DNA of 55,145 nt from Bacteroidaceae bacterium (GTDB lineage: Bacteria > Bacteroidota > Bacteroidia > Bacteroidales > Bacteroidaceae). A model generated the notes under the pieces. The model worked only from the letters and a program-made list of their open reading frames with translations, did no database searches and had not been told where the DNA came from. The first letter of the stretch is position 1; the number at the start of each line of letters is the position of its first letter. This document shows, one piece after another, positions 1 through 55,145 of this stretch. The position numbers and the translations under genes are program-made. The DNA lies in assembly GCA_017429525.1 (NCBI GenBank), contig JAFROT010000002.1, positions 1 to 55,145 on the forward strand, in the 5' to 3' direction.

Positions 1-99
1 CCATGAGGGTCGTCCCAGACGAGGACGTCGATAGGCAGCAGGTGTAAAGGCGGCGACGTCATAGCCGAGCTGTACTAATTGCCCGAACGCTTTCGCTCG
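1..99 (+). rRNA. rrl: 23S ribosomal RNA, 3' end (partial)
   Basis: The window opens inside the 3' terminal domain of a 23S rRNA. The stretch holding GACGAGGACGTCGATAGGC and then TGTACTAATTGCCCGAACGC matches the conserved end of bacterial 23S genes. The 3' end is placed by analogy with the usual distance of about 25 bases after ACTAAT. A 5S gene follows on the same strand after about 105 bases in which I see no tRNA. Confidence 0.9.
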
Positions 100-204
100 A
101 AGTACGCTTTGGGCTGTCCGTGGCTTTTCGGTCTTTCCGCAGACATGTCACCCCATACGGGAGGGCCGTCCAGATGACGGCCAGTTTCCCGAGTCTTATT
201 CAAG

Positions 205-309
205 GCGGTTATAGCGGCGGGGTCCCACCTCTTCCCATCCCGAACAGAGAAGTTAAGCCCGCTTGCGCCGATGGTACTGCACACCCGTGGGAGAGTAGGT
301 AGCCGCCAC
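205..309 (+). rRNA. rrf: 5S ribosomal RNA
   Basis: The conserved 5S core is present: GGGTCCCACCTCTTCCCATC, then CGAACAGAGAAGTTAAGCC, then a G-rich 3' arm ending AGGTAGCCGCC. The 5' and 3' ends (GGCGGTTAT and AGCCGCC) can pair as helix I. It lies 105 bases after the 23S end and is followed by a terminator, so this is the end of an rRNA operon. From 355 to 601 there is only low-complexity T/C-rich sequence and no convincing gene. Confidence 0.93.
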
Positions 310-322
310 TTTTTGTGAGAGA

Positions 323-356
323 GCCCCGACGTCCGCAAGGATGTCGGGGCTTCTTC
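323..356 (+). terminator. rRNA operon terminator
   Basis: GCCCCGACGTCC and GGATGTCGGGGC form a 12-bp stem (one G-T pair) around a 4-base loop. It is followed by TTCTTCGT just after the 5S gene. Confidence 0.8.
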
Positions 357-563
357 GTATCCGTCTCCGTCTCTGTTTTCGTTTTCGTTATCGTTTTCGT
401 GTCTGTTTGCCGGAGTGAGGGGAGAGGGGAGGATGGAGGTGGTAAGGGCGAGCTGTTCAGAGATTTTGGAATGTCGTTATTCCGATATTTCGAGTTTTCG
501 AGAGGTCTATATTTCAAGTTCTCGTGATGCTGTTAATTCGTGAGGTCGATTTTTTTTTGCGAT

Positions 564-597
564 TTTGTGTTTAAGTCTGAACTTTCTATTATCTTTG
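564..597 (+). promoter_or_regulatory. Bacteroidetes-type promoter for the SWIM/SNF2 helicase
   Basis: The -7 box TATCTTTG is at 590-597 with a possible TTTG at 564-567, 22 bases upstream. The box ends only four bases before the ATG at 602, so the predicted transcript start falls on or next to the start codon. Confidence 0.55.
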
Positions 598-601
598 TGC
601 C

Positions 602-2905
602 ATGAAATACGCAGATTTACCTAAACATCGAATCAATCACTTGGTCAAACCCGCTTCCATGACTTTGGAGGAGTGGCAAGTGATGCTGCGCATGCAACAG
701 GCCCAGCGAGAGAATCTGGAGGTTGAATGTGTGAGCGAGCGCTATAACCCCGGTGAGTACCGTGTTACGAGTCCTAAGTCGGGGGGCGTGTATAAAGTCG
801 TGTTCCGTGGTGCCAAGAGCCCTTGGAACTATTGCGAATGCATGGACTTCAAGACTTCGCAGTTAGGCACTTGCAAGCATGTGGAATCGGTTCGACAATG
901 GATTGCCGATCACCATAAACGAATCCATTGGGATTTGCCTAGTTACACCAGTGTCTATCTGAGCTATCGCGGCAATCAACGATTGGTGAAGATTCGTGTG
1001 GGAGCAACGCGTGAGAAGGATTTCCGTGCGTTGGCTAACAAGTATTTTGATGCGCTTGATACTTTATTGCCTAAATCGTTTGAACTCTTTGGCGAGTTCC
1101 TCGCAGAAGCCAAAGCCATCGACGATGGATTCCGTTGTTACCAGGATGCCTTGGATTATGTGCTTGAACAGCGCGAAGCCATAGCTCGTCGTAAGATGGT
1201 CGACGAGCGATATGACGATGAGCATCTGGATGCCCTCCTTCTCACGAAGTTGTATCCTTATCAAAAGGATGGTGTACGATTCCTGGCTCGTGCGGGACGT
1301 GCTATCCTGGCTGATGAGATGGGCTTAGGTAAAACTGTACAGGCGATAGCTGCTGCAGAGTTGCTTCGTCGTGATGGTTTCGTCAGCAATGCCCTGATTC
1401 TTTGTCCTACGACACTGAAGTACCAATGGAAGCGAGAGATTGAACGCTTCACGAATACATCGGTTCAAGTTATTGAAGGAACTGCCGATCGACGTCAGGA
1501 GCTGATGAAGAGTGATGCTTTCTTCAAGATTGCTTCTTACAACAGCATCTCGACAATGGAAACGGATGTCGGAGAGGTCGATTTGCTCATTCTGGACGAA
1601 GTGCAGCGTCTGAAGAACTGGAACACTCAGCTCTCGAGATCGGTGCGTCGTATTTCGTCGCGTTATGCTTTCATTCTCAGCGGAACGCCTCTCGAGAATC
1701 GTTTGGAGGAATTGTATAGTATTGTTGAACTGGTCGATCAGTACCTGCTTTCACCTTTTTACTTGTTCCGTGACAAGTATATCCTCATAGATCAGGAGGG
1801 GCGAACCATCGGTTATCGTTCGTTGTCGGAAATCAGCGACCGGATGAGTGGTGTGATGCTGCGTCGCCGTAAGGCTGATGTGGCTTTGCAGTTGCCACCG
1901 CGTATCAACAAGAACCTGTATGTGCCGATGACGGAACAGCAGCTGGACGCTCATCATGACTTAAAATTGCATGCGGCCCGCCTCGTCTCGAAATGGCATC
2001 GCCAGCATTTTCTCTCTGAACTGGATCGCCGTCAACTCCTTCTGACGCTGCAGCAGATGCGCATGGTATGCGACAGCCTCTATGTCCTTGATGAGAATAG
2101 CCGCTATGACACGAAGGTCGAGGAGGTGATGAATATCCTTGACGAATGTGGTGTGACGGTGAATGGCGAGCGGCCGACATCGACAGATTCACCCGCTGTA
2201 GAGACCGCCACAAAGGTCGTTATCTTCAGCCAGTGGGAACGGATGACTCGGTTGGTCGCCCAGGAATTGGAACAGAGTGGCGTGGAGTTCGTCTATCTTC
2301 ACGGGAATGTTCCTGCCCGCGAGCGCAATGAGCGTGTCGAGGCCTTTCAGCAAGATCCACAGATTCGTGTATTCCTCTCGACAGATGCGGGTTCAACGGG
2401 ATTAAACCTGCAAGTGGCCAATGTCGTCATCAACCTCGATCTGCCTTGGAACCCAGCCATACTCGAACAGCGTATCGGCCGCCTTCATCGCATCGGGCAG
2501 CAGAGGGGCGTGGAGGTTATCAATCTGATCTCGGCCGGTACGATAGAAGAGGATATGCTCTCTCGCCTGCGTTTCAAAGCCTCGCTCTTCGAGGGCGTGC
2601 TCGATGGCGGCGAGGATGCCGTCTTCTTGGCGGGCGATAAGTTTGAGAGCCTGCTCAGTGGCCTTCACGACTATATGGAAGCTGGCGACGATAGGGTGGA
2701 CGTGGTGCCCGTCAGCCTTGCTGAAGAAGAGCAACCGGTGCAAAAGGCTTCATCCGCCTCTGAGCAGATGACATTGCCCTTTGATGAGCATAAACCCGAT
2801 CTGGTTCATCGAATGTTGGCTGATTTCAAGGAATTATTGATGTCAGACGATGAAACGCGCAAGAAAATGGCTTCTTTGCTCGCTCAGTTGCTTGAAAAGT
2901 TGTAA
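602..2905 (+). CDS. SNF2-family DEAD/DEAH helicase with N-terminal SWIM zinc finger
   Basis: A 767-residue SF2 ATPase of the SNF2/RapA type, expected to act on DNA or protein-DNA complexes in the cytoplasm. A SWIM zinc finger lies near the N terminus, with Cys78-x-Cys80 and Cys91-x-His93. Helicase motifs follow in order: Walker A DEMGLGKT at 238-245, the DEAH-like DEVQ at 332-335, SGTPLENR near 360, and a C-terminal helicase domain with SQWERM, STDAGSTGLNLQ and QRIGRLHRIGQ. SWIM-SNF2 proteins of this length are common in Bacteroidetes. Their substrate is usually unknown. The gene stands alone between the rRNA operon and leuB. No frameshift is seen. The start is the first Met; the next candidate is Met20. 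Confidence 0.93.
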   Translation: MKYADLPKHRINHLVKPASMTLEEWQVMLRMQQAQRENLEVECVSERYNPGEYRVTSPKSGGVYKVVFRGAKSPWNYCECMDFKTSQLGTCKHVESVRQWIADHHKRIHWDLPSYTSVYLSYRGNQRLVKIRVGATREKDFRALANKYFDALDTLLPKSFELFGEFLAEAKAIDDGFRCYQDALDYVLEQREAIARRKMVDERYDDEHLDALLLTKLYPYQKDGVRFLARAGRAILADEMGLGKTVQAIAAAELLRRDGFVSNALILCPTTLKYQWKREIERFTNTSVQVIEGTADRRQELMKSDAFFKIASYNSISTMETDVGEVDLLILDEVQRLKNWNTQLSRSVRRISSRYAFILSGTPLENRLEELYSIVELVDQYLLSPFYLFRDKYILIDQEGRTIGYRSLSEISDRMSGVMLRRRKADVALQLPPRINKNLYVPMTEQQLDAHHDLKLHAARLVSKWHRQHFLSELDRRQLLLTLQQMRMVCDSLYVLDENSRYDTKVEEVMNILDECGVTVNGERPTSTDSPAVETATKVVIFSQWERMTRLVAQELEQSGVEFVYLHGNVPARERNERVEAFQQDPQIRVFLSTDAGSTGLNLQVANVVINLDLPWNPAILEQRIGRLHRIGQQRGVEVINLISAGTIEEDMLSRLRFKASLFEGVLDGGEDAVFLAGDKFESLLSGLHDYMEAGDDRVDVVPVSLAEEEQPVQKASSASEQMTLPFDEHKPDLVHRMLADFKELLMSDDETRKKMASLLAQLLEKL

Positions 2906-2910
2906 CTTTG
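2903..2910 (+). promoter_or_regulatory. Possible -7 box upstream of leuB
   Basis: TAACTTTG overlaps the helicase stop codon and lies 46 bases before leuB. A TTTG upstream (2875-2878) is 24 bases away, longer than usual, so the promoter call is weak. Confidence 0.4.
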
Positions 2911-2956
2911 CAGCGTCAAAAGACGAATATTTACAACTCAAAGACATAAAACAACA

Positions 2957-4018
2957 ATGGATTTAAAGATTGCAGTGTTGGCTGGTGATGGTATCGGCCC
3001 TGAGATCAGCGAACAAGGAGTAGCCGTGATGACGGCGGTGGCCGAGAAATTCGGTCATCAGGTGACCTACGAATATGCGCTCTGTGGCGCAGATGCTATC
3101 GATAAAGTCGGCGACCCGTTCCCCGAGGCTACATACGAGACCTGTATGCGCGCAGACGCGGTGCTGTTCTCAGCTGTCGGTGATCCGCGTTTCGACAACG
3201 ATCCTACTGCAAAGGTACGTCCCGAGCAGGGCCTCTTGGCCATGCGCAAGAAGCTGGGGCTCTTCGCGAATATTCGTCCTGTCGAGACCTTCGATTGCCT
3301 GATTCATAAGTCGCCGCTGAAAGATGAACTCGTGCGTGGGGCTGATTTCATCTGCATCCGCGAGCTCACCGGTGGCATGTACTTTGGCGAAAAGTATCAG
3401 GATAATGATAAGGCTTACGACACCAATTTTTACTCACGCCCAGAAGTGGAACGCATCTTGAAGGTTGGATATGAGTATGCCCTGCGTCGTCGGAAGCACC
3501 TGACCGTGGTCGATAAAGCCAACGTCTTGGCCAGCAGCCGTCTGTGGCGTCAGATTGCCAAGGAGATGGCCCCGCAGTACCCCGACGTTGAGACCGACTT
3601 CATGTACGTGGACAATGCCGCCATGCGAATGATTCAAGACCCGCGCTTCTTCGACGTGATGGTCACGGAGAACACTTTCGGCGACATCCTCACCGACGAG
3701 GGCTCGTGCATCACTGGTTCGATGGGTCTGCTTCCTTCTGCCAGCACGGGTGAGCATACCCCTGTCTTTGAGCCTATTCACGGCTCTTGGCCGCAGGCTA
3801 AAGGCCTGAATATCGCAAATCCGTTGGCGCAGATCCTCAGCGTAGCTATGCTCTTCGAATACTTCAACCTTCAGGCAGAAGGCCGCCTCATCCGCGATGC
3901 CGTCAATGCCAGCCTCGACGCTAATGTCCGTACGCCTGAGATACAAGTTGAAGGCGGCGCCAAGTACGGCACGCGCGAAGTGGGTGCATGGATTGTCGAT
4001 TATATTCGACGGGCTTGA
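2957..4018 (+). CDS. leuB: 3-isopropylmalate dehydrogenase
   Basis: Catalyses the NAD-dependent oxidative decarboxylation of 3-isopropylmalate in leucine biosynthesis. The 353-residue length is normal for the family. Visible signature parts are the N-terminal LAGDGIGPE, the substrate loop around RELTGG, Lys187 in VVDKANVL, Asp219, and the metal-binding Asp243 and Asp247 in [12 protein letters not shown]. It starts 51 bases after the helicase with a possible promoter of its own. leuB is usually found with leuA, leuC and leuD. Here the next gene runs the other way, so the rest of the pathway must lie outside the window. The assignment rests on whole-length family features. Isocitrate or tartrate dehydrogenase relatives are less likely given the fit. 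Confidence 0.95.
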
Positions 4019-4155
4019 TACGTTAATATCGTTGTGGTCAGTGCCTATGCTCTTGGACCTGGAATCCAACGCACTGAAGGCGTAACGCTTCCAAAGCCAA
4101 CTTGTCGCAAAAGTGCTGTCACGACAGTCGTCAACAAGATACTTGGTAAGTAAAG

Positions 4156-4196
4156 CATGAAGGCTCGCACGATATCGTGCGGGCCTTCATGTTTTC
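4156..4196. terminator. Bidirectional terminator between leuB and ald
   Basis: A long hairpin, CATGAAGGC at 4156-4164 pairing with GCCTTCATG at 4183-4191, continues inward through CGCACGATATCGTGCG with a single mismatch. TTTTC follows on the plus strand. It sits between two convergent genes and can serve both. Confidence 0.85.
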
Positions 4197-4212
4197 TGTG
4201 ATAGTTGTTCTT

Positions 4213-5319
4213 TTAGAATTCCAGCGGTTCGTAAGGCATGCCGAAGACGTCGGCAACTGCTTTGTAGGTGATTCGTCCGTCGACGATGTTAAGACCTCGG
4301 CGCAGGCTCTCGTCCTCGCGGCAGGCCTGTTGCCAGCCCTTGTCGGCCAGCTTGAGGGCATAGCGGAGGGTGGCGTTGGTCAGGGCGATGGTCGAGGTGT
4401 TGGGGACGGCGCCGGGGATGTTGGCGACGCAATAGTGAAGGATGCCGTCGACCTCGTAGACAGGTTCGCTGTGAGTGGTCGGACGGGAAGTCTCGAAGCA
4501 TCCACCCTGGTCGATGGCAACATCAACGAGTACGCTTCCAGGCTGCATCAGGGAGAGCATATCACGCTTGATGAGGTGAGGGGTCTTGTCGCCAGGCACG
4601 AGGACGGCTCCCACGACGATGTCGGTCTCGGGCAGTTCCAAACGGATGTTGTGCTCGGTGGAATAGAGCGTGTGGACGCCTGCAGGCAGCTCCATCTCCA
4701 GCTGGCGGAGACGAGGCAGCGAGACATCGGCAATGGTGACGACGGCTCCTAAGCCAGCCGCCATGCGCGCTGCTGCCTCTCCGACAACGCCACCGCCGAG
4801 CACCAGCACGCGAGCCGGACGCACGCCGGGCACGCCGCTAATGAGTTTGCCGCATCCTCCCTTCGTCTTCTGGAGGTAGTAGGCGCCGTTGAGCGTCGCC
4901 ATGCGTCCAGCCACTTCGCTCATGGGGAGCAGGAGCGGGAGAGCACCATTAGACAATTGTACCGTTTCGTAGGCCAGGCAGACCGCGTGGCTCTTGAGCA
5001 TGGCCTCGGTGAGAGGACGGTCGCAAGCGAAGTGGAAATAGGTGAAAATCAACTGCCCCGGGCGTACAAGTCCATACTCCGGCTCGATGGGTTCCTTGAC
5101 TTTGATAATCATGTCGGCCCACTCATAGACCTCTTCGATGGAGGGCAAGATGCGTGCGCCAGCCATCACATAGTCCTCGTCGGCAAAGCTGCTTCCACAT
5201 CCCGCTGTCTGTTGGACAACAACCTCGTGTCCGTGACGAACTAATTCGGCAACGCCGGCAGGAGTCATTCCTACTCGGTTCTCGTTGTTCTTGATTTCTT
5301 TAGGTATTCCGATTCTCAT
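4213..5319 (-). CDS. ald: Alanine dehydrogenase
   Basis: NAD-dependent interconversion of L-alanine and pyruvate plus ammonium. From the ATG at 5319 the protein is 368 residues, a normal size. It begins MRIGIPKEIKNNENRVG, with the family residues Arg15, Lys75 (in IIKVKEP) and His96 (in TYFHFA). A Rossmann NAD site VLVLGGGVVGEAAARMA lies in the middle. The frame stays open for 25 more codons upstream, but that extension is not family-like and includes the promoter. The start used here matches known Ald N termini. The gene faces leuB across a shared terminator and diverges from the TPR gene. Confidence 0.95.
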   Translation of the reverse strand: MRIGIPKEIKNNENRVGMTPAGVAELVRHGHEVVVQQTAGCGSSFADEDYVMAGARILPSIEEVYEWADMIIKVKEPIEPEYGLVRPGQLIFTYFHFACDRPLTEAMLKSHAVCLAYETVQLSNGALPLLLPMSEVAGRMATLNGAYYLQKTKGGCGKLISGVPGVRPARVLVLGGGVVGEAAARMAAGLGAVVTIADVSLPRLRQLEMELPAGVHTLYSTEHNIRLELPETDIVVGAVLVPGDKTPHLIKRDMLSLMQPGSVLVDVAIDQGGCFETSRPTTHSEPVYEVDGILHYCVANIPGAVPNTSTIALTNATLRYALKLADKGWQQACREDESLRRGLNIVDGRITYKAVADVFGMPYEPLEF

Positions 5320-5365
5320 AGCAAATAAATGTTTGTGGTTAGGGTGAAGTTGTGTTAAGATGGCG

Positions 5366-5395
5366 TAAAGGTATACAAAATTCTTGAATGGCAAG
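5366..5395 (-). promoter_or_regulatory. Probable promoter of ald
   Basis: Read on the minus strand, TACCTTTA (5373-5366) is one base off the -7 consensus. CTTG at 5395-5392 sits 18 bases upstream in the -33 position. It gives a leader of about 40 bases and supports the ATG at 5319. Confidence 0.5.
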
Positions 5396-5414
5396 CTTCT
5401 TCGAGTGGCTTTTT

Positions 5415-5445
5415 TTTCGGATTCAATGAATTTTGTGTACTTTTG
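5415..5445 (+). promoter_or_regulatory. Probable promoter of the TPR gene
   Basis: A perfect -7 box TACTTTTG lies at 5438-5445. The -33 region is T-rich (TTTC at 5415-5418). The leader to the ATG at 5475 would be about 25 bases. Confidence 0.6.
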
Positions 5446-5474
5446 CGGTCAGAAATCGTTAATGAGACAGGACA

Positions 5475-6332
5475 ATGAACGTGATAATTGACAGCGTAGT
5501 ACGTCTTCGGCAGTGGCTTTTACTATGCCTGTTGCTCGCATGTGGTGGCAGCGTTTTTGCACAAGACACCTACGAGCAGCTTGTGCGTCAGGGCGTGACG
5601 GCGATGGAGGACGACAGCCTGCAGGTTGCCGAAGTGTTGCTGCGGCAAGCCTTGAAGGAGCAACCTGCCGCACAGGGGAATGCCATCATCTGGGGCTATC
5701 TGGCGAGTATCGCTGAGCGTACAGGTCGTGAGCACGAAGCGTTGGAGCACTATAATATCGCCTTGGGCATGGCCCCTCGTGCTGTCGGGCTGCTGCTGAG
5801 CCGAGCATCGCTGTATATGAAGTTAGGCAATGAGGAGCGGGCGCTGGTGGATTATAACGACGTCTTGGACTTGCATCCAGATCACCCCGAGGCTTTGCTG
5901 ATGCGGGCATACGTGCGTCAACGCCAACGATTGCTGAAGGATGCCCGCAAGGACTTGGAGCACCTGTTGCGTCTCAATCCCGTTCATGAGCAAGCGCTAC
6001 TGGGATTGGCGCTTGTAGACGATGACGACCGCCGTCCGCAAGAGGCGATGGAGGTGATCAATCGTGCCATTGACCTTTATCCTGACCATGCTGCAGGCTA
6101 TGCTTTGAGAGCGGGGATGGAGTTGGACCGCCGACAGTACGAACATGCCGAGGCCGACTACTCGAAGGCCATCGCGCTGGAGCCGGAGAATGTGACCTAT
6201 CGGTTAGCCCGTGCGCGCCTGTACACGCTGATGAAGCGGAAGAAGCAAGCGCGCGAAGATGTCCGCGAGGCGGCACGATTGGGGGCTTCGGCCGAAGAGG
6301 TGGCTGGCGCTGCGGGGATCAGACCGAAATGA
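5475..6332 (+). CDS. Exported tetratricopeptide-repeat protein
   Basis: A 285-residue protein with a hydrophobic signal sequence (residues 11-22), probably cleaved after VFA at residue 29. A lipoprotein reading with Cys23 in LLAC is possible but less good. The rest is TPR-type helical repeats, for example QGNAIIWGYLASIAERTGR, then ALVDYNDVLDLHPDHPEAL, then HAEADYSKAIALEPENVTY. TPR arrays bind other proteins, so a scaffold role in the periplasm or at the outer membrane is the safest inference. No enzyme domain is visible. It has its own promoter and converges on the HAD gene with a 79-bp gap that holds no clear terminator. Confidence 0.8.
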   Translation: MNVIIDSVVRLRQWLLLCLLLACGGSVFAQDTYEQLVRQGVTAMEDDSLQVAEVLLRQALKEQPAAQGNAIIWGYLASIAERTGREHEALEHYNIALGMAPRAVGLLLSRASLYMKLGNEERALVDYNDVLDLHPDHPEALLMRAYVRQRQRLLKDARKDLEHLLRLNPVHEQALLGLALVDDDDRRPQEAMEVINRAIDLYPDHAAGYALRAGMELDRRQYEHAEADYSKAIALEPENVTYRLARARLYTLMKRKKQAREDVREAARLGASAEEVAGAAGIRPK

Positions 6333-6411
6333 GGGAGACGGTGGCAGAACTACTGCTCGCAGCTAAAAGAGAGTAGACAAAAAGAGGTCGGAATAGGGAG
6401 AGGAGCAAGCT

Positions 6412-7062
6412 CTAACGAGGCAGAAGGGAATTGAGCTTGGCGGCTGTCATAGAGCCGAAGTCAGCAATCTGATAGTCGGAGAGCGACTGAAGGTCGGCCG
6501 CGGAATGGCTGGTCGTGAGGGCAACGACGAATGCCCCAGAGTCACGACCCGAACGAAGGCCGTTGATACTGTCTTCGAAGACGATGCTCTCGGCAGGCGT
6601 TACGCCAAAGCGTGCCATAGCGCGGAGGTAGCAGTCGGGGTGCGGCTTGGAGTGGGCAAAATCCTCGCTGGTCAGAATGGCGTCAATTAAAGCTGTGAAC
6701 TCGGGATGCTGCTGGCAGACGCTTGCCATCTTGTCCTGGTTGGAGCTAGTGACTACGGCCGTGTGAATGCCGCTCTGGCGTAGGTCTTGGACAAGCTCAC
6801 GGAAGCCTTCGATATACGGGAAAGTCATCTGGCGTTCGTAGTCATTCAGACGGCGAGTGATGATAGGGCGCTCTTGCTCGAGTGCGCCAGAAAAATAAGC
6901 ATCGTAGATCTGTGTGAGCGTCTGCCCTTTGATGGCATGCTCAAGACCGGGACGGTCGGGGTAGTAAAGCCTGAACTGTGAGCCCCAGAACAGAGTGTAT
7001 TGAGGTTCGGTGTCGAAGATGACGCCGTCGAGGTCGAATAAAGCAGCTTTGAGAGTGGCCAT
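6412..7062 (-). CDS. HAD-superfamily hydrolase, beta-phosphoglucomutase-like
   Basis: A 216-residue haloacid dehalogenase phosphatase or mutase. Motif I is FDLDGVIFDTE (nucleophile Asp10, acid/base Asp12). The conserved Ser/Thr lies in VVTSSNQDKM, the Lys in the HSKPHPDCYL region, and the acidic motif is FEDSINGLRSG. The helical cap between motifs I and II fits the beta-phosphoglucomutase/GPH group. Such enzymes act on small sugar phosphates, and the substrate cannot be read from the sequence. It is transcribed alone on the minus strand, with a repeat-rich gap upstream separating it from purA. Confidence 0.88.
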   Translation of the reverse strand: MATLKAALFDLDGVIFDTEPQYTLFWGSQFRLYYPDRPGLEHAIKGQTLTQIYDAYFSGALEQERPIITRRLNDYERQMTFPYIEGFRELVQDLRQSGIHTAVVTSSNQDKMASVCQQHPEFTALIDAILTSEDFAHSKPHPDCYLRAMARFGVTPAESIVFEDSINGLRSGRDSGAFVVALTTSHSAADLQSLSDYQIADFGSMTAAKLNSLLPR

Positions 7063-7118
7063 AGGCTGAGATGGTGGGAAGCGTAAGCAATGACAAGGTT
7101 TTTACGTATATACGCATC

Positions 7119-7144
7119 GGCTTGTACCATTAATGATACAAGCC
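7119..7144. repeat. Inverted repeat next to the 22-bp array
   Basis: GGCTTGTA (7119-7126) and TACAAGCC (7137-7144) form a perfect 8-bp stem with a 10-base loop. The right arm enters the first unit of the tandem array. A wider pair, GCGTAAGC (7081-7088) and GCTTACGC (7258-7265), brackets the whole region. Confidence 0.75.
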
Positions 7145-7247
7145 TTTGCGTCTGTATGTGTAAGCCTTCGCGTCTATATGTGTAAGCCTTCGCGTCTGTA
7201 TGTGTAGGCCTTCACGTCTATATGTGTAAGCCTTCACGTCTGTATGT
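7138..7247. repeat. Tandem array of five 22-bp units
   Basis: Five units start at 7138, 7160, 7182, 7204 and 7226, followed by a partial sixth. Each has the form G-T-A-[AG]-G-C-C-T-T-C-[GA]-C-G-T-C-T-[AG]-T-A-T-G-T. The differences alternate: Ata and Gta versions take turns. It fills most of the gap between the HAD gene and the end of purA. Confidence 0.9.
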
Positions 7248-7275
7248 GTAGGCCACCGCTTACGCATGTTGATTA

Positions 7276-8562
7276 TTAGTCCTTGGCAGGTGCGTTGCGG
7301 ATGATGGTCTGAGCGCGGTCGGGACCTACGGAGAGAATGGTGATGGGCGTCTGTAGCTCGTCTTCGAGGAACTTGATGTAGTCGCGGAAATTCTTTGGGA
7401 ACTGCTCTTCAGACGTCATTGTGGAGAGGTCCTCTTGCCAACCCGGAAGGTCGCGGTAGACCGCTGCCCAGCCCTCGGTGTTGAACGGCATGGCGGTGGT
7501 GCGTTGTCCGTCCTTCTCGTAGGCGACGCAGGCACGGATGGTCTCGAAGCCATCGAGAACATCGCTCTTCATCATAATCAGCTGAGTAACGCCGTTGATC
7601 ATGATTGCATATTTCAGGGCTACGAGGTCAACCCAGCCGCAGCGGCGGTTGCGGCCGGTGACGGCTCCGTACTCATGCCCGATCTCGCGCAGGCGGTCGC
7701 CCGTCTCGTCGAAGAGCTCGACAGGGAACGGTCCGGAACCCACGCGCGTGCTGTAGGCCTTGAAGATGCCAAAGACTTCGCCAATGCGGTTAGGGCCTAC
7801 GCCGAGGCCTGTGCAGACACCGCCCGTCGTGGTGGAGGAGGAACTGACGAAGGGATATGTACCATGGTCGATGTCGAGCATCGTCCCCTGAGCACCTTCA
7901 GCCAGCACGCTCTTGCCCTCGGCCAGGAGGCGGTTGATCTCAATCTCGGTGTCGACCAGCGGGAACTGGCGCATATAAGCGATGCCTTCCATCCACAGAC
8001 GCTCCTCGTCGGTGATGTCGTAGTCGGTGTAGTGGAGGTCGCGCAGGATCTGTTCGTGGCGTGCCTTGAGGTTGGCGTATTTCTCGGGGAAGTTGTCGAG
8101 GATGTCGCCCACGCGGAGGCCCGTACGGCTGGCCTTCTCGCTATAGGTAGGGCCAATGCCTTTGCCTGTAGTTCCGACTTTGTTCTTGCCTTTAGCAGCC
8201 TCGTAGGCGCGGTCGAGGACGCGATGCGTTGGCAGGATGAGATGGGCGCGCGTGCTGATGTGAAGGCGGCTGCGTAGGTCGTAGCCTGCCGCCTCGAGCT
8301 CTTTGGCCTCGGCCATGAAGAGGTCGGGAGCGATGACGCAACCGTTGCCGATGATGTTGAGCTTTCCCTCGTCGAAGATGCCGGAGGGGATGGAACGCAG
8401 GACGAATTTCTTGCCTTCGAAGATGATGGTATGGCCTGCATTGGGGCCTCCAGCGAAGCGTGCTACGACGTCATATTTAGGAGTGAATACATCGACGACT
8501 TTGCCTTTGCCTTCGTCGCCGAAGACGATGCCGAGTAGGGCATCTACTTTTCCTTGTTTCAT
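7276..8562 (-). CDS. purA: Adenylosuccinate synthetase
   Basis: Joins aspartate to IMP using GTP, the first committed step of AMP synthesis. The 428 residues match the bacterial enzyme. Visible signatures are the GTP loop GDEGKGK at 15-21 with the catalytic Asp16, the NAGHT motif with His44, GTTGKGIGPTYSEKASR, and the GRNRRCGWVDLVALKYA block near the IMP and GTP sites. It lies 57 bases downstream of the Fur-family gene on the same strand and is probably co-transcribed with it. I recall the regulator-purA order from other Bacteroidales. Confidence 0.97.
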   Translation of the reverse strand: MKQGKVDALLGIVFGDEGKGKVVDVFTPKYDVVARFAGGPNAGHTIIFEGKKFVLRSIPSGIFDEGKLNIIGNGCVIAPDLFMAEAKELEAAGYDLRSRLHISTRAHLILPTHRVLDRAYEAAKGKNKVGTTGKGIGPTYSEKASRTGLRVGDILDNFPEKYANLKARHEQILRDLHYTDYDITDEERLWMEGIAYMRQFPLVDTEIEINRLLAEGKSVLAEGAQGTMLDIDHGTYPFVSSSSTTTGGVCTGLGVGPNRIGEVFGIFKAYSTRVGSGPFPVELFDETGDRLREIGHEYGAVTGRNRRCGWVDLVALKYAIMINGVTQLIMMKSDVLDGFETIRACVAYEKDGQRTTAMPFNTEGWAAVYRDLPGWQEDLSTMTSEEQFPKNFRDYIKFLEDELQTPITILSVGPDRAQTIIRNAPAKD

Positions 8563-8619
8563 ATCGGTGGTTTTATTGTGATAAGACTAATTTGTCGGAG
8601 TGAGGGAATGGGCTTGTGA

Positions 8620-9108
8620 TTATTTCTGCTGGCTCTCGGCGAGTTTGAGCAGTTTTCGCATTTGTCGTTGGCAACTCGTGCAGGTGCCATAGACGTAGAC
8701 AATTCGGTGGCTGACGGCGAAGCTGCGGGGATGGTAGGTCTCGAGGCTGGCTGCCAGCTCCTTGCTCTTGATGCGGGTGATGTGGTGGCAATGGCTGCAG
8801 ATCTGATAGCTGCGTGGCCTGTCGTCGGCGATGCGCTCGAAGGTGGCGGCCGACGACGAGAAGGGGTGGCGGATGAGCAGGTTGGCCTGCACGAGCAGTT
8901 GCGTGGTCAGATAGAGCGTGTTGGTGCTGACGTGAAAACGATAGACCTGCATGATGTGCTGCAGGTCCTCGATGGTGAAGACGCCTTCAGTCTCATAGAT
9001 AGCATTCAAGATGGCAAACCGTTCCTTGGTCTGCCGAAGTCCGTTGGCGATGAGATACTGCCTGAACTGTTCCTTGACGTTTTCTTGTAGATTGCCTTTT
9101 TCGCTCAT
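8620..9108 (-). CDS. Fur-family transcriptional regulator
   Basis: A 162-residue winged-helix metalloregulator. The N-terminal DNA-binding part contains GLRQTKERFAILNAIY and a recognition region near STNTLYLTTQLL. The C-terminal dimer domain has two CxxC pairs (Cys104/Cys107 and Cys143/Cys146), the structural zinc site of Fur/PerR/Zur proteins. The usual His-rich sensing stretch (HHDH type) before the first CxxC is not present: the sequence there reads RPRSYQICSHCHH. Which metal or signal it senses is therefore unclear. It precedes purA and may control it. The promoter box lies seven bases before the start codon. Confidence 0.85.
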   Translation of the reverse strand: MSEKGNLQENVKEQFRQYLIANGLRQTKERFAILNAIYETEGVFTIEDLQHIMQVYRFHVSTNTLYLTTQLLVQANLLIRHPFSSSAATFERIADDRPRSYQICSHCHHITRIKSKELAASLETYHPRSFAVSHRIVYVYGTCTSCQRQMRKLLKLAESQQK

Positions 9109-9115
9109 GAGCGCA

Positions 9116-9144
9116 CAAAATTACAACATTTTAGGCGAAAGAAA
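9116..9144 (-). promoter_or_regulatory. Promoter of the Fur-family gene
   Basis: On the minus strand TAATTTTG (9123-9116) is a perfect -7 box. TTTC at 9144-9141 is a poor -33 match. The box ends seven bases before the ATG, so the mRNA would have almost no leader. Confidence 0.6.
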
Positions 9145-9160
9145 TAAGGATTTACAGAGA

Positions 9161-9778
9161 TTAACATAGAGTGCCGAGCGACTTGTTGACAGCAGCCTCG
9201 GCTTCATCCGAAGTGTCGGCAAAGCGGAGGAGCGCATTCTGCACGGCTTTACGGAGTGGCAGATAGGTGGCGGGCAGGGCAGAGGCGGCCTGGTCAAGGA
9301 ATTCAGCCTGTGCGTCGGGTGAGAGTTCGGCTCCCTGCATCAGCAACCGCGTGATGACGAGGAAGCCGCAGAGTTGCCGCATCTCGCGTTCGTCGGCCAT
9401 CCATCGGAAAGCGAGGTCGGCCGCCGAAGGTAAACGGGATAGGAGGTCCATTGACAGCAACTGCGCAATCTCGGCTTGCTCTGGCACGAGGCTCTCCACC
9501 CAAATGTCGGCCATATCGCTGTCGAACTCATTGAGCGGATAGAGCATGATGGCCAGCATCTTGGTCTCGCGTATGTTTTCCTGCCAAAGCGCTATGGCGA
9601 GATGATGGTCGGGCGTGAAGTCCTTTGCGATTTCGCGCAGACGAGGCAACTCAATGCCGAAGGCTACGCGATAGCCCATGCCACTCTCACGAATGGCGCG
9701 CGAGGCAATACCATTCATGGCAGCCCGCAGTTCGGCTTTAATGGCTCGGATGTTGTCGTGGACGGTATCGCTCAGCAT
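9161..9778 (-). CDS. AlkD-like DNA alkylation repair protein
   Basis: A 205-residue all-helical protein that resembles the HEAT-like AlkD family (3-methyladenine and 7-methylguanine glycosylases). The stretch FGIELPRLREIAK, followed by LAIALWQENIRETKMLAIML, is the typical beginning of the repeat array. The catalytic Trp/Asp residues of B. cereus AlkD cannot be assigned with confidence: the region that often reads as an NWD motif here reads MADIWVES. It could be a divergent or non-catalytic member. It starts five bases after the peptidase gene and is the last gene of the four-gene minus-strand operon. Confidence 0.65.
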   Translation of the reverse strand: MLSDTVHDNIRAIKAELRAAMNGIASRAIRESGMGYRVAFGIELPRLREIAKDFTPDHHLAIALWQENIRETKMLAIMLYPLNEFDSDMADIWVESLVPEQAEIAQLLSMDLLSRLPSAADLAFRWMADEREMRQLCGFLVITRLLMQGAELSPDAQAEFLDQAASALPATYLPLRKAVQNALLRFADTSDEAEAAVNKSLGTLC

Positions 9779-9783
9779 GAGGG

Positions 9784-11922
9784 CTATTCGTTAATATAAG
9801 GAAGCGTACGATAGTCGCGACTATAGCGGAGCATCTGATGGTCGTAGGCCTCGCCATAGCGCACCTGTACATCGGTGATATTGCCGTTCTTATCCTCGGT
9901 GACAATATATTCGGGGTTGATGAATCCCTTGTAGGGAGCGAGGTCGAGTGCACGATAGCGGGCCAGCACTTCCTGATGGAGCTTGGCATCGACTTTCACG
10001 CCGTAGGTCTCGATGAGCTGGCGTGCTCCCTCGAAGTCGCCCTCGCTCTTGACGCGCTGAATCGCAGCGAGCAGCTTGCCGAAGAGGTCGCGGAGGGCAG
10101 GGTAGTCGTTTATCTTGACGTAGGTCTTACCGTCACGTTGAATGAGTTCTACGGCTGGATGACCGGAGGCCTGCGTGGCGGCATGCTCGAGCACCCAGTG
10201 GGCTACGAGAGCACGATTGCGCATGTGAGCCTCTTCAATCTCGTTGCCCGGCTCTATGCGTACGAGCTGGGTCATGAGACCGTTCATCAGATAGGTATAG
10301 TACTGACTCTTGTAGGCATCGGCGTTGGGCGTGAGCCCAAGTTCTACCAGTTTGGGGTCGGCGATATAGTAGAGGCCGAAGAGGTCGGCGCGAGCTTCTT
10401 CGATAGCGCTCCCATAGGCCTTAAGGGAGTCGGCATCAACGCCAGGCAGCAGCTTGCCTGAGCCGTGCCCGAGACATTCGTGGAGGTCTGTGTGGAGGTC
10501 GTCGCAGACGTCGCCGTACTTGCTGATTAGTTCACGAGTCTGCTCGTCGATGACGAACTCCTCTTGGAAACCATTGCCTCGTGCCGCTTTGTTGTAGGCG
10601 TCGGTCAGATTGCCGATGGTGACGCTCTTGGAGCCGTGCTCAGCCCTGACCCAGTTGCTGTTGGGCAGGTTGATGCCGATGGCAGTGGACGGGTAGAGGT
10701 CGCCGCCGAGCATAGCGGCCACGATGACTTTGGCCGAGATGCCTTTGCATTTCTCCTTCTTGAAACGCGGGTCGACGGGCGAGTGGTCCTCAAACCACTG
10801 GGCGTTGGCCGAGAGTTTCTTTGTCCGTTCGGTAGCCCCCTTATCCTTGAAGTTGGCGATGCCTTCCCAGCTGGCTTTCATGCCCAGCGGGTCGCCGTAG
10901 CTCTCGGTGAAGCCGTTGGTGAAGTCGACATCTCCCTCGGTCTCCTCGACCCATTGGATGGTATAAGTGTCGAAGGTGCGGAGGTCGCCGGTACGATAGT
11001 ATTCGATGAGGCGGTCGATGACGGCAGCCTGTTTGTCGTTCTCGGCTACGGTCTTGGCTTTCTCGAGCCAGAAGATGATGCGGTCGATGGCAGGTCCGTA
11101 GAGGCCTCCGCTGCGCCACACCTTTTCGCACAGTTGCCCATTTTCCTTGACGAGGCGGCTGTTCATGCCGAACATGATGGGATGCGCTGGATCGGTGTCG
11201 GCTTCCTTCATGCGCAGATAGAAGTCCTCGGCCTCGGCTTGCGTGACGCCAGGACCGTAGTAGTTGGCGGCAGAGGTCTGGATGAGGTCCTGCCCGTCGG
11301 CTTGATTGGTGCGCTTGGGATAAAGGGCCGGGTCGAACATGACGGGGAAAATCTCGTCGCAGAGCGCATCGACTGCAGCGACGACGGCAGGGTCGGCAGC
11401 CGTGGCTTTGCTGTCAGCTTGCCCGGCATTGGCGGCAGCTGTCGCTACCAGCGCTGAGTCGATGGGCAGCTTGGAAGGATCCACGCTGTGCAGGGCTTTG
11501 CGGAAGAAGTCCTCGGAGAAACCCGGCTGGAACTTGTCTGAGCCGTAGTGGTGATGGATGCCGTTCGAGAACCAGCAGCGCTTCAGGTAGACGGTCAGCG
11601 CCTTGAAGTCATCGCTCTCGCGGTCGCCTGCATAGTCGGTGTAGACCGTCTCCAGCATCTGGCGGATGCGCAGGTTGTAACGGCCGTTTTGGTCCCAGAG
11701 GATGTCGCGTCCGCTGAGCGCAGCTTCAGAGAGGTAGTAGATCAGCGTCTTCTGGCGAAGTGAGAGTTCGTCAAAGCCTTCGACCTGATAGCGGAGCATC
11801 TGCAGGTCGGCAAAGCGCTCGTCGTTGTATTGGAATTCTGTTTCTTCTTTCTGGGTGCCACAGGATGTGGCGATTGTTGCTGCGGTGAGCACAAACATGA
11901 GCGATAACTTATTGGTGTTCAT
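9784..11922 (-). CDS. Dipeptidyl-peptidase III (peptidase family M49), lipoprotein
   Basis: A zinc exopeptidase of 712 residues that removes dipeptides from the N terminus of oligopeptides. The M49 zinc motif H-x-x-x-G-H appears as HECLGH at 481-486, and the third ligand lies in EEARAD at 508-513. The N terminus ends in the lipobox ATSC with Cys21, so the enzyme is probably a lipoprotein in the periplasm or on the surface. Family members in other organisms are often cytosolic. It is preceded by an AraC regulator (23-bp gap) and followed closely by the AlkD-like gene. Confidence 0.92.
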   Translation of the reverse strand: MNTNKLSLMFVLTAATIATSCGTQKEETEFQYNDERFADLQMLRYQVEGFDELSLRQKTLIYYLSEAALSGRDILWDQNGRYNLRIRQMLETVYTDYAGDRESDDFKALTVYLKRCWFSNGIHHHYGSDKFQPGFSEDFFRKALHSVDPSKLPIDSALVATAAANAGQADSKATAADPAVVAAVDALCDEIFPVMFDPALYPKRTNQADGQDLIQTSAANYYGPGVTQAEAEDFYLRMKEADTDPAHPIMFGMNSRLVKENGQLCEKVWRSGGLYGPAIDRIIFWLEKAKTVAENDKQAAVIDRLIEYYRTGDLRTFDTYTIQWVEETEGDVDFTNGFTESYGDPLGMKASWEGIANFKDKGATERTKKLSANAQWFEDHSPVDPRFKKEKCKGISAKVIVAAMLGGDLYPSTAIGINLPNSNWVRAEHGSKSVTIGNLTDAYNKAARGNGFQEEFVIDEQTRELISKYGDVCDDLHTDLHECLGHGSGKLLPGVDADSLKAYGSAIEEARADLFGLYYIADPKLVELGLTPNADAYKSQYYTYLMNGLMTQLVRIEPGNEIEEAHMRNRALVAHWVLEHAATQASGHPAVELIQRDGKTYVKINDYPALRDLFGKLLAAIQRVKSEGDFEGARQLIETYGVKVDAKLHQEVLARYRALDLAPYKGFINPEYIVTEDKNGNITDVQVRYGEAYDHQMLRYSRDYRTLPYINE

Positions 11923-11945
11923 ATTGAACGTAATGAATGAGGGTG

Positions 11946-12401
11946 TTATTCGGTTTTGGTCTTCTTTCCGCGTTTGGGCTCAGCGGCCTTGGCGAAGAAG
12001 TGGGTCTGATAGTCTTTGGGTGTTTTGCCGTGTATGCGATAGAAGGCGGCGTAGAAGGATTGGCGGTTGGCAAATCCCGATGCCTTGGCCACCTCTCCCA
12101 TGGTGATGCCTTTGTTGCGGCGGTCGGTCATGATGGCGATAGCCTCGCGGATGCGATAGCCGTTGATGAGCTCGGTATAGTTTTGCTGGAAGCGCAGGCT
12201 TACTGCGGCGCTGATGTAGCGTGTGTTGGTGCCTATCTCCTCAGCCAGTTTCTGTGCAGTGAACTTGGGGTCGCGGAATTTCTTCTCGACGATCATCTTT
12301 TTGAGGATTTGCTCATAGATTTCGTCGATCACTTCGGGCTTCACCGCCATGCGATAGATGGCCGGTTTCTCCTTTTTCTCTCTTAAATTGTACTTTGCCA
12401 T
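11946..12401 (-). CDS. Small AraC-family transcriptional regulator
   Basis: A 151-residue protein whose C-terminal two thirds is an AraC/XylS double helix-turn-helix: FTAQKLAEEIGTNTRYISAA, then NGYRIREAIAIM, then ITMGEVAKASGFANRQSFYA, ending KTPKDYQ. There is no sensor domain, only about 45 lysine-rich residues before the HTH, so it may respond to a partner or simply be constitutive. It sits between the zinc-hook coiled-coil gene (18-bp gap) and the peptidase gene and is probably co-transcribed with both. Confidence 0.88.
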   Translation of the reverse strand: MAKYNLREKKEKPAIYRMAVKPEVIDEIYEQILKKMIVEKKFRDPKFTAQKLAEEIGTNTRYISAAVSLRFQQNYTELINGYRIREAIAIMTDRRNKGITMGEVAKASGFANRQSFYAAFYRIHGKTPKDYQTHFFAKAAEPKRGKKTKTE

Positions 12402-12419
12402 GTTAATTATTGTGTTTAG

Positions 12420-15125
12420 TTAGGGAATATTGTTGTCGTTGTTGTCGGTTTGCTGGTGCTTTCTCAGTTGCTCGTCGAACTGAGCCATCTGTAGGAGCAC
12501 TTTACGTCGTTGTTGTTCCAGTTCTGAGATTTGCTGTTCGATGGCCGCTTGTTCGCTGTCGCCGTTGCCCGCGATGGGTCGGAGGCCATCGGCTTGCAGG
12601 GCGATGATCTGTGCGCGTAAGTTGTCGACGCGTGCTTGTGTGATGGACATCTCCAAAAGGTTGCTTCTGATGCGCTGCCGGGCATCGGTCCAGTCCTTGC
12701 CGTCAGCCAGCACCCGCTCCAACTCGGCCACCTGCACAGGCGGGTTGTTGCTGTTGAAGCGTTGCATCCACATGTCCAGTTCGCGCTTGTCGTCGGCCAG
12801 GCGGGCTTCCATCTGATGCGTGGCCTGGTCGATGTGCGCTTGTTGAGCCTCCAGGGAGAGCTTCCTGCGTTCGTGTTCCGTGTACTCGGCCATCAGCGCT
12901 TGCAGGCGCTCGCGTTGTTGGGCCAGCCGTTCGCGTGCCTGCTTGAAAAGGCTTTTGCCGTCCATGTCGGGGAGCAGCTTGGTTAGTGCGGTGATGGCTT
13001 TGGCCTCTCGTTCCTTGCTCTTGTTGGCGATGTTCTCGCAGAGTGCGATGTCAGCCTGTGCCTGTTCGATATTCTTCCGGAGGCGTTCGATAGCCGTGCT
13101 CAGCGTCTGCGACTCGGTGTCGTGCTTGTGTAGGTCGTCTTCCAGTTCGCCCCATTGGTCCATCATGCTTTGGATCTGTAGCTTCAGTCCTTCGTGCGAA
13201 CGTTTCCACCGGTTGAACCATTCGGGGATGGTGATCAGGTGCTCGAGCTCATCGTATCGGCGGCTGAAGTCTTGCGTGGCGCGCGTGAGTTCTTGGTTGA
13301 GGTTCTCCACGAGTCGTGCCATCACTTGGCAGGCTGTATTGACCTCGTTAAGCTGGATGTCGAGGTCGGCTGCCAGTTGTTGCTTCTTCTGTATTTTGAT
13401 GCCAATAGATGAGATCGAGTCGAGGTGGAAGGTGAAGGTGCTGAGTTCTTTCTCAGCGTTCTCGGCGTCGACGGACGTTTTTTCGATGAGTTGTCGCATC
13501 AGCGTGGAGCGCGCCTCGCGATTCGTCGCTGATGAACATTCGCGGAACGAGCGGTCGAGCTTGGCGAAGGTGGCCCATTCCGTGGTATCTTTCTCCTGTC
13601 GGGCTTCGAGGGTTTCCAGGTTGCGCAGTTCCACCTCCAGCCGGCTCTGCGAGGCGGTCAGGTCGGTCTGCATCTCCTGCAATGCTTGCCGCTTGGCCTG
13701 CAACTCGCCACGCAGGGTCTCGCAGTCGGCTTTCAGCGATGAGATGAGCGCATTCTGCTCCGAGATGTACTCGCCTTGCCAGGGATGGTGGGTGGCGCCG
13801 CACACGGTGCAAGGTGTCCCTTCGACGAGGTCGCCACGGAGTTCGATCACGTTCTGACTCTTCGAGAGGGTGAGGTGATAGTTGCGCTGGTCGAGCGCTT
13901 TTGATGTCTTGCGTACGTCCTCGGTCAGGTTGTCGATGTTCTGGTTGAGGTGGTCGATGTGCAGTCGCAGTTGCGTGATCTCTTGGTTCTTCTGCTCGAT
14001 GAGGTCGTAGCCGGCGGCGATATTGCGCCACAGCGAGAATCCCGTCTCGAGCATCAGTCGCCGGCTGTGCAGCTCGAGTGCGCGACGCTGCAGGTTGTAG
14101 CTGTCTTGTCCAGCGATGCTGCGTCGGTGGGCGTCTACTTCCTCCTCTTGAGTGTTGATGTCGGCATTGAGGTTCTGGCTCTCCGAGAACAGTCGCCCGA
14201 GTTGCTCATTGCGCTCATTCTGCTGTCGAAGGGCCTGGTTGAGTTGTTGTGTCACGCTCTCGCGGTAGTGCATCGATGCGTAGAGTTCGTCGAGCTTTGC
14301 CTTGATGCCGCTTCCCTGCAGGATCATGTTGCGATGGGCCTCGAGGGCCTGTCTGCGCAGCGACAGGGCAGCCGTCTCCGTGCGCACCCTCTCGGCGCTC
14401 TGGCTGTTCTCGTGCAGCTCCTTCTGCAGCATTTCCAGCCGTTCGCGCAGTTGGGCCAGGTCGGTAGCATTCGAGGCGTATTCGGCGTTGGCATCGTCGG
14501 CTTGCGCTTGCAGCCGTTCGGCCTCGGCCATGTCGATAGCCGCCTGTACGGCTGCGTTCTGCATCTCGGTCGTCTTGGCCTCCTCGAGGGTCAGCCGTTT
14601 CTCGGCCTCGGTCAGCGCGCGCGTGGCGTCGCTCAGCTCAGTGGCCAGTTGCGTGTGCTGCTGTCGGGCATCGGCGATATTGCCGTTCAGCACGTAGATG
14701 CGCTGGAACCGGCCGTTGATGCTCTCAAATGCCTCGAAGCGCTCCAGCTGTCGCTGCTCGCTGAGCAGGGCTGCTTGCTGCTTGTTGATCTCGTAGAGCT
14801 GCGAACGCTGCTTGGTGAGCTCCGTGTTGACGTCGACAAATCGCTTCAGTTGCTGCTGCTGATGGTGCAGCCGTGCGATGGAGCTCTCCAGGTTGTCCAG
14901 CTTCGTCTGGCAGAGGCGTCGTCCCTCGCGTACGCGTTGCAGCGTAGCATCGTCCAGTCGGTGCTCGGTGAGGCGTTGGCGCTTGATCTCGTTGCGGATG
15001 GTCGTGCGCAGCCACGCCTTGGCATCCTCGGGCAGCGGCTCGTTGAACCGTTCAAGCCACCACCCGCGGATGGCTTCTTCGATGGTGAGCGAATTATTGT
15101 GTAGGGGTGTATTGGAGTCTGTCAT
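12420..15125 (-). CDS. SbcC-like coiled-coil protein with a central zinc hook but no ATPase heads
   Basis: A 901-residue, Gln/Glu/Arg-rich protein that is almost entirely coiled coil. In the middle, at Cys439-x-x-Cys442 (CTVCGATHHPW), it has the zinc-hook motif of SbcC/Rad50, with arms of similar length on both sides. The P-loop expected in the first 50 residues is missing: the N terminus reads SLTIEEAIRGWWLERF. The signature and Walker B segments expected near the C terminus are missing too. There is no room upstream for a lost head, because the next 150 bases hold promoters and then a gene on the other strand. It is the first gene of an operon with an AraC regulator, a peptidase and an AlkD-like protein. 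I infer a tether or scaffold that dimerises through zinc; the function is unknown. Confidence 0.75.
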   Translation of the reverse strand: MTDSNTPLHNNSLTIEEAIRGWWLERFNEPLPEDAKAWLRTTIRNEIKRQRLTEHRLDDATLQRVREGRRLCQTKLDNLESSIARLHHQQQQLKRFVDVNTELTKQRSQLYEINKQQAALLSEQRQLERFEAFESINGRFQRIYVLNGNIADARQQHTQLATELSDATRALTEAEKRLTLEEAKTTEMQNAAVQAAIDMAEAERLQAQADDANAEYASNATDLAQLRERLEMLQKELHENSQSAERVRTETAALSLRRQALEAHRNMILQGSGIKAKLDELYASMHYRESVTQQLNQALRQQNERNEQLGRLFSESQNLNADINTQEEEVDAHRRSIAGQDSYNLQRRALELHSRRLMLETGFSLWRNIAAGYDLIEQKNQEITQLRLHIDHLNQNIDNLTEDVRKTSKALDQRNYHLTLSKSQNVIELRGDLVEGTPCTVCGATHHPWQGEYISEQNALISSLKADCETLRGELQAKRQALQEMQTDLTASQSRLEVELRNLETLEARQEKDTTEWATFAKLDRSFRECSSATNREARSTLMRQLIEKTSVDAENAEKELSTFTFHLDSISSIGIKIQKKQQLAADLDIQLNEVNTACQVMARLVENLNQELTRATQDFSRRYDELEHLITIPEWFNRWKRSHEGLKLQIQSMMDQWGELEDDLHKHDTESQTLSTAIERLRKNIEQAQADIALCENIANKSKEREAKAITALTKLLPDMDGKSLFKQARERLAQQRERLQALMAEYTEHERRKLSLEAQQAHIDQATHQMEARLADDKRELDMWMQRFNSNNPPVQVAELERVLADGKDWTDARQRIRSNLLEMSITQARVDNLRAQIIALQADGLRPIAGNGDSEQAAIEQQISELEQQRRKVLLQMAQFDEQLRKHQQTDNNDNNIP

Positions 15126-15152
15126 TTGAAGGGTTTAGTCCGAAAATCAGAG

Positions 15153-15183
15153 CAAAGTTAGTGATTTTTGAAATTTGCCCAAA
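15153..15183 (-). promoter_or_regulatory. Promoter of the zinc-hook operon
   Basis: TAACTTTG at 15160-15153 and TTTG at 15183-15180 on the minus strand, 19 bases apart. This is an excellent Bacteroidetes promoter with a leader of about 25 bases. Confidence 0.75.
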
Positions 15184-15199
15184 GAAATTTGGCCACTTT

Positions 15200-15231
15200 T
15201 TTGGCTGAACTCTTTCTTTAGATTAATTTTG
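15200..15231 (+). promoter_or_regulatory. Promoter of the GH51 gene
   Basis: TTTG at 15200-15203 and TAATTTTG at 15224-15231, 20 bases apart. The leader to the ATG at 15279 is about 40 bases. It is divergent from the zinc-hook operon promoter. Confidence 0.75.
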
Positions 15232-15278
15232 CCCTCGAAAATGAGTAAAAACAACCATCAAACACTAATTTTTATTGT

Positions 15279-17771
15279 ATGAATCTACATTTTTCACATT
15301 TGTTTGCGTGCGCTCTGCTTGCGTCAGCCAGCTTGGGCGTCCATGCTCAACCCGTGGTCACGGTCGATGTGGCGCACCCGGGCGCAACCGTCAGTCCTCG
15401 TCTGTATGGAATCTTTTTCGAGGAAATCAATCATGCTGGCGATGGCGGCCTCTATGCCGAGCTGGTTCAGAACCGTTCGTTCGAGGACGATGCCTCCACG
15501 CCCGCCCATTGGCAGGCTGTAGGGCAGGCCGTAGCCTCGCTCTCCACCCAGGGTACGCTCAACGACCGCCAGGCCCACCACTTGCAGCTCACGCTCAGCG
15601 CAGCTGGCGCAGGCGTCGAGAACGAGGGCTACTGGGGCATGGCCTTCCGTCAGCAGACCGCCTACACCCTCTCCTTCTGGGTCAAGGCCGAGGATGCCTA
15701 CAAGGGCGATGTCACCGCCACCCTCGTGGGGCGTGATGGCCGCGAACTGGGCGCCGCCACGACCGCACTCAAGCTGAAGGCCGGCCGTTGGCAGCAAGTC
15801 AAGGACATCCGCATCAAGGCCGATGCCAGCGACCCCGAGGGCCGTCTGCGCCTGACCTTCTCGCAGCCCGGCACGCTCTCGCTCGACGTCGTCAGCCTCT
15901 TCCCGCCCACCTACAAGGGTCGTCCCAACGGCTGCCGCATCGACCTCGCCGAGATGCTCGAGGCCCTGCACCCCAAGTTCATGCGCTTCCCCGGCGGATG
16001 CTACGTCGAGGGACAGACCACCGAGCGCAATAGCCTCCACAACCGCTTCGAGTGGAAGAACACCATCGGCCCCATCGAGCAGCGCCCCGGACACCTCAGC
16101 GTCAACTGGGGCTACAACATCACCGACGGCTTTGGCTATCACGAGATGCTGCAACTCGCCGAGGACCTGGGCGCCGAGCCCCTCTTTGTCGTCAACGTAG
16201 GTATAGGCCACGGATGGCTGCAGCCCTACGACCAGATTGAGGAATACATTCAGGAAGCTCTCGATGCCATCGAGTACGCAAATGGTGACGCCAAGACCAC
16301 CAAGTGGGGAGCCCTTCGCGCCCAGAACGGACACCCCGAGCCCTTCAACCTGCGGCTCCTCGAGGTGGGCAACGAGAACGCCAACTTCTACTTCGACAAC
16401 AACCGCGACCAAAGCGACCACTACTTCGAACGCTACATCCAGTTCTACCGCGCCATCAAGGCCAAATATCCCGAGGTCGAGATCATCGGCAACGTCGAGG
16501 CTTGGGGCACCGACGAGCCGTCGTGGCGCAGCAACCATCCCGTCGACATCCTCGATGAACACTACTACCGCTCGCCGTCGTGGTTCGAGAACAACTTTAC
16601 CAAGTATGACACTTATGACCGCAATGGTCCCAAAATCTATATTGGAGAATACGCTGTCACCCAAGGCTTTGGCATTAACGGCCACCTCACCGCTGCCCTC
16701 GGCGAAGCCGTCTACATGCAAGGCCTAGAGCGTAACTCCGACCTGGTCATCATGGGTTCTTATGCACCTATCTTCGTCAACGAGCACAACCCTGCTTGGC
16801 GTCCCGACATGATTCGCTTCAACGCTTCAGAAAGCTTCGGCACGCCATCCTATCAGGTGCAGAAACTGATGGCAAATAATATAGGTACGCGCATAGTCCC
16901 CGTCAGCGTCACCGCCAACATGCTTGCCGCTTCCATTGGTCACCACGTAGGCTTCACCACTTGGGGCACCAAGGCCGAGTTCCGCAACCTTGAGGTCGTG
17001 GACGAGTCGGGCAAGGTCATCCTCAAGGACGATTTCGCTGCCGAGAACGACCATTGGCGCACCTTCGGAGGCGAGGCTGATGCTCGACGTCGCACTCAAA
17101 GCCAATGGGCGTTTGAAGGTGGTGTACTGAAGCAGCAGAATCAGCGCGCCGAGGGTTCCGTCATCCTCAACACCACCGTCCTGCCGGACAACTACACCGT
17201 CCGCGTCCAGGGTCGTCGCCTCGAGGGCAACGAGGGCTTCATCGTCGTCTTCGGAGCCGAGGACGGCCAGAACCTGCTGTGGTGGAACCTCGGTGGTTGG
17301 GGCAACGGTCAGCATGCCGTTGAGCATATGGCGGACGGCGGCAAGAACACCCTTGCAGCTGCACAAGGTCACCTCGAGGAGGGCCGCTGGTACAATGTTG
17401 AGATTCAGGTCAAGGGCACTTCTGCCCGCTGCCTCCTCGACGGCCAACTCATCCACGAGATCACTCTGCCCGAGCGCCAGAGCCTCTATGCCAACGCCAC
17501 CTTCGACGAGAAGACTAACGAGATGATTGTCAAGCTCGTCAACCCCACGCGCCAGCGTCAGACGACCAGAATCCACCTCAACGGCGCCTCCGCCACCCAG
17601 GGACGTGCCATCGTCCTCGCCTCCGCCAACGGTTCCGACGAAAACACCATGCGCGCGCAGCTCAATGTCTCGCCCGAGGATTATCCCGTCCGTATCAGCG
17701 AGCCCTCAAGCTCCATCGTCTACAATGTCCAACCCTTCTCGCTCACGATACTGAGGCTGAAGACTAAATAA
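15279..17771 (+). CDS. Alpha-L-arabinofuranosidase, glycoside hydrolase family 51
   Basis: Releases terminal arabinofuranose from arabinan, arabinoxylan or arabinogalactan. The 830 residues start with a signal peptide cleaved after VHA (residue 23). A carbohydrate-binding-like beta domain (about residues 70-205) interrupts the start of the GH51 fold. The catalytic barrel carries the acid/base Glu366 in VGNENAN and the nucleophile Glu457 in IYIGEYAVT. A second beta domain of the DUF1080/LamG sort (about 565-750) is inserted before the C-terminal sheet. Catalytic residues are intact. The gene stands alone with its own promoter and terminator. The enzyme is probably periplasmic or surface-exposed. 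Confidence 0.94.
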   Translation: MNLHFSHLFACALLASASLGVHAQPVVTVDVAHPGATVSPRLYGIFFEEINHAGDGGLYAELVQNRSFEDDASTPAHWQAVGQAVASLSTQGTLNDRQAHHLQLTLSAAGAGVENEGYWGMAFRQQTAYTLSFWVKAEDAYKGDVTATLVGRDGRELGAATTALKLKAGRWQQVKDIRIKADASDPEGRLRLTFSQPGTLSLDVVSLFPPTYKGRPNGCRIDLAEMLEALHPKFMRFPGGCYVEGQTTERNSLHNRFEWKNTIGPIEQRPGHLSVNWGYNITDGFGYHEMLQLAEDLGAEPLFVVNVGIGHGWLQPYDQIEEYIQEALDAIEYANGDAKTTKWGALRAQNGHPEPFNLRLLEVGNENANFYFDNNRDQSDHYFERYIQFYRAIKAKYPEVEIIGNVEAWGTDEPSWRSNHPVDILDEHYYRSPSWFENNFTKYDTYDRNGPKIYIGEYAVTQGFGINGHLTAALGEAVYMQGLERNSDLVIMGSYAPIFVNEHNPAWRPDMIRFNASESFGTPSYQVQKLMANNIGTRIVPVSVTANMLAASIGHHVGFTTWGTKAEFRNLEVVDESGKVILKDDFAAENDHWRTFGGEADARRRTQSQWAFEGGVLKQQNQRAEGSVILNTTVLPDNYTVRVQGRRLEGNEGFIVVFGAEDGQNLLWWNLGGWGNGQHAVEHMADGGKNTLAAAQGHLEEGRWYNVEIQVKGTSARCLLDGQLIHEITLPERQSLYANATFDEKTNEMIVKLVNPTRQRQTTRIHLNGASATQGRAIVLASANGSDENTMRAQLNVSPEDYPVRISEPSSSIVYNVQPFSLTILRLKTK

Positions 17772-17780
17772 GAATAACAC

Positions 17781-17823
17781 AAGCCCCGCCGCCAGCTCTC
17801 GAAGTCTGACAGCGGGGCTTTTC
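17781..17823 (+). terminator. Terminator of the GH51 gene
   Basis: AAGCCCCGC (17781-17789) pairs perfectly with GCGGGGCTT (17812-17820), followed by TTC. It lies ten bases after the stop codon. Confidence 0.85.
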
Positions 17824-17930
17824 ATTAACTTCGTTGACTTTTGATTCCCGAGCTAAGCTCGCCTACCCGTAGCCTTTCACGACTCGGCAAATCAAACAAG
17901 TTTGTTTGCTCTCGCTGCTCCAAAAGTTCA

Positions 17931-18407
17931 TCAACCATCAATAATCGTTATCCACACCGCTTCCCCTTCCGGTCGCTGTGCCAGCCTGCGTTTGAGCAGG
18001 CTCAGCGTGCGTCGTGAGTCCAGCACCTGACCTTTCAATCGGTTCTCGCCCACGAGGATGCAGCCCTGCGTGTCCGCTGGCGTGTTGCCGGCATGGATAC
18101 GTATGCCCTCGAAGCCCGGCACGTGCAGCAGCAGCGGCAACCATTCCTTGAATTTCGGGCTCCACGTCACCACCACGGGATATCTGCCCTCAGGGATGGC
18201 GAAGGGTTTCATCGCTGCCGCCTTCTTCGGCGATCGCAGCACCGCTGCCTTATCCACCGTGGTCTTCAGTTCGAGGGCTGTGGGTTCGAGGGTGTCGCAA
18301 AAGCGCTCCAGCCTCTCCCCCGACCCCTCTCCCGTGGGCGAGGGGAGAAGGAGCCTGCCTATCGTGTACCCCTTCCGTTTTGCAATTCTCTTCAATATCA
18401 GTTCCAT
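17931..18407 (-). CDS. DUF5675 family protein
   Basis: A protein of about 158 residues that matches the Bacteroidetes DUF5675 pattern: [19 protein letters not shown], then FCDTLEP, then [19 protein letters not shown]. Function is unknown; members commonly occur in prophages and accessory loci, often where lysis genes are found. The start at 18407 gives the family N terminus; the frame also opens seven codons earlier within a repeat. Between GRL and FCDTLE there are about 15 extra residues ([14 protein letters not shown]) encoded by a GC-rich palindromic repeat, which looks like an in-frame insertion. The downstream neighbour on the plus strand is GH51; upstream lies the VirE-N/DUF3987 gene. 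Confidence 0.75.
18311..18353. repeat. GC-rich palindromic element inside the DUF5675 gene
   Basis: The core CCCCTCTCCC-GTGGGC-GAGGGGAG is a copy of the palindromic family described in the findings. It is translated in frame without disrupting the reading frame. Confidence 0.7.
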
Positions 18408-18411
18408 AGTC

Positions 18412-18486
18412 CATTTTTCATTTTCCATTGTCCATTATCCATTGTCCATTATCCATTGTCCATTATCCATTATCCATTGTCGATAA
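18412..18486. repeat. Low-complexity tandem repeat (CCATTGTCCATTAT type)
   Basis: Repeats of CCATTGTC and CCATTATC with a period near 16 bases fill the gap between the DUF3987 and DUF5675 genes. Such simple AT-rich spacers are common beside accessory genes in this order. Confidence 0.8.
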
Positions 18487-18493
18487 TCAAACC

Positions 18494-18532
18494 TCCTTAA
18501 TGCAACATTGCTACATTGCTACAATGCTACAT
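18494..18532. repeat. TGCAACATTGCTACA repeat, left copy
   Basis: Begins CTTAATGCAACATTGCTACA and continues with further ATTGCTACA/ATGCTAC units. The same 20 bases occur in the same orientation at 35089. The right end runs into the last codons of the DUF3987 gene. Confidence 0.7.
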
Positions 18533-20834
18533 TTTTCTTTGTCCAATGTTTGGCATCGGTTTTGTCAATCCAACCATCGCGTCGCCATCGCGAGACAACC
18601 GACCGAAGTGAATTATCGTTGCAAAAACCGTGTTTGAGGCTTCTGACATCTTCCATGGTGAACGTGGGCGGCAGCTGGTCGAAGATGGTGTGGTTGGAGC
18701 CATAGCGCAGACATTCATCCTGGGCGTTCACATACTCATTGCGCAGCGCCTCGCCGAAGGCTTTTATCTGTTGTTCAAGGGTATATTCGGCCATCATCAG
18801 CGCAAAATCCAGGCAGCGCTTCGTCTCCTTGCCCTCCAAGAGGTAATAGACCACGCCGCAACGAAACCCAATCACAGCCGCACGCTTGCGATAGACATCC
18901 TTCACGCGATCGATGTCCTTGGCAGCCTCCACGCGCTTCTCCTCCACCCAGCGTTCAATCGCCCTGCGCAGCCTCGGCGTGTCAATGAACCCAGCATAGC
19001 TGCGCAGCTTGGCCACAGCCTCCTGTATGCGTGCCTCGTCAGCAGGTGTGCGCTTGCCATACTTAGGCATCTTGGCGAACGAGCCGTCGGGCATCTCAGC
19101 CACGAGGACTCGCGATGACAGACCGTTCTCGATGTTGTCCTGCTTGAAGCACTTGCGCATGGCGCCGTCCGTGCCCAGCATCGTCCAGTTGTAGGCCACA
19201 TTCACCACACCGCTTTCAGCCTGGTCGGAGTTGTAGTCCTGACCCCACTCACCGCGGTCGAAGCTCAGACGATAGATGTCGTATTTGCTTGACCACGAGC
19301 CTGCTCCATTCGTCTTGCGCAGCGTGTCCAGCTCCTCGCCAAACGAGTAGATGGTGTGGCCGCCAGCGTTCTTGAAGCGCTTCAGCAGCGTGGAACAGCT
19401 CACCGTCACAGGCACCTGACGAATCAGCACCTTCGGGTCCTCGGGAGCCTTCTCGTTCGCCTTGCGTCCTTTCTTGCGCTCCTTCCACTCCTCCTCGCGG
19501 CGGCGGGCTATGGCATCCTCCTCGTCCAGCTGACGCTTCCACACATCCACCGCCGCCTTGCACACGCTCTTGCCCGAAGCCTGTTCGCCGCGGATGATGG
19601 ACATCAGCCCCAGATGCTGACGAAAGCCGTCGCAGTACTCCACCTCCACCTGATCTGCATACGCAGCCGCCAACGGCAGCACGGCGCACAGCACAGGCAT
19701 GTACATCGACTCGGGCACACCCGCCAAACTCTCCTTCAGGCCGACAGGCAAAGACCCACCCTTAATCCCTCCCGTCAGGGAGGGAGAAGGCTGCGCAAGG
19801 TCGGCATCCGTGTCGAGCTGCTCTTCATCGTCCTCTTTCCTACTTAGAGCATTGACAATTGACGCCAGCAGCTTCGGCATCGAGTAGAACTTGCCCGTGC
19901 ACGCCGAGTGGATGAGGCCCTGCATCTCGTCCTCGCTCAGTCCGTAGCGCGGCATGATAGCCATCAGCGTCGCCTCGTTGTTGTCGGTGATGTAGCGCAG
20001 CTGCCCTGCCAGCCTATGCAGCCTGTCGTTGCGCTCACCCTCCACAGGCTCACCGCCCGTGCGTCGCCAATACTCCGCGATGATAGCGGCGTAGGGGATG
20101 CCCTTGAAGGAGCAGACCCCCTCCCCGCTCCCCCTAAAGGGGGAGGGTGGAATGTCTTGCCCATTGCCTTTCTTCCCTTCTTGAAGGTGACCGTCCTCCC
20201 CCTTTAGGGGGAGCGGAGAGGGGGTCTGGGTCTGGTTCTGGGGCAGAGTCGTAGGTCTGGCCTCGTCGCCGAACATCAGTTCCTCGTCGATGTAGAGGAT
20301 GTAGTCCCGACAAGGGATGAAGATAGCACGCTCCAGTTCATGCACGGCTGTGTCGTAGGCCACTCCGCCCATCTCCTGCGCCATCCACGCCTGTGCCTGC
20401 TCACGTGTCAGACCCTCTGGAATCTCGAAGAGCACGTGGCCGCCTGTGCCGCTGACAGAGCGGTTCACCATGTCAATACCTAGCGCTCGCTCACGCCCTT
20501 TCAGGCGCTCGGCATAGAGCTCCGCAAAGTGCTCACAGCCGTCCAAGTCAATCACCGCCTTGCCCGAATCCACAGGCTCGCCGTCGTTGCGCTTGTAACC
20601 CTTTGCGAAGTGGGCATGCGGCGTGTAGAACTGGCAGCCCGTTTTCTTCACGCGCTTCATCTCCTTGTAGTCGTCCACGCTCAACTCGCCTCGGCGGCAC
20701 ATCTCCAGCGCATCGGCCAGCTCGGCACAGATGCGGCGTGTGCGCTCGCTGTCAGCAGCCTTGTAGAAACCCTCGACCGTGGCAGCCACGGTCCGAGGGT
20801 TCTTGATATTCAGTCCTAAATCAATTCTCGACAT
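18519..20834 (-). CDS. VirE N-terminal domain / DUF3987 protein (primase-helicase-like)
   Basis: A 771-residue two-part protein. The N-terminal third matches the BT4734-like/VirE-N domain, which resembles archaeo-eukaryotic primases, with KAVIDLDGCEHFAELYAERL and SVSGTGGHVLFEIPEG. The middle and C-terminal part match DUF3987, with the P-loop-like GEQASGKSV. The last 40 residues look like a winged helix (RSVVSRWRRDGWIDKTDAKH). Such proteins are known in Bacteroidetes mobile and polysaccharide loci, but their job is not established; a replication-related role is an inference. The linker between the two parts contains three GC-rich palindromic elements translated in frame (DADLAQPSPSLTGG, TPSPLPLKGEDG, PPSPFRGSGEG). 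Confidence 0.85.
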   Translation of the reverse strand: MSRIDLGLNIKNPRTVAATVEGFYKAADSERTRRICAELADALEMCRRGELSVDDYKEMKRVKKTGCQFYTPHAHFAKGYKRNDGEPVDSGKAVIDLDGCEHFAELYAERLKGRERALGIDMVNRSVSGTGGHVLFEIPEGLTREQAQAWMAQEMGGVAYDTAVHELERAIFIPCRDYILYIDEELMFGDEARPTTLPQNQTQTPSPLPLKGEDGHLQEGKKGNGQDIPPSPFRGSGEGVCSFKGIPYAAIIAEYWRRTGGEPVEGERNDRLHRLAGQLRYITDNNEATLMAIMPRYGLSEDEMQGLIHSACTGKFYSMPKLLASIVNALSRKEDDEEQLDTDADLAQPSPSLTGGIKGGSLPVGLKESLAGVPESMYMPVLCAVLPLAAAYADQVEVEYCDGFRQHLGLMSIIRGEQASGKSVCKAAVDVWKRQLDEEDAIARRREEEWKERKKGRKANEKAPEDPKVLIRQVPVTVSCSTLLKRFKNAGGHTIYSFGEELDTLRKTNGAGSWSSKYDIYRLSFDRGEWGQDYNSDQAESGVVNVAYNWTMLGTDGAMRKCFKQDNIENGLSSRVLVAEMPDGSFAKMPKYGKRTPADEARIQEAVAKLRSYAGFIDTPRLRRAIERWVEEKRVEAAKDIDRVKDVYRKRAAVIGFRCGVVYYLLEGKETKRCLDFALMMAEYTLEQQIKAFGEALRNEYVNAQDECLRYGSNHTIFDQLPPTFTMEDVRSLKHGFCNDNSLRSVVSRWRRDGWIDKTDAKHWTKKNVAL
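19750..19792. repeat. GC-rich palindromic element, in-frame copy
   Basis: GACCCACCCTTAATCCCTCC followed by GTC and AGGGAGGGAG; translated within the DUF3987 gene as a PSPSLTGGIKGGS-like insert. Confidence 0.7.
20109..20150 (+). repeat. GC-rich palindromic element, in-frame copy
   Basis: The arms GCTCCCCCT and AGGGGGAG close a small loop. This 42-bp copy differs from the intergenic copy at 35222 only in two loop bases, although the two lie 15 kb apart. Confidence 0.85.
20186..20230 (-). repeat. GC-rich palindromic element, inverted in-frame copy
   Basis: The reverse-oriented partner of the copy at 20109, about 35 bases away, so the two could also pair with each other. It is translated within the DUF3987 gene. 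Confidence 0.85.
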
Positions 20835-20874
20835 AAGATTTAACTCTTAACTATTAACTATTAACTATTAACTC

Positions 20875-21204
20875 TCAACTCACCACCTTGTCCATTTCCC
20901 GTTCGATAAGCGCGTTCTTGGCGTCGCGTGTGTGCTCGTCCAGCAGCCACATCATGTCCGCCGTGCCTACCTCCTTGGGCAGACTCGCGTGCACCTTGAT
21001 GCGTTCGATACTTTCCTTCACCCATCCCCACGGCAGCTTCCGCACCAAGCGGTCACGCTCACGGTTGCGGTTCTGCCGGTTGTACGCCTTGAAGGTTAAA
21101 CGACCTGTGTTCCCATCCACGTACAGAACACCTTCCACCCTTTTGCTGCTCTGCAGCTTGGCCATCACCGTGATGGCATCCTTGATATCGATATACTTTT
21201 TCAT
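20875..21204 (-). CDS. Hypothetical protein
   Basis: A 109-residue, strongly charged protein that I do not recognise. It begins MKKYIDIKDAITVMAKLQSS, has a short beta-like segment (GVLYVDGNTGRLTFKAYN), an Arg/Asn-rich stretch and a helical C terminus (AKNALIEREMDKVV). No Cys, signal peptide or membrane segment. It lies 40 bases upstream of the DUF3987 gene, separated by simple TTAACTA repeats, and is probably in the same transcription unit. Confidence 0.6.
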   Translation of the reverse strand: MKKYIDIKDAITVMAKLQSSKRVEGVLYVDGNTGRLTFKAYNRQNRNRERDRLVRKLPWGWVKESIERIKVHASLPKEVGTADMMWLLDEHTRDAKNALIEREMDKVVS

Positions 21205-21304
21205 TGTTTTGAGTTGATTTTTGCGAGAAGAAGGTCGGATTCTTTGGCCATTTACTCGAGAACATCCTCCTCACTTCAACTCATAGTGAATGAATTATGA
21301 ATTG

Positions 21305-21583
21305 TTAATTATGAATTATGAATTTCACGACGTTCACGTCATTGTAAACCTTGCCATTATATTCGCGTGTTCTCACGCCGAAGTGCACGTCCACGTGCTG
21401 GCCCACCACCAGCGCCGTCTCGGGGATTCGGTCGTTGAAGAGGTCGAAGACCATAGCGTTCGGGAATGCCACGCTCTCATCGTCCTCCATGACCACAAAA
21501 GTCTGCTTGCGCCACTGAGCGCCCTGCTGCGACACGCCCTCCTGGAGGGGCATCACCTGAATAATCTTACCTGTAATTTTCAT
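21305..21583 (-). CDS. DUF3127 family protein
   Basis: A 92-residue protein that matches DUF3127: MKITGKIIQVMPLQEGVSQ, then QWRKQTFVVMEDD, and the C-terminal VHFGVRTREYNGKVYNDV. The family is thought to adopt an OB-like fold and is common in Bacteroidetes, where it is often found with phage or replication genes. DNA binding is an inference. It sits between the Bro-N gene (21-bp gap) and the 109-residue gene. Confidence 0.75.
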   Translation of the reverse strand: MKITGKIIQVMPLQEGVSQQGAQWRKQTFVVMEDDESVAFPNAMVFDLFNDRIPETALVVGQHVDVHFGVRTREYNGKVYNDVNVVKFIIHN

Positions 21584-21604
21584 GAATCTTAAGCGATTAA
21601 AGCG

Positions 21605-21919
21605 TTACTGAAAGTGAAGTGAAGTTGCAGCGCCTCTGTCAGCAGCGAGTTGCAGAAGGAGTATGACGTCATACAGACCGTCCTCGTTCACGAACGATGC
21701 CATCTGCGTTCCACCCTCGGTCTTAAGGGAGTGTTTTGAAACCACCCCCTTGTCGAGGCGACGCACCACCTGTCTGCCGTCCAGCGCCAGCGCAGCGCAC
21801 ACATCCTTCAGGCAGAACAGAGGTTCGCCTTGTCGGTTCACCATCGTTCGGACACGTCCGAACACATGGCTCTCGAAGATTTGAACCCGCGTGGGGTTCG
21901 AAGAAGATGTTTGTTTCAT
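21605..21919 (-). CDS. Bro-N domain protein (phage antirepressor type)
   Basis: A 104-residue protein made of a single BRO-N domain: VQIFESHVFGRVRTMVNRQG, then EPLFCLKDVCAALALD, then FVNEDGLYDVILLL. In phages the domain is joined to a second DNA-binding part and acts as an antirepressor. Here that second part is missing, so it is either a short stand-alone form or a remnant. It has the best promoter of the block and is the first gene of a probable unit Bro-N, DUF3127, 109-residue protein, DUF3987. Confidence 0.8.
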   Translation of the reverse strand: MKQTSSSNPTRVQIFESHVFGRVRTMVNRQGEPLFCLKDVCAALALDGRQVVRRLDKGVVSKHSLKTEGGTQMASFVNEDGLYDVILLLQLAADRGAATSLHFQ

Positions 21920-22045
21920 CTTTTTGAAATAAAGTTTTAATTAGACATGAGTGCGCAGGCCATCATATATAATAAGGTGTCCCCTTGCACCGTTGATTGT
22001 GATTGCCTCGGGAGTTGATAGCGTCCCTCGGTTAGATTTTCGGTG

Positions 22046-22053
22046 CAAAGGTA
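22046..22053 (-). promoter_or_regulatory. -7 box upstream of the Bro-N gene
   Basis: TACCTTTG on the minus strand. No good TTTG lies at the expected distance. It would give a leader of about 120 bases before the ATG at 21919. Confidence 0.5.
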
Positions 22054-22088
22054 CTACTTTCTCAAGTAGCTGCATAGGACAAGAAACA

Positions 22089-22123
22089 CGAAAAAGCCTA
22101 CCATCCGTGAGAATGGTAGGCTT
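22089..22123 (-). terminator. Terminator of the 175-residue gene
   Basis: AAGCCTACCAT (22094-22104) pairs perfectly with ATGGTAGGCTT (22113-22123). On the minus strand the stem is followed by TTTTTCG. It lies about 30 bases after the stop codon at 22153. The 12-mer GCTTAGTAAACT occurs twice here (22120 and 22143). Confidence 0.85.
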
Positions 22124-22152
22124 AGTAAACTTTCGGAAGTAAGCTTAGTAAA

Positions 22153-22680
22153 CTATTTCAATGCTAAATACAAATTGCTGGCCAACGTGACGGCTTCTTC
22201 GCAATCTTTTCGGCGAGTTCCGTCATTCTTCTTGGGATACATCAGATCGATGTATGCTATCATCGAACTCTGGTCTTTGATGAACGTATCAAAGTATTTA
22301 TCCGCCTTCTTGTTCATGTTCTGGACGGCATAAATAACTTTCTCTTCCGTGCGTTCTTCGTCCACCAGATTGGGATATGCCTCTTTGACCAACCGTACAA
22401 ACGCCGGTATCTCCTTTGAAGTCAGCAACCTCCTTGCCCACAAGGCGAGCAACAGAAAGTACAGGCGGCTGGGTTCGTTAACGCTCAGCAGTCCCGTAGC
22501 AAAGCATGCTGCTATCTTCGTCGTGAGGGGGGGCTGTTCGTTGCCCTCTCCCTCTTCCACCACCTCCGCCTCTTCGGCATCCACTTCCCAACGCGCACGC
22601 CCTGTCTGGTGCAAGTTGACCACGCCACCCTCGTTGACCTCGATATTCGGTCCGTAGTTGTTCTTGATATTAAATCCCAT
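22153..22680 (-). CDS. Hypothetical protein with NYGPNIE motif, dnd-island 3' gene
   Basis: A 175-residue protein not recognised by me. It opens MGFNIKNNYGPNIEVNEGG, followed by an acidic linker and a helical body (KIAACFATGLL, then LYFLLLALWARRLLTSKE). The C-terminal half is charged and helical. The motif NYGPNIE-x-N-x-GG is shared with the C terminus of the next gene upstream (22906-24141), which suggests that the two proteins share a partner or structure. It is 225 bases downstream of the main dnd operon, behind two tandem repeat tracts, and ends with a strong terminator. Confidence 0.65.
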   Translation of the reverse strand: MGFNIKNNYGPNIEVNEGGVVNLHQTGRARWEVDAEEAEVVEEGEGNEQPPLTTKIAACFATGLLSVNEPSRLYFLLLALWARRLLTSKEIPAFVRLVKEAYPNLVDEERTEEKVIYAVQNMNKKADKYFDTFIKDQSSMIAYIDLMYPKKNDGTRRKDCEEAVTLASNLYLALK

Positions 22681-22683
22681 TTT

Positions 22684-22735
22684 GCTTAAATATCGCTTAA
22701 ATATCGCTTAAATATCGCTTAAATCGCTCTTAAAT
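22684..22735. repeat. 11-bp tandem repeat GCTTAAATATC
   Basis: Three perfect units (22684, 22695, 22706) and a degenerate tail, directly upstream of the start codon at 22680, so it lies in the presumed leader of that gene. Confidence 0.85.
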
Positions 22736-22796
22736 CATACATTCTTACGAGCAGCTATACATCACATTATCAAATATTTAAAATATTATCTACCGA

Positions 22797-22844
22797 TTTT
22801 GCTCGTAATTTTGCTCGTAATTTTGCTCGTAATTTTGCTTGTAA
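22797..22844. repeat. 12-bp tandem repeat TTTTGCTCGTAA
   Basis: Four units at 22797, 22809, 22821 and 22833, the last with one change. The junctions spell TAATTTTG on the plus strand, identical to a promoter -7 box, but no plus-strand gene follows. TTACGAGC also occurs at 22745. Confidence 0.85.
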
Positions 22845-22905
22845 TTGTTCGGAATTTTCACTTTTTGTATATGTCCATATCTTCAAAACGTTTTTCCATT
22901 ACCAT

Positions 22906-24141
22906 TTATTGTTCTTTATCCTTGCTCGGCAGCGACAACGTCCCGCCATTATGCTCAATGTTGGGTCCATAGTTCTTGTCGATGTTCGTTTCCTTCTTAT
23001 TGACAAGTTCCAAAGTGTTGTTAATCTGCGTCCTTGGCTCCTCTAAACTTTTCTTCACAACATCAGTAAGTTCATGAATCGCATCAACAACTGGATTTAC
23101 CTGTTCTTTCTCCGAACAGCCATTATCAGTTGGTTGCTGCGTTGAAAATGTTTCGTTGCAATTATCCTCTTTCAACTTTTCGATTTGTTTGAGGATTTCT
23201 GGTATAGCATCAAGATAAACAAAGAATGTACTGATATCCTCAAACGACAAAGACTTGCGATGCTCAAAGATGTACTTGCCAATCTTTTCTTTGTAGGGGT
23301 TATTATCGTCATCAACCATTTCAGCTAATGCCAATACTTCACGTATTTCATCCTCAGTTTTATCTGTCCCAGGATGCTCTTTCTTGTAATCTTCGATGTC
23401 GTATATGTTGATACCGTCTTTAAGCGCATCAAGGAAATTCGATTCATAGAGATTCTTCCACACCTCATCCTTCAATGCATAGAACTTGTTACACTTCCTC
23501 TTGTTAGACAGATCTTCCTGCAAAATTTCAACTATTCGCACTCTATATGAAAGCCATTGCTCACTGAATCGTCCATGCTGCATCTCATAGAAATTAAGGA
23601 ACAGCTCTTGTGGAGGATTGGATAAAAGAGTTTCTATTTTACTTAATACCAGTATTAATGAAGTTAAAGCATCAAAGACCATGTTGCCAAATGTTATCAT
23701 GTGAGTTTTATCACTATTGATAGTTTTGACAAATGCTGACGTTGACTCTTTACCGGCGTATTTGGAGTGACGTAGAACACTATTGACTGTTTTAAGGTAG
23801 GACTTCCTTCGATTACTATGTATCCTGTCTGAAGATAAACCATTACCCATATTTAATGGGAAATCGTCAATACATGCATTCTGTTTCGCACAATCAAGAA
23901 GCATATCCCAACTACTCAATTCTTTCCAGTATGCAAAATCAATGTCAGCGTCTGGGCCTTCACCATACGGCAAAAATTCAGACCAACTTTCATAGAGTTG
24001 TTCAAATAAGCAAGCGGTGTCTAAAATCTCAGAAACAAGTGCAAGACGAAATATTCTATTTGCCACACCAAACGACATGTCAAATTGAGTCAAAGCATTT
24101 TGTAACTTTTCTAGCGTTTCGAGATATTCTGACTTCGCCAT
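22906..24141 (-). CDS. Hypothetical protein, last gene of the dnd operon
   Basis: A 411-residue, largely helical protein that I do not recognise. Visible parts: an N-terminal helical region (YLETLEKLQNALTQFDMSFG), an RKSYLKTVNSVLRHSKYAGK stretch, acidic middle helices, and a C-terminal tail ending in the motif NYGPNIE-x-N-GG that recurs at the N terminus of the next downstream protein. No nuclease, ATPase or membrane motif is apparent. It starts 21 bases after the 165-residue gene. Position in the operon suggests a part in phosphorothioate-dependent restriction, or a sensor or regulator of it; this is inference from context only. Confidence 0.65.
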   Translation of the reverse strand: MAKSEYLETLEKLQNALTQFDMSFGVANRIFRLALVSEILDTACLFEQLYESWSEFLPYGEGPDADIDFAYWKELSSWDMLLDCAKQNACIDDFPLNMGNGLSSDRIHSNRRKSYLKTVNSVLRHSKYAGKESTSAFVKTINSDKTHMITFGNMVFDALTSLILVLSKIETLLSNPPQELFLNFYEMQHGRFSEQWLSYRVRIVEILQEDLSNKRKCNKFYALKDEVWKNLYESNFLDALKDGINIYDIEDYKKEHPGTDKTEDEIREVLALAEMVDDDNNPYKEKIGKYIFEHRKSLSFEDISTFFVYLDAIPEILKQIEKLKEDNCNETFSTQQPTDNGCSEKEQVNPVVDAIHELTDVVKKSLEEPRTQINNTLELVNKKETNIDKNYGPNIEHNGGTLSLPSKDKEQ

Positions 24142-24162
24142 TAAATAATATTCAAATAGAGG

Positions 24163-24660
24163 TTATACATTTTCGAGTTCCTGCAAGATTTCCACAAAAA
24201 TCGTTGGCGATTCAAATCTGACGCGCTGGTTTACCCATAAGTTATTTATATATTCTAAGCCTCTGTTTGCATAGCCTTCCATTTCACGTTCAAAAGTACG
24301 CAGAAATGCTGATATGGTTTCTTCGTTGGCATCCTCTAAATCCATCCAATCGTAACCATAATCTTTTGAGCGATTGAAAATCATCATAATAACATAATCG
24401 CGGATTTGTGTTGGCTTCCATTTTTGCATTAGTGCAAATTCCCATGATTTTTCATTCGCGTCCAGATATTTGGGAGTACCCAGGCGCATGCCAATGATAC
24501 AGGCATACATGTATGTCTGATAGTAAGCTCCAAACTGGGCAATATTGCCTTTACCTGTCTTCTCCAATTTATTGGAAATGGCATCAATCATTGAACGGTA
24601 TTGGTCACTATAATGTGGACGCAAATCCAAAATCTTTTCTCTAAATGTTGAACTGTTCAT
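24163..24660 (-). CDS. Hypothetical protein, dnd-operon component
   Basis: A 165-residue helical protein without a recognised domain. It contains IAQFGAYYQTYMYACIIGMR in the middle, an aromatic stretch KDYGYDWMDLEDA, and ends FVEILQELENV. Small helical proteins that lie next to a Rad50-like ATPase often serve as its partner, as in ABC-three-component or Lamassu-like systems. That comparison is a structural guess, not a match. It is 11 bases downstream of the zinc-hook ATPase gene. Confidence 0.65.
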   Translation of the reverse strand: MNSSTFREKILDLRPHYSDQYRSMIDAISNKLEKTGKGNIAQFGAYYQTYMYACIIGMRLGTPKYLDANEKSWEFALMQKWKPTQIRDYVIMMIFNRSKDYGYDWMDLEDANEETISAFLRTFEREMEGYANRGLEYINNLWVNQRVRFESPTIFVEILQELENV

Positions 24661-24671
24661 AAAGCGGTTCT

Positions 24672-26807
24672 TTATTTAGTATAACAATATTTCTTCGTGA
24701 CAAGATTTCCAGCATCAGCTCTCGTCTCTGCATAATTCACATAGAAAGACCCCTGAAGCAGACCATTATTCATTTGCTCCACAATGGCTTTGCCATGCTC
24801 GTTTATTAAGTTGTCATCAGCAGGGTCATAAAGATCTTTTATCATTATGATGCTTTGGCGGAACACGTTGGGGGCTATCTCAAAGAAATTATTCATGAAA
24901 TTCCAACTGAACTCAGAGAAAGGTGCATCAGAAATGAATGGGTAATCAAAACTCTTATTTCCAACCTTTGATGAAATAATAGACATAACAATAGCTAGCT
25001 GTTTCATCCTTTGGAATCCTGTGCCATTACCATATAACTCCTCGCCTTGATAATCAATGACAGAGACTCTAACGGTACCATCGTCAAGTCTATCAAAAGT
25101 TAAAGTGCCTCCAAATGTCTGATTTCCCTTTGTTAAGTCAGAATACATTTCGTTAGCGGCAGTCTGAAGGTTGTCAACAATACTCTTAAAGATGCGTTCT
25201 CTTGTTGAATCAAACATTGTCTTTATGACCTGCATATTGTCATACAACTCTTTTGCCTTCCTAATTGGTGTGGAGCCTTGTCTTTTATCCAATTCCTCCT
25301 TCGCCTTTGTTAATGCACTATCCCAGATTTTTATTTTACCAGTCCACCTTTGTATTTCTTCATTCTTATTGGAAATGGTTTGTTTGGCCTGGTTATAGCC
25401 AGACAGTACTTTACGGTCTTCCTCCTCCGTACTATTTTCTATACCAACCAAGGTTAGTTCATTCTCTTTGGCTTCTACAATCCGCTCCTGAGCTTCTATC
25501 TGATCATCCAAATCATATATATGATTCATATACTGCTCAAAACTCTCTTTAATCTGAGGAATAGTAGCCTCATAACGGCCTGTAGCATTTTGCAGACCAC
25601 TATAGAATTGCATAAACGATGCAGAGGTACGCATTTCTTTATGTGGCCTTTCAAGAACTTTTTTGATATGGAGCCAAGGGGCTGTGCCCTTCTTTGCTTC
25701 TCGATCACAAACCTCGCAGTGTTCATGTTCAAGCATTCTTCGCAATGAAGGAGCATCAGGCGAATCGTCAGGAAGGAGGATTTGTGGATTTTGAGATATT
25801 TCTTGTGCCGTTATCTTCTTCGTTAACTCTATTCGATTTGCATCAAAATCACCAGTCTCATTCCCCAGTCCCATTAGAATCCAAGGACAGTTTTCGTCAA
25901 AAAGCCTGCTCGTAATCGACAGTTCCTGCTCTGCTTTTTCACGTTTTAAAGAATCCAACTTGGCACACTCTTCTTCATATTCATGTCTTAATTGAATGCG
26001 TTTTTTGCTGGAGAAGAATTCTGATTCATATTGTTGCTCCTTCTCTTTTGCCTTTATTAATTCCTGACGTGCGAGTTCAATCTTTTTATTGGCATCCTCA
26101 ATCCATTTTTCAAGATTATCACGCTCTTCTCGAAGTTTAAGAATTTCATTGCTTGCACCTCTATTCTTCGTCTCTTCTTTGTTATACTCCTGTTTTGCTT
26201 GTTTTACAAGTTCAGAAGCAAGGCCACACATTCTTATGAGGTTATTGATGTCAGCAAGAGCGTTGATAGTATTCTCTAGTCCGTTTAGAGTGGATAGGTC
26301 AACAAGTCGCTCCATTGACTCACCCTGAAGCAAAGCATACTTCTCCATATCGGCGGGAATAAGCATTCTAATAGCATCTTGTTGTTTCTGTTTATCCATA
26401 ATAGGCATGTCCTCGTTGTCTGTAGTCATTAAGACATTCGTTGAAGGGAAAAATAGCCAACTGCCATCTTCCAACTTGCAATGTACCTCTTTACATACCT
26501 TGTACCAGACTCCTTCTGATTCGTATAAAATTGTAACGCCCATATCCAGCTCGACGTTTTCACGACTTGCTTTTTTTGACATCATCTTATTATAAGACTC
26601 AGAAACAGGATAATAACGCTTATCATCTGAATCATAGACCTGATCATCTAATATCCACAGGAAACCATTGTATAATTTTGACTTTCCCATGTTATTATCA
26701 GCGTTGATGATATTTATACCCTCTTTGAAGGTATAGGTGTTGTCCTCATAACTCCCATAATAATTATAGAAGTTTTGGAGACTGATTGATTTTATAAATG
26801 TACCCAT
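24672..26807 (-). CDS. Rad50/DndD-like ABC ATPase with central zinc hook
   Basis: A 711-residue SMC-type ATPase. The N terminus ISLQNFYNYYGSYEDN leads into a P-loop region at 36-43 reading ADNNMGKS. The first Gly of the usual GxxxxGKS is Ala here. Long coiled coils follow, with a zinc-hook CEVC at Cys364/Cys367, almost exactly at the midpoint. Near the C terminus are a signature-like GFQRMKQLA and a Walker B stretch FISDAPF with Asp627. It is distinct from DndD, which is encoded in the same operon without a CxxC hook. Likely role: the ATPase of the restriction or DNA-sensing arm. Its neighbours are a 70-residue and a 165-residue protein. Confidence 0.85.
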   Translation of the reverse strand: MGTFIKSISLQNFYNYYGSYEDNTYTFKEGINIINADNNMGKSKLYNGFLWILDDQVYDSDDKRYYPVSESYNKMMSKKASRENVELDMGVTILYESEGVWYKVCKEVHCKLEDGSWLFFPSTNVLMTTDNEDMPIMDKQKQQDAIRMLIPADMEKYALLQGESMERLVDLSTLNGLENTINALADINNLIRMCGLASELVKQAKQEYNKEETKNRGASNEILKLREERDNLEKWIEDANKKIELARQELIKAKEKEQQYESEFFSSKKRIQLRHEYEEECAKLDSLKREKAEQELSITSRLFDENCPWILMGLGNETGDFDANRIELTKKITAQEISQNPQILLPDDSPDAPSLRRMLEHEHCEVCDREAKKGTAPWLHIKKVLERPHKEMRTSASFMQFYSGLQNATGRYEATIPQIKESFEQYMNHIYDLDDQIEAQERIVEAKENELTLVGIENSTEEEDRKVLSGYNQAKQTISNKNEEIQRWTGKIKIWDSALTKAKEELDKRQGSTPIRKAKELYDNMQVIKTMFDSTRERIFKSIVDNLQTAANEMYSDLTKGNQTFGGTLTFDRLDDGTVRVSVIDYQGEELYGNGTGFQRMKQLAIVMSIISSKVGNKSFDYPFISDAPFSEFSWNFMNNFFEIAPNVFRQSIIMIKDLYDPADDNLINEHGKAIVEQMNNGLLQGSFYVNYAETRADAGNLVTKKYCYTK

Positions 26808-26822
26808 ATACCTACAGAATTA

Positions 26823-27035
26823 TTAGTCAGACACTTTTTTTAATATTCCTTGAAAGACCACATTAGGAGACTTCCTGTTGGCAATACCCTTAATTACGTC
26901 TTTAATGATTTCTATAGTAGTGTTATTAGAGTCGCCAACATAAGACGCATCAGCTAACTCTTCCTTACTAATGCCAAAATGAGTTTGTAACTCATCTGAC
27001 TTCATTAACTCTTTGAATATCTGCTCTGCTTCCAT
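26823..27035 (-). CDS. Small hypothetical protein (70 residues)
   Basis: A short acidic helical protein, MEAEQIFKELMKSDELQTHF and so on, ending NVVFQGILKKVSD. No known domain is recognised. It lies 12 bases after the PLD/helicase gene and 15 before the ATPase gene, so it is clearly within the operon and probably translated. The EEL and DVIKGI stretches look like amphipathic helices, so an adaptor between its two neighbours is plausible. Confidence 0.65.
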   Translation of the reverse strand: MEAEQIFKELMKSDELQTHFGISKEELADASYVGDSNNTTIEIIKDVIKGIANRKSPNVVFQGILKKVSD

Positions 27036-27047
27036 ATTGTTTGGGGT

Positions 27048-29828
27048 TTAATTATTATCTTCGTTTAACACCATACCATCTAAATCTATCTCGTAGAATG
27101 AGATGATCTCTTCCAAAATATTGAGTGCTCCAGTATAATAGTTACTGGCAAGACTTCCAAAATTCGCAACTCTACGCATTTCGTTTTCCACAAGTCTTTT
27201 TTCTAGTGCCCAGAATCTTTTATCGTAATGAGACGAGTAAAAGTCTGGAACAACTACCATGTCGAAAATAAAGGCGAAATGTTTATCATCATGTTTCCTT
27301 AACAGTCTGCCTCGTCTCTGTATGAATTGGCGCGGATTGCCCGTACTTGACGTAAAGATACCATATTCAGCGCGTGGCACGTCTACACCCTCATCCAAGC
27401 AGTTCTTTGCGAACAGCACATCTAACTGCCCATTTGCAAATGCTGCCAGTTTTTGCTTCCGCATTTCTTTTGTGTCTTCTCCTGTATATGAGTTGCAAGT
27501 CACGTTGGGAAAAGTACTTTTCAGGACCTTCTGCATTTCTTTCAAGATGTACTCATCCAGCTGTTCATCGTCAACTTCATCACTATGCGCTCTCTTTCCT
27601 GCGGCAGAATAGACGAAACAATATTTCAGTTTGTCTTCGCCAATATCTTTGATAATATTGCGAAAGACAACCATCTTATTTTTAGCTTTGTGGAGAATAT
27701 TCTTTCTTAGCAATAGCAATCTTCTTGCTCGTTCAGGGTCTGTGTAGCTTCCGCTATTGTTGTATAGCTGAATCAGCTGACGTGTAATCCTTGCATAATC
27801 CACCATCTCGTCCTCTTCCAGTTTAACTGGATAAGGAAAGTAATAATAAGGCATCAATCTTTCTTCTTTGATAGCCCTACGCATTGAGAAACTATAGGTA
27901 TATGGATATGTGTCATTGAAGAAACTTTCTATCTCCCTTGTCCCTTCTTCGTCATACACACGATTAGGTGTGGCAGACAATGCTATTCGTCTTGTGATAC
28001 TTAATCTGTGGAACGCATTCCTAACAGAAGATGAGCCTATGTTATGAGCTTCGTCTGCTATGAGTATTGCGCCCTTTGATATTTTAGGGAGCAACACCTG
28101 GAAGTCATTCATAACAAACGATTGATAGGTAGAAATGATGACGTAGTTCACATTGCGTCCAAGACCAATCTTCATTGTCATCTTTGCCAACTCCTGTTTC
28201 CAAGAGGCATTCTCAGATGATACTTTTATGACATTCCTATAATTAAAGTTGCGCACTTCGTCACCCCATTGCTCTACCAACGCAAGAGATGGAACCAAAA
28301 TCAAAAGGCGGTAATACCCATCGTCAAGATATTCTTCCAATGCGCAATTCAACGATGTGATAGTTTTGCCAGTACCCGTTGCCATTGCAAACACGCCCTG
28401 TTTCCCATTTTTTATCCATGCCTGATAGGCGTCAATCTGATACGGACGTGGACCATCCTTGAATTTGGATGGGAAATGCGGCTCATCCTGATTTGATATA
28501 ATATGCTCTGTTGCTATTTCTTTTAAAACTTCTTTCTCTAGTTTTACCAAGTCATCAACAGCAACAGCAGGTGGATATTCTGTAACGATACGCTGACAGA
28601 ACTCATCGGCAGGAAAAACCATCACGTCTGGATTCCTACTTTCCCAAATGCTATTGAAGTCATCATGATAGCATTTAATCCTATTTCTGTCATCTTCAGA
28701 ACGCCAAGAGCAAATAGAATCGATGGCTTCTATGTTTTTTGTAAGCCCTGAAGCTGTGAGATTCATCGACCCATTAAAAGCGACCTCATTGCCTTCTGTA
28801 TCAGTAAAAATGCCAAACTTTTCATGAGCGATACCATCTTCTTTCAGCAATACCATTTTTACCTCGATACGATGGCGACTTATCAAGTACGACAAGCATC
28901 TAAAGAATAATTCATCTCTGCGAGAGAAAATCTTTAGTAATCTCTCGTAGGTACTTATCATATATTGCTCAAACTCCAGTTGACTAGAACCTCGCAACAG
29001 ATAATAATCTTCTTCTGTGACGTTAGGATTGATATAGAGGCGCATATTGCCTCCATTCTTAACGAAATGTGCAAAACCACAAGCAAGGACGTTGAAACAT
29101 GCGCTGCTGAAATAACCAAGTCCTAAATCCAGTCGTGAGCTGTTTGACAAAGCTTTAGTAAAGAAGTCTGTAGGCTTGTGCTCTCGCCGTGTAGAGTAGC
29201 GTAACTCGAAAGTTTGGCTTGATAAATTAGTCCTTTCTATATTATATTTAGGTTCATCCTCTCTTACGCACCAGACTCCTTCATCTTCAATCTCTAAATA
29301 AGTGGGCTCTTCATCTTGAACACGTTGTTTTGTATAGTCTATACTACACAACCCCCACCTATCTATATCTTGGAAATGAATAAAGACATCCTTGTCTTGA
29401 CACAAAGAAGATTGAAGATTTCTTCGAGTCGTTTTATTTTCCCTATGGTCATTAACATATCCCAAAATATAATTCAAATCTTGGGGTGCCGGCTTATTCT
29501 CAAGATACTCTTTTGCCAAGTCTCTAATAGAAGATTCCCTTCTTCCCGTTCTATCTGCCCTTTGTGGTACTGGAAGAGTGATATAATCATCAGGGTCTGA
29601 GAAAAGACCGTGAATGTCAGAAACCTCAATTTCCAGCACTTCTGCTATTTGTGCAGATTTTGTCACATCATAGTCGCGCCAAAACTCATGATGATCCTCT
29701 ATGTACTCTTTAAGCGTGAAGCGCTCACCGCCTTTAGCAGCAGATAACTGCTGCCTAAATACCTTGTGGAACTCGTCAAAGTCGAACACGTCGGCATAAT
29801 CCATACGCTTAAAGAGGTCTATGCTCAT
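27048..29828 (-). CDS. PLD-nuclease / SF2 helicase, probable phosphorothioation-dependent restriction enzyme
   Basis: A 926-residue protein joining a phospholipase D-like nuclease module to a superfamily II helicase. The PLD part has HEK at 335-337 and FNGSMN at 351-356. Helicase motifs are MATGTGKT with Lys488, DEAH at 592-595, SATPNR, and QRRGRLLR in the C-terminal domain. I recall a curated family named DNA phosphorothioation system restriction enzyme with this position beside dnd genes, and this protein fits it. The start codon overlaps the end of dndE by four bases (ATGA). It would translocate on or cleave DNA that lacks sulfur modification. Confidence 0.85.
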   Translation of the reverse strand: MSIDLFKRMDYADVFDFDEFHKVFRQQLSAAKGGERFTLKEYIEDHHEFWRDYDVTKSAQIAEVLEIEVSDIHGLFSDPDDYITLPVPQRADRTGRRESSIRDLAKEYLENKPAPQDLNYILGYVNDHRENKTTRRNLQSSLCQDKDVFIHFQDIDRWGLCSIDYTKQRVQDEEPTYLEIEDEGVWCVREDEPKYNIERTNLSSQTFELRYSTRREHKPTDFFTKALSNSSRLDLGLGYFSSACFNVLACGFAHFVKNGGNMRLYINPNVTEEDYYLLRGSSQLEFEQYMISTYERLLKIFSRRDELFFRCLSYLISRHRIEVKMVLLKEDGIAHEKFGIFTDTEGNEVAFNGSMNLTASGLTKNIEAIDSICSWRSEDDRNRIKCYHDDFNSIWESRNPDVMVFPADEFCQRIVTEYPPAVAVDDLVKLEKEVLKEIATEHIISNQDEPHFPSKFKDGPRPYQIDAYQAWIKNGKQGVFAMATGTGKTITSLNCALEEYLDDGYYRLLILVPSLALVEQWGDEVRNFNYRNVIKVSSENASWKQELAKMTMKIGLGRNVNYVIISTYQSFVMNDFQVLLPKISKGAILIADEAHNIGSSSVRNAFHRLSITRRIALSATPNRVYDEEGTREIESFFNDTYPYTYSFSMRRAIKEERLMPYYYFPYPVKLEEDEMVDYARITRQLIQLYNNSGSYTDPERARRLLLLRKNILHKAKNKMVVFRNIIKDIGEDKLKYCFVYSAAGKRAHSDEVDDEQLDEYILKEMQKVLKSTFPNVTCNSYTGEDTKEMRKQKLAAFANGQLDVLFAKNCLDEGVDVPRAEYGIFTSSTGNPRQFIQRRGRLLRKHDDKHFAFIFDMVVVPDFYSSHYDKRFWALEKRLVENEMRRVANFGSLASNYYTGALNILEEIISFYEIDLDGMVLNEDNN

Positions 29829-30217
29829 ATCTCGCTCAATCCTTCATGAATCTTATCAAACAAATAATCGAAGCCCACCAAATTGGGGTTGTCTTTAACG
29901 TCTTTATCTATCAGCTCTAGGCCATCGTCAAGGTGTAACTTAAAGTATCGTGGCAGATTTTTGTCTGTACTCTTTATTTGGTAGTGTTCACAAATCATAG
30001 AAAGATACAGCGGAAACAGATTGCCAAACAATACGTTCCTGCTATACTCCTTACCACCAGAGTCCTTGACTTTTGTAGGATCGAAATGCTCACCTTGCTT
30101 CAATGAGTATGCGATGGCTATACGTGCAATGATATTCTCTGCACCAAGACCAAACTTTCTTGTCAGCCTCGTCACACGCTCTTTGTTTTCTGTGCTTGTC
30201 TTTATCTGTCCTATCAT
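29825..30217 (-). CDS. dndE: DNA sulfur modification protein DndE
   Basis: A 130-residue protein. The DndE family is small and was reported to bind nicked DNA and act with DndC and DndD in phosphorothioation. The pattern fits: IKTSTENKERVTRLTRKFGL, then ENIIARIAIAYSLKQG, then NVLFGNLFPLYLSMICEHY. It lies four bases after dndD and overlaps the helicase gene by four bases, so translation is probably coupled. Confidence 0.9.
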   Translation of the reverse strand: MIGQIKTSTENKERVTRLTRKFGLGAENIIARIAIAYSLKQGEHFDPTKVKDSGGKEYSRNVLFGNLFPLYLSMICEHYQIKSTDKNLPRYFKLHLDDGLELIDKDVKDNPNLVGFDYLFDKIHEGLSEI

Positions 30218-30221
30218 TGCC

Positions 30222-32336
30222 TTAATTCTTTTGCATTAAACTTTTCACGTTAGCAGCCTCAAAGTATGACCTCGAAGTGTCGTTGGCAATCAGCGTAGCA
30301 CTCTCGACAAATGGTTGCAGAGTCTTGTATTCTGCCTCCGTCAGTTCCTTGTGCAACAGTGGGAATAGAATAACTTGCTTTGAGATAGAGGGATAGAATT
30401 CGCTAATAATTTTCGAAGAATGGCTCTTGTCAAACTTCTGTAAGGGGCTATCAATGAATACAGGGAACTGGATACCGCTCTCGTCAACAAGTGCCTTCAG
30501 TATTGAGGTAGCATAGAGTTGCTTTTCACCCTTAGAAAGCATATTCTTGTTGATAACGTTGCCGTCACTTGAAAACAGATTGATATCCATCGTATCAGTG
30601 CCAAGTTCTACCTCCACATGACTGATAAAATCTTCCTTGTGCATCAGTGTGTTAAGCGTATTCTTGATGCGAAGTTCAAGTGACGATTTCTTGTTCTTCT
30701 TCAACGAAAGCAAGAAGGTATCAAGTTCTGTAATAAGTTCGCTAGCCAGCTTGTCCTTTGCTTCGTCAGCATCGTCAACGCTGATCTTGCGACTAAGTTC
30801 TTTTATCTTCTTGTCGTAAGACTCTATTGTCGACTGCAACTCGCCAGTCCTGATGTGGCCTAAACGCAGTTTCTCCTCGTTGGCCTTGATTTCTGTCTCT
30901 ATCTTATTCTTGCAATCACGCAGACCTTTAATCACTTCGTCGCTCTCCTTATTCTGGATGTTTGAAAGTCTTTTGACATTGCGCTCCAGAGTGATCTTGT
31001 TCTTGCGATAGGCTTCGGCCAATGTTTCAAACTCGATACGATAGGTTGTTGTCAGACTGTTGTAAACGGCTTCAACCTCTGCAAACTCATCGTCAGTAAG
31101 GGTAACTTGAATATCTCTGTCACAAGCACGTCCTCTATATTTCTCGATGATAGCTTCGAGTTGAGTGTGGGCATCTTTCTTGGAATCCTTATTAACAGGC
31201 ATTTTATCAAGAAGTCCCTTCATCTCTTTGCTCAAAGCATCCAAGACATTGTTCTGTGCAGTAGCGGTGTTGTTGTTGGCTATTGCTTCGTGGTCTGCTT
31301 TTGCTAATTCATAGGCACGAGCAAACAACTTGCCTGAAATGGCAAATGGTGCATAGTCGATGAACTGCTTTAGGGCAGATTTCATCTCAATATCGTCTTT
31401 CTTACATTTTTCAATGACAGCCTTTACACGCTGAAGTTCTTCTGTCTTAACTGAGTTTCCTTCGCGAGAAAGCTGTAACTGTAGCTGGCCATCTTGTTCT
31501 CTCAAGTTTGTCAGAGTGGTTTCTATTTCTGCCAACGAATCAGAAAGCTGAGTCAGTTCATTTGATACACCCTCACGTTCTGCCTCCATTTTTTCCAACT
31601 CGTCTTTCAGGCCTATATCCTTTGACTTCTTTCGATAGCGCAGACGCAGACCTTCAAGGTTATTCCTCAGTTCTTCATACTTCCTGATACCAAGCACTTC
31701 TTCGTAAGCCTTGCTCAACTTACGCCGTTCAGCAATAGTGCCAGTATCTGCTAATGATACGATTTCTTCCGAGTCAAAGAAGAAAAGCTTGGCAATATCC
31801 CTATTCAGAATGAAATCATTAATAAACACCTCAGGGCCAATCTCATCTGTCAGTTCATTCTTAATGCCGTCTATCAGAATCTCAACATCCTCTCTTTGAA
31901 GTAGTGCATCGTAACTCCTAGTAACGACAATCTTCTGGCAAGGTATAGAAGGAATTCCAACTTCTACAAAGCTGATGGCAACGCTATAGACGCAATCTTT
32001 CTTTATCTCTTCATAGCCGTTGGCGTAACCATTCTTCTTTATCAGCGCAACAATCTCTGGAGTCGCTTTTTCTTCAAATCGCTTTGCTGCATTTTGGTTC
32101 AGGATCTCTTTCTGCATTGCCGCATAGCTGCTGTTAGTTTCTTGACCAGAAACGGGTACATCGCCAACAAACCTGCCAAACAAGCACCACAGCAATGAAT
32201 GAAGCAGCGTGGTTTTGCCAAAACCGTTTTCGCCACAAATCAAATGAACATTCTTGGCTTCGTCAAAGCGGAATTGGATAACATTCTCACCTTCATAAAG
32301 GCGATAATTGTTGAGGATAATGCTTTCAATCAGCAT
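30222..32336 (-). CDS. dndD: DNA sulfur modification ATPase DndD
   Basis: An SMC/Rad50-like ATPase of 704 residues, which is normal for DndD. It provides the energy or DNA remodelling for sulfur insertion. The N-terminal Walker A is GENGFGKT at 35-42, long coiled coils fill the middle, and near the C terminus come the signature LSKGEKQL and Walker B VFIDSPLQKFD. No CxxC hook is seen at the apex; only an isolated Cys in YRGRACDRD. It overlaps dndC by 11 bases. Confidence 0.93.
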   Translation of the reverse strand: MLIESIILNNYRLYEGENVIQFRFDEAKNVHLICGENGFGKTTLLHSLLWCLFGRFVGDVPVSGQETNSSYAAMQKEILNQNAAKRFEEKATPEIVALIKKNGYANGYEEIKKDCVYSVAISFVEVGIPSIPCQKIVVTRSYDALLQREDVEILIDGIKNELTDEIGPEVFINDFILNRDIAKLFFFDSEEIVSLADTGTIAERRKLSKAYEEVLGIRKYEELRNNLEGLRLRYRKKSKDIGLKDELEKMEAEREGVSNELTQLSDSLAEIETTLTNLREQDGQLQLQLSREGNSVKTEELQRVKAVIEKCKKDDIEMKSALKQFIDYAPFAISGKLFARAYELAKADHEAIANNNTATAQNNVLDALSKEMKGLLDKMPVNKDSKKDAHTQLEAIIEKYRGRACDRDIQVTLTDDEFAEVEAVYNSLTTTYRIEFETLAEAYRKNKITLERNVKRLSNIQNKESDEVIKGLRDCKNKIETEIKANEEKLRLGHIRTGELQSTIESYDKKIKELSRKISVDDADEAKDKLASELITELDTFLLSLKKNKKSSLELRIKNTLNTLMHKEDFISHVEVELGTDTMDINLFSSDGNVINKNMLSKGEKQLYATSILKALVDESGIQFPVFIDSPLQKFDKSHSSKIISEFYPSISKQVILFPLLHKELTEAEYKTLQPFVESATLIANDTSRSYFEAANVKSLMQKN

Positions 32337-33678
32337 ATTGGCCTCCTTTCTTTACGAATCTATCCAACTGCTCATCTATATCGTTCTGGAGTCCAAATTT
32401 GCGCATCATCAGCACCTTGCTCTTCTGCAGAGCAAGCAGTTCTTGTATCAACTGGAAGTGCTTCGAATCTGTGCATGATTTTTCCAGAATCAAACGCTCC
32501 TGCAAGCCAATCTCCAAATTGGGAATGTTGTAGCCATAAATCTCGTTGTAAATATCGTTTACCGTTGGCTTGAAGTAGCCATCGCGAAACCATATAACCT
32601 GAATAGCTATCAGTTCCTGGCTGGTTATCAGTCTTACACTGGAGTGACCTCTTTGAACCTCCTTCTGCGTTTCCAGTAGTTCACGTAACATCTGCACTCG
32701 ATACTCAAAAGTATAGTTTCCTTGGTTATGACCTGTTTCGTCAACAGCAGATTGGCCGTTACGACGTGTTGGCAAACGCAGTTCTGATTTATTTCGATTT
32801 TCTACAAGACGATCGTGATATTCCAAAAGAGGCGTCATCCACGTGAATCCATTCCTGATAAGTGAAGTCATCGACTTATCTTCTTTCGCAACGGTACAAA
32901 TCCAGCACCCAAAACGGCTCTGGCCACAAGAGCGGTGACTATCATCTGTCACAACGGTAGGACATTCATAGTCATCGGCAGAGGCATTCATGTATATCTG
33001 GAATAGTATCTCATTGTCAAAGCCCCAGGGTGATGGGATAGATTTAATGACCCACCAAACTTCTTCAAGCATTAGTTCCTTGATAGGAGCATAAGTGAAG
33101 GTGTTGGGATTCAATGGATGCTTAGACAAACGGTGTCCCTTAATTTCATGCTTCTTAATGGAACGTTCACGTTGCTGGCTCTCCGTCAAGCGTGTACCCA
33201 CCAATACAATGGCTTCGCCATCAGCCACCACCTGATCTGTGATGAACTTCGAGGTGGGCTTGATTTTCATCTTGTCTGTGCAGAAACGGAAGGAATTATT
33301 GGGCACAGGGTAACCCTTACCAATAACGCAACTCCAGAAGGTATCCTCCAATTGTGGGGTTGTCCTCACCACCTGAATAGGCAGTTTCTGCTCAATTGCT
33401 GCATCCTCGATTTTTATCAGCACCGTAGAGACATATTCATCAATGACCGGATTCTCTACCATCGTGTCATTGCATACCACATAAACCCTGCGCATCAAAT
33501 CCTTGCCTTCCTCTCTGAGCGAAAGCATGGAAATCCACGTGAGCATCAAGAGTGTTGTGGAGTCCTTGCCGCCCGAGAAACCAATAATCCACGGACGGCA
33601 GTTTCTGTCTGCCTCCATGTACTGGTCTTTCAGCTCGTCAATGACGGCACGCACTCTTTTAGACTTTATCTCGATCAT
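32326..33678 (-). CDS. dndC: DNA phosphorothioation sulfurtransferase DndC
   Basis: A PAPS-reductase-like ATP pyrophosphatase of 450 residues that activates the DNA backbone for sulfur transfer. The PP-loop SGGKDS is at 35-40. A cysteine group SCGQSRFGCWIC (C-x6-C-x2-C) plus an earlier FRFC fits the iron-sulfur cluster expected in DndC. It is the first gene of the operon and has a good promoter 25 bases upstream. The sulfur donor, DndA or a housekeeping cysteine desulfurase, is not encoded in the window, and neither is DndB. Confidence 0.95.
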   Translation of the reverse strand: MIEIKSKRVRAVIDELKDQYMEADRNCRPWIIGFSGGKDSTTLLMLTWISMLSLREEGKDLMRRVYVVCNDTMVENPVIDEYVSTVLIKIEDAAIEQKLPIQVVRTTPQLEDTFWSCVIGKGYPVPNNSFRFCTDKMKIKPTSKFITDQVVADGEAIVLVGTRLTESQQRERSIKKHEIKGHRLSKHPLNPNTFTYAPIKELMLEEVWWVIKSIPSPWGFDNEILFQIYMNASADDYECPTVVTDDSHRSCGQSRFGCWICTVAKEDKSMTSLIRNGFTWMTPLLEYHDRLVENRNKSELRLPTRRNGQSAVDETGHNQGNYTFEYRVQMLRELLETQKEVQRGHSSVRLITSQELIAIQVIWFRDGYFKPTVNDIYNEIYGYNIPNLEIGLQERLILEKSCTDSKHFQLIQELLALQKSKVLMMRKFGLQNDIDEQLDRFVKKGGQYAD

Positions 33679-33704
33679 TGCGTAAATTCAATAAATTCGG
33701 GGTA

Positions 33705-33737
33705 CAAAGATAGCGATTATTTCCCGTTTCATGCAAA
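33705..33737 (-). promoter_or_regulatory. Promoter of the dnd operon
   Basis: On the minus strand TATCTTTG (33712-33705) and TTTG (33737-33734) are 21 bases apart. The leader is about 20-25 bases. The 20 bases from 33705 match, with one change, the core of the 56-bp repeats at 34102 and 34888. Confidence 0.75.
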
Positions 33738-34101
33738 AAACACCTTATTTAAACGCGAGACTAAACCATTTTTAACAATGAATAGTCTTTTTTCTTCAGA
33801 ATAGACAGGAAAGGAAATTGTTACAGCTTAAACGATGTGATTCAGCCTCATAATTCTCGCACGAGTCATGCGAGTTTTGTGTCACATTATTCCCTTTTGC
33901 ACTTCTTGGACTGAGCAGAAATTCACAATGTCCTTCTGAGCTTTTGTTAATAAGGGTTTTGAAGGATGAACTTGGTTCGTTTCTTGGTTACGTCCTTGGT
34001 GACTTTTTCTTCGAAAAACATTCATAAACTCATGTTTCCTTCTATCCTATTTCCTCCTTCGACCCACACCTATCGAGAGAATAAGGGGGGGATAACATCA
34101 A
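33738..34101. other. Gene-free spacer upstream of the dnd operon
   Basis: I see no credible gene here. The one notable structure is a hairpin, CTCGCA at 33856-33861 with TGCGAG at 33869-33874 followed by TTTTG, which looks like an orphan plus-strand terminator. The spacer could be the scar of the island's left edge. Confidence 0.5.
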
Positions 34102-34157
34102 CGCCTGCAAAGATAACGATTATTTCCGAATCCCCATCAAGAAAGCACAGAAAAAAC
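34102..34157. repeat. 56-bp direct repeat, left copy
   Basis: Begins CGCCTGCAAAGATAACGATT. It is identical to 34888-34943 at 54 of 56 positions and in the same orientation. It contains the promoter box TATCTTTG on the minus strand (34115-34108). The two copies bracket the ORF6N gene. Confidence 0.9.
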
Positions 34158-34187
34158 GATGATTCTCATCCATCCATCTCCCCTCAT

Positions 34188-34868
34188 TCACTTTTCAGTT
34201 CCTTCTTCCTTCTCTTTCTTCTCTTCTTGAATGAAGCCTATTGGTCTGCGGGGCTTGGGTGAAGGATTGTCGGCCTGCAAGGCTGCCAGCGATTGGTTGA
34301 TGAGTTCCAGCTGCATACGGGTGTCCTCGTTAATCTCGTTCTGGTCGGCAAGGATCTCCTCGATGTCCAGCTTCAACTCTTCGAAGTCGCGACGCAGTTG
34401 GGCCACATCGGCGTTGGGAGCAGGAAGGGAAGCGGCCATGTGGCGCAGCTCCACGAAGGCACGCATGATGCTGATATTCATCTGTATGGCCAACGGTGAA
34501 CGAAGCACACTGCTGAGCATAGCCACACCCAGTTCAGTGAAAGCGTAGGGAAGTTTGCGGGAACCTCCCCAACTTGAAATCACATTTTGTGATATCAAGA
34601 TTTTATCTTGCTGATTATCAGGATGACTTGAAATCACATTTTGTGATATCCAATTTTTTGATGTCGCAATTTGTGATTTCAAAATCTCCCATTCGCCACG
34701 TGTCAGCTGAAACATGAAATCCTCTGGGAAGCGTTCGATGTTGCGCTTCACGGCCTGATTCAATGCACGGGTTTCCACGCCATAGATGGCAGCCAGATCG
34801 AAGTCCAGCATCACCCGCTGCCCGCGTATCTCGTAGATCTTCTGTCTTATCGGTTCCAATGCATCCAT
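34188..34868 (-). CDS. ORF6N domain protein
   Basis: A 226-residue DNA-binding-type protein. The N-terminal ORF6N domain is clear: [37 protein letters not shown] and [11 protein letters not shown], then [18 protein letters not shown]6N proteins occur in phages and mobile elements and are thought to regulate transcription. Where most members read SQIATS followed by a short GG loop, this one carries about 28 extra residues with the phrase ISQNVISS repeated, encoded by direct repeats around a TCACATTTTGTGA core. The C terminus is a coiled coil ([20 protein letters not shown]). It is flanked by 56-bp direct repeats. Confidence 0.85.
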
Positions 34869-34887
34869 AAGGTCTTTTTTTCGTTTT

Positions 34888-34943
34888 CGCCTGCAAAGTT
34901 AACGATTATTTCCGAATCCCCATCAAGAAAGGACAGAAAAAAC
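34888..34943. repeat. 56-bp direct repeat, right copy
   Basis: Second copy of the repeat at 34102, upstream of the ORF6N gene. Confidence 0.9.
34894..34901 (-). promoter_or_regulatory. -7 box of the ORF6N gene
   Basis: TAACTTTG on the minus strand inside the right 56-bp repeat, 25 bases before the ATG. The nearest -33 match is weak. Confidence 0.55.
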
Positions 34944-35179
34944 AAAATGTTGCAATGTTGCAATGTAGCAATGTTGCAATAAGGTGTTTTCAATGTGCAA
35001 CAAATAGAGAGAGTAGAATTTTAATTATATATTATAATTATAATATATAATTAACTATATTTTTAAAGCCTTTCGCAGGTCGGAAAGTGCTTAATGCAAC
35101 ATTGCTACAATGCTACAATGCTGCAAACTGCATCATGAACAATATGTTTACAGATTTTAACACGCCACAGCACCCCATA
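34944..35179. other. Gene-free, repeat-rich spacer
   Basis: No gene is seen. It holds a run of TGTTGCAATG units (34948-34980), an AT-only palindromic stretch (TTATATATTATAATTATAAT from 35024), and the TGCAACATTGCTACA repeat. The TTGCAATG units and the later CATTGCTACA units are partly complementary. Confidence 0.6.
35089..35125. repeat. TGCAACATTGCTACA repeat, right copy
   Basis: CTTAATGCAACATTGCTACA is identical to the 20 bases at 18495, followed by two more ATGCTAC/GC units. Both copies have the same orientation and bracket the accessory region. Confidence 0.75.
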
Positions 35180-35211
35180 TTTGGCAACCTCGCCAAATTG
35201 TCGTACCTTTG
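35180..35211 (+). promoter_or_regulatory. Promoter of the HU-like gene
   Basis: TTTG (35180-35183) and TACCTTTG (35204-35211), 20 bases apart. The transcript would start near 35217 and carry a leader of about 415 bases before the ATG at 35632. Confidence 0.7.
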
Positions 35212-35221
35212 CAGTGTGAAA

Positions 35222-35271
35222 GGAGCAGACCCCCTCCCCGCTCCCCCTGTAGGGGGAGGGTGGTCACCTGG
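35222..35271 (+). repeat. GC-rich palindromic element
   Basis: Copy in the leader of the HU-like gene. It begins GGAGCAGACCCCCTCCCC and is nearly identical to the copy at 20109. Confidence 0.85.
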
Positions 35272-35450
35272 CAAGGCACTGAGCGAATAGACGTTAGTGG
35301 CCACACGAATAGACGCTCAAGCCCCTGCGACAAGTCGTAGTGCGCAATACGACTGCTCGCTTGAAAATGCCTCACACATCAATCAACAAATCAAACCAAC
35401 CAATCATTGTTTAACCCTTAAAAACCAAATCCCCCAACCCGCTCACCACA

Positions 35451-35502
35451 CAGACCCACCCCCCTGCTCCTCCCTGTGAGGGAGGGGAGTGGTCACCCTC
35501 AA
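35451..35502 (+). repeat. GC-rich palindromic element
   Basis: More divergent copy: CTCCTCCCT-GTG-AGGGAGGGGAG, with the conserved end GTGGTCACC. Confidence 0.7.
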
Positions 35503-35550
35503 GACGGGAATCCAACAATAAACCCAACGATGCGGACGCCTGCTCAGAGC

Positions 35551-35630
35551 ATTCCACCCTCCCCCTACAGGGGGAGTGAGGAGGGGGTCCACACCCTCCC
35601 CCTAGAGGGGGAGCGGGGAGGGGGTCCACC
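35551..35630 (-). repeat. Two tandem GC-rich palindromic elements, reverse orientation
   Basis: Two copies (35551-35591 and 35592-35630), each built on CTCCCCCT and AGGGGGAG, end one base before the ATG of the HU-like gene. They could fold into hairpins over the ribosome landing site. Confidence 0.8.
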
Positions 35631-35631
35631 T

Positions 35632-36150
35632 ATGAACGAATCAATTAAGTACAGTGTGGCACTTCGTGCCAACCCAATGAATGCGGAGGAGGCGAAGAAG
35701 GCCTACGCGAGCATGCAGCACCAGCGTACGATCTCGCTGGAGGAGCTGTCGGATCACATCGTGGAACATGGCTCGCCGTTCTCCAAGGGTGCCATCTACG
35801 GCATCATCGTGGACCTCACGCAGTGTGCCGCCGAGGCGCTGCAGGAGGGCAACAACGTGGACCTGGGCGACCTGGGCAAGATCACCACTTCCATCAGTTC
35901 CATTGGCGCCACGGCCAGCACCGACCCCGACACGGGCGAGGAACGCACGGCGCTGCAGAACTTCACCGCCGCCAACATCATCGGCATCAACGTGAACTTC
36001 CAGGCCGGCGACAAGCTGATGCGTAAGCTCAACCAGGCTACCTTCGAACCCACCATCTCGCGCAAGGCGCAGGCTGCCGCCCTCCGTGCCGAGAAGGAAG
36101 GCAGGAAGAATGCGGATTGGGAGGACAGCGAGGAAGGTGAAGGTGAATAA
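35632..36150 (+). CDS. HU-like DNA-binding protein
   Basis: A 172-residue member of the Bacteroidetes HU/IHF-like family with an extended tail. The start MNESIKYSVALRANPMN matches the family. Core features are ISLEELSDHIVEHGS, then FSKGAIYGIIVDLTQCAAEA and LGDLGKITTS. The C terminus is charged and ends in a run of Glu (EEGEGE), as in other long versions. The frame stays open upstream, but those codons only translate the palindromic repeats, so 35632 is preferred. It is expected to bind DNA. It is followed by the smalltalk gene, a known arrangement in this order. Confidence 0.85.
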   Translation: MNESIKYSVALRANPMNAEEAKKAYASMQHQRTISLEELSDHIVEHGSPFSKGAIYGIIVDLTQCAAEALQEGNNVDLGDLGKITTSISSIGATASTDPDTGEERTALQNFTAANIIGINVNFQAGDKLMRKLNQATFEPTISRKAQAAALRAEKEGRKNADWEDSEEGEGE

Positions 36151-36206
36151 AAGACCCACCCCCGACCCCTCCCATAAGGGAGGGGAGAGGGGAGCGGTCA
36201 TCTTTG
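36151..36206 (+). repeat. GC-rich palindromic element
   Basis: Directly follows the stop codon of the HU-like gene: GACCCCTCCC-ATA-AGGGAGGGGAG, ending GCGGTCATC. It could act as a terminator hairpin although no T-run follows. Confidence 0.75.
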
Positions 36207-36345
36207 ACAAGGAAAGTAAATGCGCACAAATGCGCAGGAAATTAATTCAGATAATTTAATTTACTGGGCGAAATTTACTCCGCATTTTCTCCGTATTTAC
36301 TTTCAACGTCAGAAATCAACAAATCAAATGTTTAACCTTTAAACT

Positions 36346-36450
36346 ATGAAAGAAACTACCAAACGAACCTTGAAGCGCATCACGGAGATTATCATCACGA
36401 TCCTGACGGCGCTGATAACGGCACTGAGCACGCACGCGGCTGTGTGCTGA
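36346..36450 (+). CDS. Smalltalk-type small membrane peptide
   Basis: A 34-residue frame: MKETTKRTLKRITEIIITIL followed by TALITALSTHAAVC and a stop. It has a basic N terminus, one hydrophobic helix and a terminal Cys, which is the pattern of the Bacteroidetes smalltalk family. Members are found directly after HU-like genes, as here (195 bases downstream). A run of A-rich sequence and AACCTTTAAACT precedes the start. The function is unknown; an amidase gene that often follows is not present, and the next gene is on the other strand. Confidence 0.75.
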   Translation: MKETTKRTLKRITEIIITILTALITALSTHAAVC

Positions 36451-36468
36451 CGAACACGAAAAATGAAT

Positions 36469-36505
36469 GTCCCTGCTGTGTCGTCTGTTGTGGCACGGCA
36501 GGGAC
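36469..36505. terminator. Possible terminator between smalltalk and the S9 peptidase gene
   Basis: GTCCCTGC and GCAGGGAC form an 8-bp stem with a 21-base loop between two convergent genes. There is no clear T-run, so the call is tentative. Confidence 0.4.
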
Positions 36506-36527
36506 TTGTCAGTTCTAAGCGGCAGGT

Positions 36528-39116
36528 TTACAGTTTCTTGTCGGGGTACATGCTTTGCCACCATTCGGGTTCATCCTTCAGCCATCGGGCGAACCACGCT
36601 TCCATTGTGTGTTGCCAGTCGATGCTCTTCTGGTAGGCGAGGATGTGATGGTTCTCACCTTCTACGAGCACGAGGGCTGTGGGGCGCCCGAGCAGCTTCA
36701 GCGCCGTGTACATCTGAATGCTCTCGCCCACGGGTACGTTTGTGTCGGCCGTGCCGTGGAGGAAGAGGATGGGCGTGTGGATCTTGTCGGCATTGAAGAG
36801 GGGGCTCTGGTCTACGTAGAGGTCCTTACGGGTCCAGGGGTAGCTGCCGCCCATTGAGGTCTGGCTGTAGCTGTAGCCCCAGAAGCCTTCGCCCCAGTAG
36901 CTGGTGTGGTCGCTGATGCCGGCGTGTGAGATGGCGGCGGCGAAGATGTCGGTCTGCGTTTGCAGGTATTGTGTCATGAATCCTCCGTAGCTGGCGCCGA
37001 AACAACCAATCTTGTTTGCGTTGACCCACGTGTGCTGTGCCGTGAACGCCTTGACGGCACCTATGATATCTTCGGCCACGCCCTTGCCGGCCGTGTTGAC
37101 GTGGCGCGACGACCATTCCTGTCCGAAGCCTGTGGCACCACTGGGATTAACGACGAGGAATACGTAGCCCTGTGCAGCAAAGACCTGCGGCGAATAGCGG
37201 CTGTCGAAGTAGCGCGAGGTGGGCGAGCAGCCGCCATAGTAGTAGGTGAGCATAGGATATTTCTTCGATGGGTCGAAGGAAGGGGGCAGGTAGTAGCGGC
37301 AGCAGACGGAATCGCCATGAGCATTGACGAAGGTCCAGGCCTGGCATTGGCTCAGCTGCAGGTGGCTGTGCTGCTCGTCGTTGGGGGCTTCGGCCAGGGT
37401 GGCTTTGAGTTGGCGCGTCTGCAGCGTATAGAGGCGGTCGGCGTTGGTGGCGCTCTGCCCGGAGTAGATCATCACCGGGGCATTGCTGGCCAAGGCGAAG
37501 CGCGAGACGACGTCTTCCTTCGAGTCTACGAGCGTGAACTTGGAACTCTTCGGGTCGAGGCGGAAGAGGTGGATGTAGTCGCGGTCTTCGGCCGTCAGGT
37601 AGATCATACCGTCGGCCGTGCTCCAGACGGCACGAGCGACTGAAGGATTAAAGTCGCGCGTCAGTGGGCGCGTGGCGAAGCGTACCATGCCGTCGGCAGA
37701 GCGTTGAGGCTGATCGAGCGACATCAGATAAAGCTGCTTGTCTATCATGCTCGGTACGCGACCGTCAGGAACTACATTTCCGATGCCTCCCAGCGCCTCG
37801 GGCGAGCCTTCGAGCAACACCTGTCGGCCATTGGGTGAGAAGTGTGCGCCTTCGAGGAAGCCGTCTTGCCAGACGAGTGTATCCACGCCCATCGTCTCGA
37901 GGTCGAGGCGGAAGAGCGAAGTGAGAGTGGTGGGTCGCATGCGCGTAATATCGTCGCTGTATTTCGCGAAGAGCAGGTAGCGGCTGTCGGCGCTGACGTC
38001 CTGCAGGCCGATGGAGTGGAAACCGCTGGTGAGAGGGCGCATCAGCCCGGTAGCGAGGTCGTAGAGCGCCAGTCGCGAGCGCGAGCGCCAGCCGGGTTGG
38101 CGGTCGTCGGGGTGCACGACCTCGTGGACGTCGCGGTTCTTCTCCTGCTCTCCGTTGTCCTGGAGGGTGTAGACGAGTTGCCGCTCGTTGGGCAACATCC
38201 GCCATGAGCCTTCAGGCAGGTCGGGCGTGAGCACCGTCTCGTCGCGTGTCAGCGGGTCTATGCTCACGAGTGAGCGACGTCCGTCGGCCCCCGTTTGTGT
38301 CACCAAATAGCGGTTCGTGCGGGGCATCCAGCGAAGGCCCTGCCTCGTCTCGAGCACGCGCCCGCTATTCAGCTGGCGAACCTCATGGCGATAGTTGGGC
38401 TTGCCGTCGGGGCTGTAGTTGTAGAGGCTTACGATGGCCAACTGGCCGTTGGGCGAGAGGGCTATGCTGGTGTAGTGCCAGTCGAGCAGAAGGTCGCCGA
38501 ACGTGAAGGGGCGGTCGACAGTTCCTTTGGCAGCGAGGCTGACGGTCCCTGCCTTCTCGGGCCTGACGCTGAGGCGCAGCGTATCGGTCTTGCCGATGGT
38601 GAGGGCTTTGATGACCACGTCGTGGGTGGCGGGCAGCAGCGTCAGGGATTGTCCGGCGCGCTGGCTCTTTCCATCGACGTAGAGCTCGAAGTTCTTGCAG
38701 CCCTCCACTTCGATGGCTGCCTTGGCGAAGGAGTTGTTGCTCAGCGCAAATCCTACCAGGTGAAGGGCTGCTGCCTTGTCGGTTGGTGCCAGCAGGACGA
38801 GGCTGTCGTTGGTCGTCGGCGCCGTCGCCACGGCATCAAGTCGCAGAGGTGCCTTCAAGAGGCTTTTGGCATCGAAGGCTTTGGCCTGCAGGTCCACGCT
38901 GTCGGTGGCTACGGGGGAGGGTATGGCTAGGGGCCCGACGTGGCGGTGGGCCGTGACGCGGATAGCCTGCACCTCTGTTGGGCGGGCTTCCTGTGCCGGC
39001 ACGGGGCCTGCGCAGAGCAATAATGCGGCCAGTATGAGGCCCCCGTTCTTCTTTCTTAGGGTGCGAGTGCAGAGCTGCAAGGCGCTTGCAGCAGCGTTAG
39101 CAGAGCGTTTCTTCAT
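36528..39116 (-). CDS. Prolyl oligopeptidase family (S9) serine peptidase
   Basis: From the ATG at 39116 the protein is 862 residues. It begins with a long basic n-region and a hydrophobic core (GGLILAALLLCAGPVPAQ), a signal peptide probably cleaved after PAQ or VPA. A beta-propeller domain (about residues 200-590) leads into the C-terminal alpha/beta hydrolase. The catalytic triad is Ser709 in GASYGGF, Asp791 in HGTADTNVP and His823 in GENHHI. Likely a periplasmic peptidase of the S9 group acting on oligopeptides. The frame is open for 43 more codons upstream, but these cover the promoter. It is divergent from the calcium ATPase gene. Confidence 0.93.
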   Translation of the reverse strand: MKKRSANAAASALQLCTRTLRKKNGGLILAALLLCAGPVPAQEARPTEVQAIRVTAHRHVGPLAIPSPVATDSVDLQAKAFDAKSLLKAPLRLDAVATAPTTNDSLVLLAPTDKAAALHLVGFALSNNSFAKAAIEVEGCKNFELYVDGKSQRAGQSLTLLPATHDVVIKALTIGKTDTLRLSVRPEKAGTVSLAAKGTVDRPFTFGDLLLDWHYTSIALSPNGQLAIVSLYNYSPDGKPNYRHEVRQLNSGRVLETRQGLRWMPRTNRYLVTQTGADGRRSLVSIDPLTRDETVLTPDLPEGSWRMLPNERQLVYTLQDNGEQEKNRDVHEVVHPDDRQPGWRSRSRLALYDLATGLMRPLTSGFHSIGLQDVSADSRYLLFAKYSDDITRMRPTTLTSLFRLDLETMGVDTLVWQDGFLEGAHFSPNGRQVLLEGSPEALGGIGNVVPDGRVPSMIDKQLYLMSLDQPQRSADGMVRFATRPLTRDFNPSVARAVWSTADGMIYLTAEDRDYIHLFRLDPKSSKFTLVDSKEDVVSRFALASNAPVMIYSGQSATNADRLYTLQTRQLKATLAEAPNDEQHSHLQLSQCQAWTFVNAHGDSVCCRYYLPPSFDPSKKYPMLTYYYGGCSPTSRYFDSRYSPQVFAAQGYVFLVVNPSGATGFGQEWSSRHVNTAGKGVAEDIIGAVKAFTAQHTWVNANKIGCFGASYGGFMTQYLQTQTDIFAAAISHAGISDHTSYWGEGFWGYSYSQTSMGGSYPWTRKDLYVDQSPLFNADKIHTPILFLHGTADTNVPVGESIQMYTALKLLGRPTALVLVEGENHHILAYQKSIDWQHTMEAWFARWLKDEPEWWQSMYPDKKL

Positions 39117-39149
39117 CGTTTTCAAGTGGCTGTTGTTACAAATTCGTGA

Positions 39150-39157
39150 CAAAGATA
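39150..39157 (-). promoter_or_regulatory. -7 box of the S9 peptidase gene
   Basis: TATCTTTG on the minus strand, 33 bases before the ATG at 39116. It supports that start over the longer frame. Confidence 0.6.
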
Positions 39158-39197
39158 CTAAAAAAAGATGAACGTTCCACTTTTCGGCCTCATTTAT

Positions 39198-39228
39198 TTT
39201 GCCTTCACGCTGAAAAACGCTACTTTTG
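39198..39228 (+). promoter_or_regulatory. Promoter of the P-type ATPase gene
   Basis: TTTG (39198-39201) and TACTTTTG (39221-39228) with 19 bases between: a near-perfect Bacteroidetes promoter. It lies inside the longest open frame, so translation must begin downstream. Confidence 0.75.
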
Positions 39229-39236
39229 CCCTCCAA

Positions 39237-42125
39237 ATGAAACAAGCTATCCCATCCGATTGTTCATCTGTTCTCGAAGGCGACAGCCGTCGCCACGCGA
39301 TGCCGTCACGTCCTCAGGGGCTCATGCCCGATGAGGTCGAAGCCTCGCGCCGTGCCTATGGCTCCAACGTGTTTACGCCTCGCGAGCGCACGCCGTGGTG
39401 GCGCAAGTTCTTGTTGAAGTTCACTGACCCGCTCATCATCATCCTTCTCGTTGCGGCAGTCCTCTCCATCGGCATCTCGTGCTACGAGTATTTCGTCCTG
39501 GGCGCTGATGCAAAGGCTTTCTTTGAACCTGTTGGCATCATCGTCGCTATTGCGCTGGCCACGGGCCTGGCGTTCTGGTTTGAGCAGAAAGCCGACCGCG
39601 AGTTCTCGCTCCTCAATCAGCAGAACGACCTCGACCCTGTGCGCGTCATTCGAGATGGGCATGAGACCTCAGTTCCCCGTCGGGACTTGGTGGTGGGCGA
39701 TCTCGTCATCCTCTCCACGGGCGACGAGATTCCTGCTGACGGCCAGCTCCTTGAGGCTACGCAGATGCAAGTCGACGAGTCCTCGCTCACAGGCGAACCG
39801 ATGTGCCACAAGTCTGTCGATCCCGACGAGCAGGACGCCGATGCCACTTTCCCCACCGACGTAGTCCTTCGCGGTACGAAATTGCTTGAGGGGCACGGCC
39901 TGATGCGCGTGACGGCAGTAGGCGACCACACTGAGGCTGGGCATGTTTTCATCGAGACGCAGATTGATGACTCTGTGCGCACGCCTCTTAACGAGCAGTT
40001 GGACCGCCTCGGGCTGCTCATCTCACGTGTCAGCTACGCTATCGCAGCGCTTGTCGTCGTCGGACGTCTCGTCATGTGGCTCGTCACGGCGGATGCGGAG
40101 ACGCTTGCCGCTTTAGGCACAGAACTTTCGACCTTCAACTTTCAGTTCTCGACCTACTCTTTCCTTGCCTATTTCCTGCAGTCGCTGATGCTGGCTGTGA
40201 CGCTCATCGTCGTTGCCGTTCCCGAGGGCCTTCCTATGGCTGTCACGCTCTCGCTGGCTTATTCGATGCGCAGCATGCTCAAGACGAATAACCTTGTCCG
40301 CCGCATGCATGCTTGCGAGACGATGGGTGCTGCTACCGTCATCTGCACCGACAAGACGGGCACCCTCACCCAGAATCAGATGCGGGTGGCAGAGATGTGG
40401 GGAGACGCCGCTTTCCCTCTCGTCGCCACCAATATCGCCGTCAACAGTACTGCCTCGCTCGATGGCGACCGCGTGCTGGGCAACCCCACCGAGGGCGCGC
40501 TGCTGCTGTGGCTCCGAGAGCAAGGCGCTGACTATGAGGCTATGCGCAGCGAAGCAGTCATCACTGAAGAGATCCCGTTCACCACCGAGCGCAAATATAT
40601 GGCTACGCGTGTAGCCGTCGCAGGCTCTCACGCGCGCGATACCTTATTTATAAAGGGAGCGCCTGAAATCGTCTTGGACATGTGCGGCAGAAGGCCCACC
40701 CCGTCCGTTGGGCACCCCTCCCGTCAAGGAGGGGAGGCTAACGCGGTGTCGGGCGTTGAGGCTGAAGTGAAGTCGGTCGTTGAGACTGAAGTGAAGCCAA
40801 ACGCAGAGGCCGAAGCCGTGTTGGCTGAATGGCAGCAGCGAGGTCTTCGCACGCTGGCTTTGGCTCATGCCGAAGGTGATCACTCACCCGTCCTTGACGC
40901 CCTCGTGGCGATTGCCGATCCAGTTCGTGAGGATGTTCCTGCCGCCGTCCGCGAGTGTCTGCAAGCGGGAATCGACGTGAAGATCGTCACGGGCGACACC
41001 CCTGCTACGGCTGCCGAGATTGCGCGGCAGATAGGGTTGAGACGGTCTGCCACGCCCGATGGACATTCCTCCCTTCGAGAAGGTTCGGCAACAACGTCGG
41101 GCGCTAAGACAGATGCGCCCAGCCCAGAGGCTCCGGTTGCTATCTACACGGGTCCTCAGGTGGCTGCGATGACCGATGAGGAACTGCGTGCCTGTGCGCG
41201 CGACATCGCCATTATCGCGCGTGCACGTCCGATGGACAAGAAGCGATTGGTCGAGGCGCTTCAGGCAGTGGGCGAAGTCGTGGCGGTGACGGGCGACGGC
41301 ACAAACGATGCGCCTGCATTGCGGGCAGCTCATGTTGGTCTCTCGATGGGCGCCGGCACAGCTGTTGCCAAGGAGGCTTCGGACATCACCATCATCGATA
41401 ACTCCTTCGCCAGCATTGGGCGGGCGGTCAAGTGGGGGCGGTCGCTCTATCGCAACATACAGCGCTTCATCCTCTTCCAGATGACGGTCAACGTCTGCGC
41501 CTGCCTCACGGTGCTGGCAGGCTCTTTCATGGGTACGGATGCGCCGCTGACGGTCACGCAAATGTTGTGGGTCAATCTGATCATGGACACGTTCGCCGCA
41601 ATGGCCTTGGCCTCGCTGCCGCCTACGTCGTCCGTCATGCGCGAACGGCCGCGCGATCGCCGCAAGTTCATCATCTCCACGCCCATGTGGCGATTCATCT
41701 TGGGCGTAGGAGGTTTCTTCTTTGTCGTCATGACTGGCCTGCTGTGGTTGCTCGAGCATGCCGAGGTCAAGGATATTAGCGACTTCATCAGTCTGCTCGT
41801 CGATGGTCGTCAGCAGTGGGTGCATGGCGAGCTCACGGACTTCGAGCTGAGCCTGTTCTTCACTACCTTCGTGATGCTTCAGTTCTGGAACCTGTTCAAC
41901 GCCCGTGCTTTCCTGACGCATCGCAGCGCCTTCCATCTCCGAGGCTGTCGTGGATTCCTGCTTATTGTCCTGTTGATCTTCGTCGGTCAGATTCTCATCG
42001 TCCAACTGGGCGGTAAGATGTTCAACGTCGTACCCCTCGAGTGGGACGAGTGGATGTGGATTCTCCTCGTGACCTCGCCCGTCATCCTCATTGGCGAAGC
42101 CGTGCGAGCCCTCAGCGGCAGTTAA
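39237..42125 (+). CDS. Calcium-translocating P-type ATPase (PMCA type)
   Basis: A membrane ATPase of about 962 residues that exports cations, probably Ca2+, at the cost of ATP. It has the P-type N-terminal domain (LMPDEVEASRRAYGSNVF), the actuator with LTGEP, the PEGLP motif in M4, the phosphorylated Asp372 in DKTGTLT, and the hinge GDGTNDAPAL. About ten hydrophobic segments are present. The actuator reads TGEP instead of TGES, as some relatives do. Two inserts in the cytoplasmic part (RRPTPSVGHPSRQGGEANAV and RRSATPDGHSSLREGS) look like translated palindromic repeats. The promoter at 39228 excludes the Met at 39168; the Met at 39300 is an alternative start that would give a normal leader. 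Confidence 0.9.
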   Translation: MKQAIPSDCSSVLEGDSRRHAMPSRPQGLMPDEVEASRRAYGSNVFTPRERTPWWRKFLLKFTDPLIIILLVAAVLSIGISCYEYFVLGADAKAFFEPVGIIVAIALATGLAFWFEQKADREFSLLNQQNDLDPVRVIRDGHETSVPRRDLVVGDLVILSTGDEIPADGQLLEATQMQVDESSLTGEPMCHKSVDPDEQDADATFPTDVVLRGTKLLEGHGLMRVTAVGDHTEAGHVFIETQIDDSVRTPLNEQLDRLGLLISRVSYAIAALVVVGRLVMWLVTADAETLAALGTELSTFNFQFSTYSFLAYFLQSLMLAVTLIVVAVPEGLPMAVTLSLAYSMRSMLKTNNLVRRMHACETMGAATVICTDKTGTLTQNQMRVAEMWGDAAFPLVATNIAVNSTASLDGDRVLGNPTEGALLLWLREQGADYEAMRSEAVITEEIPFTTERKYMATRVAVAGSHARDTLFIKGAPEIVLDMCGRRPTPSVGHPSRQGGEANAVSGVEAEVKSVVETEVKPNAEAEAVLAEWQQRGLRTLALAHAEGDHSPVLDALVAIADPVREDVPAAVRECLQAGIDVKIVTGDTPATAAEIARQIGLRRSATPDGHSSLREGSATTSGAKTDAPSPEAPVAIYTGPQVAAMTDEELRACARDIAIIARARPMDKKRLVEALQAVGEVVAVTGDGTNDAPALRAAHVGLSMGAGTAVAKEASDITIIDNSFASIGRAVKWGRSLYRNIQRFILFQMTVNVCACLTVLAGSFMGTDAPLTVTQMLWVNLIMDTFAAMALASLPPTSSVMRERPRDRRKFIISTPMWRFILGVGGFFFVVMTGLLWLLEHAEVKDISDFISLLVDGRQQWVHGELTDFELSLFFTTFVMLQFWNLFNARAFLTHRSAFHLRGCRGFLLIVLLIFVGQILIVQLGGKMFNVVPLEWDEWMWILLVTSPVILIGEAVRALSGS
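40691..40737. repeat. GC-rich palindromic element inside the P-type ATPase gene
   Basis: CACCCCTCCC-GTC-AAGGAGGGGAG, translated in frame in a cytoplasmic loop. A degraded second one may lie at 41045-41100. Confidence 0.65.
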
Positions 42126-42133
42126 AAAAACGG

Positions 42134-42183
42134 CGTTGAAAGTAGATTCATATTTACTCCCAATCTACTTTCAACGTCAAAAA
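42134..42183. terminator. Bidirectional terminator after the P-type ATPase gene
   Basis: CGTTGAAAGTAGATT (42134-42148) and AATCTACTTTCAACG (42162-42176) form a perfect 15-bp stem. A run of seven T follows on the minus strand. It lies between convergent genes. The 14-mer TACTTTCAACGTCA also occurs at 36298, upstream of smalltalk. Confidence 0.85.
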
Positions 42184-42246
42184 CAATATATTTTTAGCGC
42201 CACGATCATACTTGAAGGAGAGGCAAATCCCTTTCCTTCGCAAGCG

Positions 42247-42726
42247 CTATGACAGTGCTTTGGTCGGCTTCATCCAGTCGGGGTTGCTGGGTGCAGCGCC
42301 GCCTCCTTCTTTGTAGATGTAAGCGCCTACGCCTGCGGGGCCGATGTAGATGGCTACGTCCTCGTAGCCCGACATGGGGCTCATGATGCGCGTGTTCGTA
42401 TAGCGGTCCGAACCCGCATTGTGGCTCGTGACGAGCTTGCGGTAGAGCGTCATGTGCTCGAACCAGCGGCCTCGTGCATCGACGCCATAGCTGGTCGTCA
42501 TGAGGGCCGTAGGTGCCGAACCGTCATGGAACTGCTCCATGTTGGCTGAATCGATGTAACCATCCTTACCCAGCGAATAGCTGTAGCCGTTGTCGTGGAC
42601 CATATCGGCCCAGAAAACGTTGCTGATCTTGCCGGCAGGGATGAACACCTCGCAGGCCGCCATGAACTCCTGCGGAGTGAAGCGCTCTGCGGCCAAGAGT
42701 GGTTTTGAGTACTGTTTCTTTTCCAT
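42247..42726 (-). CDS. Leader-type protein family member, copy A
   Basis: A 159-residue protein I do not recognise by name. It starts MEKKQYSKPLLAAERFTPQE and then AACEVFIPAG. The head pattern Y-x-K-P-x4-E-x-F-x-P-[QH]-E-x2-A-x-C recurs in three other genes here. There is no hydrophobic signal sequence, so the head may be a leader for a dedicated route or a processing site near the Cys at about residue 25. The rest is a small beta-rich domain (DNGYSYSLGKDGYIDS, then GYEDVAIYIGPAGVG). It is nearly identical to copy B (44335-44823) except at the C terminus. Long leader with conserved 28-base element and upstream poly-T tract. Confidence 0.75.
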   Translation of the reverse strand: MEKKQYSKPLLAAERFTPQEFMAACEVFIPAGKISNVFWADMVHDNGYSYSLGKDGYIDSANMEQFHDGSAPTALMTTSYGVDARGRWFEHMTLYRKLVTSHNAGSDRYTNTRIMSPMSGYEDVAIYIGPAGVGAYIYKEGGGAAPSNPDWMKPTKALS

Positions 42727-42786
42727 TGTGTTTATTTGTTTTTAGTTCGTATGCTGTTTCGTGGTGAATCCTTTTTTGTGGGAAAA

Positions 42787-42814
42787 GATACTCGAACTTC
42801 ACAGCCCAAGTATC
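42787..42814 (-). promoter_or_regulatory. Conserved 28-base leader element, copy A
   Basis: A 28-base block starting GATACTCGAACTTC and ending AGTATC is identical in the leaders of copies A and B (second copy 44882-44909). GATACT and AGTATC at the ends can pair. It lies about 60 bases before each start codon. Confidence 0.75.
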
Positions 42815-42880
42815 TTTTGTTTGGTTAATCAATAATGATCATAATTATAGAAAACCTATTCGTAGTCGTAAAAAACCGCG

Positions 42881-42888
42881 CAAAGGTA
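42881..42888 (-). promoter_or_regulatory. -7 box of copy A
   Basis: TACCTTTG on the minus strand. The leader is about 150 bases. CAAA at 42912 is 23 bases upstream, on the edge of the usual range. Confidence 0.6.
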
Positions 42889-42918
42889 CAAAACCAAAAG
42901 TCAATTAAACACAAATTC

Positions 42919-42934
42919 TTTTTTTTTTTTTTTT
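42919..42934. repeat. Poly-T tract of 16 bases
   Basis: A run of 16 T (16 A on the sense strand) ends just upstream of the -33 region of copy A. Copy B has 17 at the same place. Directly after it TTAACGC and GCGTTAA form a 7-bp inverted repeat (42936-42955). Confidence 0.9.
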
Positions 42935-43037
42935 GTTAACGCGACTGAGCGTTAAGAAAAAGTCAATTTAAAATATTTAACAGTTGATGTACGTTCTGGC
43001 TGTCGCTTGTGAAGGTGAATGGGCACAGGAAAATCCG

Positions 43038-43072
43038 CCCGCGGGCCGTTGGGACAGCCTGCGAGCCGCGGG
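43038..43072 (-). terminator. Possible terminator of the 43135 gene
   Basis: CCCGCGG (43038-43044) and CCGCGGG (43066-43072) form a 7-bp GC stem. On the minus strand CGGATTTTCC follows. It lies 63 bases after the stop codon. Confidence 0.5.
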
Positions 43073-43134
43073 AGGGTCGATAAGGGTTGCCCAGCGCTGG
43101 CTGAGCGTCTTCATGTCGGGAATATGAAGAAGAC

Positions 43135-43536
43135 TTAAGTGAGGTTGAAATAGCCCCGCCCTTTGTCGACCTTCACGTCCACTACAGTTAAGGGCAGGAA
43201 GCGGTAGCGCGGTGCGGTTCGTCCGGCGAGGGTGAAGTCGGTGGTCGAGTAGGGATGGTTGTAGACGCTGAAGCAGACGTCGTACTTCTCGAACGGGCCG
43301 TCCTCCTCTGTTGAGCGTAAGAGCGCATAGGGCTGCACACCCAAGTAGTGGCCATCGGGCGCCGACAGGCGGGCGAGGCTGTTCATGAACTCTCCGCGTG
43401 TGTAGTGCCCGCTATGGTTTAAGTCCAAGTAGATATTAGGGCTAAAATCCGTCAGCGGCTGCATACAGACAGCCGCTTCCTCATGAGGGGTGAAGACCTC
43501 TTTTTTCAACTCGGGCTTGGCGTAACCTATGCGCAT
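43135..43536 (-). CDS. Leader-type protein family member (third)
   Basis: From the ATG at 43536 the product is 133 residues. The head MRIGYAKPELKKEVFTPHEE and AAVC has the same pattern as its neighbours. The frame is open back to a TTG at 43584 that overlaps the stop of the preceding gene by four bases, but the extra residues do not fit the family. Downstream of the head is NIYLDLNHSGHYTRGE, a calcium-loop-like DxNxSG segment, and a beta-rich remainder. No known domain is recognised. It is probably co-transcribed with the gene at 43581. Confidence 0.7.
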   Translation of the reverse strand: MRIGYAKPELKKEVFTPHEEAAVCMQPLTDFSPNIYLDLNHSGHYTRGEFMNSLARLSAPDGHYLGVQPYALLRSTEEDGPFEKYDVCFSVYNHPYSTTDFTLAGRTAPRYRFLPLTVVDVKVDKGRGYFNLT

Positions 43537-43580
43537 GAGGACAAAATAGCTAATCTGTTTCAGGTTGTCAGCAAATAACT

Positions 43581-43979
43581 TCAAGCTGATGCGTTCTTGA
43601 AGATTTTAATGTAACGATTAGAAGTGCTTGTCCGAAAGAATGTAAACTGTCCAACGGCACTTGTGGCTGGATAGGTGTCATTGCTATTAATCTGTGTATA
43701 GACCGTTACGTTGTCGTATCTGATATAATTGACATTGTTTACTCTTTCCGTAACACCTGAACTATAAGAGTTCGGGTATTGAAGATATCCAGTACTGCTC
43801 ATCTGTTCAGCTTTCGTGTTATAAGGTGCTTTTCCATCATGGTTCAAATCCACGTAAACGTATCCCGTTGTTCCCAATTCAGCTGATGTGGCATTAACAA
43901 AGCCGCATACAGCTACGTACTCTTGTGGCTGAAAACGTTCGGCCGTCATCTGGGGTCTGGTGTATTTTTTCTTTTCCAT
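43581..43979 (-). CDS. Leader-type protein family member (second)
   Basis: 132 residues from the ATG at 43979: MEKKKYTRPQMTAERFQPQE and YVAVCGFVNA. The head is close to copies A and B. A DLNHDGK segment (residues 42-48 or so) resembles an EF-hand or dockerin calcium loop and recurs in the next gene as DLNHSGH. The remainder is beta-rich with many Ser, Thr and Asn (YLQYPNSYSSGVTERVNN), as in surface-exposed proteins. The frame also opens 12 codons earlier without family likeness. Confidence 0.7.
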   Translation of the reverse strand: MEKKKYTRPQMTAERFQPQEYVAVCGFVNATSAELGTTGYVYVDLNHDGKAPYNTKAEQMSSTGYLQYPNSYSSGVTERVNNVNYIRYDNVTVYTQINSNDTYPATSAVGQFTFFRTSTSNRYIKIFKNASA

Positions 43980-44134
43980 TGTTTTCTTGTCGTAGGCTTT
44001 CACGGAATCATACATTCTCTTCCAAACGGAGCCACTCGGACTCGCCCGAGAGGAGTTGAAAAGATGAGGGCATGTCCGAGTGGCAAGGTGAAAGCGATAA
44101 AGTTTATTGAAATGAGATAAATGTGAGATGAGTG

Positions 44135-44347
44135 CTACGACTGATTCTTCTCCGAGGTGGAGATGTAGTCCCAGGGATCGTCGCTCGTCTTGGTGCCTGT
44201 GCCAAGGAAGTAGAACTGTGAGCTGCTATAACTCGCGTGCAGAATCAGTACAGGAGCGAAATAAGTGGTATTCGTGTACTGGCGGCCATTGGCTGCGTTG
44301 CTTGCCGTGCGCAGCTCTGCGAAGCCTTGACTGGCTACGACATGGTC
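44135..44347 (-). pseudogene. C-terminal fragment of a leader-family protein
   Basis: Reading on the minus strand from 44347, in another frame than copy B, there is an open stretch of about 70 codons: SQGFAELRTASNAANGRQ, then YTNTTYFAPVLILHASYS, then FYFLGTGTKTSDDPWDYI, and a stop at 44137-44135. Codon use and composition look coding, but there is no start. It overlaps the last codons of copy B. Either copy B was truncated by a frameshift near 44340 and this is its old C terminus, or this is the end of a deleted neighbour. Confidence 0.6.
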
Positions 44348-44823
44348 TTAAAGGTCGACGAAGGATTCAGCCAGTCGGGGTTGCTGGGTGCAGCGCCGCC
44401 TTCTCCTCTGTAGATGTAAGCGCCTACGCCTACGGGGCCGATGTAGATGGCTACGTCCTCGTAGCCCGACATGGGGCTCATGATGCGCGTGTTCGTATAG
44501 CGGTCCGAACCCGCATTGTGGCTCGTGACGAGCTTGCGGTAGAGCGTCATGTGCTCGAACCAGCGGCCTCGCGCATCAACGCCATAGGAGGTCGTCATGA
44601 GGGCCGTTGGTGCCGAACCGTCATGGAACTGCTCCATGTTGGCAGAATCGATATATCCGTCCTTGCCCAGCGAGTAGCTGAAGCCGTTGTCGTGGACCAT
44701 GTCGGCCCAGAAGACATTGCTGATCTTGCCGGCAGGAATGAACACCTCACAGGCCGCCGTGAACTCCTGCGGAGTGAAGCGCTCTGCGGTCAAGAGCGGT
44801 TTTGAATAGAGTTTCTTTTCCAT
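44335..44823 (-). CDS. Leader-type protein family member, copy B
   Basis: A 162-residue near-duplicate of copy A: MEKKLYSKPLLTAERFTPQE then FTAACEVFIPAG, and the same DGYIDSANMEQFHDGSAPTA and GYEDVAIYIGP stretches. The C termini differ: PSSTFKTMS here and KPTKALS in copy A. A coding-like tail in another frame overlaps its end, so the present stop may be secondary. Promoter, leader element and poly-T tract correspond to those of copy A, so the whole unit with its control region was duplicated. Confidence 0.75.
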   Translation of the reverse strand: MEKKLYSKPLLTAERFTPQEFTAACEVFIPAGKISNVFWADMVHDNGFSYSLGKDGYIDSANMEQFHDGSAPTALMTTSYGVDARGRWFEHMTLYRKLVTSHNAGSDRYTNTRIMSPMSGYEDVAIYIGPVGVGAYIYRGEGGAAPSNPDWLNPSSTFKTMS

Positions 44824-44881
44824 ACTTGTTTTTTCTTTTTAGATTGTATGCTGTTTTTGTGATGAATTTTCTCTTGAAAAG

Positions 44882-44909
44882 GATACTCGAACTTCACAGC
44901 CCAAGTATC
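44882..44909 (-). promoter_or_regulatory. Conserved 28-base leader element, copy B
   Basis: Identical to 42787-42814, about 60 bases before the start codon of copy B. Confidence 0.75.
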
Positions 44910-44980
44910 CATGTCTCTTGTCAACAAGATAACGATCATTAAATATAGAAAACTTATTCTTCTTGATTAAAAAACCGCTG

Positions 44981-44988
44981 CAAATGTA
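44981..44988 (-). promoter_or_regulatory. -7 box of copy B
   Basis: TACATTTG on the minus strand, 158 bases before the ATG at 44823; same position as in copy A. Confidence 0.55.
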
Positions 44989-45018
44989 CAAAAACTTACT
45001 ATTACTAAACATAAATTG

Positions 45019-45035
45019 TTTTTTTTTTTTTTTTT
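45019..45035. repeat. Poly-T tract of 17 bases
   Basis: Counterpart of the 16-T run at 42919, upstream of the copy B promoter. Confidence 0.9.
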
Positions 45036-45263
45036 GTTAACGCAACTGGGCAGAGTTGAGCTATTAGTTTACTATATTTAACAAAATTAAATGCTATTAG
45101 GAGACTTTTATACTTTTGCCGACGGAGATAGGAATGAGCATAGATAGGCTTTGCCGCCTGCGCTCGAAAGCTTAGCCGCATAGGGCGGTGGAGCCTCCTT
45201 CGATCAGTGGCTGGCGTATTGCTATCAGGGGGTGTTTCGCTTCACATATAGGCAATATCATCA

Positions 45264-45279
45264 TTCGGTCGCGACCGAA
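45264..45279. repeat. 16-bp perfect palindrome
   Basis: TTCGGTCGCGACCGAA reads the same on both strands. It lies 25 bases before the second 22-bp tandem array. From 44989 to 45914 no gene is supported; the region holds this palindrome and the repeats listed next. Confidence 0.85.
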
Positions 45280-45304
45280 CAACGAATACATATATACGTG
45301 GAGG

Positions 45305-45409
45305 GCGATGCGACCGTTCGTGCGATGCCTCGCGACCGTTCGTGTGATGCCTCACGGCCGTTCGTGCGATGCCTCACGAGTGTTCGTGCGATGCCTCACG
45401 AGCGTTCGT
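45305..45409. repeat. Second 22-bp tandem array
   Basis: A shortened first unit (45305-45321) and four 22-bp units starting at 45322, 45344, 45366 and 45388. The form is G-[CT]-G-A-T-G-C-C-T-C-[GA]-C-G-[AG]-[CGA]-[CT]-G-T-T-C-G-T. Same period as the array at 7138, with partly similar sequence. Confidence 0.9.
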
Positions 45410-45565
45410 GTACATCGGGGTGACCGGTCTGGGGTTGGGAAAAGGATGGACCGATGGCTGGAGAGGGGAGCAGTGTCAGTTGGTGGCTTTTCCCCTCAAT
45501 CCGTCGCGCTTTAATAATTAAGGAACGCGCGCGTAGGGGATGGATGATGCCAGCCAGCAAAAAAA

Positions 45566-45583
45566 CGTGAACTTAAGTTCACG
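45566..45583. repeat. 18-bp perfect palindrome
   Basis: CGTGAACTTAAGTTCACG, in a gene-free stretch. AAAACGTGAA recurs at 45636. It could be an operator or the tip of an RNA hairpin. Confidence 0.85.
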
Positions 45584-45660
45584 GGTATGTCAGTCTGCAG
45601 TTGACAAATGCCTGCGGAATCATCTGCGAAAGATGAAAACGTGAATAGATGGGCTTTGAG

Positions 45661-45760
45661 CTACACTTTTACACTCTTTTTCGGTAATGAGTTGATAATC
45701 AACTCTTGTTTGGGGCAAAAAAGAGTGTAGTAAAGGTGCTTTTTGGGTGCTAAAGTGTAG
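45661..45760. repeat. Nested inverted repeats (100 bp)
   Basis: Three perfect stems sit one inside the other: CTACACTTT (45661) with AAAGTGTAG (45752), ACACTCTTTTT (45671) with AAAAAGAGTGT (45718), and GAGTTGA-TAA-TCAACTC at 45689-45705. As RNA this would fold into one long hairpin. Confidence 0.8.
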
Positions 45761-45914
45761 TTTGACTACGATTTCTGTGGAAAAAGTGGTCTTTTGGAGA
45801 CTTTTTTGAGCAAAAAAAAGGCAGTTTGTAGGTCGTTTTTTTATCGTCAGAAGCGCAGTTCTGTACGCTCTTGTAACGGCAATTCTGTGCTCAGCCGTTC
45901 ATTTAGCTCGTCCG

Positions 45915-47273
45915 TCAGTCGTGATTACGACCGTAGAGTTCGTCGGCCAGCCGGAGGAGGGCGGTCGGCGCGAGATGGGTGTAGCTGGCAATGACGTTGT
46001 TGTAGCGGAGAATAGGGGTAGAAACGGGTCGGCGCTTGGCATCGAAGACCTGTACGACGGAGGCGGGTAGGGGGTCGGCGAAGCGAGTGTAATGGAACTC
46101 GTGGCCTCGGAACTCGTGCCCCTCGAGGGCGAACTGCCGGTAGCCGAGGGCGAGGCGGCGGTCGGCCTGGCGCGCGGTGATGGAGTAGGGGAGCACGCCG
46201 CACATGGGGAAGGTGCCCTCGTCCGTGATGATCTCCCGGCACAGGTACATCATGCCCCCACATTCGGCGATGATGCGCCCTCCTGCATCGGCGAAAGCTC
46301 GGATGGTACGACGCGTGTGTTCGGCTTCTACGAGCTCCAGCAGATGCTTCTCGGGGTAGCCGCCAGGAAGGTAAAGCAGGGCATGTGGGGCATCGTCGGT
46401 AGAGAAGGGTGGATGTCCGTTCTCTGGGTCGAAGAAGGTGATGGGAGCGAGCGTGGAGAGCAGGTCGAGCGTCTCCTGATAAATGAAAGAAAACGACTCT
46501 GCGTTGCAGGCGACGAAGATGCGTTGATAAGGCATCGCTTGCTGTGCCTCCTTCTTTGTTGTCGTCTTCAAACCGACATCGGTACGGGTAAGGCGGAGCA
46601 GGGCATCGATGTCGAGCTGCTGTGCAAGCAGACCGGGCAGGCTGCCGCCGTCGGTGCTCGTAGAGAAGTCGAGTCCGAGGTAGCGCGACGCCTGCTCCAA
46701 AGCGGCTTGCCTGGGGATGCAGCCGAGACAGGCGATGCCCACTTCGTCGGCCACTTCGCGCAGCATAGCCTCATGCCGGGGGCTGCCTACCTTATTGAAG
46801 ATGACGCCCGCAAAGCGCATGCCTGCGCGGAAGCGGATGAACCCTTGCAAGAGCGCCGCCATCGAGTAGGCAGCCGAGCGCGCATCGACGACGAGCACGA
46901 TGGGGAGCGCGAGCATGCGGGCTATCTCGCCACAAGAGCCGCGGTCGTGGTCGTAGCCGTCGAAAAGACCCATCATGCCCTCGACAATAGCCATATCAGC
47001 AGGCTCGCGAGCCCACGCAGGGGCTTCATCACCACCTTGCGTGTAGCGGCCGAAGAGGTCGCGGACGTGCTCCTCGGTAGCCATGAAGGTGTCGAGGTTG
47101 ATGCTCGGCCGCTGGCACACTTCCTCGTGGAATTTCGTGTCGATGTAGTCGGGGCCGCATTTGAAGGGCTGCACGCGCAGGCTCTGCTGCGTGAACAGGG
47201 CCATCAGCCCTCGTGCAAGGGTGGTCTTGCCAGAGCCGCTGTGGGGCGCTGCGATGAGAAAAGCGTACTTCAT
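45915..47273 (-). CDS. cbiA: Cobyrinate a,c-diamide synthase
   Basis: Amidates the a and c side chains of cobyrinate with glutamine and ATP in the corrin pathway. The 452-residue length fits CbiA/CobB. The N-terminal P-loop APHSGSGKTT is at residues 9-18, followed by KCGPDYIDTKFH. The C-terminal class I glutaminase has LPGGYPE and the nucleophile Cys338 in AECGGMMYL. No other cobalamin gene is in the window. The P-loop so close to Met1 leaves no room for a later start. The promoter box is eight bases before the ATG, so the mRNA is almost leaderless. Confidence 0.95.
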   Translation of the reverse strand: MKYAFLIAAPHSGSGKTTLARGLMALFTQQSLRVQPFKCGPDYIDTKFHEEVCQRPSINLDTFMATEEHVRDLFGRYTQGGDEAPAWAREPADMAIVEGMMGLFDGYDHDRGSCGEIARMLALPIVLVVDARSAAYSMAALLQGFIRFRAGMRFAGVIFNKVGSPRHEAMLREVADEVGIACLGCIPRQAALEQASRYLGLDFSTSTDGGSLPGLLAQQLDIDALLRLTRTDVGLKTTTKKEAQQAMPYQRIFVACNAESFSFIYQETLDLLSTLAPITFFDPENGHPPFSTDDAPHALLYLPGGYPEKHLLELVEAEHTRRTIRAFADAGGRIIAECGGMMYLCREIITDEGTFPMCGVLPYSITARQADRRLALGYRQFALEGHEFRGHEFHYTRFADPLPASVVQVFDAKRRPVSTPILRYNNVIASYTHLAPTALLRLADELYGRNHD

Positions 47274-47281
47274 ACGGGGTA

Positions 47282-47289
47282 CAAAGGTA
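47282..47289 (-). promoter_or_regulatory. -7 box of cbiA
   Basis: TACCTTTG on the minus strand, eight bases before the start codon. No cobalamin riboswitch fits in this space. Confidence 0.65.
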
Positions 47290-47327
47290 AAAAAAACTTA
47301 TGACAAATGCAGAAAAAATGGTGAATG

Positions 47328-47359
47328 TTTGAGGCTTTTCAAAGAAATTTCTAATTTTG
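47328..47359 (+). promoter_or_regulatory. Promoter of the PUL regulator
   Basis: TTTG (47328-47331) and TAATTTTG (47352-47359), 20 bases apart. It excludes the upstream Met at 47357 and supports the ATG at 47390. Confidence 0.75.
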
Positions 47360-47389
47360 CAGCGTCAATCATTCAGAAATTGTAAACTA

Positions 47390-49006
47390 ATGTGCAAATA
47401 TTCGTACCTTCTTATAATTCCGCTGTTGTGCCTGTTGGCGTGTTCGCGCCAGCCGGCATCATTCCGCATCGGCGTCTCGCAATGCTCAGAGGATATCTGG
47501 CGTGACAAGCTCAACAGCGAGTTGCGGATGGCCGCTTATGCCCACGAGGGCGTAGACCTGCTGTTTGCTTCGGCCGACGACAGCGACGAGCGCCAGGTGC
47601 AGCAGATCGACTCGTTCCTCGACGTAGGCATCGACTTGCTGGTGGTCGCCCCCAACCAAGTGGGTACCATCTCGCCTGCCATCGACCGAGCCTACGACCG
47701 CGGCGTGCCCGTGATCGTCTATGAACGCAAGACCGATTCGCGCAACTTTACGGCCTATATGGGCGCTGACAATCGCCTGATGGGCAGACAGATGGGTGAG
47801 TTTGTATGCCAGCGGATGAAGAATCGTGCCCGTGTGTTGGAGGTGATGGGACTGAACGGCTCGTCGCCAGCCATCGAGCGGCACGAGGGCTTCGCCGAAG
47901 TGTTGGCGCAGCATCCGGAGATGGTGCTCGTGGACGCGCTGCAGGGTGATTGGACCGAGGACAGCGGCTATGAGGCTGTGATGAACTACAAGGGCGACTT
48001 GAGCCAGATCGATGTTGTCTTCGGGCAGAACGACCGCATGGCCCTGGGCGCGCGTAGGGCATTCATCGAGAAGTTGGGGAGCGACGAGCGCGTGAAGAGC
48101 GGACGGACGTTGTTCTGCGGTATCGACGGCTTGACGGGTGAGCAGGGCGGTATTGCCCTTGTGCGCGACAGTATCCTCGAGGCTTCGTACATCTATCCTA
48201 CGCATGGCGACGAAGTGCTGGACCTGGCGCTCGCCATCCTGGAGGGGAAGCCCTTCCCCGCCGAGACGCCGCTGCAGGGTGCGCTGGTGACGCGTCAGAA
48301 TGCGAACGTGCTCCTGCTGCAAGCTAAGGAGACCGACCGCCAGACGCAGCAGGTAGACCGTCTGCACGCGCTGGCTGACAACTATTTCGCGCGCCTCAAT
48401 CAGCAGCGACTGCTGACGTTGCTGGCTTTCGGAGTCGTAGCGCTCCTGCTGGTGGCCATCTTCCTCTTCTACCTCTATTATCGCGGACGTGTGGGCCTGC
48501 AGCGCGAGCGCGTGTTGAACAACCTTTGGAATATAGAGCCTAACCTCAGTTCGGCTGTAGCCAGTCAGGCAGAAGTAAACACCGGTTCCCAAGAGGGCGA
48601 TGAGGGAGCGCTCGAGGAGAATCCACCTTCAGCCCAAGCCGAGCAAGGAACTGGGGATGAGGCCGCTGAAGCAGAACTCTCTGATGCCTCGGCTTCGGCA
48701 TTCATCAGTCGCTTCCGCGGGTTCGTCGAGAGTCGCATGACCAATAGCGAGCTCAGCATCGAGGACCTGGCGTCGGACATGAATCTCAGTCGCGTACAAC
48801 TCTATCGCAAGGTGAAAGCCATCACGGGCAGTTCGCCTGTGGAGCTGCTGCGTACGGCTCGCCTCAATCGCGGCTACCAGTTGCTGCTGACCACCGATAA
48901 GACCGTCTCAGAAGTGGCTTACGCTGTAGGCTTCTCTGCTCCCGCCTATTTCACCAAGTGCTTCAAGGACGAGTTTGGAATGGTGCCAGGGGATGTGAGG
49001 AAGTAG
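47390..49006 (+). CDS. Membrane-spanning sugar-sensor / AraC-type regulator
   Basis: 538 residues. The N terminus is a lipoprotein-like signal (YLLIIPLLCLLAC, Cys18). Residues 25-325 form a periplasmic-binding domain of the RbsB/LacI type (FRIGVSQCSEDIWRDKLNSE, then PNQVGTISPAIDRAYDRGVP, then FCGIDGLTGEQGG). A membrane helix follows at about 341-365. A linker of low complexity leads to a C-terminal AraC helix-turn-helix (SIEDLASDMNLSRVQLYRKV, then VSEVAYAVGFSAPAYFTKCF). The protein would bind a sugar in the periplasm and act on DNA inside. A periplasmic-binding sensor of this fold regulates the B. theta fructan locus, there joined to a kinase. It lies 287 bases before susC. Confidence 0.9.
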   Translation: MCKYSYLLIIPLLCLLACSRQPASFRIGVSQCSEDIWRDKLNSELRMAAYAHEGVDLLFASADDSDERQVQQIDSFLDVGIDLLVVAPNQVGTISPAIDRAYDRGVPVIVYERKTDSRNFTAYMGADNRLMGRQMGEFVCQRMKNRARVLEVMGLNGSSPAIERHEGFAEVLAQHPEMVLVDALQGDWTEDSGYEAVMNYKGDLSQIDVVFGQNDRMALGARRAFIEKLGSDERVKSGRTLFCGIDGLTGEQGGIALVRDSILEASYIYPTHGDEVLDLALAILEGKPFPAETPLQGALVTRQNANVLLLQAKETDRQTQQVDRLHALADNYFARLNQQRLLTLLAFGVVALLLVAIFLFYLYYRGRVGLQRERVLNNLWNIEPNLSSAVASQAEVNTGSQEGDEGALEENPPSAQAEQGTGDEAAEAELSDASASAFISRFRGFVESRMTNSELSIEDLASDMNLSRVQLYRKVKAITGSSPVELLRTARLNRGYQLLLTTDKTVSEVAYAVGFSAPAYFTKCFKDEFGMVPGDVRK

Positions 49007-49018
49007 GTGAATGAAAGT

Positions 49019-49071
49019 TGACAAGTTGACGAGTAGACGAGTTGACAAGTTGACAAGTAGACGAGTTGATG
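49019..49071. repeat. Short direct repeats (GACAAGTTGACGAGTAGAC type)
   Basis: Units of GTTGACAA and GTAGACGA alternate about six times just after the regulator stop codon. Simple-sequence spacer; no function is claimed. Confidence 0.7.
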
Positions 49072-49151
49072 GTTGATGAGTGGGTTGTTTAGCTAATAGG
49101 CGAAGCGAACAAATGCGAGCTGAAAGATAGAAAGATAACAGCATTTAGAAA

Positions 49152-49214
49152 GAATCGTTCATTTGCTTTTAAAATTGTTGCATCGAAACAATTATTCAAG
49201 CGGATGAACGATTC
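49152..49214. promoter_or_regulatory. Nested inverted repeats upstream of susC
   Basis: GAATCGTTCAT (49152-49162) pairs with ATGAACGATTC (49204-49214). Inside, AATTGTT (49173-49179) pairs with AACAATT (49187-49193). It lies about 80 bases before the susC start and next to the regulator gene, so it is a candidate operator. The closest -7-like sequence is GACCTTTG at 49242, one base off consensus at the first position. Confidence 0.6.
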
Positions 49215-49293
49215 TTTTTATACCTTTATTTATAATCATGCGACCTTTGCGGCAGCAAAACAACCAAAATCATTCACTAACAACCTAACAACA

Positions 49294-52200
49294 ATGCAAA
49301 AGCTAAGACGATTGTTGATGAGCCTCGCGCTCATTCTTGCAGGCACCTCGCTGTGGGCGCAGCAAGTAGACATTCACGGCACCGTGCTCGACGACCTCGG
49401 TGAAGGTCTGCCCGGTGCTACGGTGAAAGAAAAAGGCAACGAGAGCAACGGCACGCTGACCGATATGGACGGCCAGTTCACGCTGAAGGTCTCTAAAGGT
49501 GCTACGTTGGTGTTCTCCTTCATGGGCTTCGAGACCCAGGAGGTGATAGCCAAGGAGGGTATGACGGTCACGATGGGCGAGAATGTCGCCGACATGAACG
49601 AACTCGTGGTCGTGGGTTATCAGGTGCAGCGCAAGGCTGACTTGACCGGTGCTGTAGCCGTGATGGACATGAAAGCCCCGATGAGCGAGAGCGATCCCAA
49701 CGTCTTGAACTCCATGCAGGGCAAGCTCGCCGGTGTGGACATCGTCACGGACGCTGCTCCTGGCGGTGGCGGCTCCAGCATCCGCGTGCGTGGTATGAGT
49801 ACGGTCAACGCGACGAACCCGCTCTACGTCATCGACGGTGTGGCCACGAACGAGAACCTCAACTCGCTGAATGCCGCCGACATCGAGTCGATTCAGGTGT
49901 TGAAGGATGCCTCCTCGGCCAGCATCTACGGTAGCCGTGCTGCTAACGGCGTGATCATCATCACCACGAAGAAGGGCAAGGAAGGCAAGATGGCCATCAA
50001 CGTCAACTATAACGCTGCTGTGCAGACCGTTGCGCGCACGTTCAACATGCTTTCGGCTGACCAATGGGGACAGGCTTACTGGCAGGCAGCCGCCAACGAC
50101 GGCATCTCGCCCATCGCAGCAGCAGGCCTCTACGGCACAGGCGCTACGCCTCAGCTCGTGGACAACGTGGCCGGCATCGCGACAGCCAACACCGACTGGC
50201 AGAAGCAGGTCTACAGCTCAGCTTGGACGCACAACCTCTCAGCCAGCATCAGTAATGCCAGCGAAAAGGGTTCGTACCTCTTCTCGGCCAACTACGTCAA
50301 TCAGGACGGTCTGATGGACCAGACTTTCTACAAGCGCATCTCCGCTCGCGTCAATTCTACCTACAACTTTAATAAGTACATCCGCGTGGGCGAGAACCTG
50401 ATGATTGCCAAGTGGGACGATCGTGGCGCTGCCACCAGCGACGACCGCGGTATTCCCTACTCAGCTATGCGCCAGCATCCTGCGATGCCCGTCTACTCGG
50501 CTCCCGGCGTCTTCGCTGATGCCGTAGCCATGCTGGGCTCGGATATCGACAACCCCGTGCAGACGCTCTACAACGCTCGCGACAACTCCAACTCTTCGTG
50601 GCGCATCTTCGGCAACGCATTCCTGGAAGTGATGCCCGTGAAAGGCCTTACGCTGAAGAGCAACATCGGCGTGGAGCACCTGCAGTTCCTCAACAAGACG
50701 CTGACCCGCAACGTGCGTGCCGGCGACGACATCAACAACCGCGCTGTCAGCCGCGGCTACGGTCAGGGCGACACCTGGACGTGGACCAACACGGCCAACT
50801 ACCTCTTCAACATTGGCGAGAACAACCACTTCAATATCCTCGCTGGTTCTGAGGCTATTAAGTATGTCTTCGAGGATGTCTCCGCTATGCGCAAGGGCTA
50901 TGCCTTCGAGGATGCCGACTACATGCAGATTGGTTCGGGCTCTACCGTCGCTGCCAATGGCGGTGGCAAGCAGGAGTGGGCGCTCTTCTCGCTCTTCGGC
51001 AAGATCGACTACAACTTCGCCGACCGCTATCTGCTCAGCGCTACCATCCGTCGCGATGCTACCTCGCGTCTGGGCAAGGACAACAACTCGGGCATCTTCC
51101 CCGCCTTCTCCGGTGCTTGGCGCATCAGCGAGGAGAAGTTCTGGCCGCAGAACAGCTACGTCGAGAACGTGAAGATCCGCGCCGCTTGGGGTCAGAACGG
51201 TAACTCGGCTATCGACAACAACTATGCCGCCTTCTCGACCTACATCTACGACATCGGCAACGGCGCCTACGACCTCAACGGAACGGGCACCAGCACCATC
51301 AGCGGTATCAAGGTGCTCACGACGGGTAACCCCAACCTGAAGTGGGAGACGACGACCCAGACCAACATCGGTCTCGACGCCTACCTCTTCAACGGCTCCG
51401 TCAACCTGACCCTCGACTACTACTGGAAGAACACCAAGGACATGATCACCGTCCCGCCTGTGCTCTCTGTCGCTGGCGAGAACGCTGCTAAGTTCATGAA
51501 CACCGGTACGATGAAGAATCACGGTTTCGAAGCCAACGTAGGCTACCACTCGCCTAAGTACGGCGACTTCTCGTGGGAAGGCTCGCTCAACTTCTCGATG
51601 TACCGTAACAAGCTCGTCAAGCTGAACGATGAGGTGGCCGTCATCGGCGGCGACTGGCGTCTGATTGAAGGTCAGCCTATGGGCGTCTACTACGGCTACG
51701 TCTGCGACGGCATCTTCCAGAACGCTGACCAGGTCAGCAATGCCGCTATGCAAGAGGGTAAGGGCATTGGCCGCCTGCGCTATCGCGACATCACGGGCGA
51801 CGGCGTTGTCAACGAGGACGACCGCTGCATCATCGGCGATCCCAACCCCGACTTCGGTCTTGGCCTGAACCTCTCGGCCTCGTACAAGAACTGGACGCTC
51901 TCGGCTTTCTTCTCGGGCGAGTTCGGTTTCGACATCTACAACGGCACGCGCAAGCAGCTGGAGTTCATGACCTACGGCAACTTCTACACCAATCGCGGTG
52001 CTGACGTCCTCGACGCTTGGACGCCGCAGAACACGGGCGCTTCGATTCCTGCGCTTACGACTACCGACGACAACAACGAGACGCGCATGAGCACCTATTT
52101 CATGGAGGACGGCACTTACATGAAGTGCAAGTACCTGAAGCTCGCTTATCGCTTCGACGGTCAGCCCTGGATGGCTAAGGCAGGCATCAGCGCACTCAAC

Positions 52201-52350
52201 GCCTACGCTCAGGTCGACAACCTCTTCACGATCACGGGTTACAAGGGTCTCGACCCCGAAGTGCCCCTCGCCGCTTACGGCGCACGCATCGACAATGGTC
52301 CCTATCCCCGTGCCCGCACCTTCTCCGTGGGTGTGAACCTCTCTTTCTAA
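49294..52350 (+). CDS. SusC/RagA-family TonB-dependent outer-membrane transporter
   Basis: 1018 residues from the ATG at 49294, with a signal peptide ending LWAQ. A carboxypeptidase-D-like domain follows (DIHGTVLDDLGEGLPGATVK), then the TonB-box-like region NELVVVGYQVQRK, the plug with SSIRVRGMSTVNATNPLYVI and SASIYGSRAANGVIIITTKK, and a beta barrel ending NLSF. It imports oligosaccharides together with SusD. The frame is open for 30 codons upstream without signal-peptide character, so the later start is preferred. susD follows after 45 bases. Confidence 0.96.
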   Translation: MQKLRRLLMSLALILAGTSLWAQQVDIHGTVLDDLGEGLPGATVKEKGNESNGTLTDMDGQFTLKVSKGATLVFSFMGFETQEVIAKEGMTVTMGENVADMNELVVVGYQVQRKADLTGAVAVMDMKAPMSESDPNVLNSMQGKLAGVDIVTDAAPGGGGSSIRVRGMSTVNATNPLYVIDGVATNENLNSLNAADIESIQVLKDASSASIYGSRAANGVIIITTKKGKEGKMAINVNYNAAVQTVARTFNMLSADQWGQAYWQAAANDGISPIAAAGLYGTGATPQLVDNVAGIATANTDWQKQVYSSAWTHNLSASISNASEKGSYLFSANYVNQDGLMDQTFYKRISARVNSTYNFNKYIRVGENLMIAKWDDRGAATSDDRGIPYSAMRQHPAMPVYSAPGVFADAVAMLGSDIDNPVQTLYNARDNSNSSWRIFGNAFLEVMPVKGLTLKSNIGVEHLQFLNKTLTRNVRAGDDINNRAVSRGYGQGDTWTWTNTANYLFNIGENNHFNILAGSEAIKYVFEDVSAMRKGYAFEDADYMQIGSGSTVAANGGGKQEWALFSLFGKIDYNFADRYLLSATIRRDATSRLGKDNNSGIFPAFSGAWRISEEKFWPQNSYVENVKIRAAWGQNGNSAIDNNYAAFSTYIYDIGNGAYDLNGTGTSTISGIKVLTTGNPNLKWETTTQTNIGLDAYLFNGSVNLTLDYYWKNTKDMITVPPVLSVAGENAAKFMNTGTMKNHGFEANVGYHSPKYGDFSWEGSLNFSMYRNKLVKLNDEVAVIGGDWRLIEGQPMGVYYGYVCDGIFQNADQVSNAAMQEGKGIGRLRYRDITGDGVVNEDDRCIIGDPNPDFGLGLNLSASYKNWTLSAFFSGEFGFDIYNGTRKQLEFMTYGNFYTNRGADVLDAWTPQNTGASIPALTTTDDNNETRMSTYFMEDGTYMKCKYLKLAYRFDGQPWMAKAGISALNAYAQVDNLFTITGYKGLDPEVPLAAYGARIDNGPYPRARTFSVGVNLSF

Positions 52351-52395
52351 TTCATCTTTCGCAATTCATAGTTCATAATTCACAGTTGAATCATT

Positions 52396-54090
52396 ATGAA
52401 AACAATATATAAGCTTTTCTCTCTCGGTTGTGTTTGTTGCTGTATCACAGCAACCCTCACCTCCTGCAACGATTTGCTCGACACCGTTCCGCAGGGGCAG
52501 TTCACCGCCGAGCAGATTGACGAGAGCTCCGTCGAAGGTCTGCTGGCGTCAGCCTACGCAGGTCTCGAAGCTCACTTCTACGGCAACAACGAGGCTTTCG
52601 CAGGCCCCTCGACCAACTGGATCTTCGATGTCCGCTCAGACGATGCCTACAAGGGCGGCGGCGGCACGGGTATGGAGGAGAATATCCACCTGCTCGAGGT
52701 CAGCGAGATCAACAGCGACAATATCAGCTGCCTGAACAAATGGCAGAACAACTACTATGCCATCAGTCGTGTACACAACGCTATGCTCGCACTTCAGCAG
52801 GCCAGCGGACTTTCGACAGCCGACCAGCTCATGGGTGAGCTCAAGACCCTGCGCGCCTGGTACTACTTCGACCTCATCCGCATCTTTGAGCGTATTCCTT
52901 ATTTCACCGAGAGCGAGGACGTTAACACGAAGACTAACACCGAGTACACGCGCGACGAGATTTTTGAGTTCATCAAGCGCGACCTGCGCGAGGCTATCGA
53001 CGTGCTGCCCGCACAGAAAAGCGCCGTCGGCCGCATCACCCGCACGACCGCTCAGGCCATCATGGCTAAGGTGTGCGCCTTCACCAGCTCGTGGGAGGAC
53101 GTGAAGAACTATGCCGATGCCGTCATCAAGAGTGGCCAGTACAGCCTCTTCCAGAACTTCGGCGACATCTCCAAGACCGCCTTCAACAACGGTTCGGAGA
53201 GCATCTTCGCCCTCCAATGCTCGACGGCCAACGACAATGCCCACATCAACTGGTGCAACCTGCTCAACTGCACTTATTCCGACGGCAATCTCTACGGCAC
53301 GGGCGACGACTTCTTCTACGGCTCGCAGAATCTGGTCAACGCCTTCCGCACAAATCCTGAGAACGGACTGCCGCTGCTGGATGGCACCTTCAACAAGGTC
53401 AACGTCACCGAGAACTACGATGGCACGCTCGACCCGCGCCTCGACTTCACCGTCGGTCGTATCGGTTTCCCCTGGCGTGGTCACACCTACACTGAGGGTT
53501 GGTGCCGTGCCTACGATGTCTATGGTGAGTTCTCCAACAAGAAGGCTTGGCCTGCTCCCGAGGATGCACTGGCTGCTTGGCCTTGGGGCGCCAACTCGCT
53601 CAACTACATGTTCATCCGCTATGCCGACATCCTGCTGCTGAAGGCTGAGGCTCTCATTGAGCTCGCCGCTGGCACAAATGCCGCTACGGACGAAGGGCTC
53701 GTTGAGGCTCGCGATCTGGTCAATCAGGTTCGCCAACGCGCTGCCAACAGCGTAGACGGTAGCTACTCGCCTGTTGACCTTGACCCCTCTAAGGCTGACT
53801 ACTACGTAGGTCTCTATCCCACCGATTGGGATGGTAACCTCTATTGGACAAAGGACCGCGCGCGTATGGCTGTCCGCTTCGAGCGCCGTCTGGAACTGGC
53901 CCTCGAGGGCAACCGCTGGTTCGACCTCGTCCGTTGGGGCACCGACTATCTGCTTCGCACCATGAACACCTACATGAGCGAGGAAGCAGCCCTCCGTCCC
54001 TACTACAACGGCCGCAGCATCAGCGAGAATGAGATCTTCCTCCCCATCCACATTGATGAGGTCGACAACAGCAATGGACTTTACAAATAA
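52396..54090 (+). CDS. SusD/RagB-family glycan-binding lipoprotein
   Basis: 564 residues. The signal ends in the lipobox LTSC with Cys24. Typical SusD segments are DLLDTVPQGQFT, then LKTLRAWYYFDLIRIFERIP, then FIRYADILLLKAEALIEL and VRFERRLELALEGNRWFDLV. It sits on the cell surface as the lid of the SusC transporter and binds the glycan. The spacer before it and the one after it both hold TTCATAATTC-type repeats. Confidence 0.96.
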   Translation: MKTIYKLFSLGCVCCCITATLTSCNDLLDTVPQGQFTAEQIDESSVEGLLASAYAGLEAHFYGNNEAFAGPSTNWIFDVRSDDAYKGGGGTGMEENIHLLEVSEINSDNISCLNKWQNNYYAISRVHNAMLALQQASGLSTADQLMGELKTLRAWYYFDLIRIFERIPYFTESEDVNTKTNTEYTRDEIFEFIKRDLREAIDVLPAQKSAVGRITRTTAQAIMAKVCAFTSSWEDVKNYADAVIKSGQYSLFQNFGDISKTAFNNGSESIFALQCSTANDNAHINWCNLLNCTYSDGNLYGTGDDFFYGSQNLVNAFRTNPENGLPLLDGTFNKVNVTENYDGTLDPRLDFTVGRIGFPWRGHTYTEGWCRAYDVYGEFSNKKAWPAPEDALAAWPWGANSLNYMFIRYADILLLKAEALIELAAGTNAATDEGLVEARDLVNQVRQRAANSVDGSYSPVDLDPSKADYYVGLYPTDWDGNLYWTKDRARMAVRFERRLELALEGNRWFDLVRWGTDYLLRTMNTYMSEEAALRPYYNGRSISENEIFLPIHIDEVDNSNGLYK

Positions 54091-54137
54091 GTATCAATTC
54101 ATAATTCTCAATTCATCATTCATAATTAAGAATCATT

Positions 54138-55145
54138 ATGAAAGCATTACATAAATTCCTCATCCTCGGTTGTGTAGGTTGCTGCATTGCAGCAGCCCTC
54201 ACCTCCTGCGCCGATGTCGAGTACGAGGCAGCAGCCTACAGCGAGGCCGTCCGCAACCTCGTCTACGAGAACCCGCAGGGCACGCGCCAAGTGACGCTCC
54301 GCTGGGACAATCCCACGATGGCCGGGCAGTCGGGCGTGCAGATCATCAAAGACAATACCGACGTTACCAATATCGACGAGGTCGTCAACAGTTATCTCAT
54401 TAAGAAGGCACCCACGAACGTCGACGTCGCCTACACCGTTAAGGCTCGCTATGCCGACGGTCGCGTCAGCGAGGGGCAGACCGTTCGCTTCAACATCGCC
54501 TATGAGGCACAGAAGAGCGCCGGCATGATTGCTATGCTCGTGCCTGACGACTACGAGCAGAGTGCCGACGAAAAGGACGCTGTAGCCTGGTTCCAAGCCA
54601 ACTACGTTGCTAAGGGCAAGGGTACGCTCGTCACTCCTGCTACGATTGATGAACTCGACAGCGAGAAGCAGGCTGCCTGCTGGGTGATGTGCGACCGCAT
54701 CGGCGTCGCTCACGGATGGCAGAACCTGCCTGGCAACCTCGCCTCAGCCGAGACCGTCAATGCTCTCAAGGCTTTCTGCGAGGATGGCGGCAACCTCTTC
54801 CTGACGAACCACGCCACGCAGCTCACCGTAGCCGTAGGCCGTATCGCTGATGCTTATGCTCCCGGCATCTTCGGCAATGGCGAGGGTGGTCAGAACCCCG
54901 ACATCTGGGGCTCGCAGCCCGTCATCGGTAACGCTGAGGGGCAGATCTACGACCACAGCGGCCACGACATCTATCGCGGAATGACCTTCACCAGCGGTCT
55001 CTACGAGCGCAGCATCTACACCTTCATCGGTGCAGGCGTGAAGGGCGACCACAACTGCATGTGGGACCTCAATGCCTATGGCCTCGCTCCCAATCCCAAC
55101 GTCGTGAAGACTTGGGAAGACCTCACCAACAGCCACGTGCTCGGC
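54138..55145 (+). CDS. Surface glycan-binding lipoprotein, DUF4960-like (partial)
   Basis: The first 336 residues of a gene that runs past the window end. The signal (MKALHKFLILGCVGCCIAAA, then LTSC) is very similar to that of SusD. A fibronectin-like domain follows (RQVTLRWDNPTMAGQ, then VAYTVKARYADGRVSEGQTV), then an alpha/beta region (SAGMIAMLVPDDYEQSAD, then FCEDGGNLFLTNHATQLTV). The second part resembles DUF4960, which I recall from SusE-position proteins of fructan loci. It is the third gene of the PUL and probably a SusE-like binding protein. The C-terminal part is not visible. Confidence 0.75.
   Translation, partial: MKALHKFLILGCVGCCIAAALTSCADVEYEAAAYSEAVRNLVYENPQGTRQVTLRWDNPTMAGQSGVQIIKDNTDVTNIDEVVNSYLIKKAPTNVDVAYTVKARYADGRVSEGQTVRFNIAYEAQKSAGMIAMLVPDDYEQSADEKDAVAWFQANYVAKGKGTLVTPATIDELDSEKQAACWVMCDRIGVAHGWQNLPGNLASAETVNALKAFCEDGGNLFLTNHATQLTVAVGRIADAYAPGIFGNGEGGQNPDIWGSQPVIGNAEGQIYDHSGHDIYRGMTFTSGLYERSIYTFIGAGVKGDHNCMWDLNAYGLAPNPNVVKTWEDLTNSHVLG

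Follow-up and report, generated by a model that had tools for sequence, protein, structure and literature searches.

The DndCDE proteins mark host DNA with sulfur, and the archaeal homologue of PbeABCD inhibits virus DNA replication. BASS, or amyloid signaling motif pairs, were reportedly described by Dyrka et al. in 2020. The combined system DndCDEA-PbeABCD was published by Xiong et al. (2019; PMC6459918), and PbeABCD has since been reinterpreted as an HKD-SF2 helicase, a small protein, a CxC ABC ATPase and a clade-2 DndE; the last of these, PbeD of the CxC ABC ATPase-DndE system, contains two RHH domains (Rakesh et al., 2024; PMC10853773). In BASS, a short motif at the C-terminus of one protein recurs at the N-terminus of the protein encoded next to it; the motifs form many families, are matched within a locus, and have been described mainly from filamentous actinobacteria and cyanobacteria (PMC7889193; PMC8086366; PMC12261475).

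Here, we analyzed a 55,145-nucleotide stretch of contig JAFROT010000002.1 from a Bacteroidaceae bacterium, referred to as the window. We assign a probability of roughly 0.7 to the reading that it carries a horizontally acquired DndCDE-PbeABCD operon, together with an optional add-on of two genes whose products would dock through short tags, at a locus marked by a DUF3987-like gene. As we picture it, DndCDE would mark host DNA with sulfur and PbeABCD would block unmarked invading DNA. The 411-residue product of the add-on would act as an adaptor, its N/G/V-rich C-terminal tag of about 20 residues binding the similar N-terminal tag of the 175-residue product, and the small body of the latter may be carried by the defense complex or activated through it. 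With other tag sequences, the same principle would join type I, II, IIG and III restriction-modification (R-M) systems of this genus to small proteins.

The DndCDE-PbeABCD operon and its relatives

The first seven genes of the operon, in order of transcription, are as follows.

32326..33678, minus strand: dndC, sulfurtransferase of DNA phosphorothioation, 450 residues (TIGR03183, PADLOC DndC, motifs)
30222..32336, minus strand: dndD, ABC ATPase, 704 residues (TIGR03185, PADLOC, Walker A and FIDSP)
29825..30217, minus strand: dndE, 130 residues (PF08870, 92 bits, above cut-off; TIGR03184, 62.9 bits, below its cut-off of 71.85)
27048..29828, minus strand: pbeA, PLD (HKD) nuclease fused to SF2 helicase, 926 residues (PADLOC, motifs)
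26823..27035, minus strand: pbeB-like small protein, 70 residues (position and size)
24672..26807, minus strand: pbeC, zinc-hook (CxC-clade) ABC ATPase, 711 residues (PADLOC, hook and Walker motifs)
24163..24660, minus strand: pbeD-like protein in the slot of clade-2 DndE, 165 residues (position and size)

An initial annotation described a tightly spaced minus-strand run of eight genes with a ninth downstream, and all nine open reading frames were found at these places and on this strand. From dndC to the 411-residue gene, intergenic gaps range from -11 to +21 bp (dndC/dndD, -11; dndD/dndE, +4; dndE/helicase, -4; helicase/70-residue gene, +12; 70-residue gene/ATPase, +15; ATPase/165-residue gene, +11; 165-/411-residue genes, +21), and the gap between the 411- and 175-residue genes is +225 bp. 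These sizes indicate that genes one to eight are tightly coupled and that the ninth is not. The order of the first seven genes is common to all six related loci (L004-L009), so that PbeA-B-C-D order after dndCDE is found both there and in the window. These seven make up a known system, arranged as described for it before, which leaves the 411- and 175-residue genes as accessories.

The presence of dndCDE, claimed earlier, was borne out by family matches for all three genes and by motifs in DndC and DndD. DndC scored 389 bits with TIGR03183 (cut-off 290.4) and 447 bits with PADLOC DndC, and has the SGGKDS PP-loop and Cys motifs of a PP-loop sulfurtransferase. DndD fell slightly below the TIGR03185 cut-off (237 bits against 245.85) and was counted as DndD; in PADLOC, its top model was named PbeC (370 bits), with DndD second (267 bits). 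DndE was accepted on its PF08870 score. No DndA/IscS gene lies in the operon, and the one IscS-like match, on contig 26 of this genome (86% complete), scored 126.5 bits against a cut-off of 643.2.

PbeA gave 769 bits with the PADLOC model of that name and contains HxK...D, GSMN, GTGKT and DEAH motifs, consistent with an HKD nuclease joined to an SF2 helicase; its TIGR04095 score (378 bits) is below the cut-off of 600. PbeC matched its PADLOC model over nearly its full length (88 bits) and is a zinc-hook ABC ATPase, with Walker motifs and a hook, CEVC, at residue 364 of 711, which is strictly a CxxC. The ATPase was also considered as the center of an ABC three-component system, an idea dropped because no Pfam model of that kind matched and PADLOC named PbeA and PbeC. 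Homologues of the 70-residue protein, 67-97% identical, are present in all six loci L004-L009, with a weak match in L020 and none in a PADLOC search. Homologues of the 165-residue protein occur in the same six loci and in all four distant PbeC loci (L020-L023), and a weak profile (HMM) match links it to a haloarchaeal protein of the same position; profile comparison with DndE by hhalign gave no match, possibly because the alignments were too shallow. Searches of solved structures with the PbeD alignment and the ATPase returned no credible relative. The Schlafen matches listed in the solved-structure searches are probably due to an additional segment of a single member, L020.

Like DndCDEA-PbeABCD, the operon has dndCDE followed by an HKD-SF2 helicase, a small protein, a zinc-hook ATPase and a protein of 160-170 residues, and no DndB or DndFGH appears among the matches listed for the ten proteins scanned. 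It differs in that dndA lies outside the operon and in the added 411- and 175-residue genes, of which the portions of the published descriptions available to us (PMC6459918; PMC10853773) make no mention. The initial annotation presented the genes beyond dndCDE, apart from the helicase, as a separate unit, distinct from DndFGH and DndI and working with phosphorothioation. The distinction holds, with none of these families among the matches listed for the ten proteins in NCBIfam and PADLOC, and a link to phosphorothioation is plausible. Novelty does not hold for the helicase, the 70-residue protein, the ATPase and the 165-residue protein, which fit the published PbeABCD set by role and order (for the 70- and 165-residue proteins by role and order, not sequence); the same does not apply to the 411- and 175-residue genes.

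Insertion site and base composition

In 1-kb bins, GC content is 0.37-0.44 between 22 and 34 kb and 0.46-0.65 in the remaining bins of the window. The proposal that this AT-rich island was transferred is strengthened by a same-genus relative, L063, whose orthologous site holds different cargo.

21584..34944, no strand: region replaced in L063, where the orthologous site holds different cargo (flank alignment)
18519..20834, minus strand: DUF3987-like gene of the recipient locus (PF13148, 26.5 bits, slightly below the cut-off of 27)

Pieces of the flanks within 17946-21583 and 34945-36468 align to L063 at 72-88% DNA identity. The DUF3987-like gene, which we take to encode a primase-helicase, has relatives (E 1e-10 or lower) in 98 of the 139 genomes of the genus. 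The operon itself adds one more bacterial example to a known defense and is exchanged as a block between genomes.

The accessory genes and their tags are the following.

22906..24141, minus strand: accessory C-tagged protein, proposed adaptor, 411 residues (L004 and L005 have homologues in this slot)
22930..22986, minus strand: C-terminal tag of the 411-residue protein, NIDKNYGPNIEHNGGTLSL, residues 386-404
22153..22680, minus strand: accessory N-tagged protein, small module, 175 residues (body homologues on contig 43 and in L031)
22612..22671, minus strand: N-terminal tag of the 175-residue protein, NIKNNYGPNIEVNEGGVVNL, residues 4-23

The 411-residue gene is island-like over residues 1-350 (GC 0.375) and reaches 0.419 over residues 351-411, the 225-bp spacer is AT-rich (GC 0.289) and contains tandem repeats of 11 and 12 nt, and the 175-residue gene is flank-like (GC 0.502), placing a composition boundary between the two tagged genes. 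This boundary and the 225-bp spacing could mean that the 411-residue gene belongs to dnd-pbe and the 175-residue gene to the resident DUF3987 locus, as unrelated passengers whose motifs match incidentally; also in keeping with this, a DUF3987-like gene lies 242-2126 bp downstream of the N-tagged gene in all 16 loci where it is visible, 10 of which were picked for having that gene. However, the match recurs at three other loci with the same tag, and the tag follows the partner where bodies are homologous (see below); we regard unrelated passengers as very improbable.

Matching tags on the two accessory proteins

The C-terminal N/G/V-rich tag of the 411-residue protein matches the N-terminal tag of the 175-residue protein; the motif common to both is NYGPNIE. 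The initial annotation had mentioned in passing that the eighth and ninth genes share a motif. This shared motif is the most interesting feature of the locus. The 411-residue protein itself gave no Pfam match over cut-off and no NCBIfam or PADLOC match. Its family was found only beside dnd-pbe, at three loci (two of them found via the ATPase), with no other match among 61 relatives or in the 393 genomes searched across the order. Relatives of the 175-residue protein occur in stretches that lack dnd. Among seven closely related dnd-pbe loci (the window and L004-L009), the 411-residue gene is present in three and the tag pair in two. No relative of either protein was found in the viral contigs searched, and solved-structure searches with alignments of the 175-residue body, the N2 body and the 411-residue protein returned none that was credible.

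Homologous bodies carry different tags, each matching its local partner. Over residues 1-185, the 411-residue protein is 89% identical to its homologues in L004 and L005, whereas over residues 373-411 the identities are 26% and 10%. The tag in L004 differs from that in the window and matches its own next gene, and in L005 neither a tag nor an N-tagged neighbor was detected. The source record of L004 (tag type B) is labeled only Bacteroidetes. Two homologues of the 175-residue body, one in L031 and one on contig 43 of this genome, have partners of their own; the body is 64% identical to that of the contig-43 protein, whose different tag resembles that of its own upstream partner, with a pair score (39) that alone is within the range of chance pairs.

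The tags could instead be a by-product of DNA recombination, at a crossover or cassette-swap site, with no interaction between the proteins. Homology to L005 at the DNA level does stop close to the tag, and the locus exchanges its cargo. However, identical tag residues use the same codon in 93 of 222 cases, compared with 87.4 expected from codon usage, indicating that the match is held at the protein level; one tag copy is C-terminal and the other N-terminal, each in frame. Such protein conservation with synonymous divergence largely refutes recombination as the source of the match, and we regard it as extremely improbable.

Tag pairs at other loci of the genus

A DNA pattern for NYGPNIE occurred seven times in 139 genomes of the genus, at four loci including the window (reversed control, 0), and the other three loci (L019, L031, L032) all have a C-tag/N-tag pair. 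Their C-tagged proteins presumably resemble HARE-type HTH domains, which a Pfam search of these proteins did not show. A second tag pattern, taken from L069 and L076, was found at five loci, of which the three new ones are all pairs, counting diverged partners. Altogether, at least nine types of C-tag/N-tag pair occur in the genus, after type I, II, IIG and III R-M genes. These loci resemble ordinary R-M loci in their HsdMSR, Mod-Res, AlwI-type and IIG genes, recognized by PADLOC and Pfam, and differ in that the last or an extra small gene is C-tagged and matched by the next small gene. No tag or N-tagged gene was seen in type I loci L065 and L102, and six of 16 tag loci with enough context had no match to the R-M or Dnd panel used. 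A crude panel picked up R-M genes in 5 of 10 survey loci with tags and in 3 of 30 without, counts that are no evidence of association because the panel was partly drawn from tagged loci.

Pairs were collected in two scans. In the first, 13 pairs scored at least 45, and L083 and L098 were set aside by eye as repeats; in the second, seven of 16 such pairs (L098, L068, L101, L071, L090 and two in L093) were dropped by eye as probable chance or low-complexity frames. The L085 pair (score 40) was retained since its upstream body is shared with L116. In a census blind to the tags, 8 of 12 adjacent junctions matched, and none of 20,000 permutations did as well. Among 30 standalone N2-body genes, 18 had no adjacent upstream gene (at least one being at a contig edge), three had one with no tag match and one was marginal, so the N2 body does not depend on a partner in cis. 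A search for the type D tag in 386 genomes of the order gave nine single matches (reversed control, two) and no pairs, and hence no evidence of this tag outside the genus.

Possible functions of the tags

The matched tags look like an undescribed way of plugging defense modules together. We infer that they are homotypic docking elements working like amyloid signaling motifs; the docking would be physical, possibly of beta or amyloid-like nature, and the 175-residue body may be an effector or a regulator. A broader proposal, which we hold tentatively and at nearly even odds, is that, across the genus, the nine or more mutually distinct tag types serve as exchangeable non-covalent plugs. They would connect unrelated DNA-based defenses (phosphorothioation and type I, II, IIG and III R-M) to a shared pool of small effector or regulator modules by NLR-independent homotypic assembly, either amyloid-type or through beta-strands. 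More important than the operon itself are the tag pairs, which bear on the question, raised in print, of whether NLR-independent signaling amyloids exist in bacteria (PMC7889193). If the tags do dock, they would account for the changing partners of restriction systems, with no need for gene fusion, and would offer a source of natural, mutually distinct assembly peptides.

Like BASS, the pairs place matched short motifs at the facing ends of neighboring gene products. They might be true amyloid signaling motifs, an activated C-tagged partner nucleating a cross-beta assembly that templates an N-tagged suicide effector. The tags are short, terminal, matched to a neighbor and of many families, laid out as in the described BASS pairs, and rich in N, G and V (enriched 3.9-, 2.4- and 2.1-fold relative to the bodies, with R, L, K and W depleted). 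Unlike in BASS, however, Pfam scans of tagged proteins (the window pair and others) recognized neither an NLR nor a Bell domain, and the tags, which may or may not form amyloid, are attached to Dnd and R-M systems. The 8 of 18 N-tagged proteins scanned with Pfam had no match within limits of E 1 to 0.01, and PHROGs gave one weak match for ten proteins including 9 of these 18, so toxic domains may still be present. One tagged protein (L076, 199 residues) had no match in phage and plasmid collections. In L073, the tag is on HsdR itself, which suggests constitutive docking as well. We consider a templated suicide switch rather unlikely.

That fused tag also fits the idea of constitutive assembly handles that splice a defense subunit non-covalently to a regulatory or DNA-binding module, with no signaling switch, as does the occurrence of comparable module pairs, a C-type and an N-type body, in one chain in L058, L070 and L095. 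At the junctions, the two tags lie on facing ends, and the genes often overlap. On the other hand, N/G-rich composition is odd for a simple docking peptide, and at three loci the tagged genes are separated by another gene. We consider handles of this kind a real possibility that falls somewhat short of an even chance. At tag locus L099, a KAP P-loop NTPase also matched NPHP3_N over cut-off, indicating that STAND-like ATPases are not wholly absent from tag loci.

The operon combines dndCDE with a pbeABCD-like set

An ORF check of the window recovered all nine minus-strand ORFs at the positions proposed in the initial annotation. The tight packing described there also held for the first eight genes (gaps of -11 to +21 bp, with the ninth gene starting 225 bp beyond the eighth), as did the AT-richness, with 37-44% GC in the 1-kb bins of 22-34 kb compared to 46-65% in the remaining bins. 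Seven of the nine genes were identified, clearly or by position, as those for DndC, DndD, DndE, a PLD/SF2 helicase, a 70-residue protein, a zinc-hook ABC ATPase and a 165-residue protein. The helicase matched PADLOC PbeA with 769 bits and the ATPase matched PbeC with 88 bits, in a model set whose names overlap, the top model for dndD also being named PbeC. On inspection, the motifs that these activities require were intact: the PP-loop of DndC, the Walker motifs of DndD and PbeC, with a CEVC hook in PbeC as well, and HxK..D, GSMN, GTGKT and DEAH in PbeA. No dndA adjoined the operon, and one IscS-like gene elsewhere in the genome scored far below the model's cut-off.

The window shows the pbeA-B-C-D order of the DndCDE-PbeABCD system (PMC6459918; PMC10853773). 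In Xiong et al. 2019 (PMC6459918), dndCDEA occurs with pbeABCD, a four-gene cassette that stops virus DNA replication, and the combination is reported from bacteria as well. Rakesh et al. 2024 (PMC10853773) argue for a reading of PbeA as a fusion of HKD nuclease and SF2 helicase, of PbeB as a small, fast-evolving protein, of PbeC as a CxC-clade ABC ATPase and of PbeD as a second DndE. The 165-residue protein is by position a putative DndE; profile comparison with DndE gave no match, and the haloarchaeal counterpart gave a weak one. By analogy with homologues, for which these activities are established, DndCDE would phosphorothioate DNA and PbeABCD would carry out exclusion.

Two further features were noted:

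34188-34868: ORF6N-domain gene adjoining the island, with a score of 181.5 bits against PDC-S05, a candidate defence family of PADLOC
33705-33724, 34108-34127 and 34894-34913: a 20-nt element (CAAAGATAGCGATTATTTCC-like) present three times, upstream of dndC and on either side of the ORF6N gene; in two of the copies the similarity extends to 56 nt, with 96% identity

The slot after pbeD is variable

One scan of public genomes yielded six related loci (L004-L009), all from metagenome-assembled Bacteroidetes, Prevotella or Bacteroidales records, one titled goat abomasum; we take the RUG/RGIG record prefixes to denote ruminant sources. The seven-gene order was identical in all six, with protein identities of 64-98%. 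Of 393 genomes across the order, five had a PbeC relative, counting the window's own, and in each of the other four a PbeD relative lay directly 3' of the ATPase, two of these stretches being short contigs.

In L004 and L005, as in the window, pbeD is followed by a homologue of the 411-residue gene. This gene is optional, because in L006-L009, four of the six relatives, the slot (about 12650-15350) carries genes for a GHKL ATPase, a ~111-residue protein and a putative methyltransferase of family PF20553, as judged from the ORF layout of all four and Pfam on one copy of each protein. No further homologues were found in 61 relatives and the 393 genomes of the order. Residues 1-185 of the 411-residue protein are 89% identical to both homologues, residues 186-345 are 31% identical to L004 and 74% to L005, and residues 373-411 are 26% and 10% identical, respectively. 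DNA homology ends inside the gene, at window position 23585 for L004 and 23054 for L005. Between the 411- and 175-residue genes, two short tandem repeat arrays with units of 11 and 12 nt (22679-22733 and 22796-22843) lie in an AT-rich gap.

Matching tags occur on neighbouring genes at many loci

The C-terminal end of the 411-residue protein (NIDKNYGPNIEHNGGTLSL) matches the N-terminal start of the 175-residue protein (NIKNNYGPNIEVNEGGVVNL). We refer to such short end motifs as tags, the window's being type A. A DNA pattern for NYGPNIE had seven matches in the 139 genomes of the genus (none for the reversed control), falling at four loci, namely the window, from which the pattern was taken, and L019, L031 and L032. 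At all four, an upstream gene has a C-terminal tag and a downstream gene, on the same strand, an N-terminal tag. The fetched stretches of L019, L031 and L032 contained no dnd genes, and there another protein, of ~200 residues and beside R-M genes, bears the C-terminal tag. A second pattern, GSxxQVFNG, taken from L069 and L076, had seven matches at five loci (control, none), and all three new loci were pairs when diverged partners were counted; across 386 genomes of the order it gave no pairs, and nine single matches compared to two for the control.

We also surveyed 40 loci with a DUF3987-like gene, the resident gene of the recipient locus (18519..20834, minus strand, in the window), chosen by us with a preference for upstream sequence, nine of the stretches being shorter than 6 kb. 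Ten contained a tag pair (L063, L066, L069, L073, L076, L077, L078, L085, L096 and L099). Within-locus pairs scoring at least 45 numbered 13, with 0.74 expected, in a set that also held already known loci and from which two repeats were dropped; when overlapping frames were allowed there were 16, with 4.1 expected, of which inspection by eye removed seven. Adding the window, L004, L013, L019, L031, L032, L115 and L116 to the survey loci gives 18 tag pairs of nine types, assigned by eye. Their own-partner scores summed to 1074, compared to a mean of 545 and a maximum of 865 in 20,000 shuffles of partners, a test that is partly circular because most survey pairs were picked by tag score. The own partner ranked first in 7 of 18 rows; in the remaining 11, every partner that scored higher was of the same type.

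Some pairs were reached blind to the tags. L004, found through its ATPase, has a clear pair of a type other than the window's (score 74). Contig 43, from the same genome as the window and found through the 175-residue body, has a pair whose score of 39 is by itself within chance, and whose tags group with the type of L066 and L078. A profile of N2, another family of small bodies on the N-tagged side, located 66 places in 46 of the 139 genomes, 24 in open frames of at least 328 codons and 42 in shorter ones, with five of each being profile seeds. We examined 30 of the 37 other short frames and set aside seven that were incomplete, lay at contig ends or ranked with the weakest matches. An upstream gene was directly adjacent in 12 of the 30 and in none of the other 18; eight of the 12 junctions matched (scores 35-56), one was marginal (24) and three did not match, and none of 20,000 permutations reached the observed score sum.

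Standalone N2-body genes with no detected cis partner (L151, L152, L155, L157, L158, L161-L163, L169) encode proteins that begin with a helix-like segment and continue into a beta-like one (VYVxxGAQHVD-like); such partnerless proteins may self-assemble or pair in trans.

Tags are swapped between homologous bodies, and comparable bodies occur fused

Homologous bodies bear different tags, each suited to its local partner. On the N-tagged side, the 175-residue body has tag A in the window and C on contig 43, N2 occurs with D, E and another tag, and L077 and L078 form a further case. On the C-tagged side, the 411-residue family has A in the window and B in L004, with swaps also between L077 and L099 and between L085 and L116, and a weaker case in L069 with L013, L066 and L078. 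In L095, L058 and L070, one continuous protein combines an N2 body with a relative of the C-tagged L076 body; L084 has a similar fusion, with a HIRAN match over the cut-off, and in L074, L089 and L090 long proteins end in N-bodies. The fusions show the kind of link rather than the identical pair, because the body joined by tags in L076 belongs to a different family, N3.

In the type I system of L073, HsdR itself (3861-6992) ends in an INNFxAPV-type tag that has its match in the following gene. The HsdR of L085 is without a tag and a separate tagged gene comes next; in the type I systems of L065 and L102, neither a tag nor an N-tagged gene was seen.

Compared to the bodies, tags are enriched in N (3.9x), G (2.4x), V (2.1x) and I (1.6x), and depleted in R, L, K and W. 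Residues common to partners used the same codon at 93 of 222 positions, near the 87.4 expected from codon use, and tag similarity is therefore kept at the protein level. These features resemble bacterial amyloid signalling motifs, which are described from the products of adjacent genes, Bell proteins bearing them C-terminally and NLRs N-terminally (PMC8086366; PMC12261475; PMC7889193). In contrast to those pairs, no NLR or Bell was recognised among the tagged proteins scanned. We consider it likely, with a probability of about 0.8, that the 411- and 175-residue proteins dock physically; assembly of the tags by beta or amyloid-type stacking is a tentative and somewhat improbable reading. The docked 175-residue body could be either an effector or a regulator.

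Neighbours of tag pairs and probable exchange of the island

For the 16 pairs with enough context, the neighbours included Dnd-Pbe (2), type I (2), type III (1), IIG or IIG-like (4) and AlwI-type (1) systems, the assignments at L031 and L085 coming from BLAST to the panel only, and at the other six they matched nothing in the panel. Among the literature matches listed, with subscription papers mostly outside their scope, none described R-M or Dnd systems with tag pairs of this kind. L099 encodes an untagged STAND-like ATPase, a KAP NTPase that also matches NPHP3_N. The tag-pair operon of L078 includes, beside a Schlafen/AlbA_2-type gene, an 810-residue protein (5705-8137) with matches to RNA polymerase alpha-CTD and sigma-70 region 4.

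Both flanks of the island align piecewise, at 72-88% DNA identity, to contig 33 of another genome, G015 (L063), in which 4.7 kb of other cargo with its own tag pair takes the place of 13.4 kb of the window (21584-34944). Synteny and composition support exchange of the island between genomes. At all 16 loci where it was visible, ten of them chosen for the DUF3987-like gene and six not, the N-tagged gene lay 242-2126 bp upstream of that gene on the same strand.
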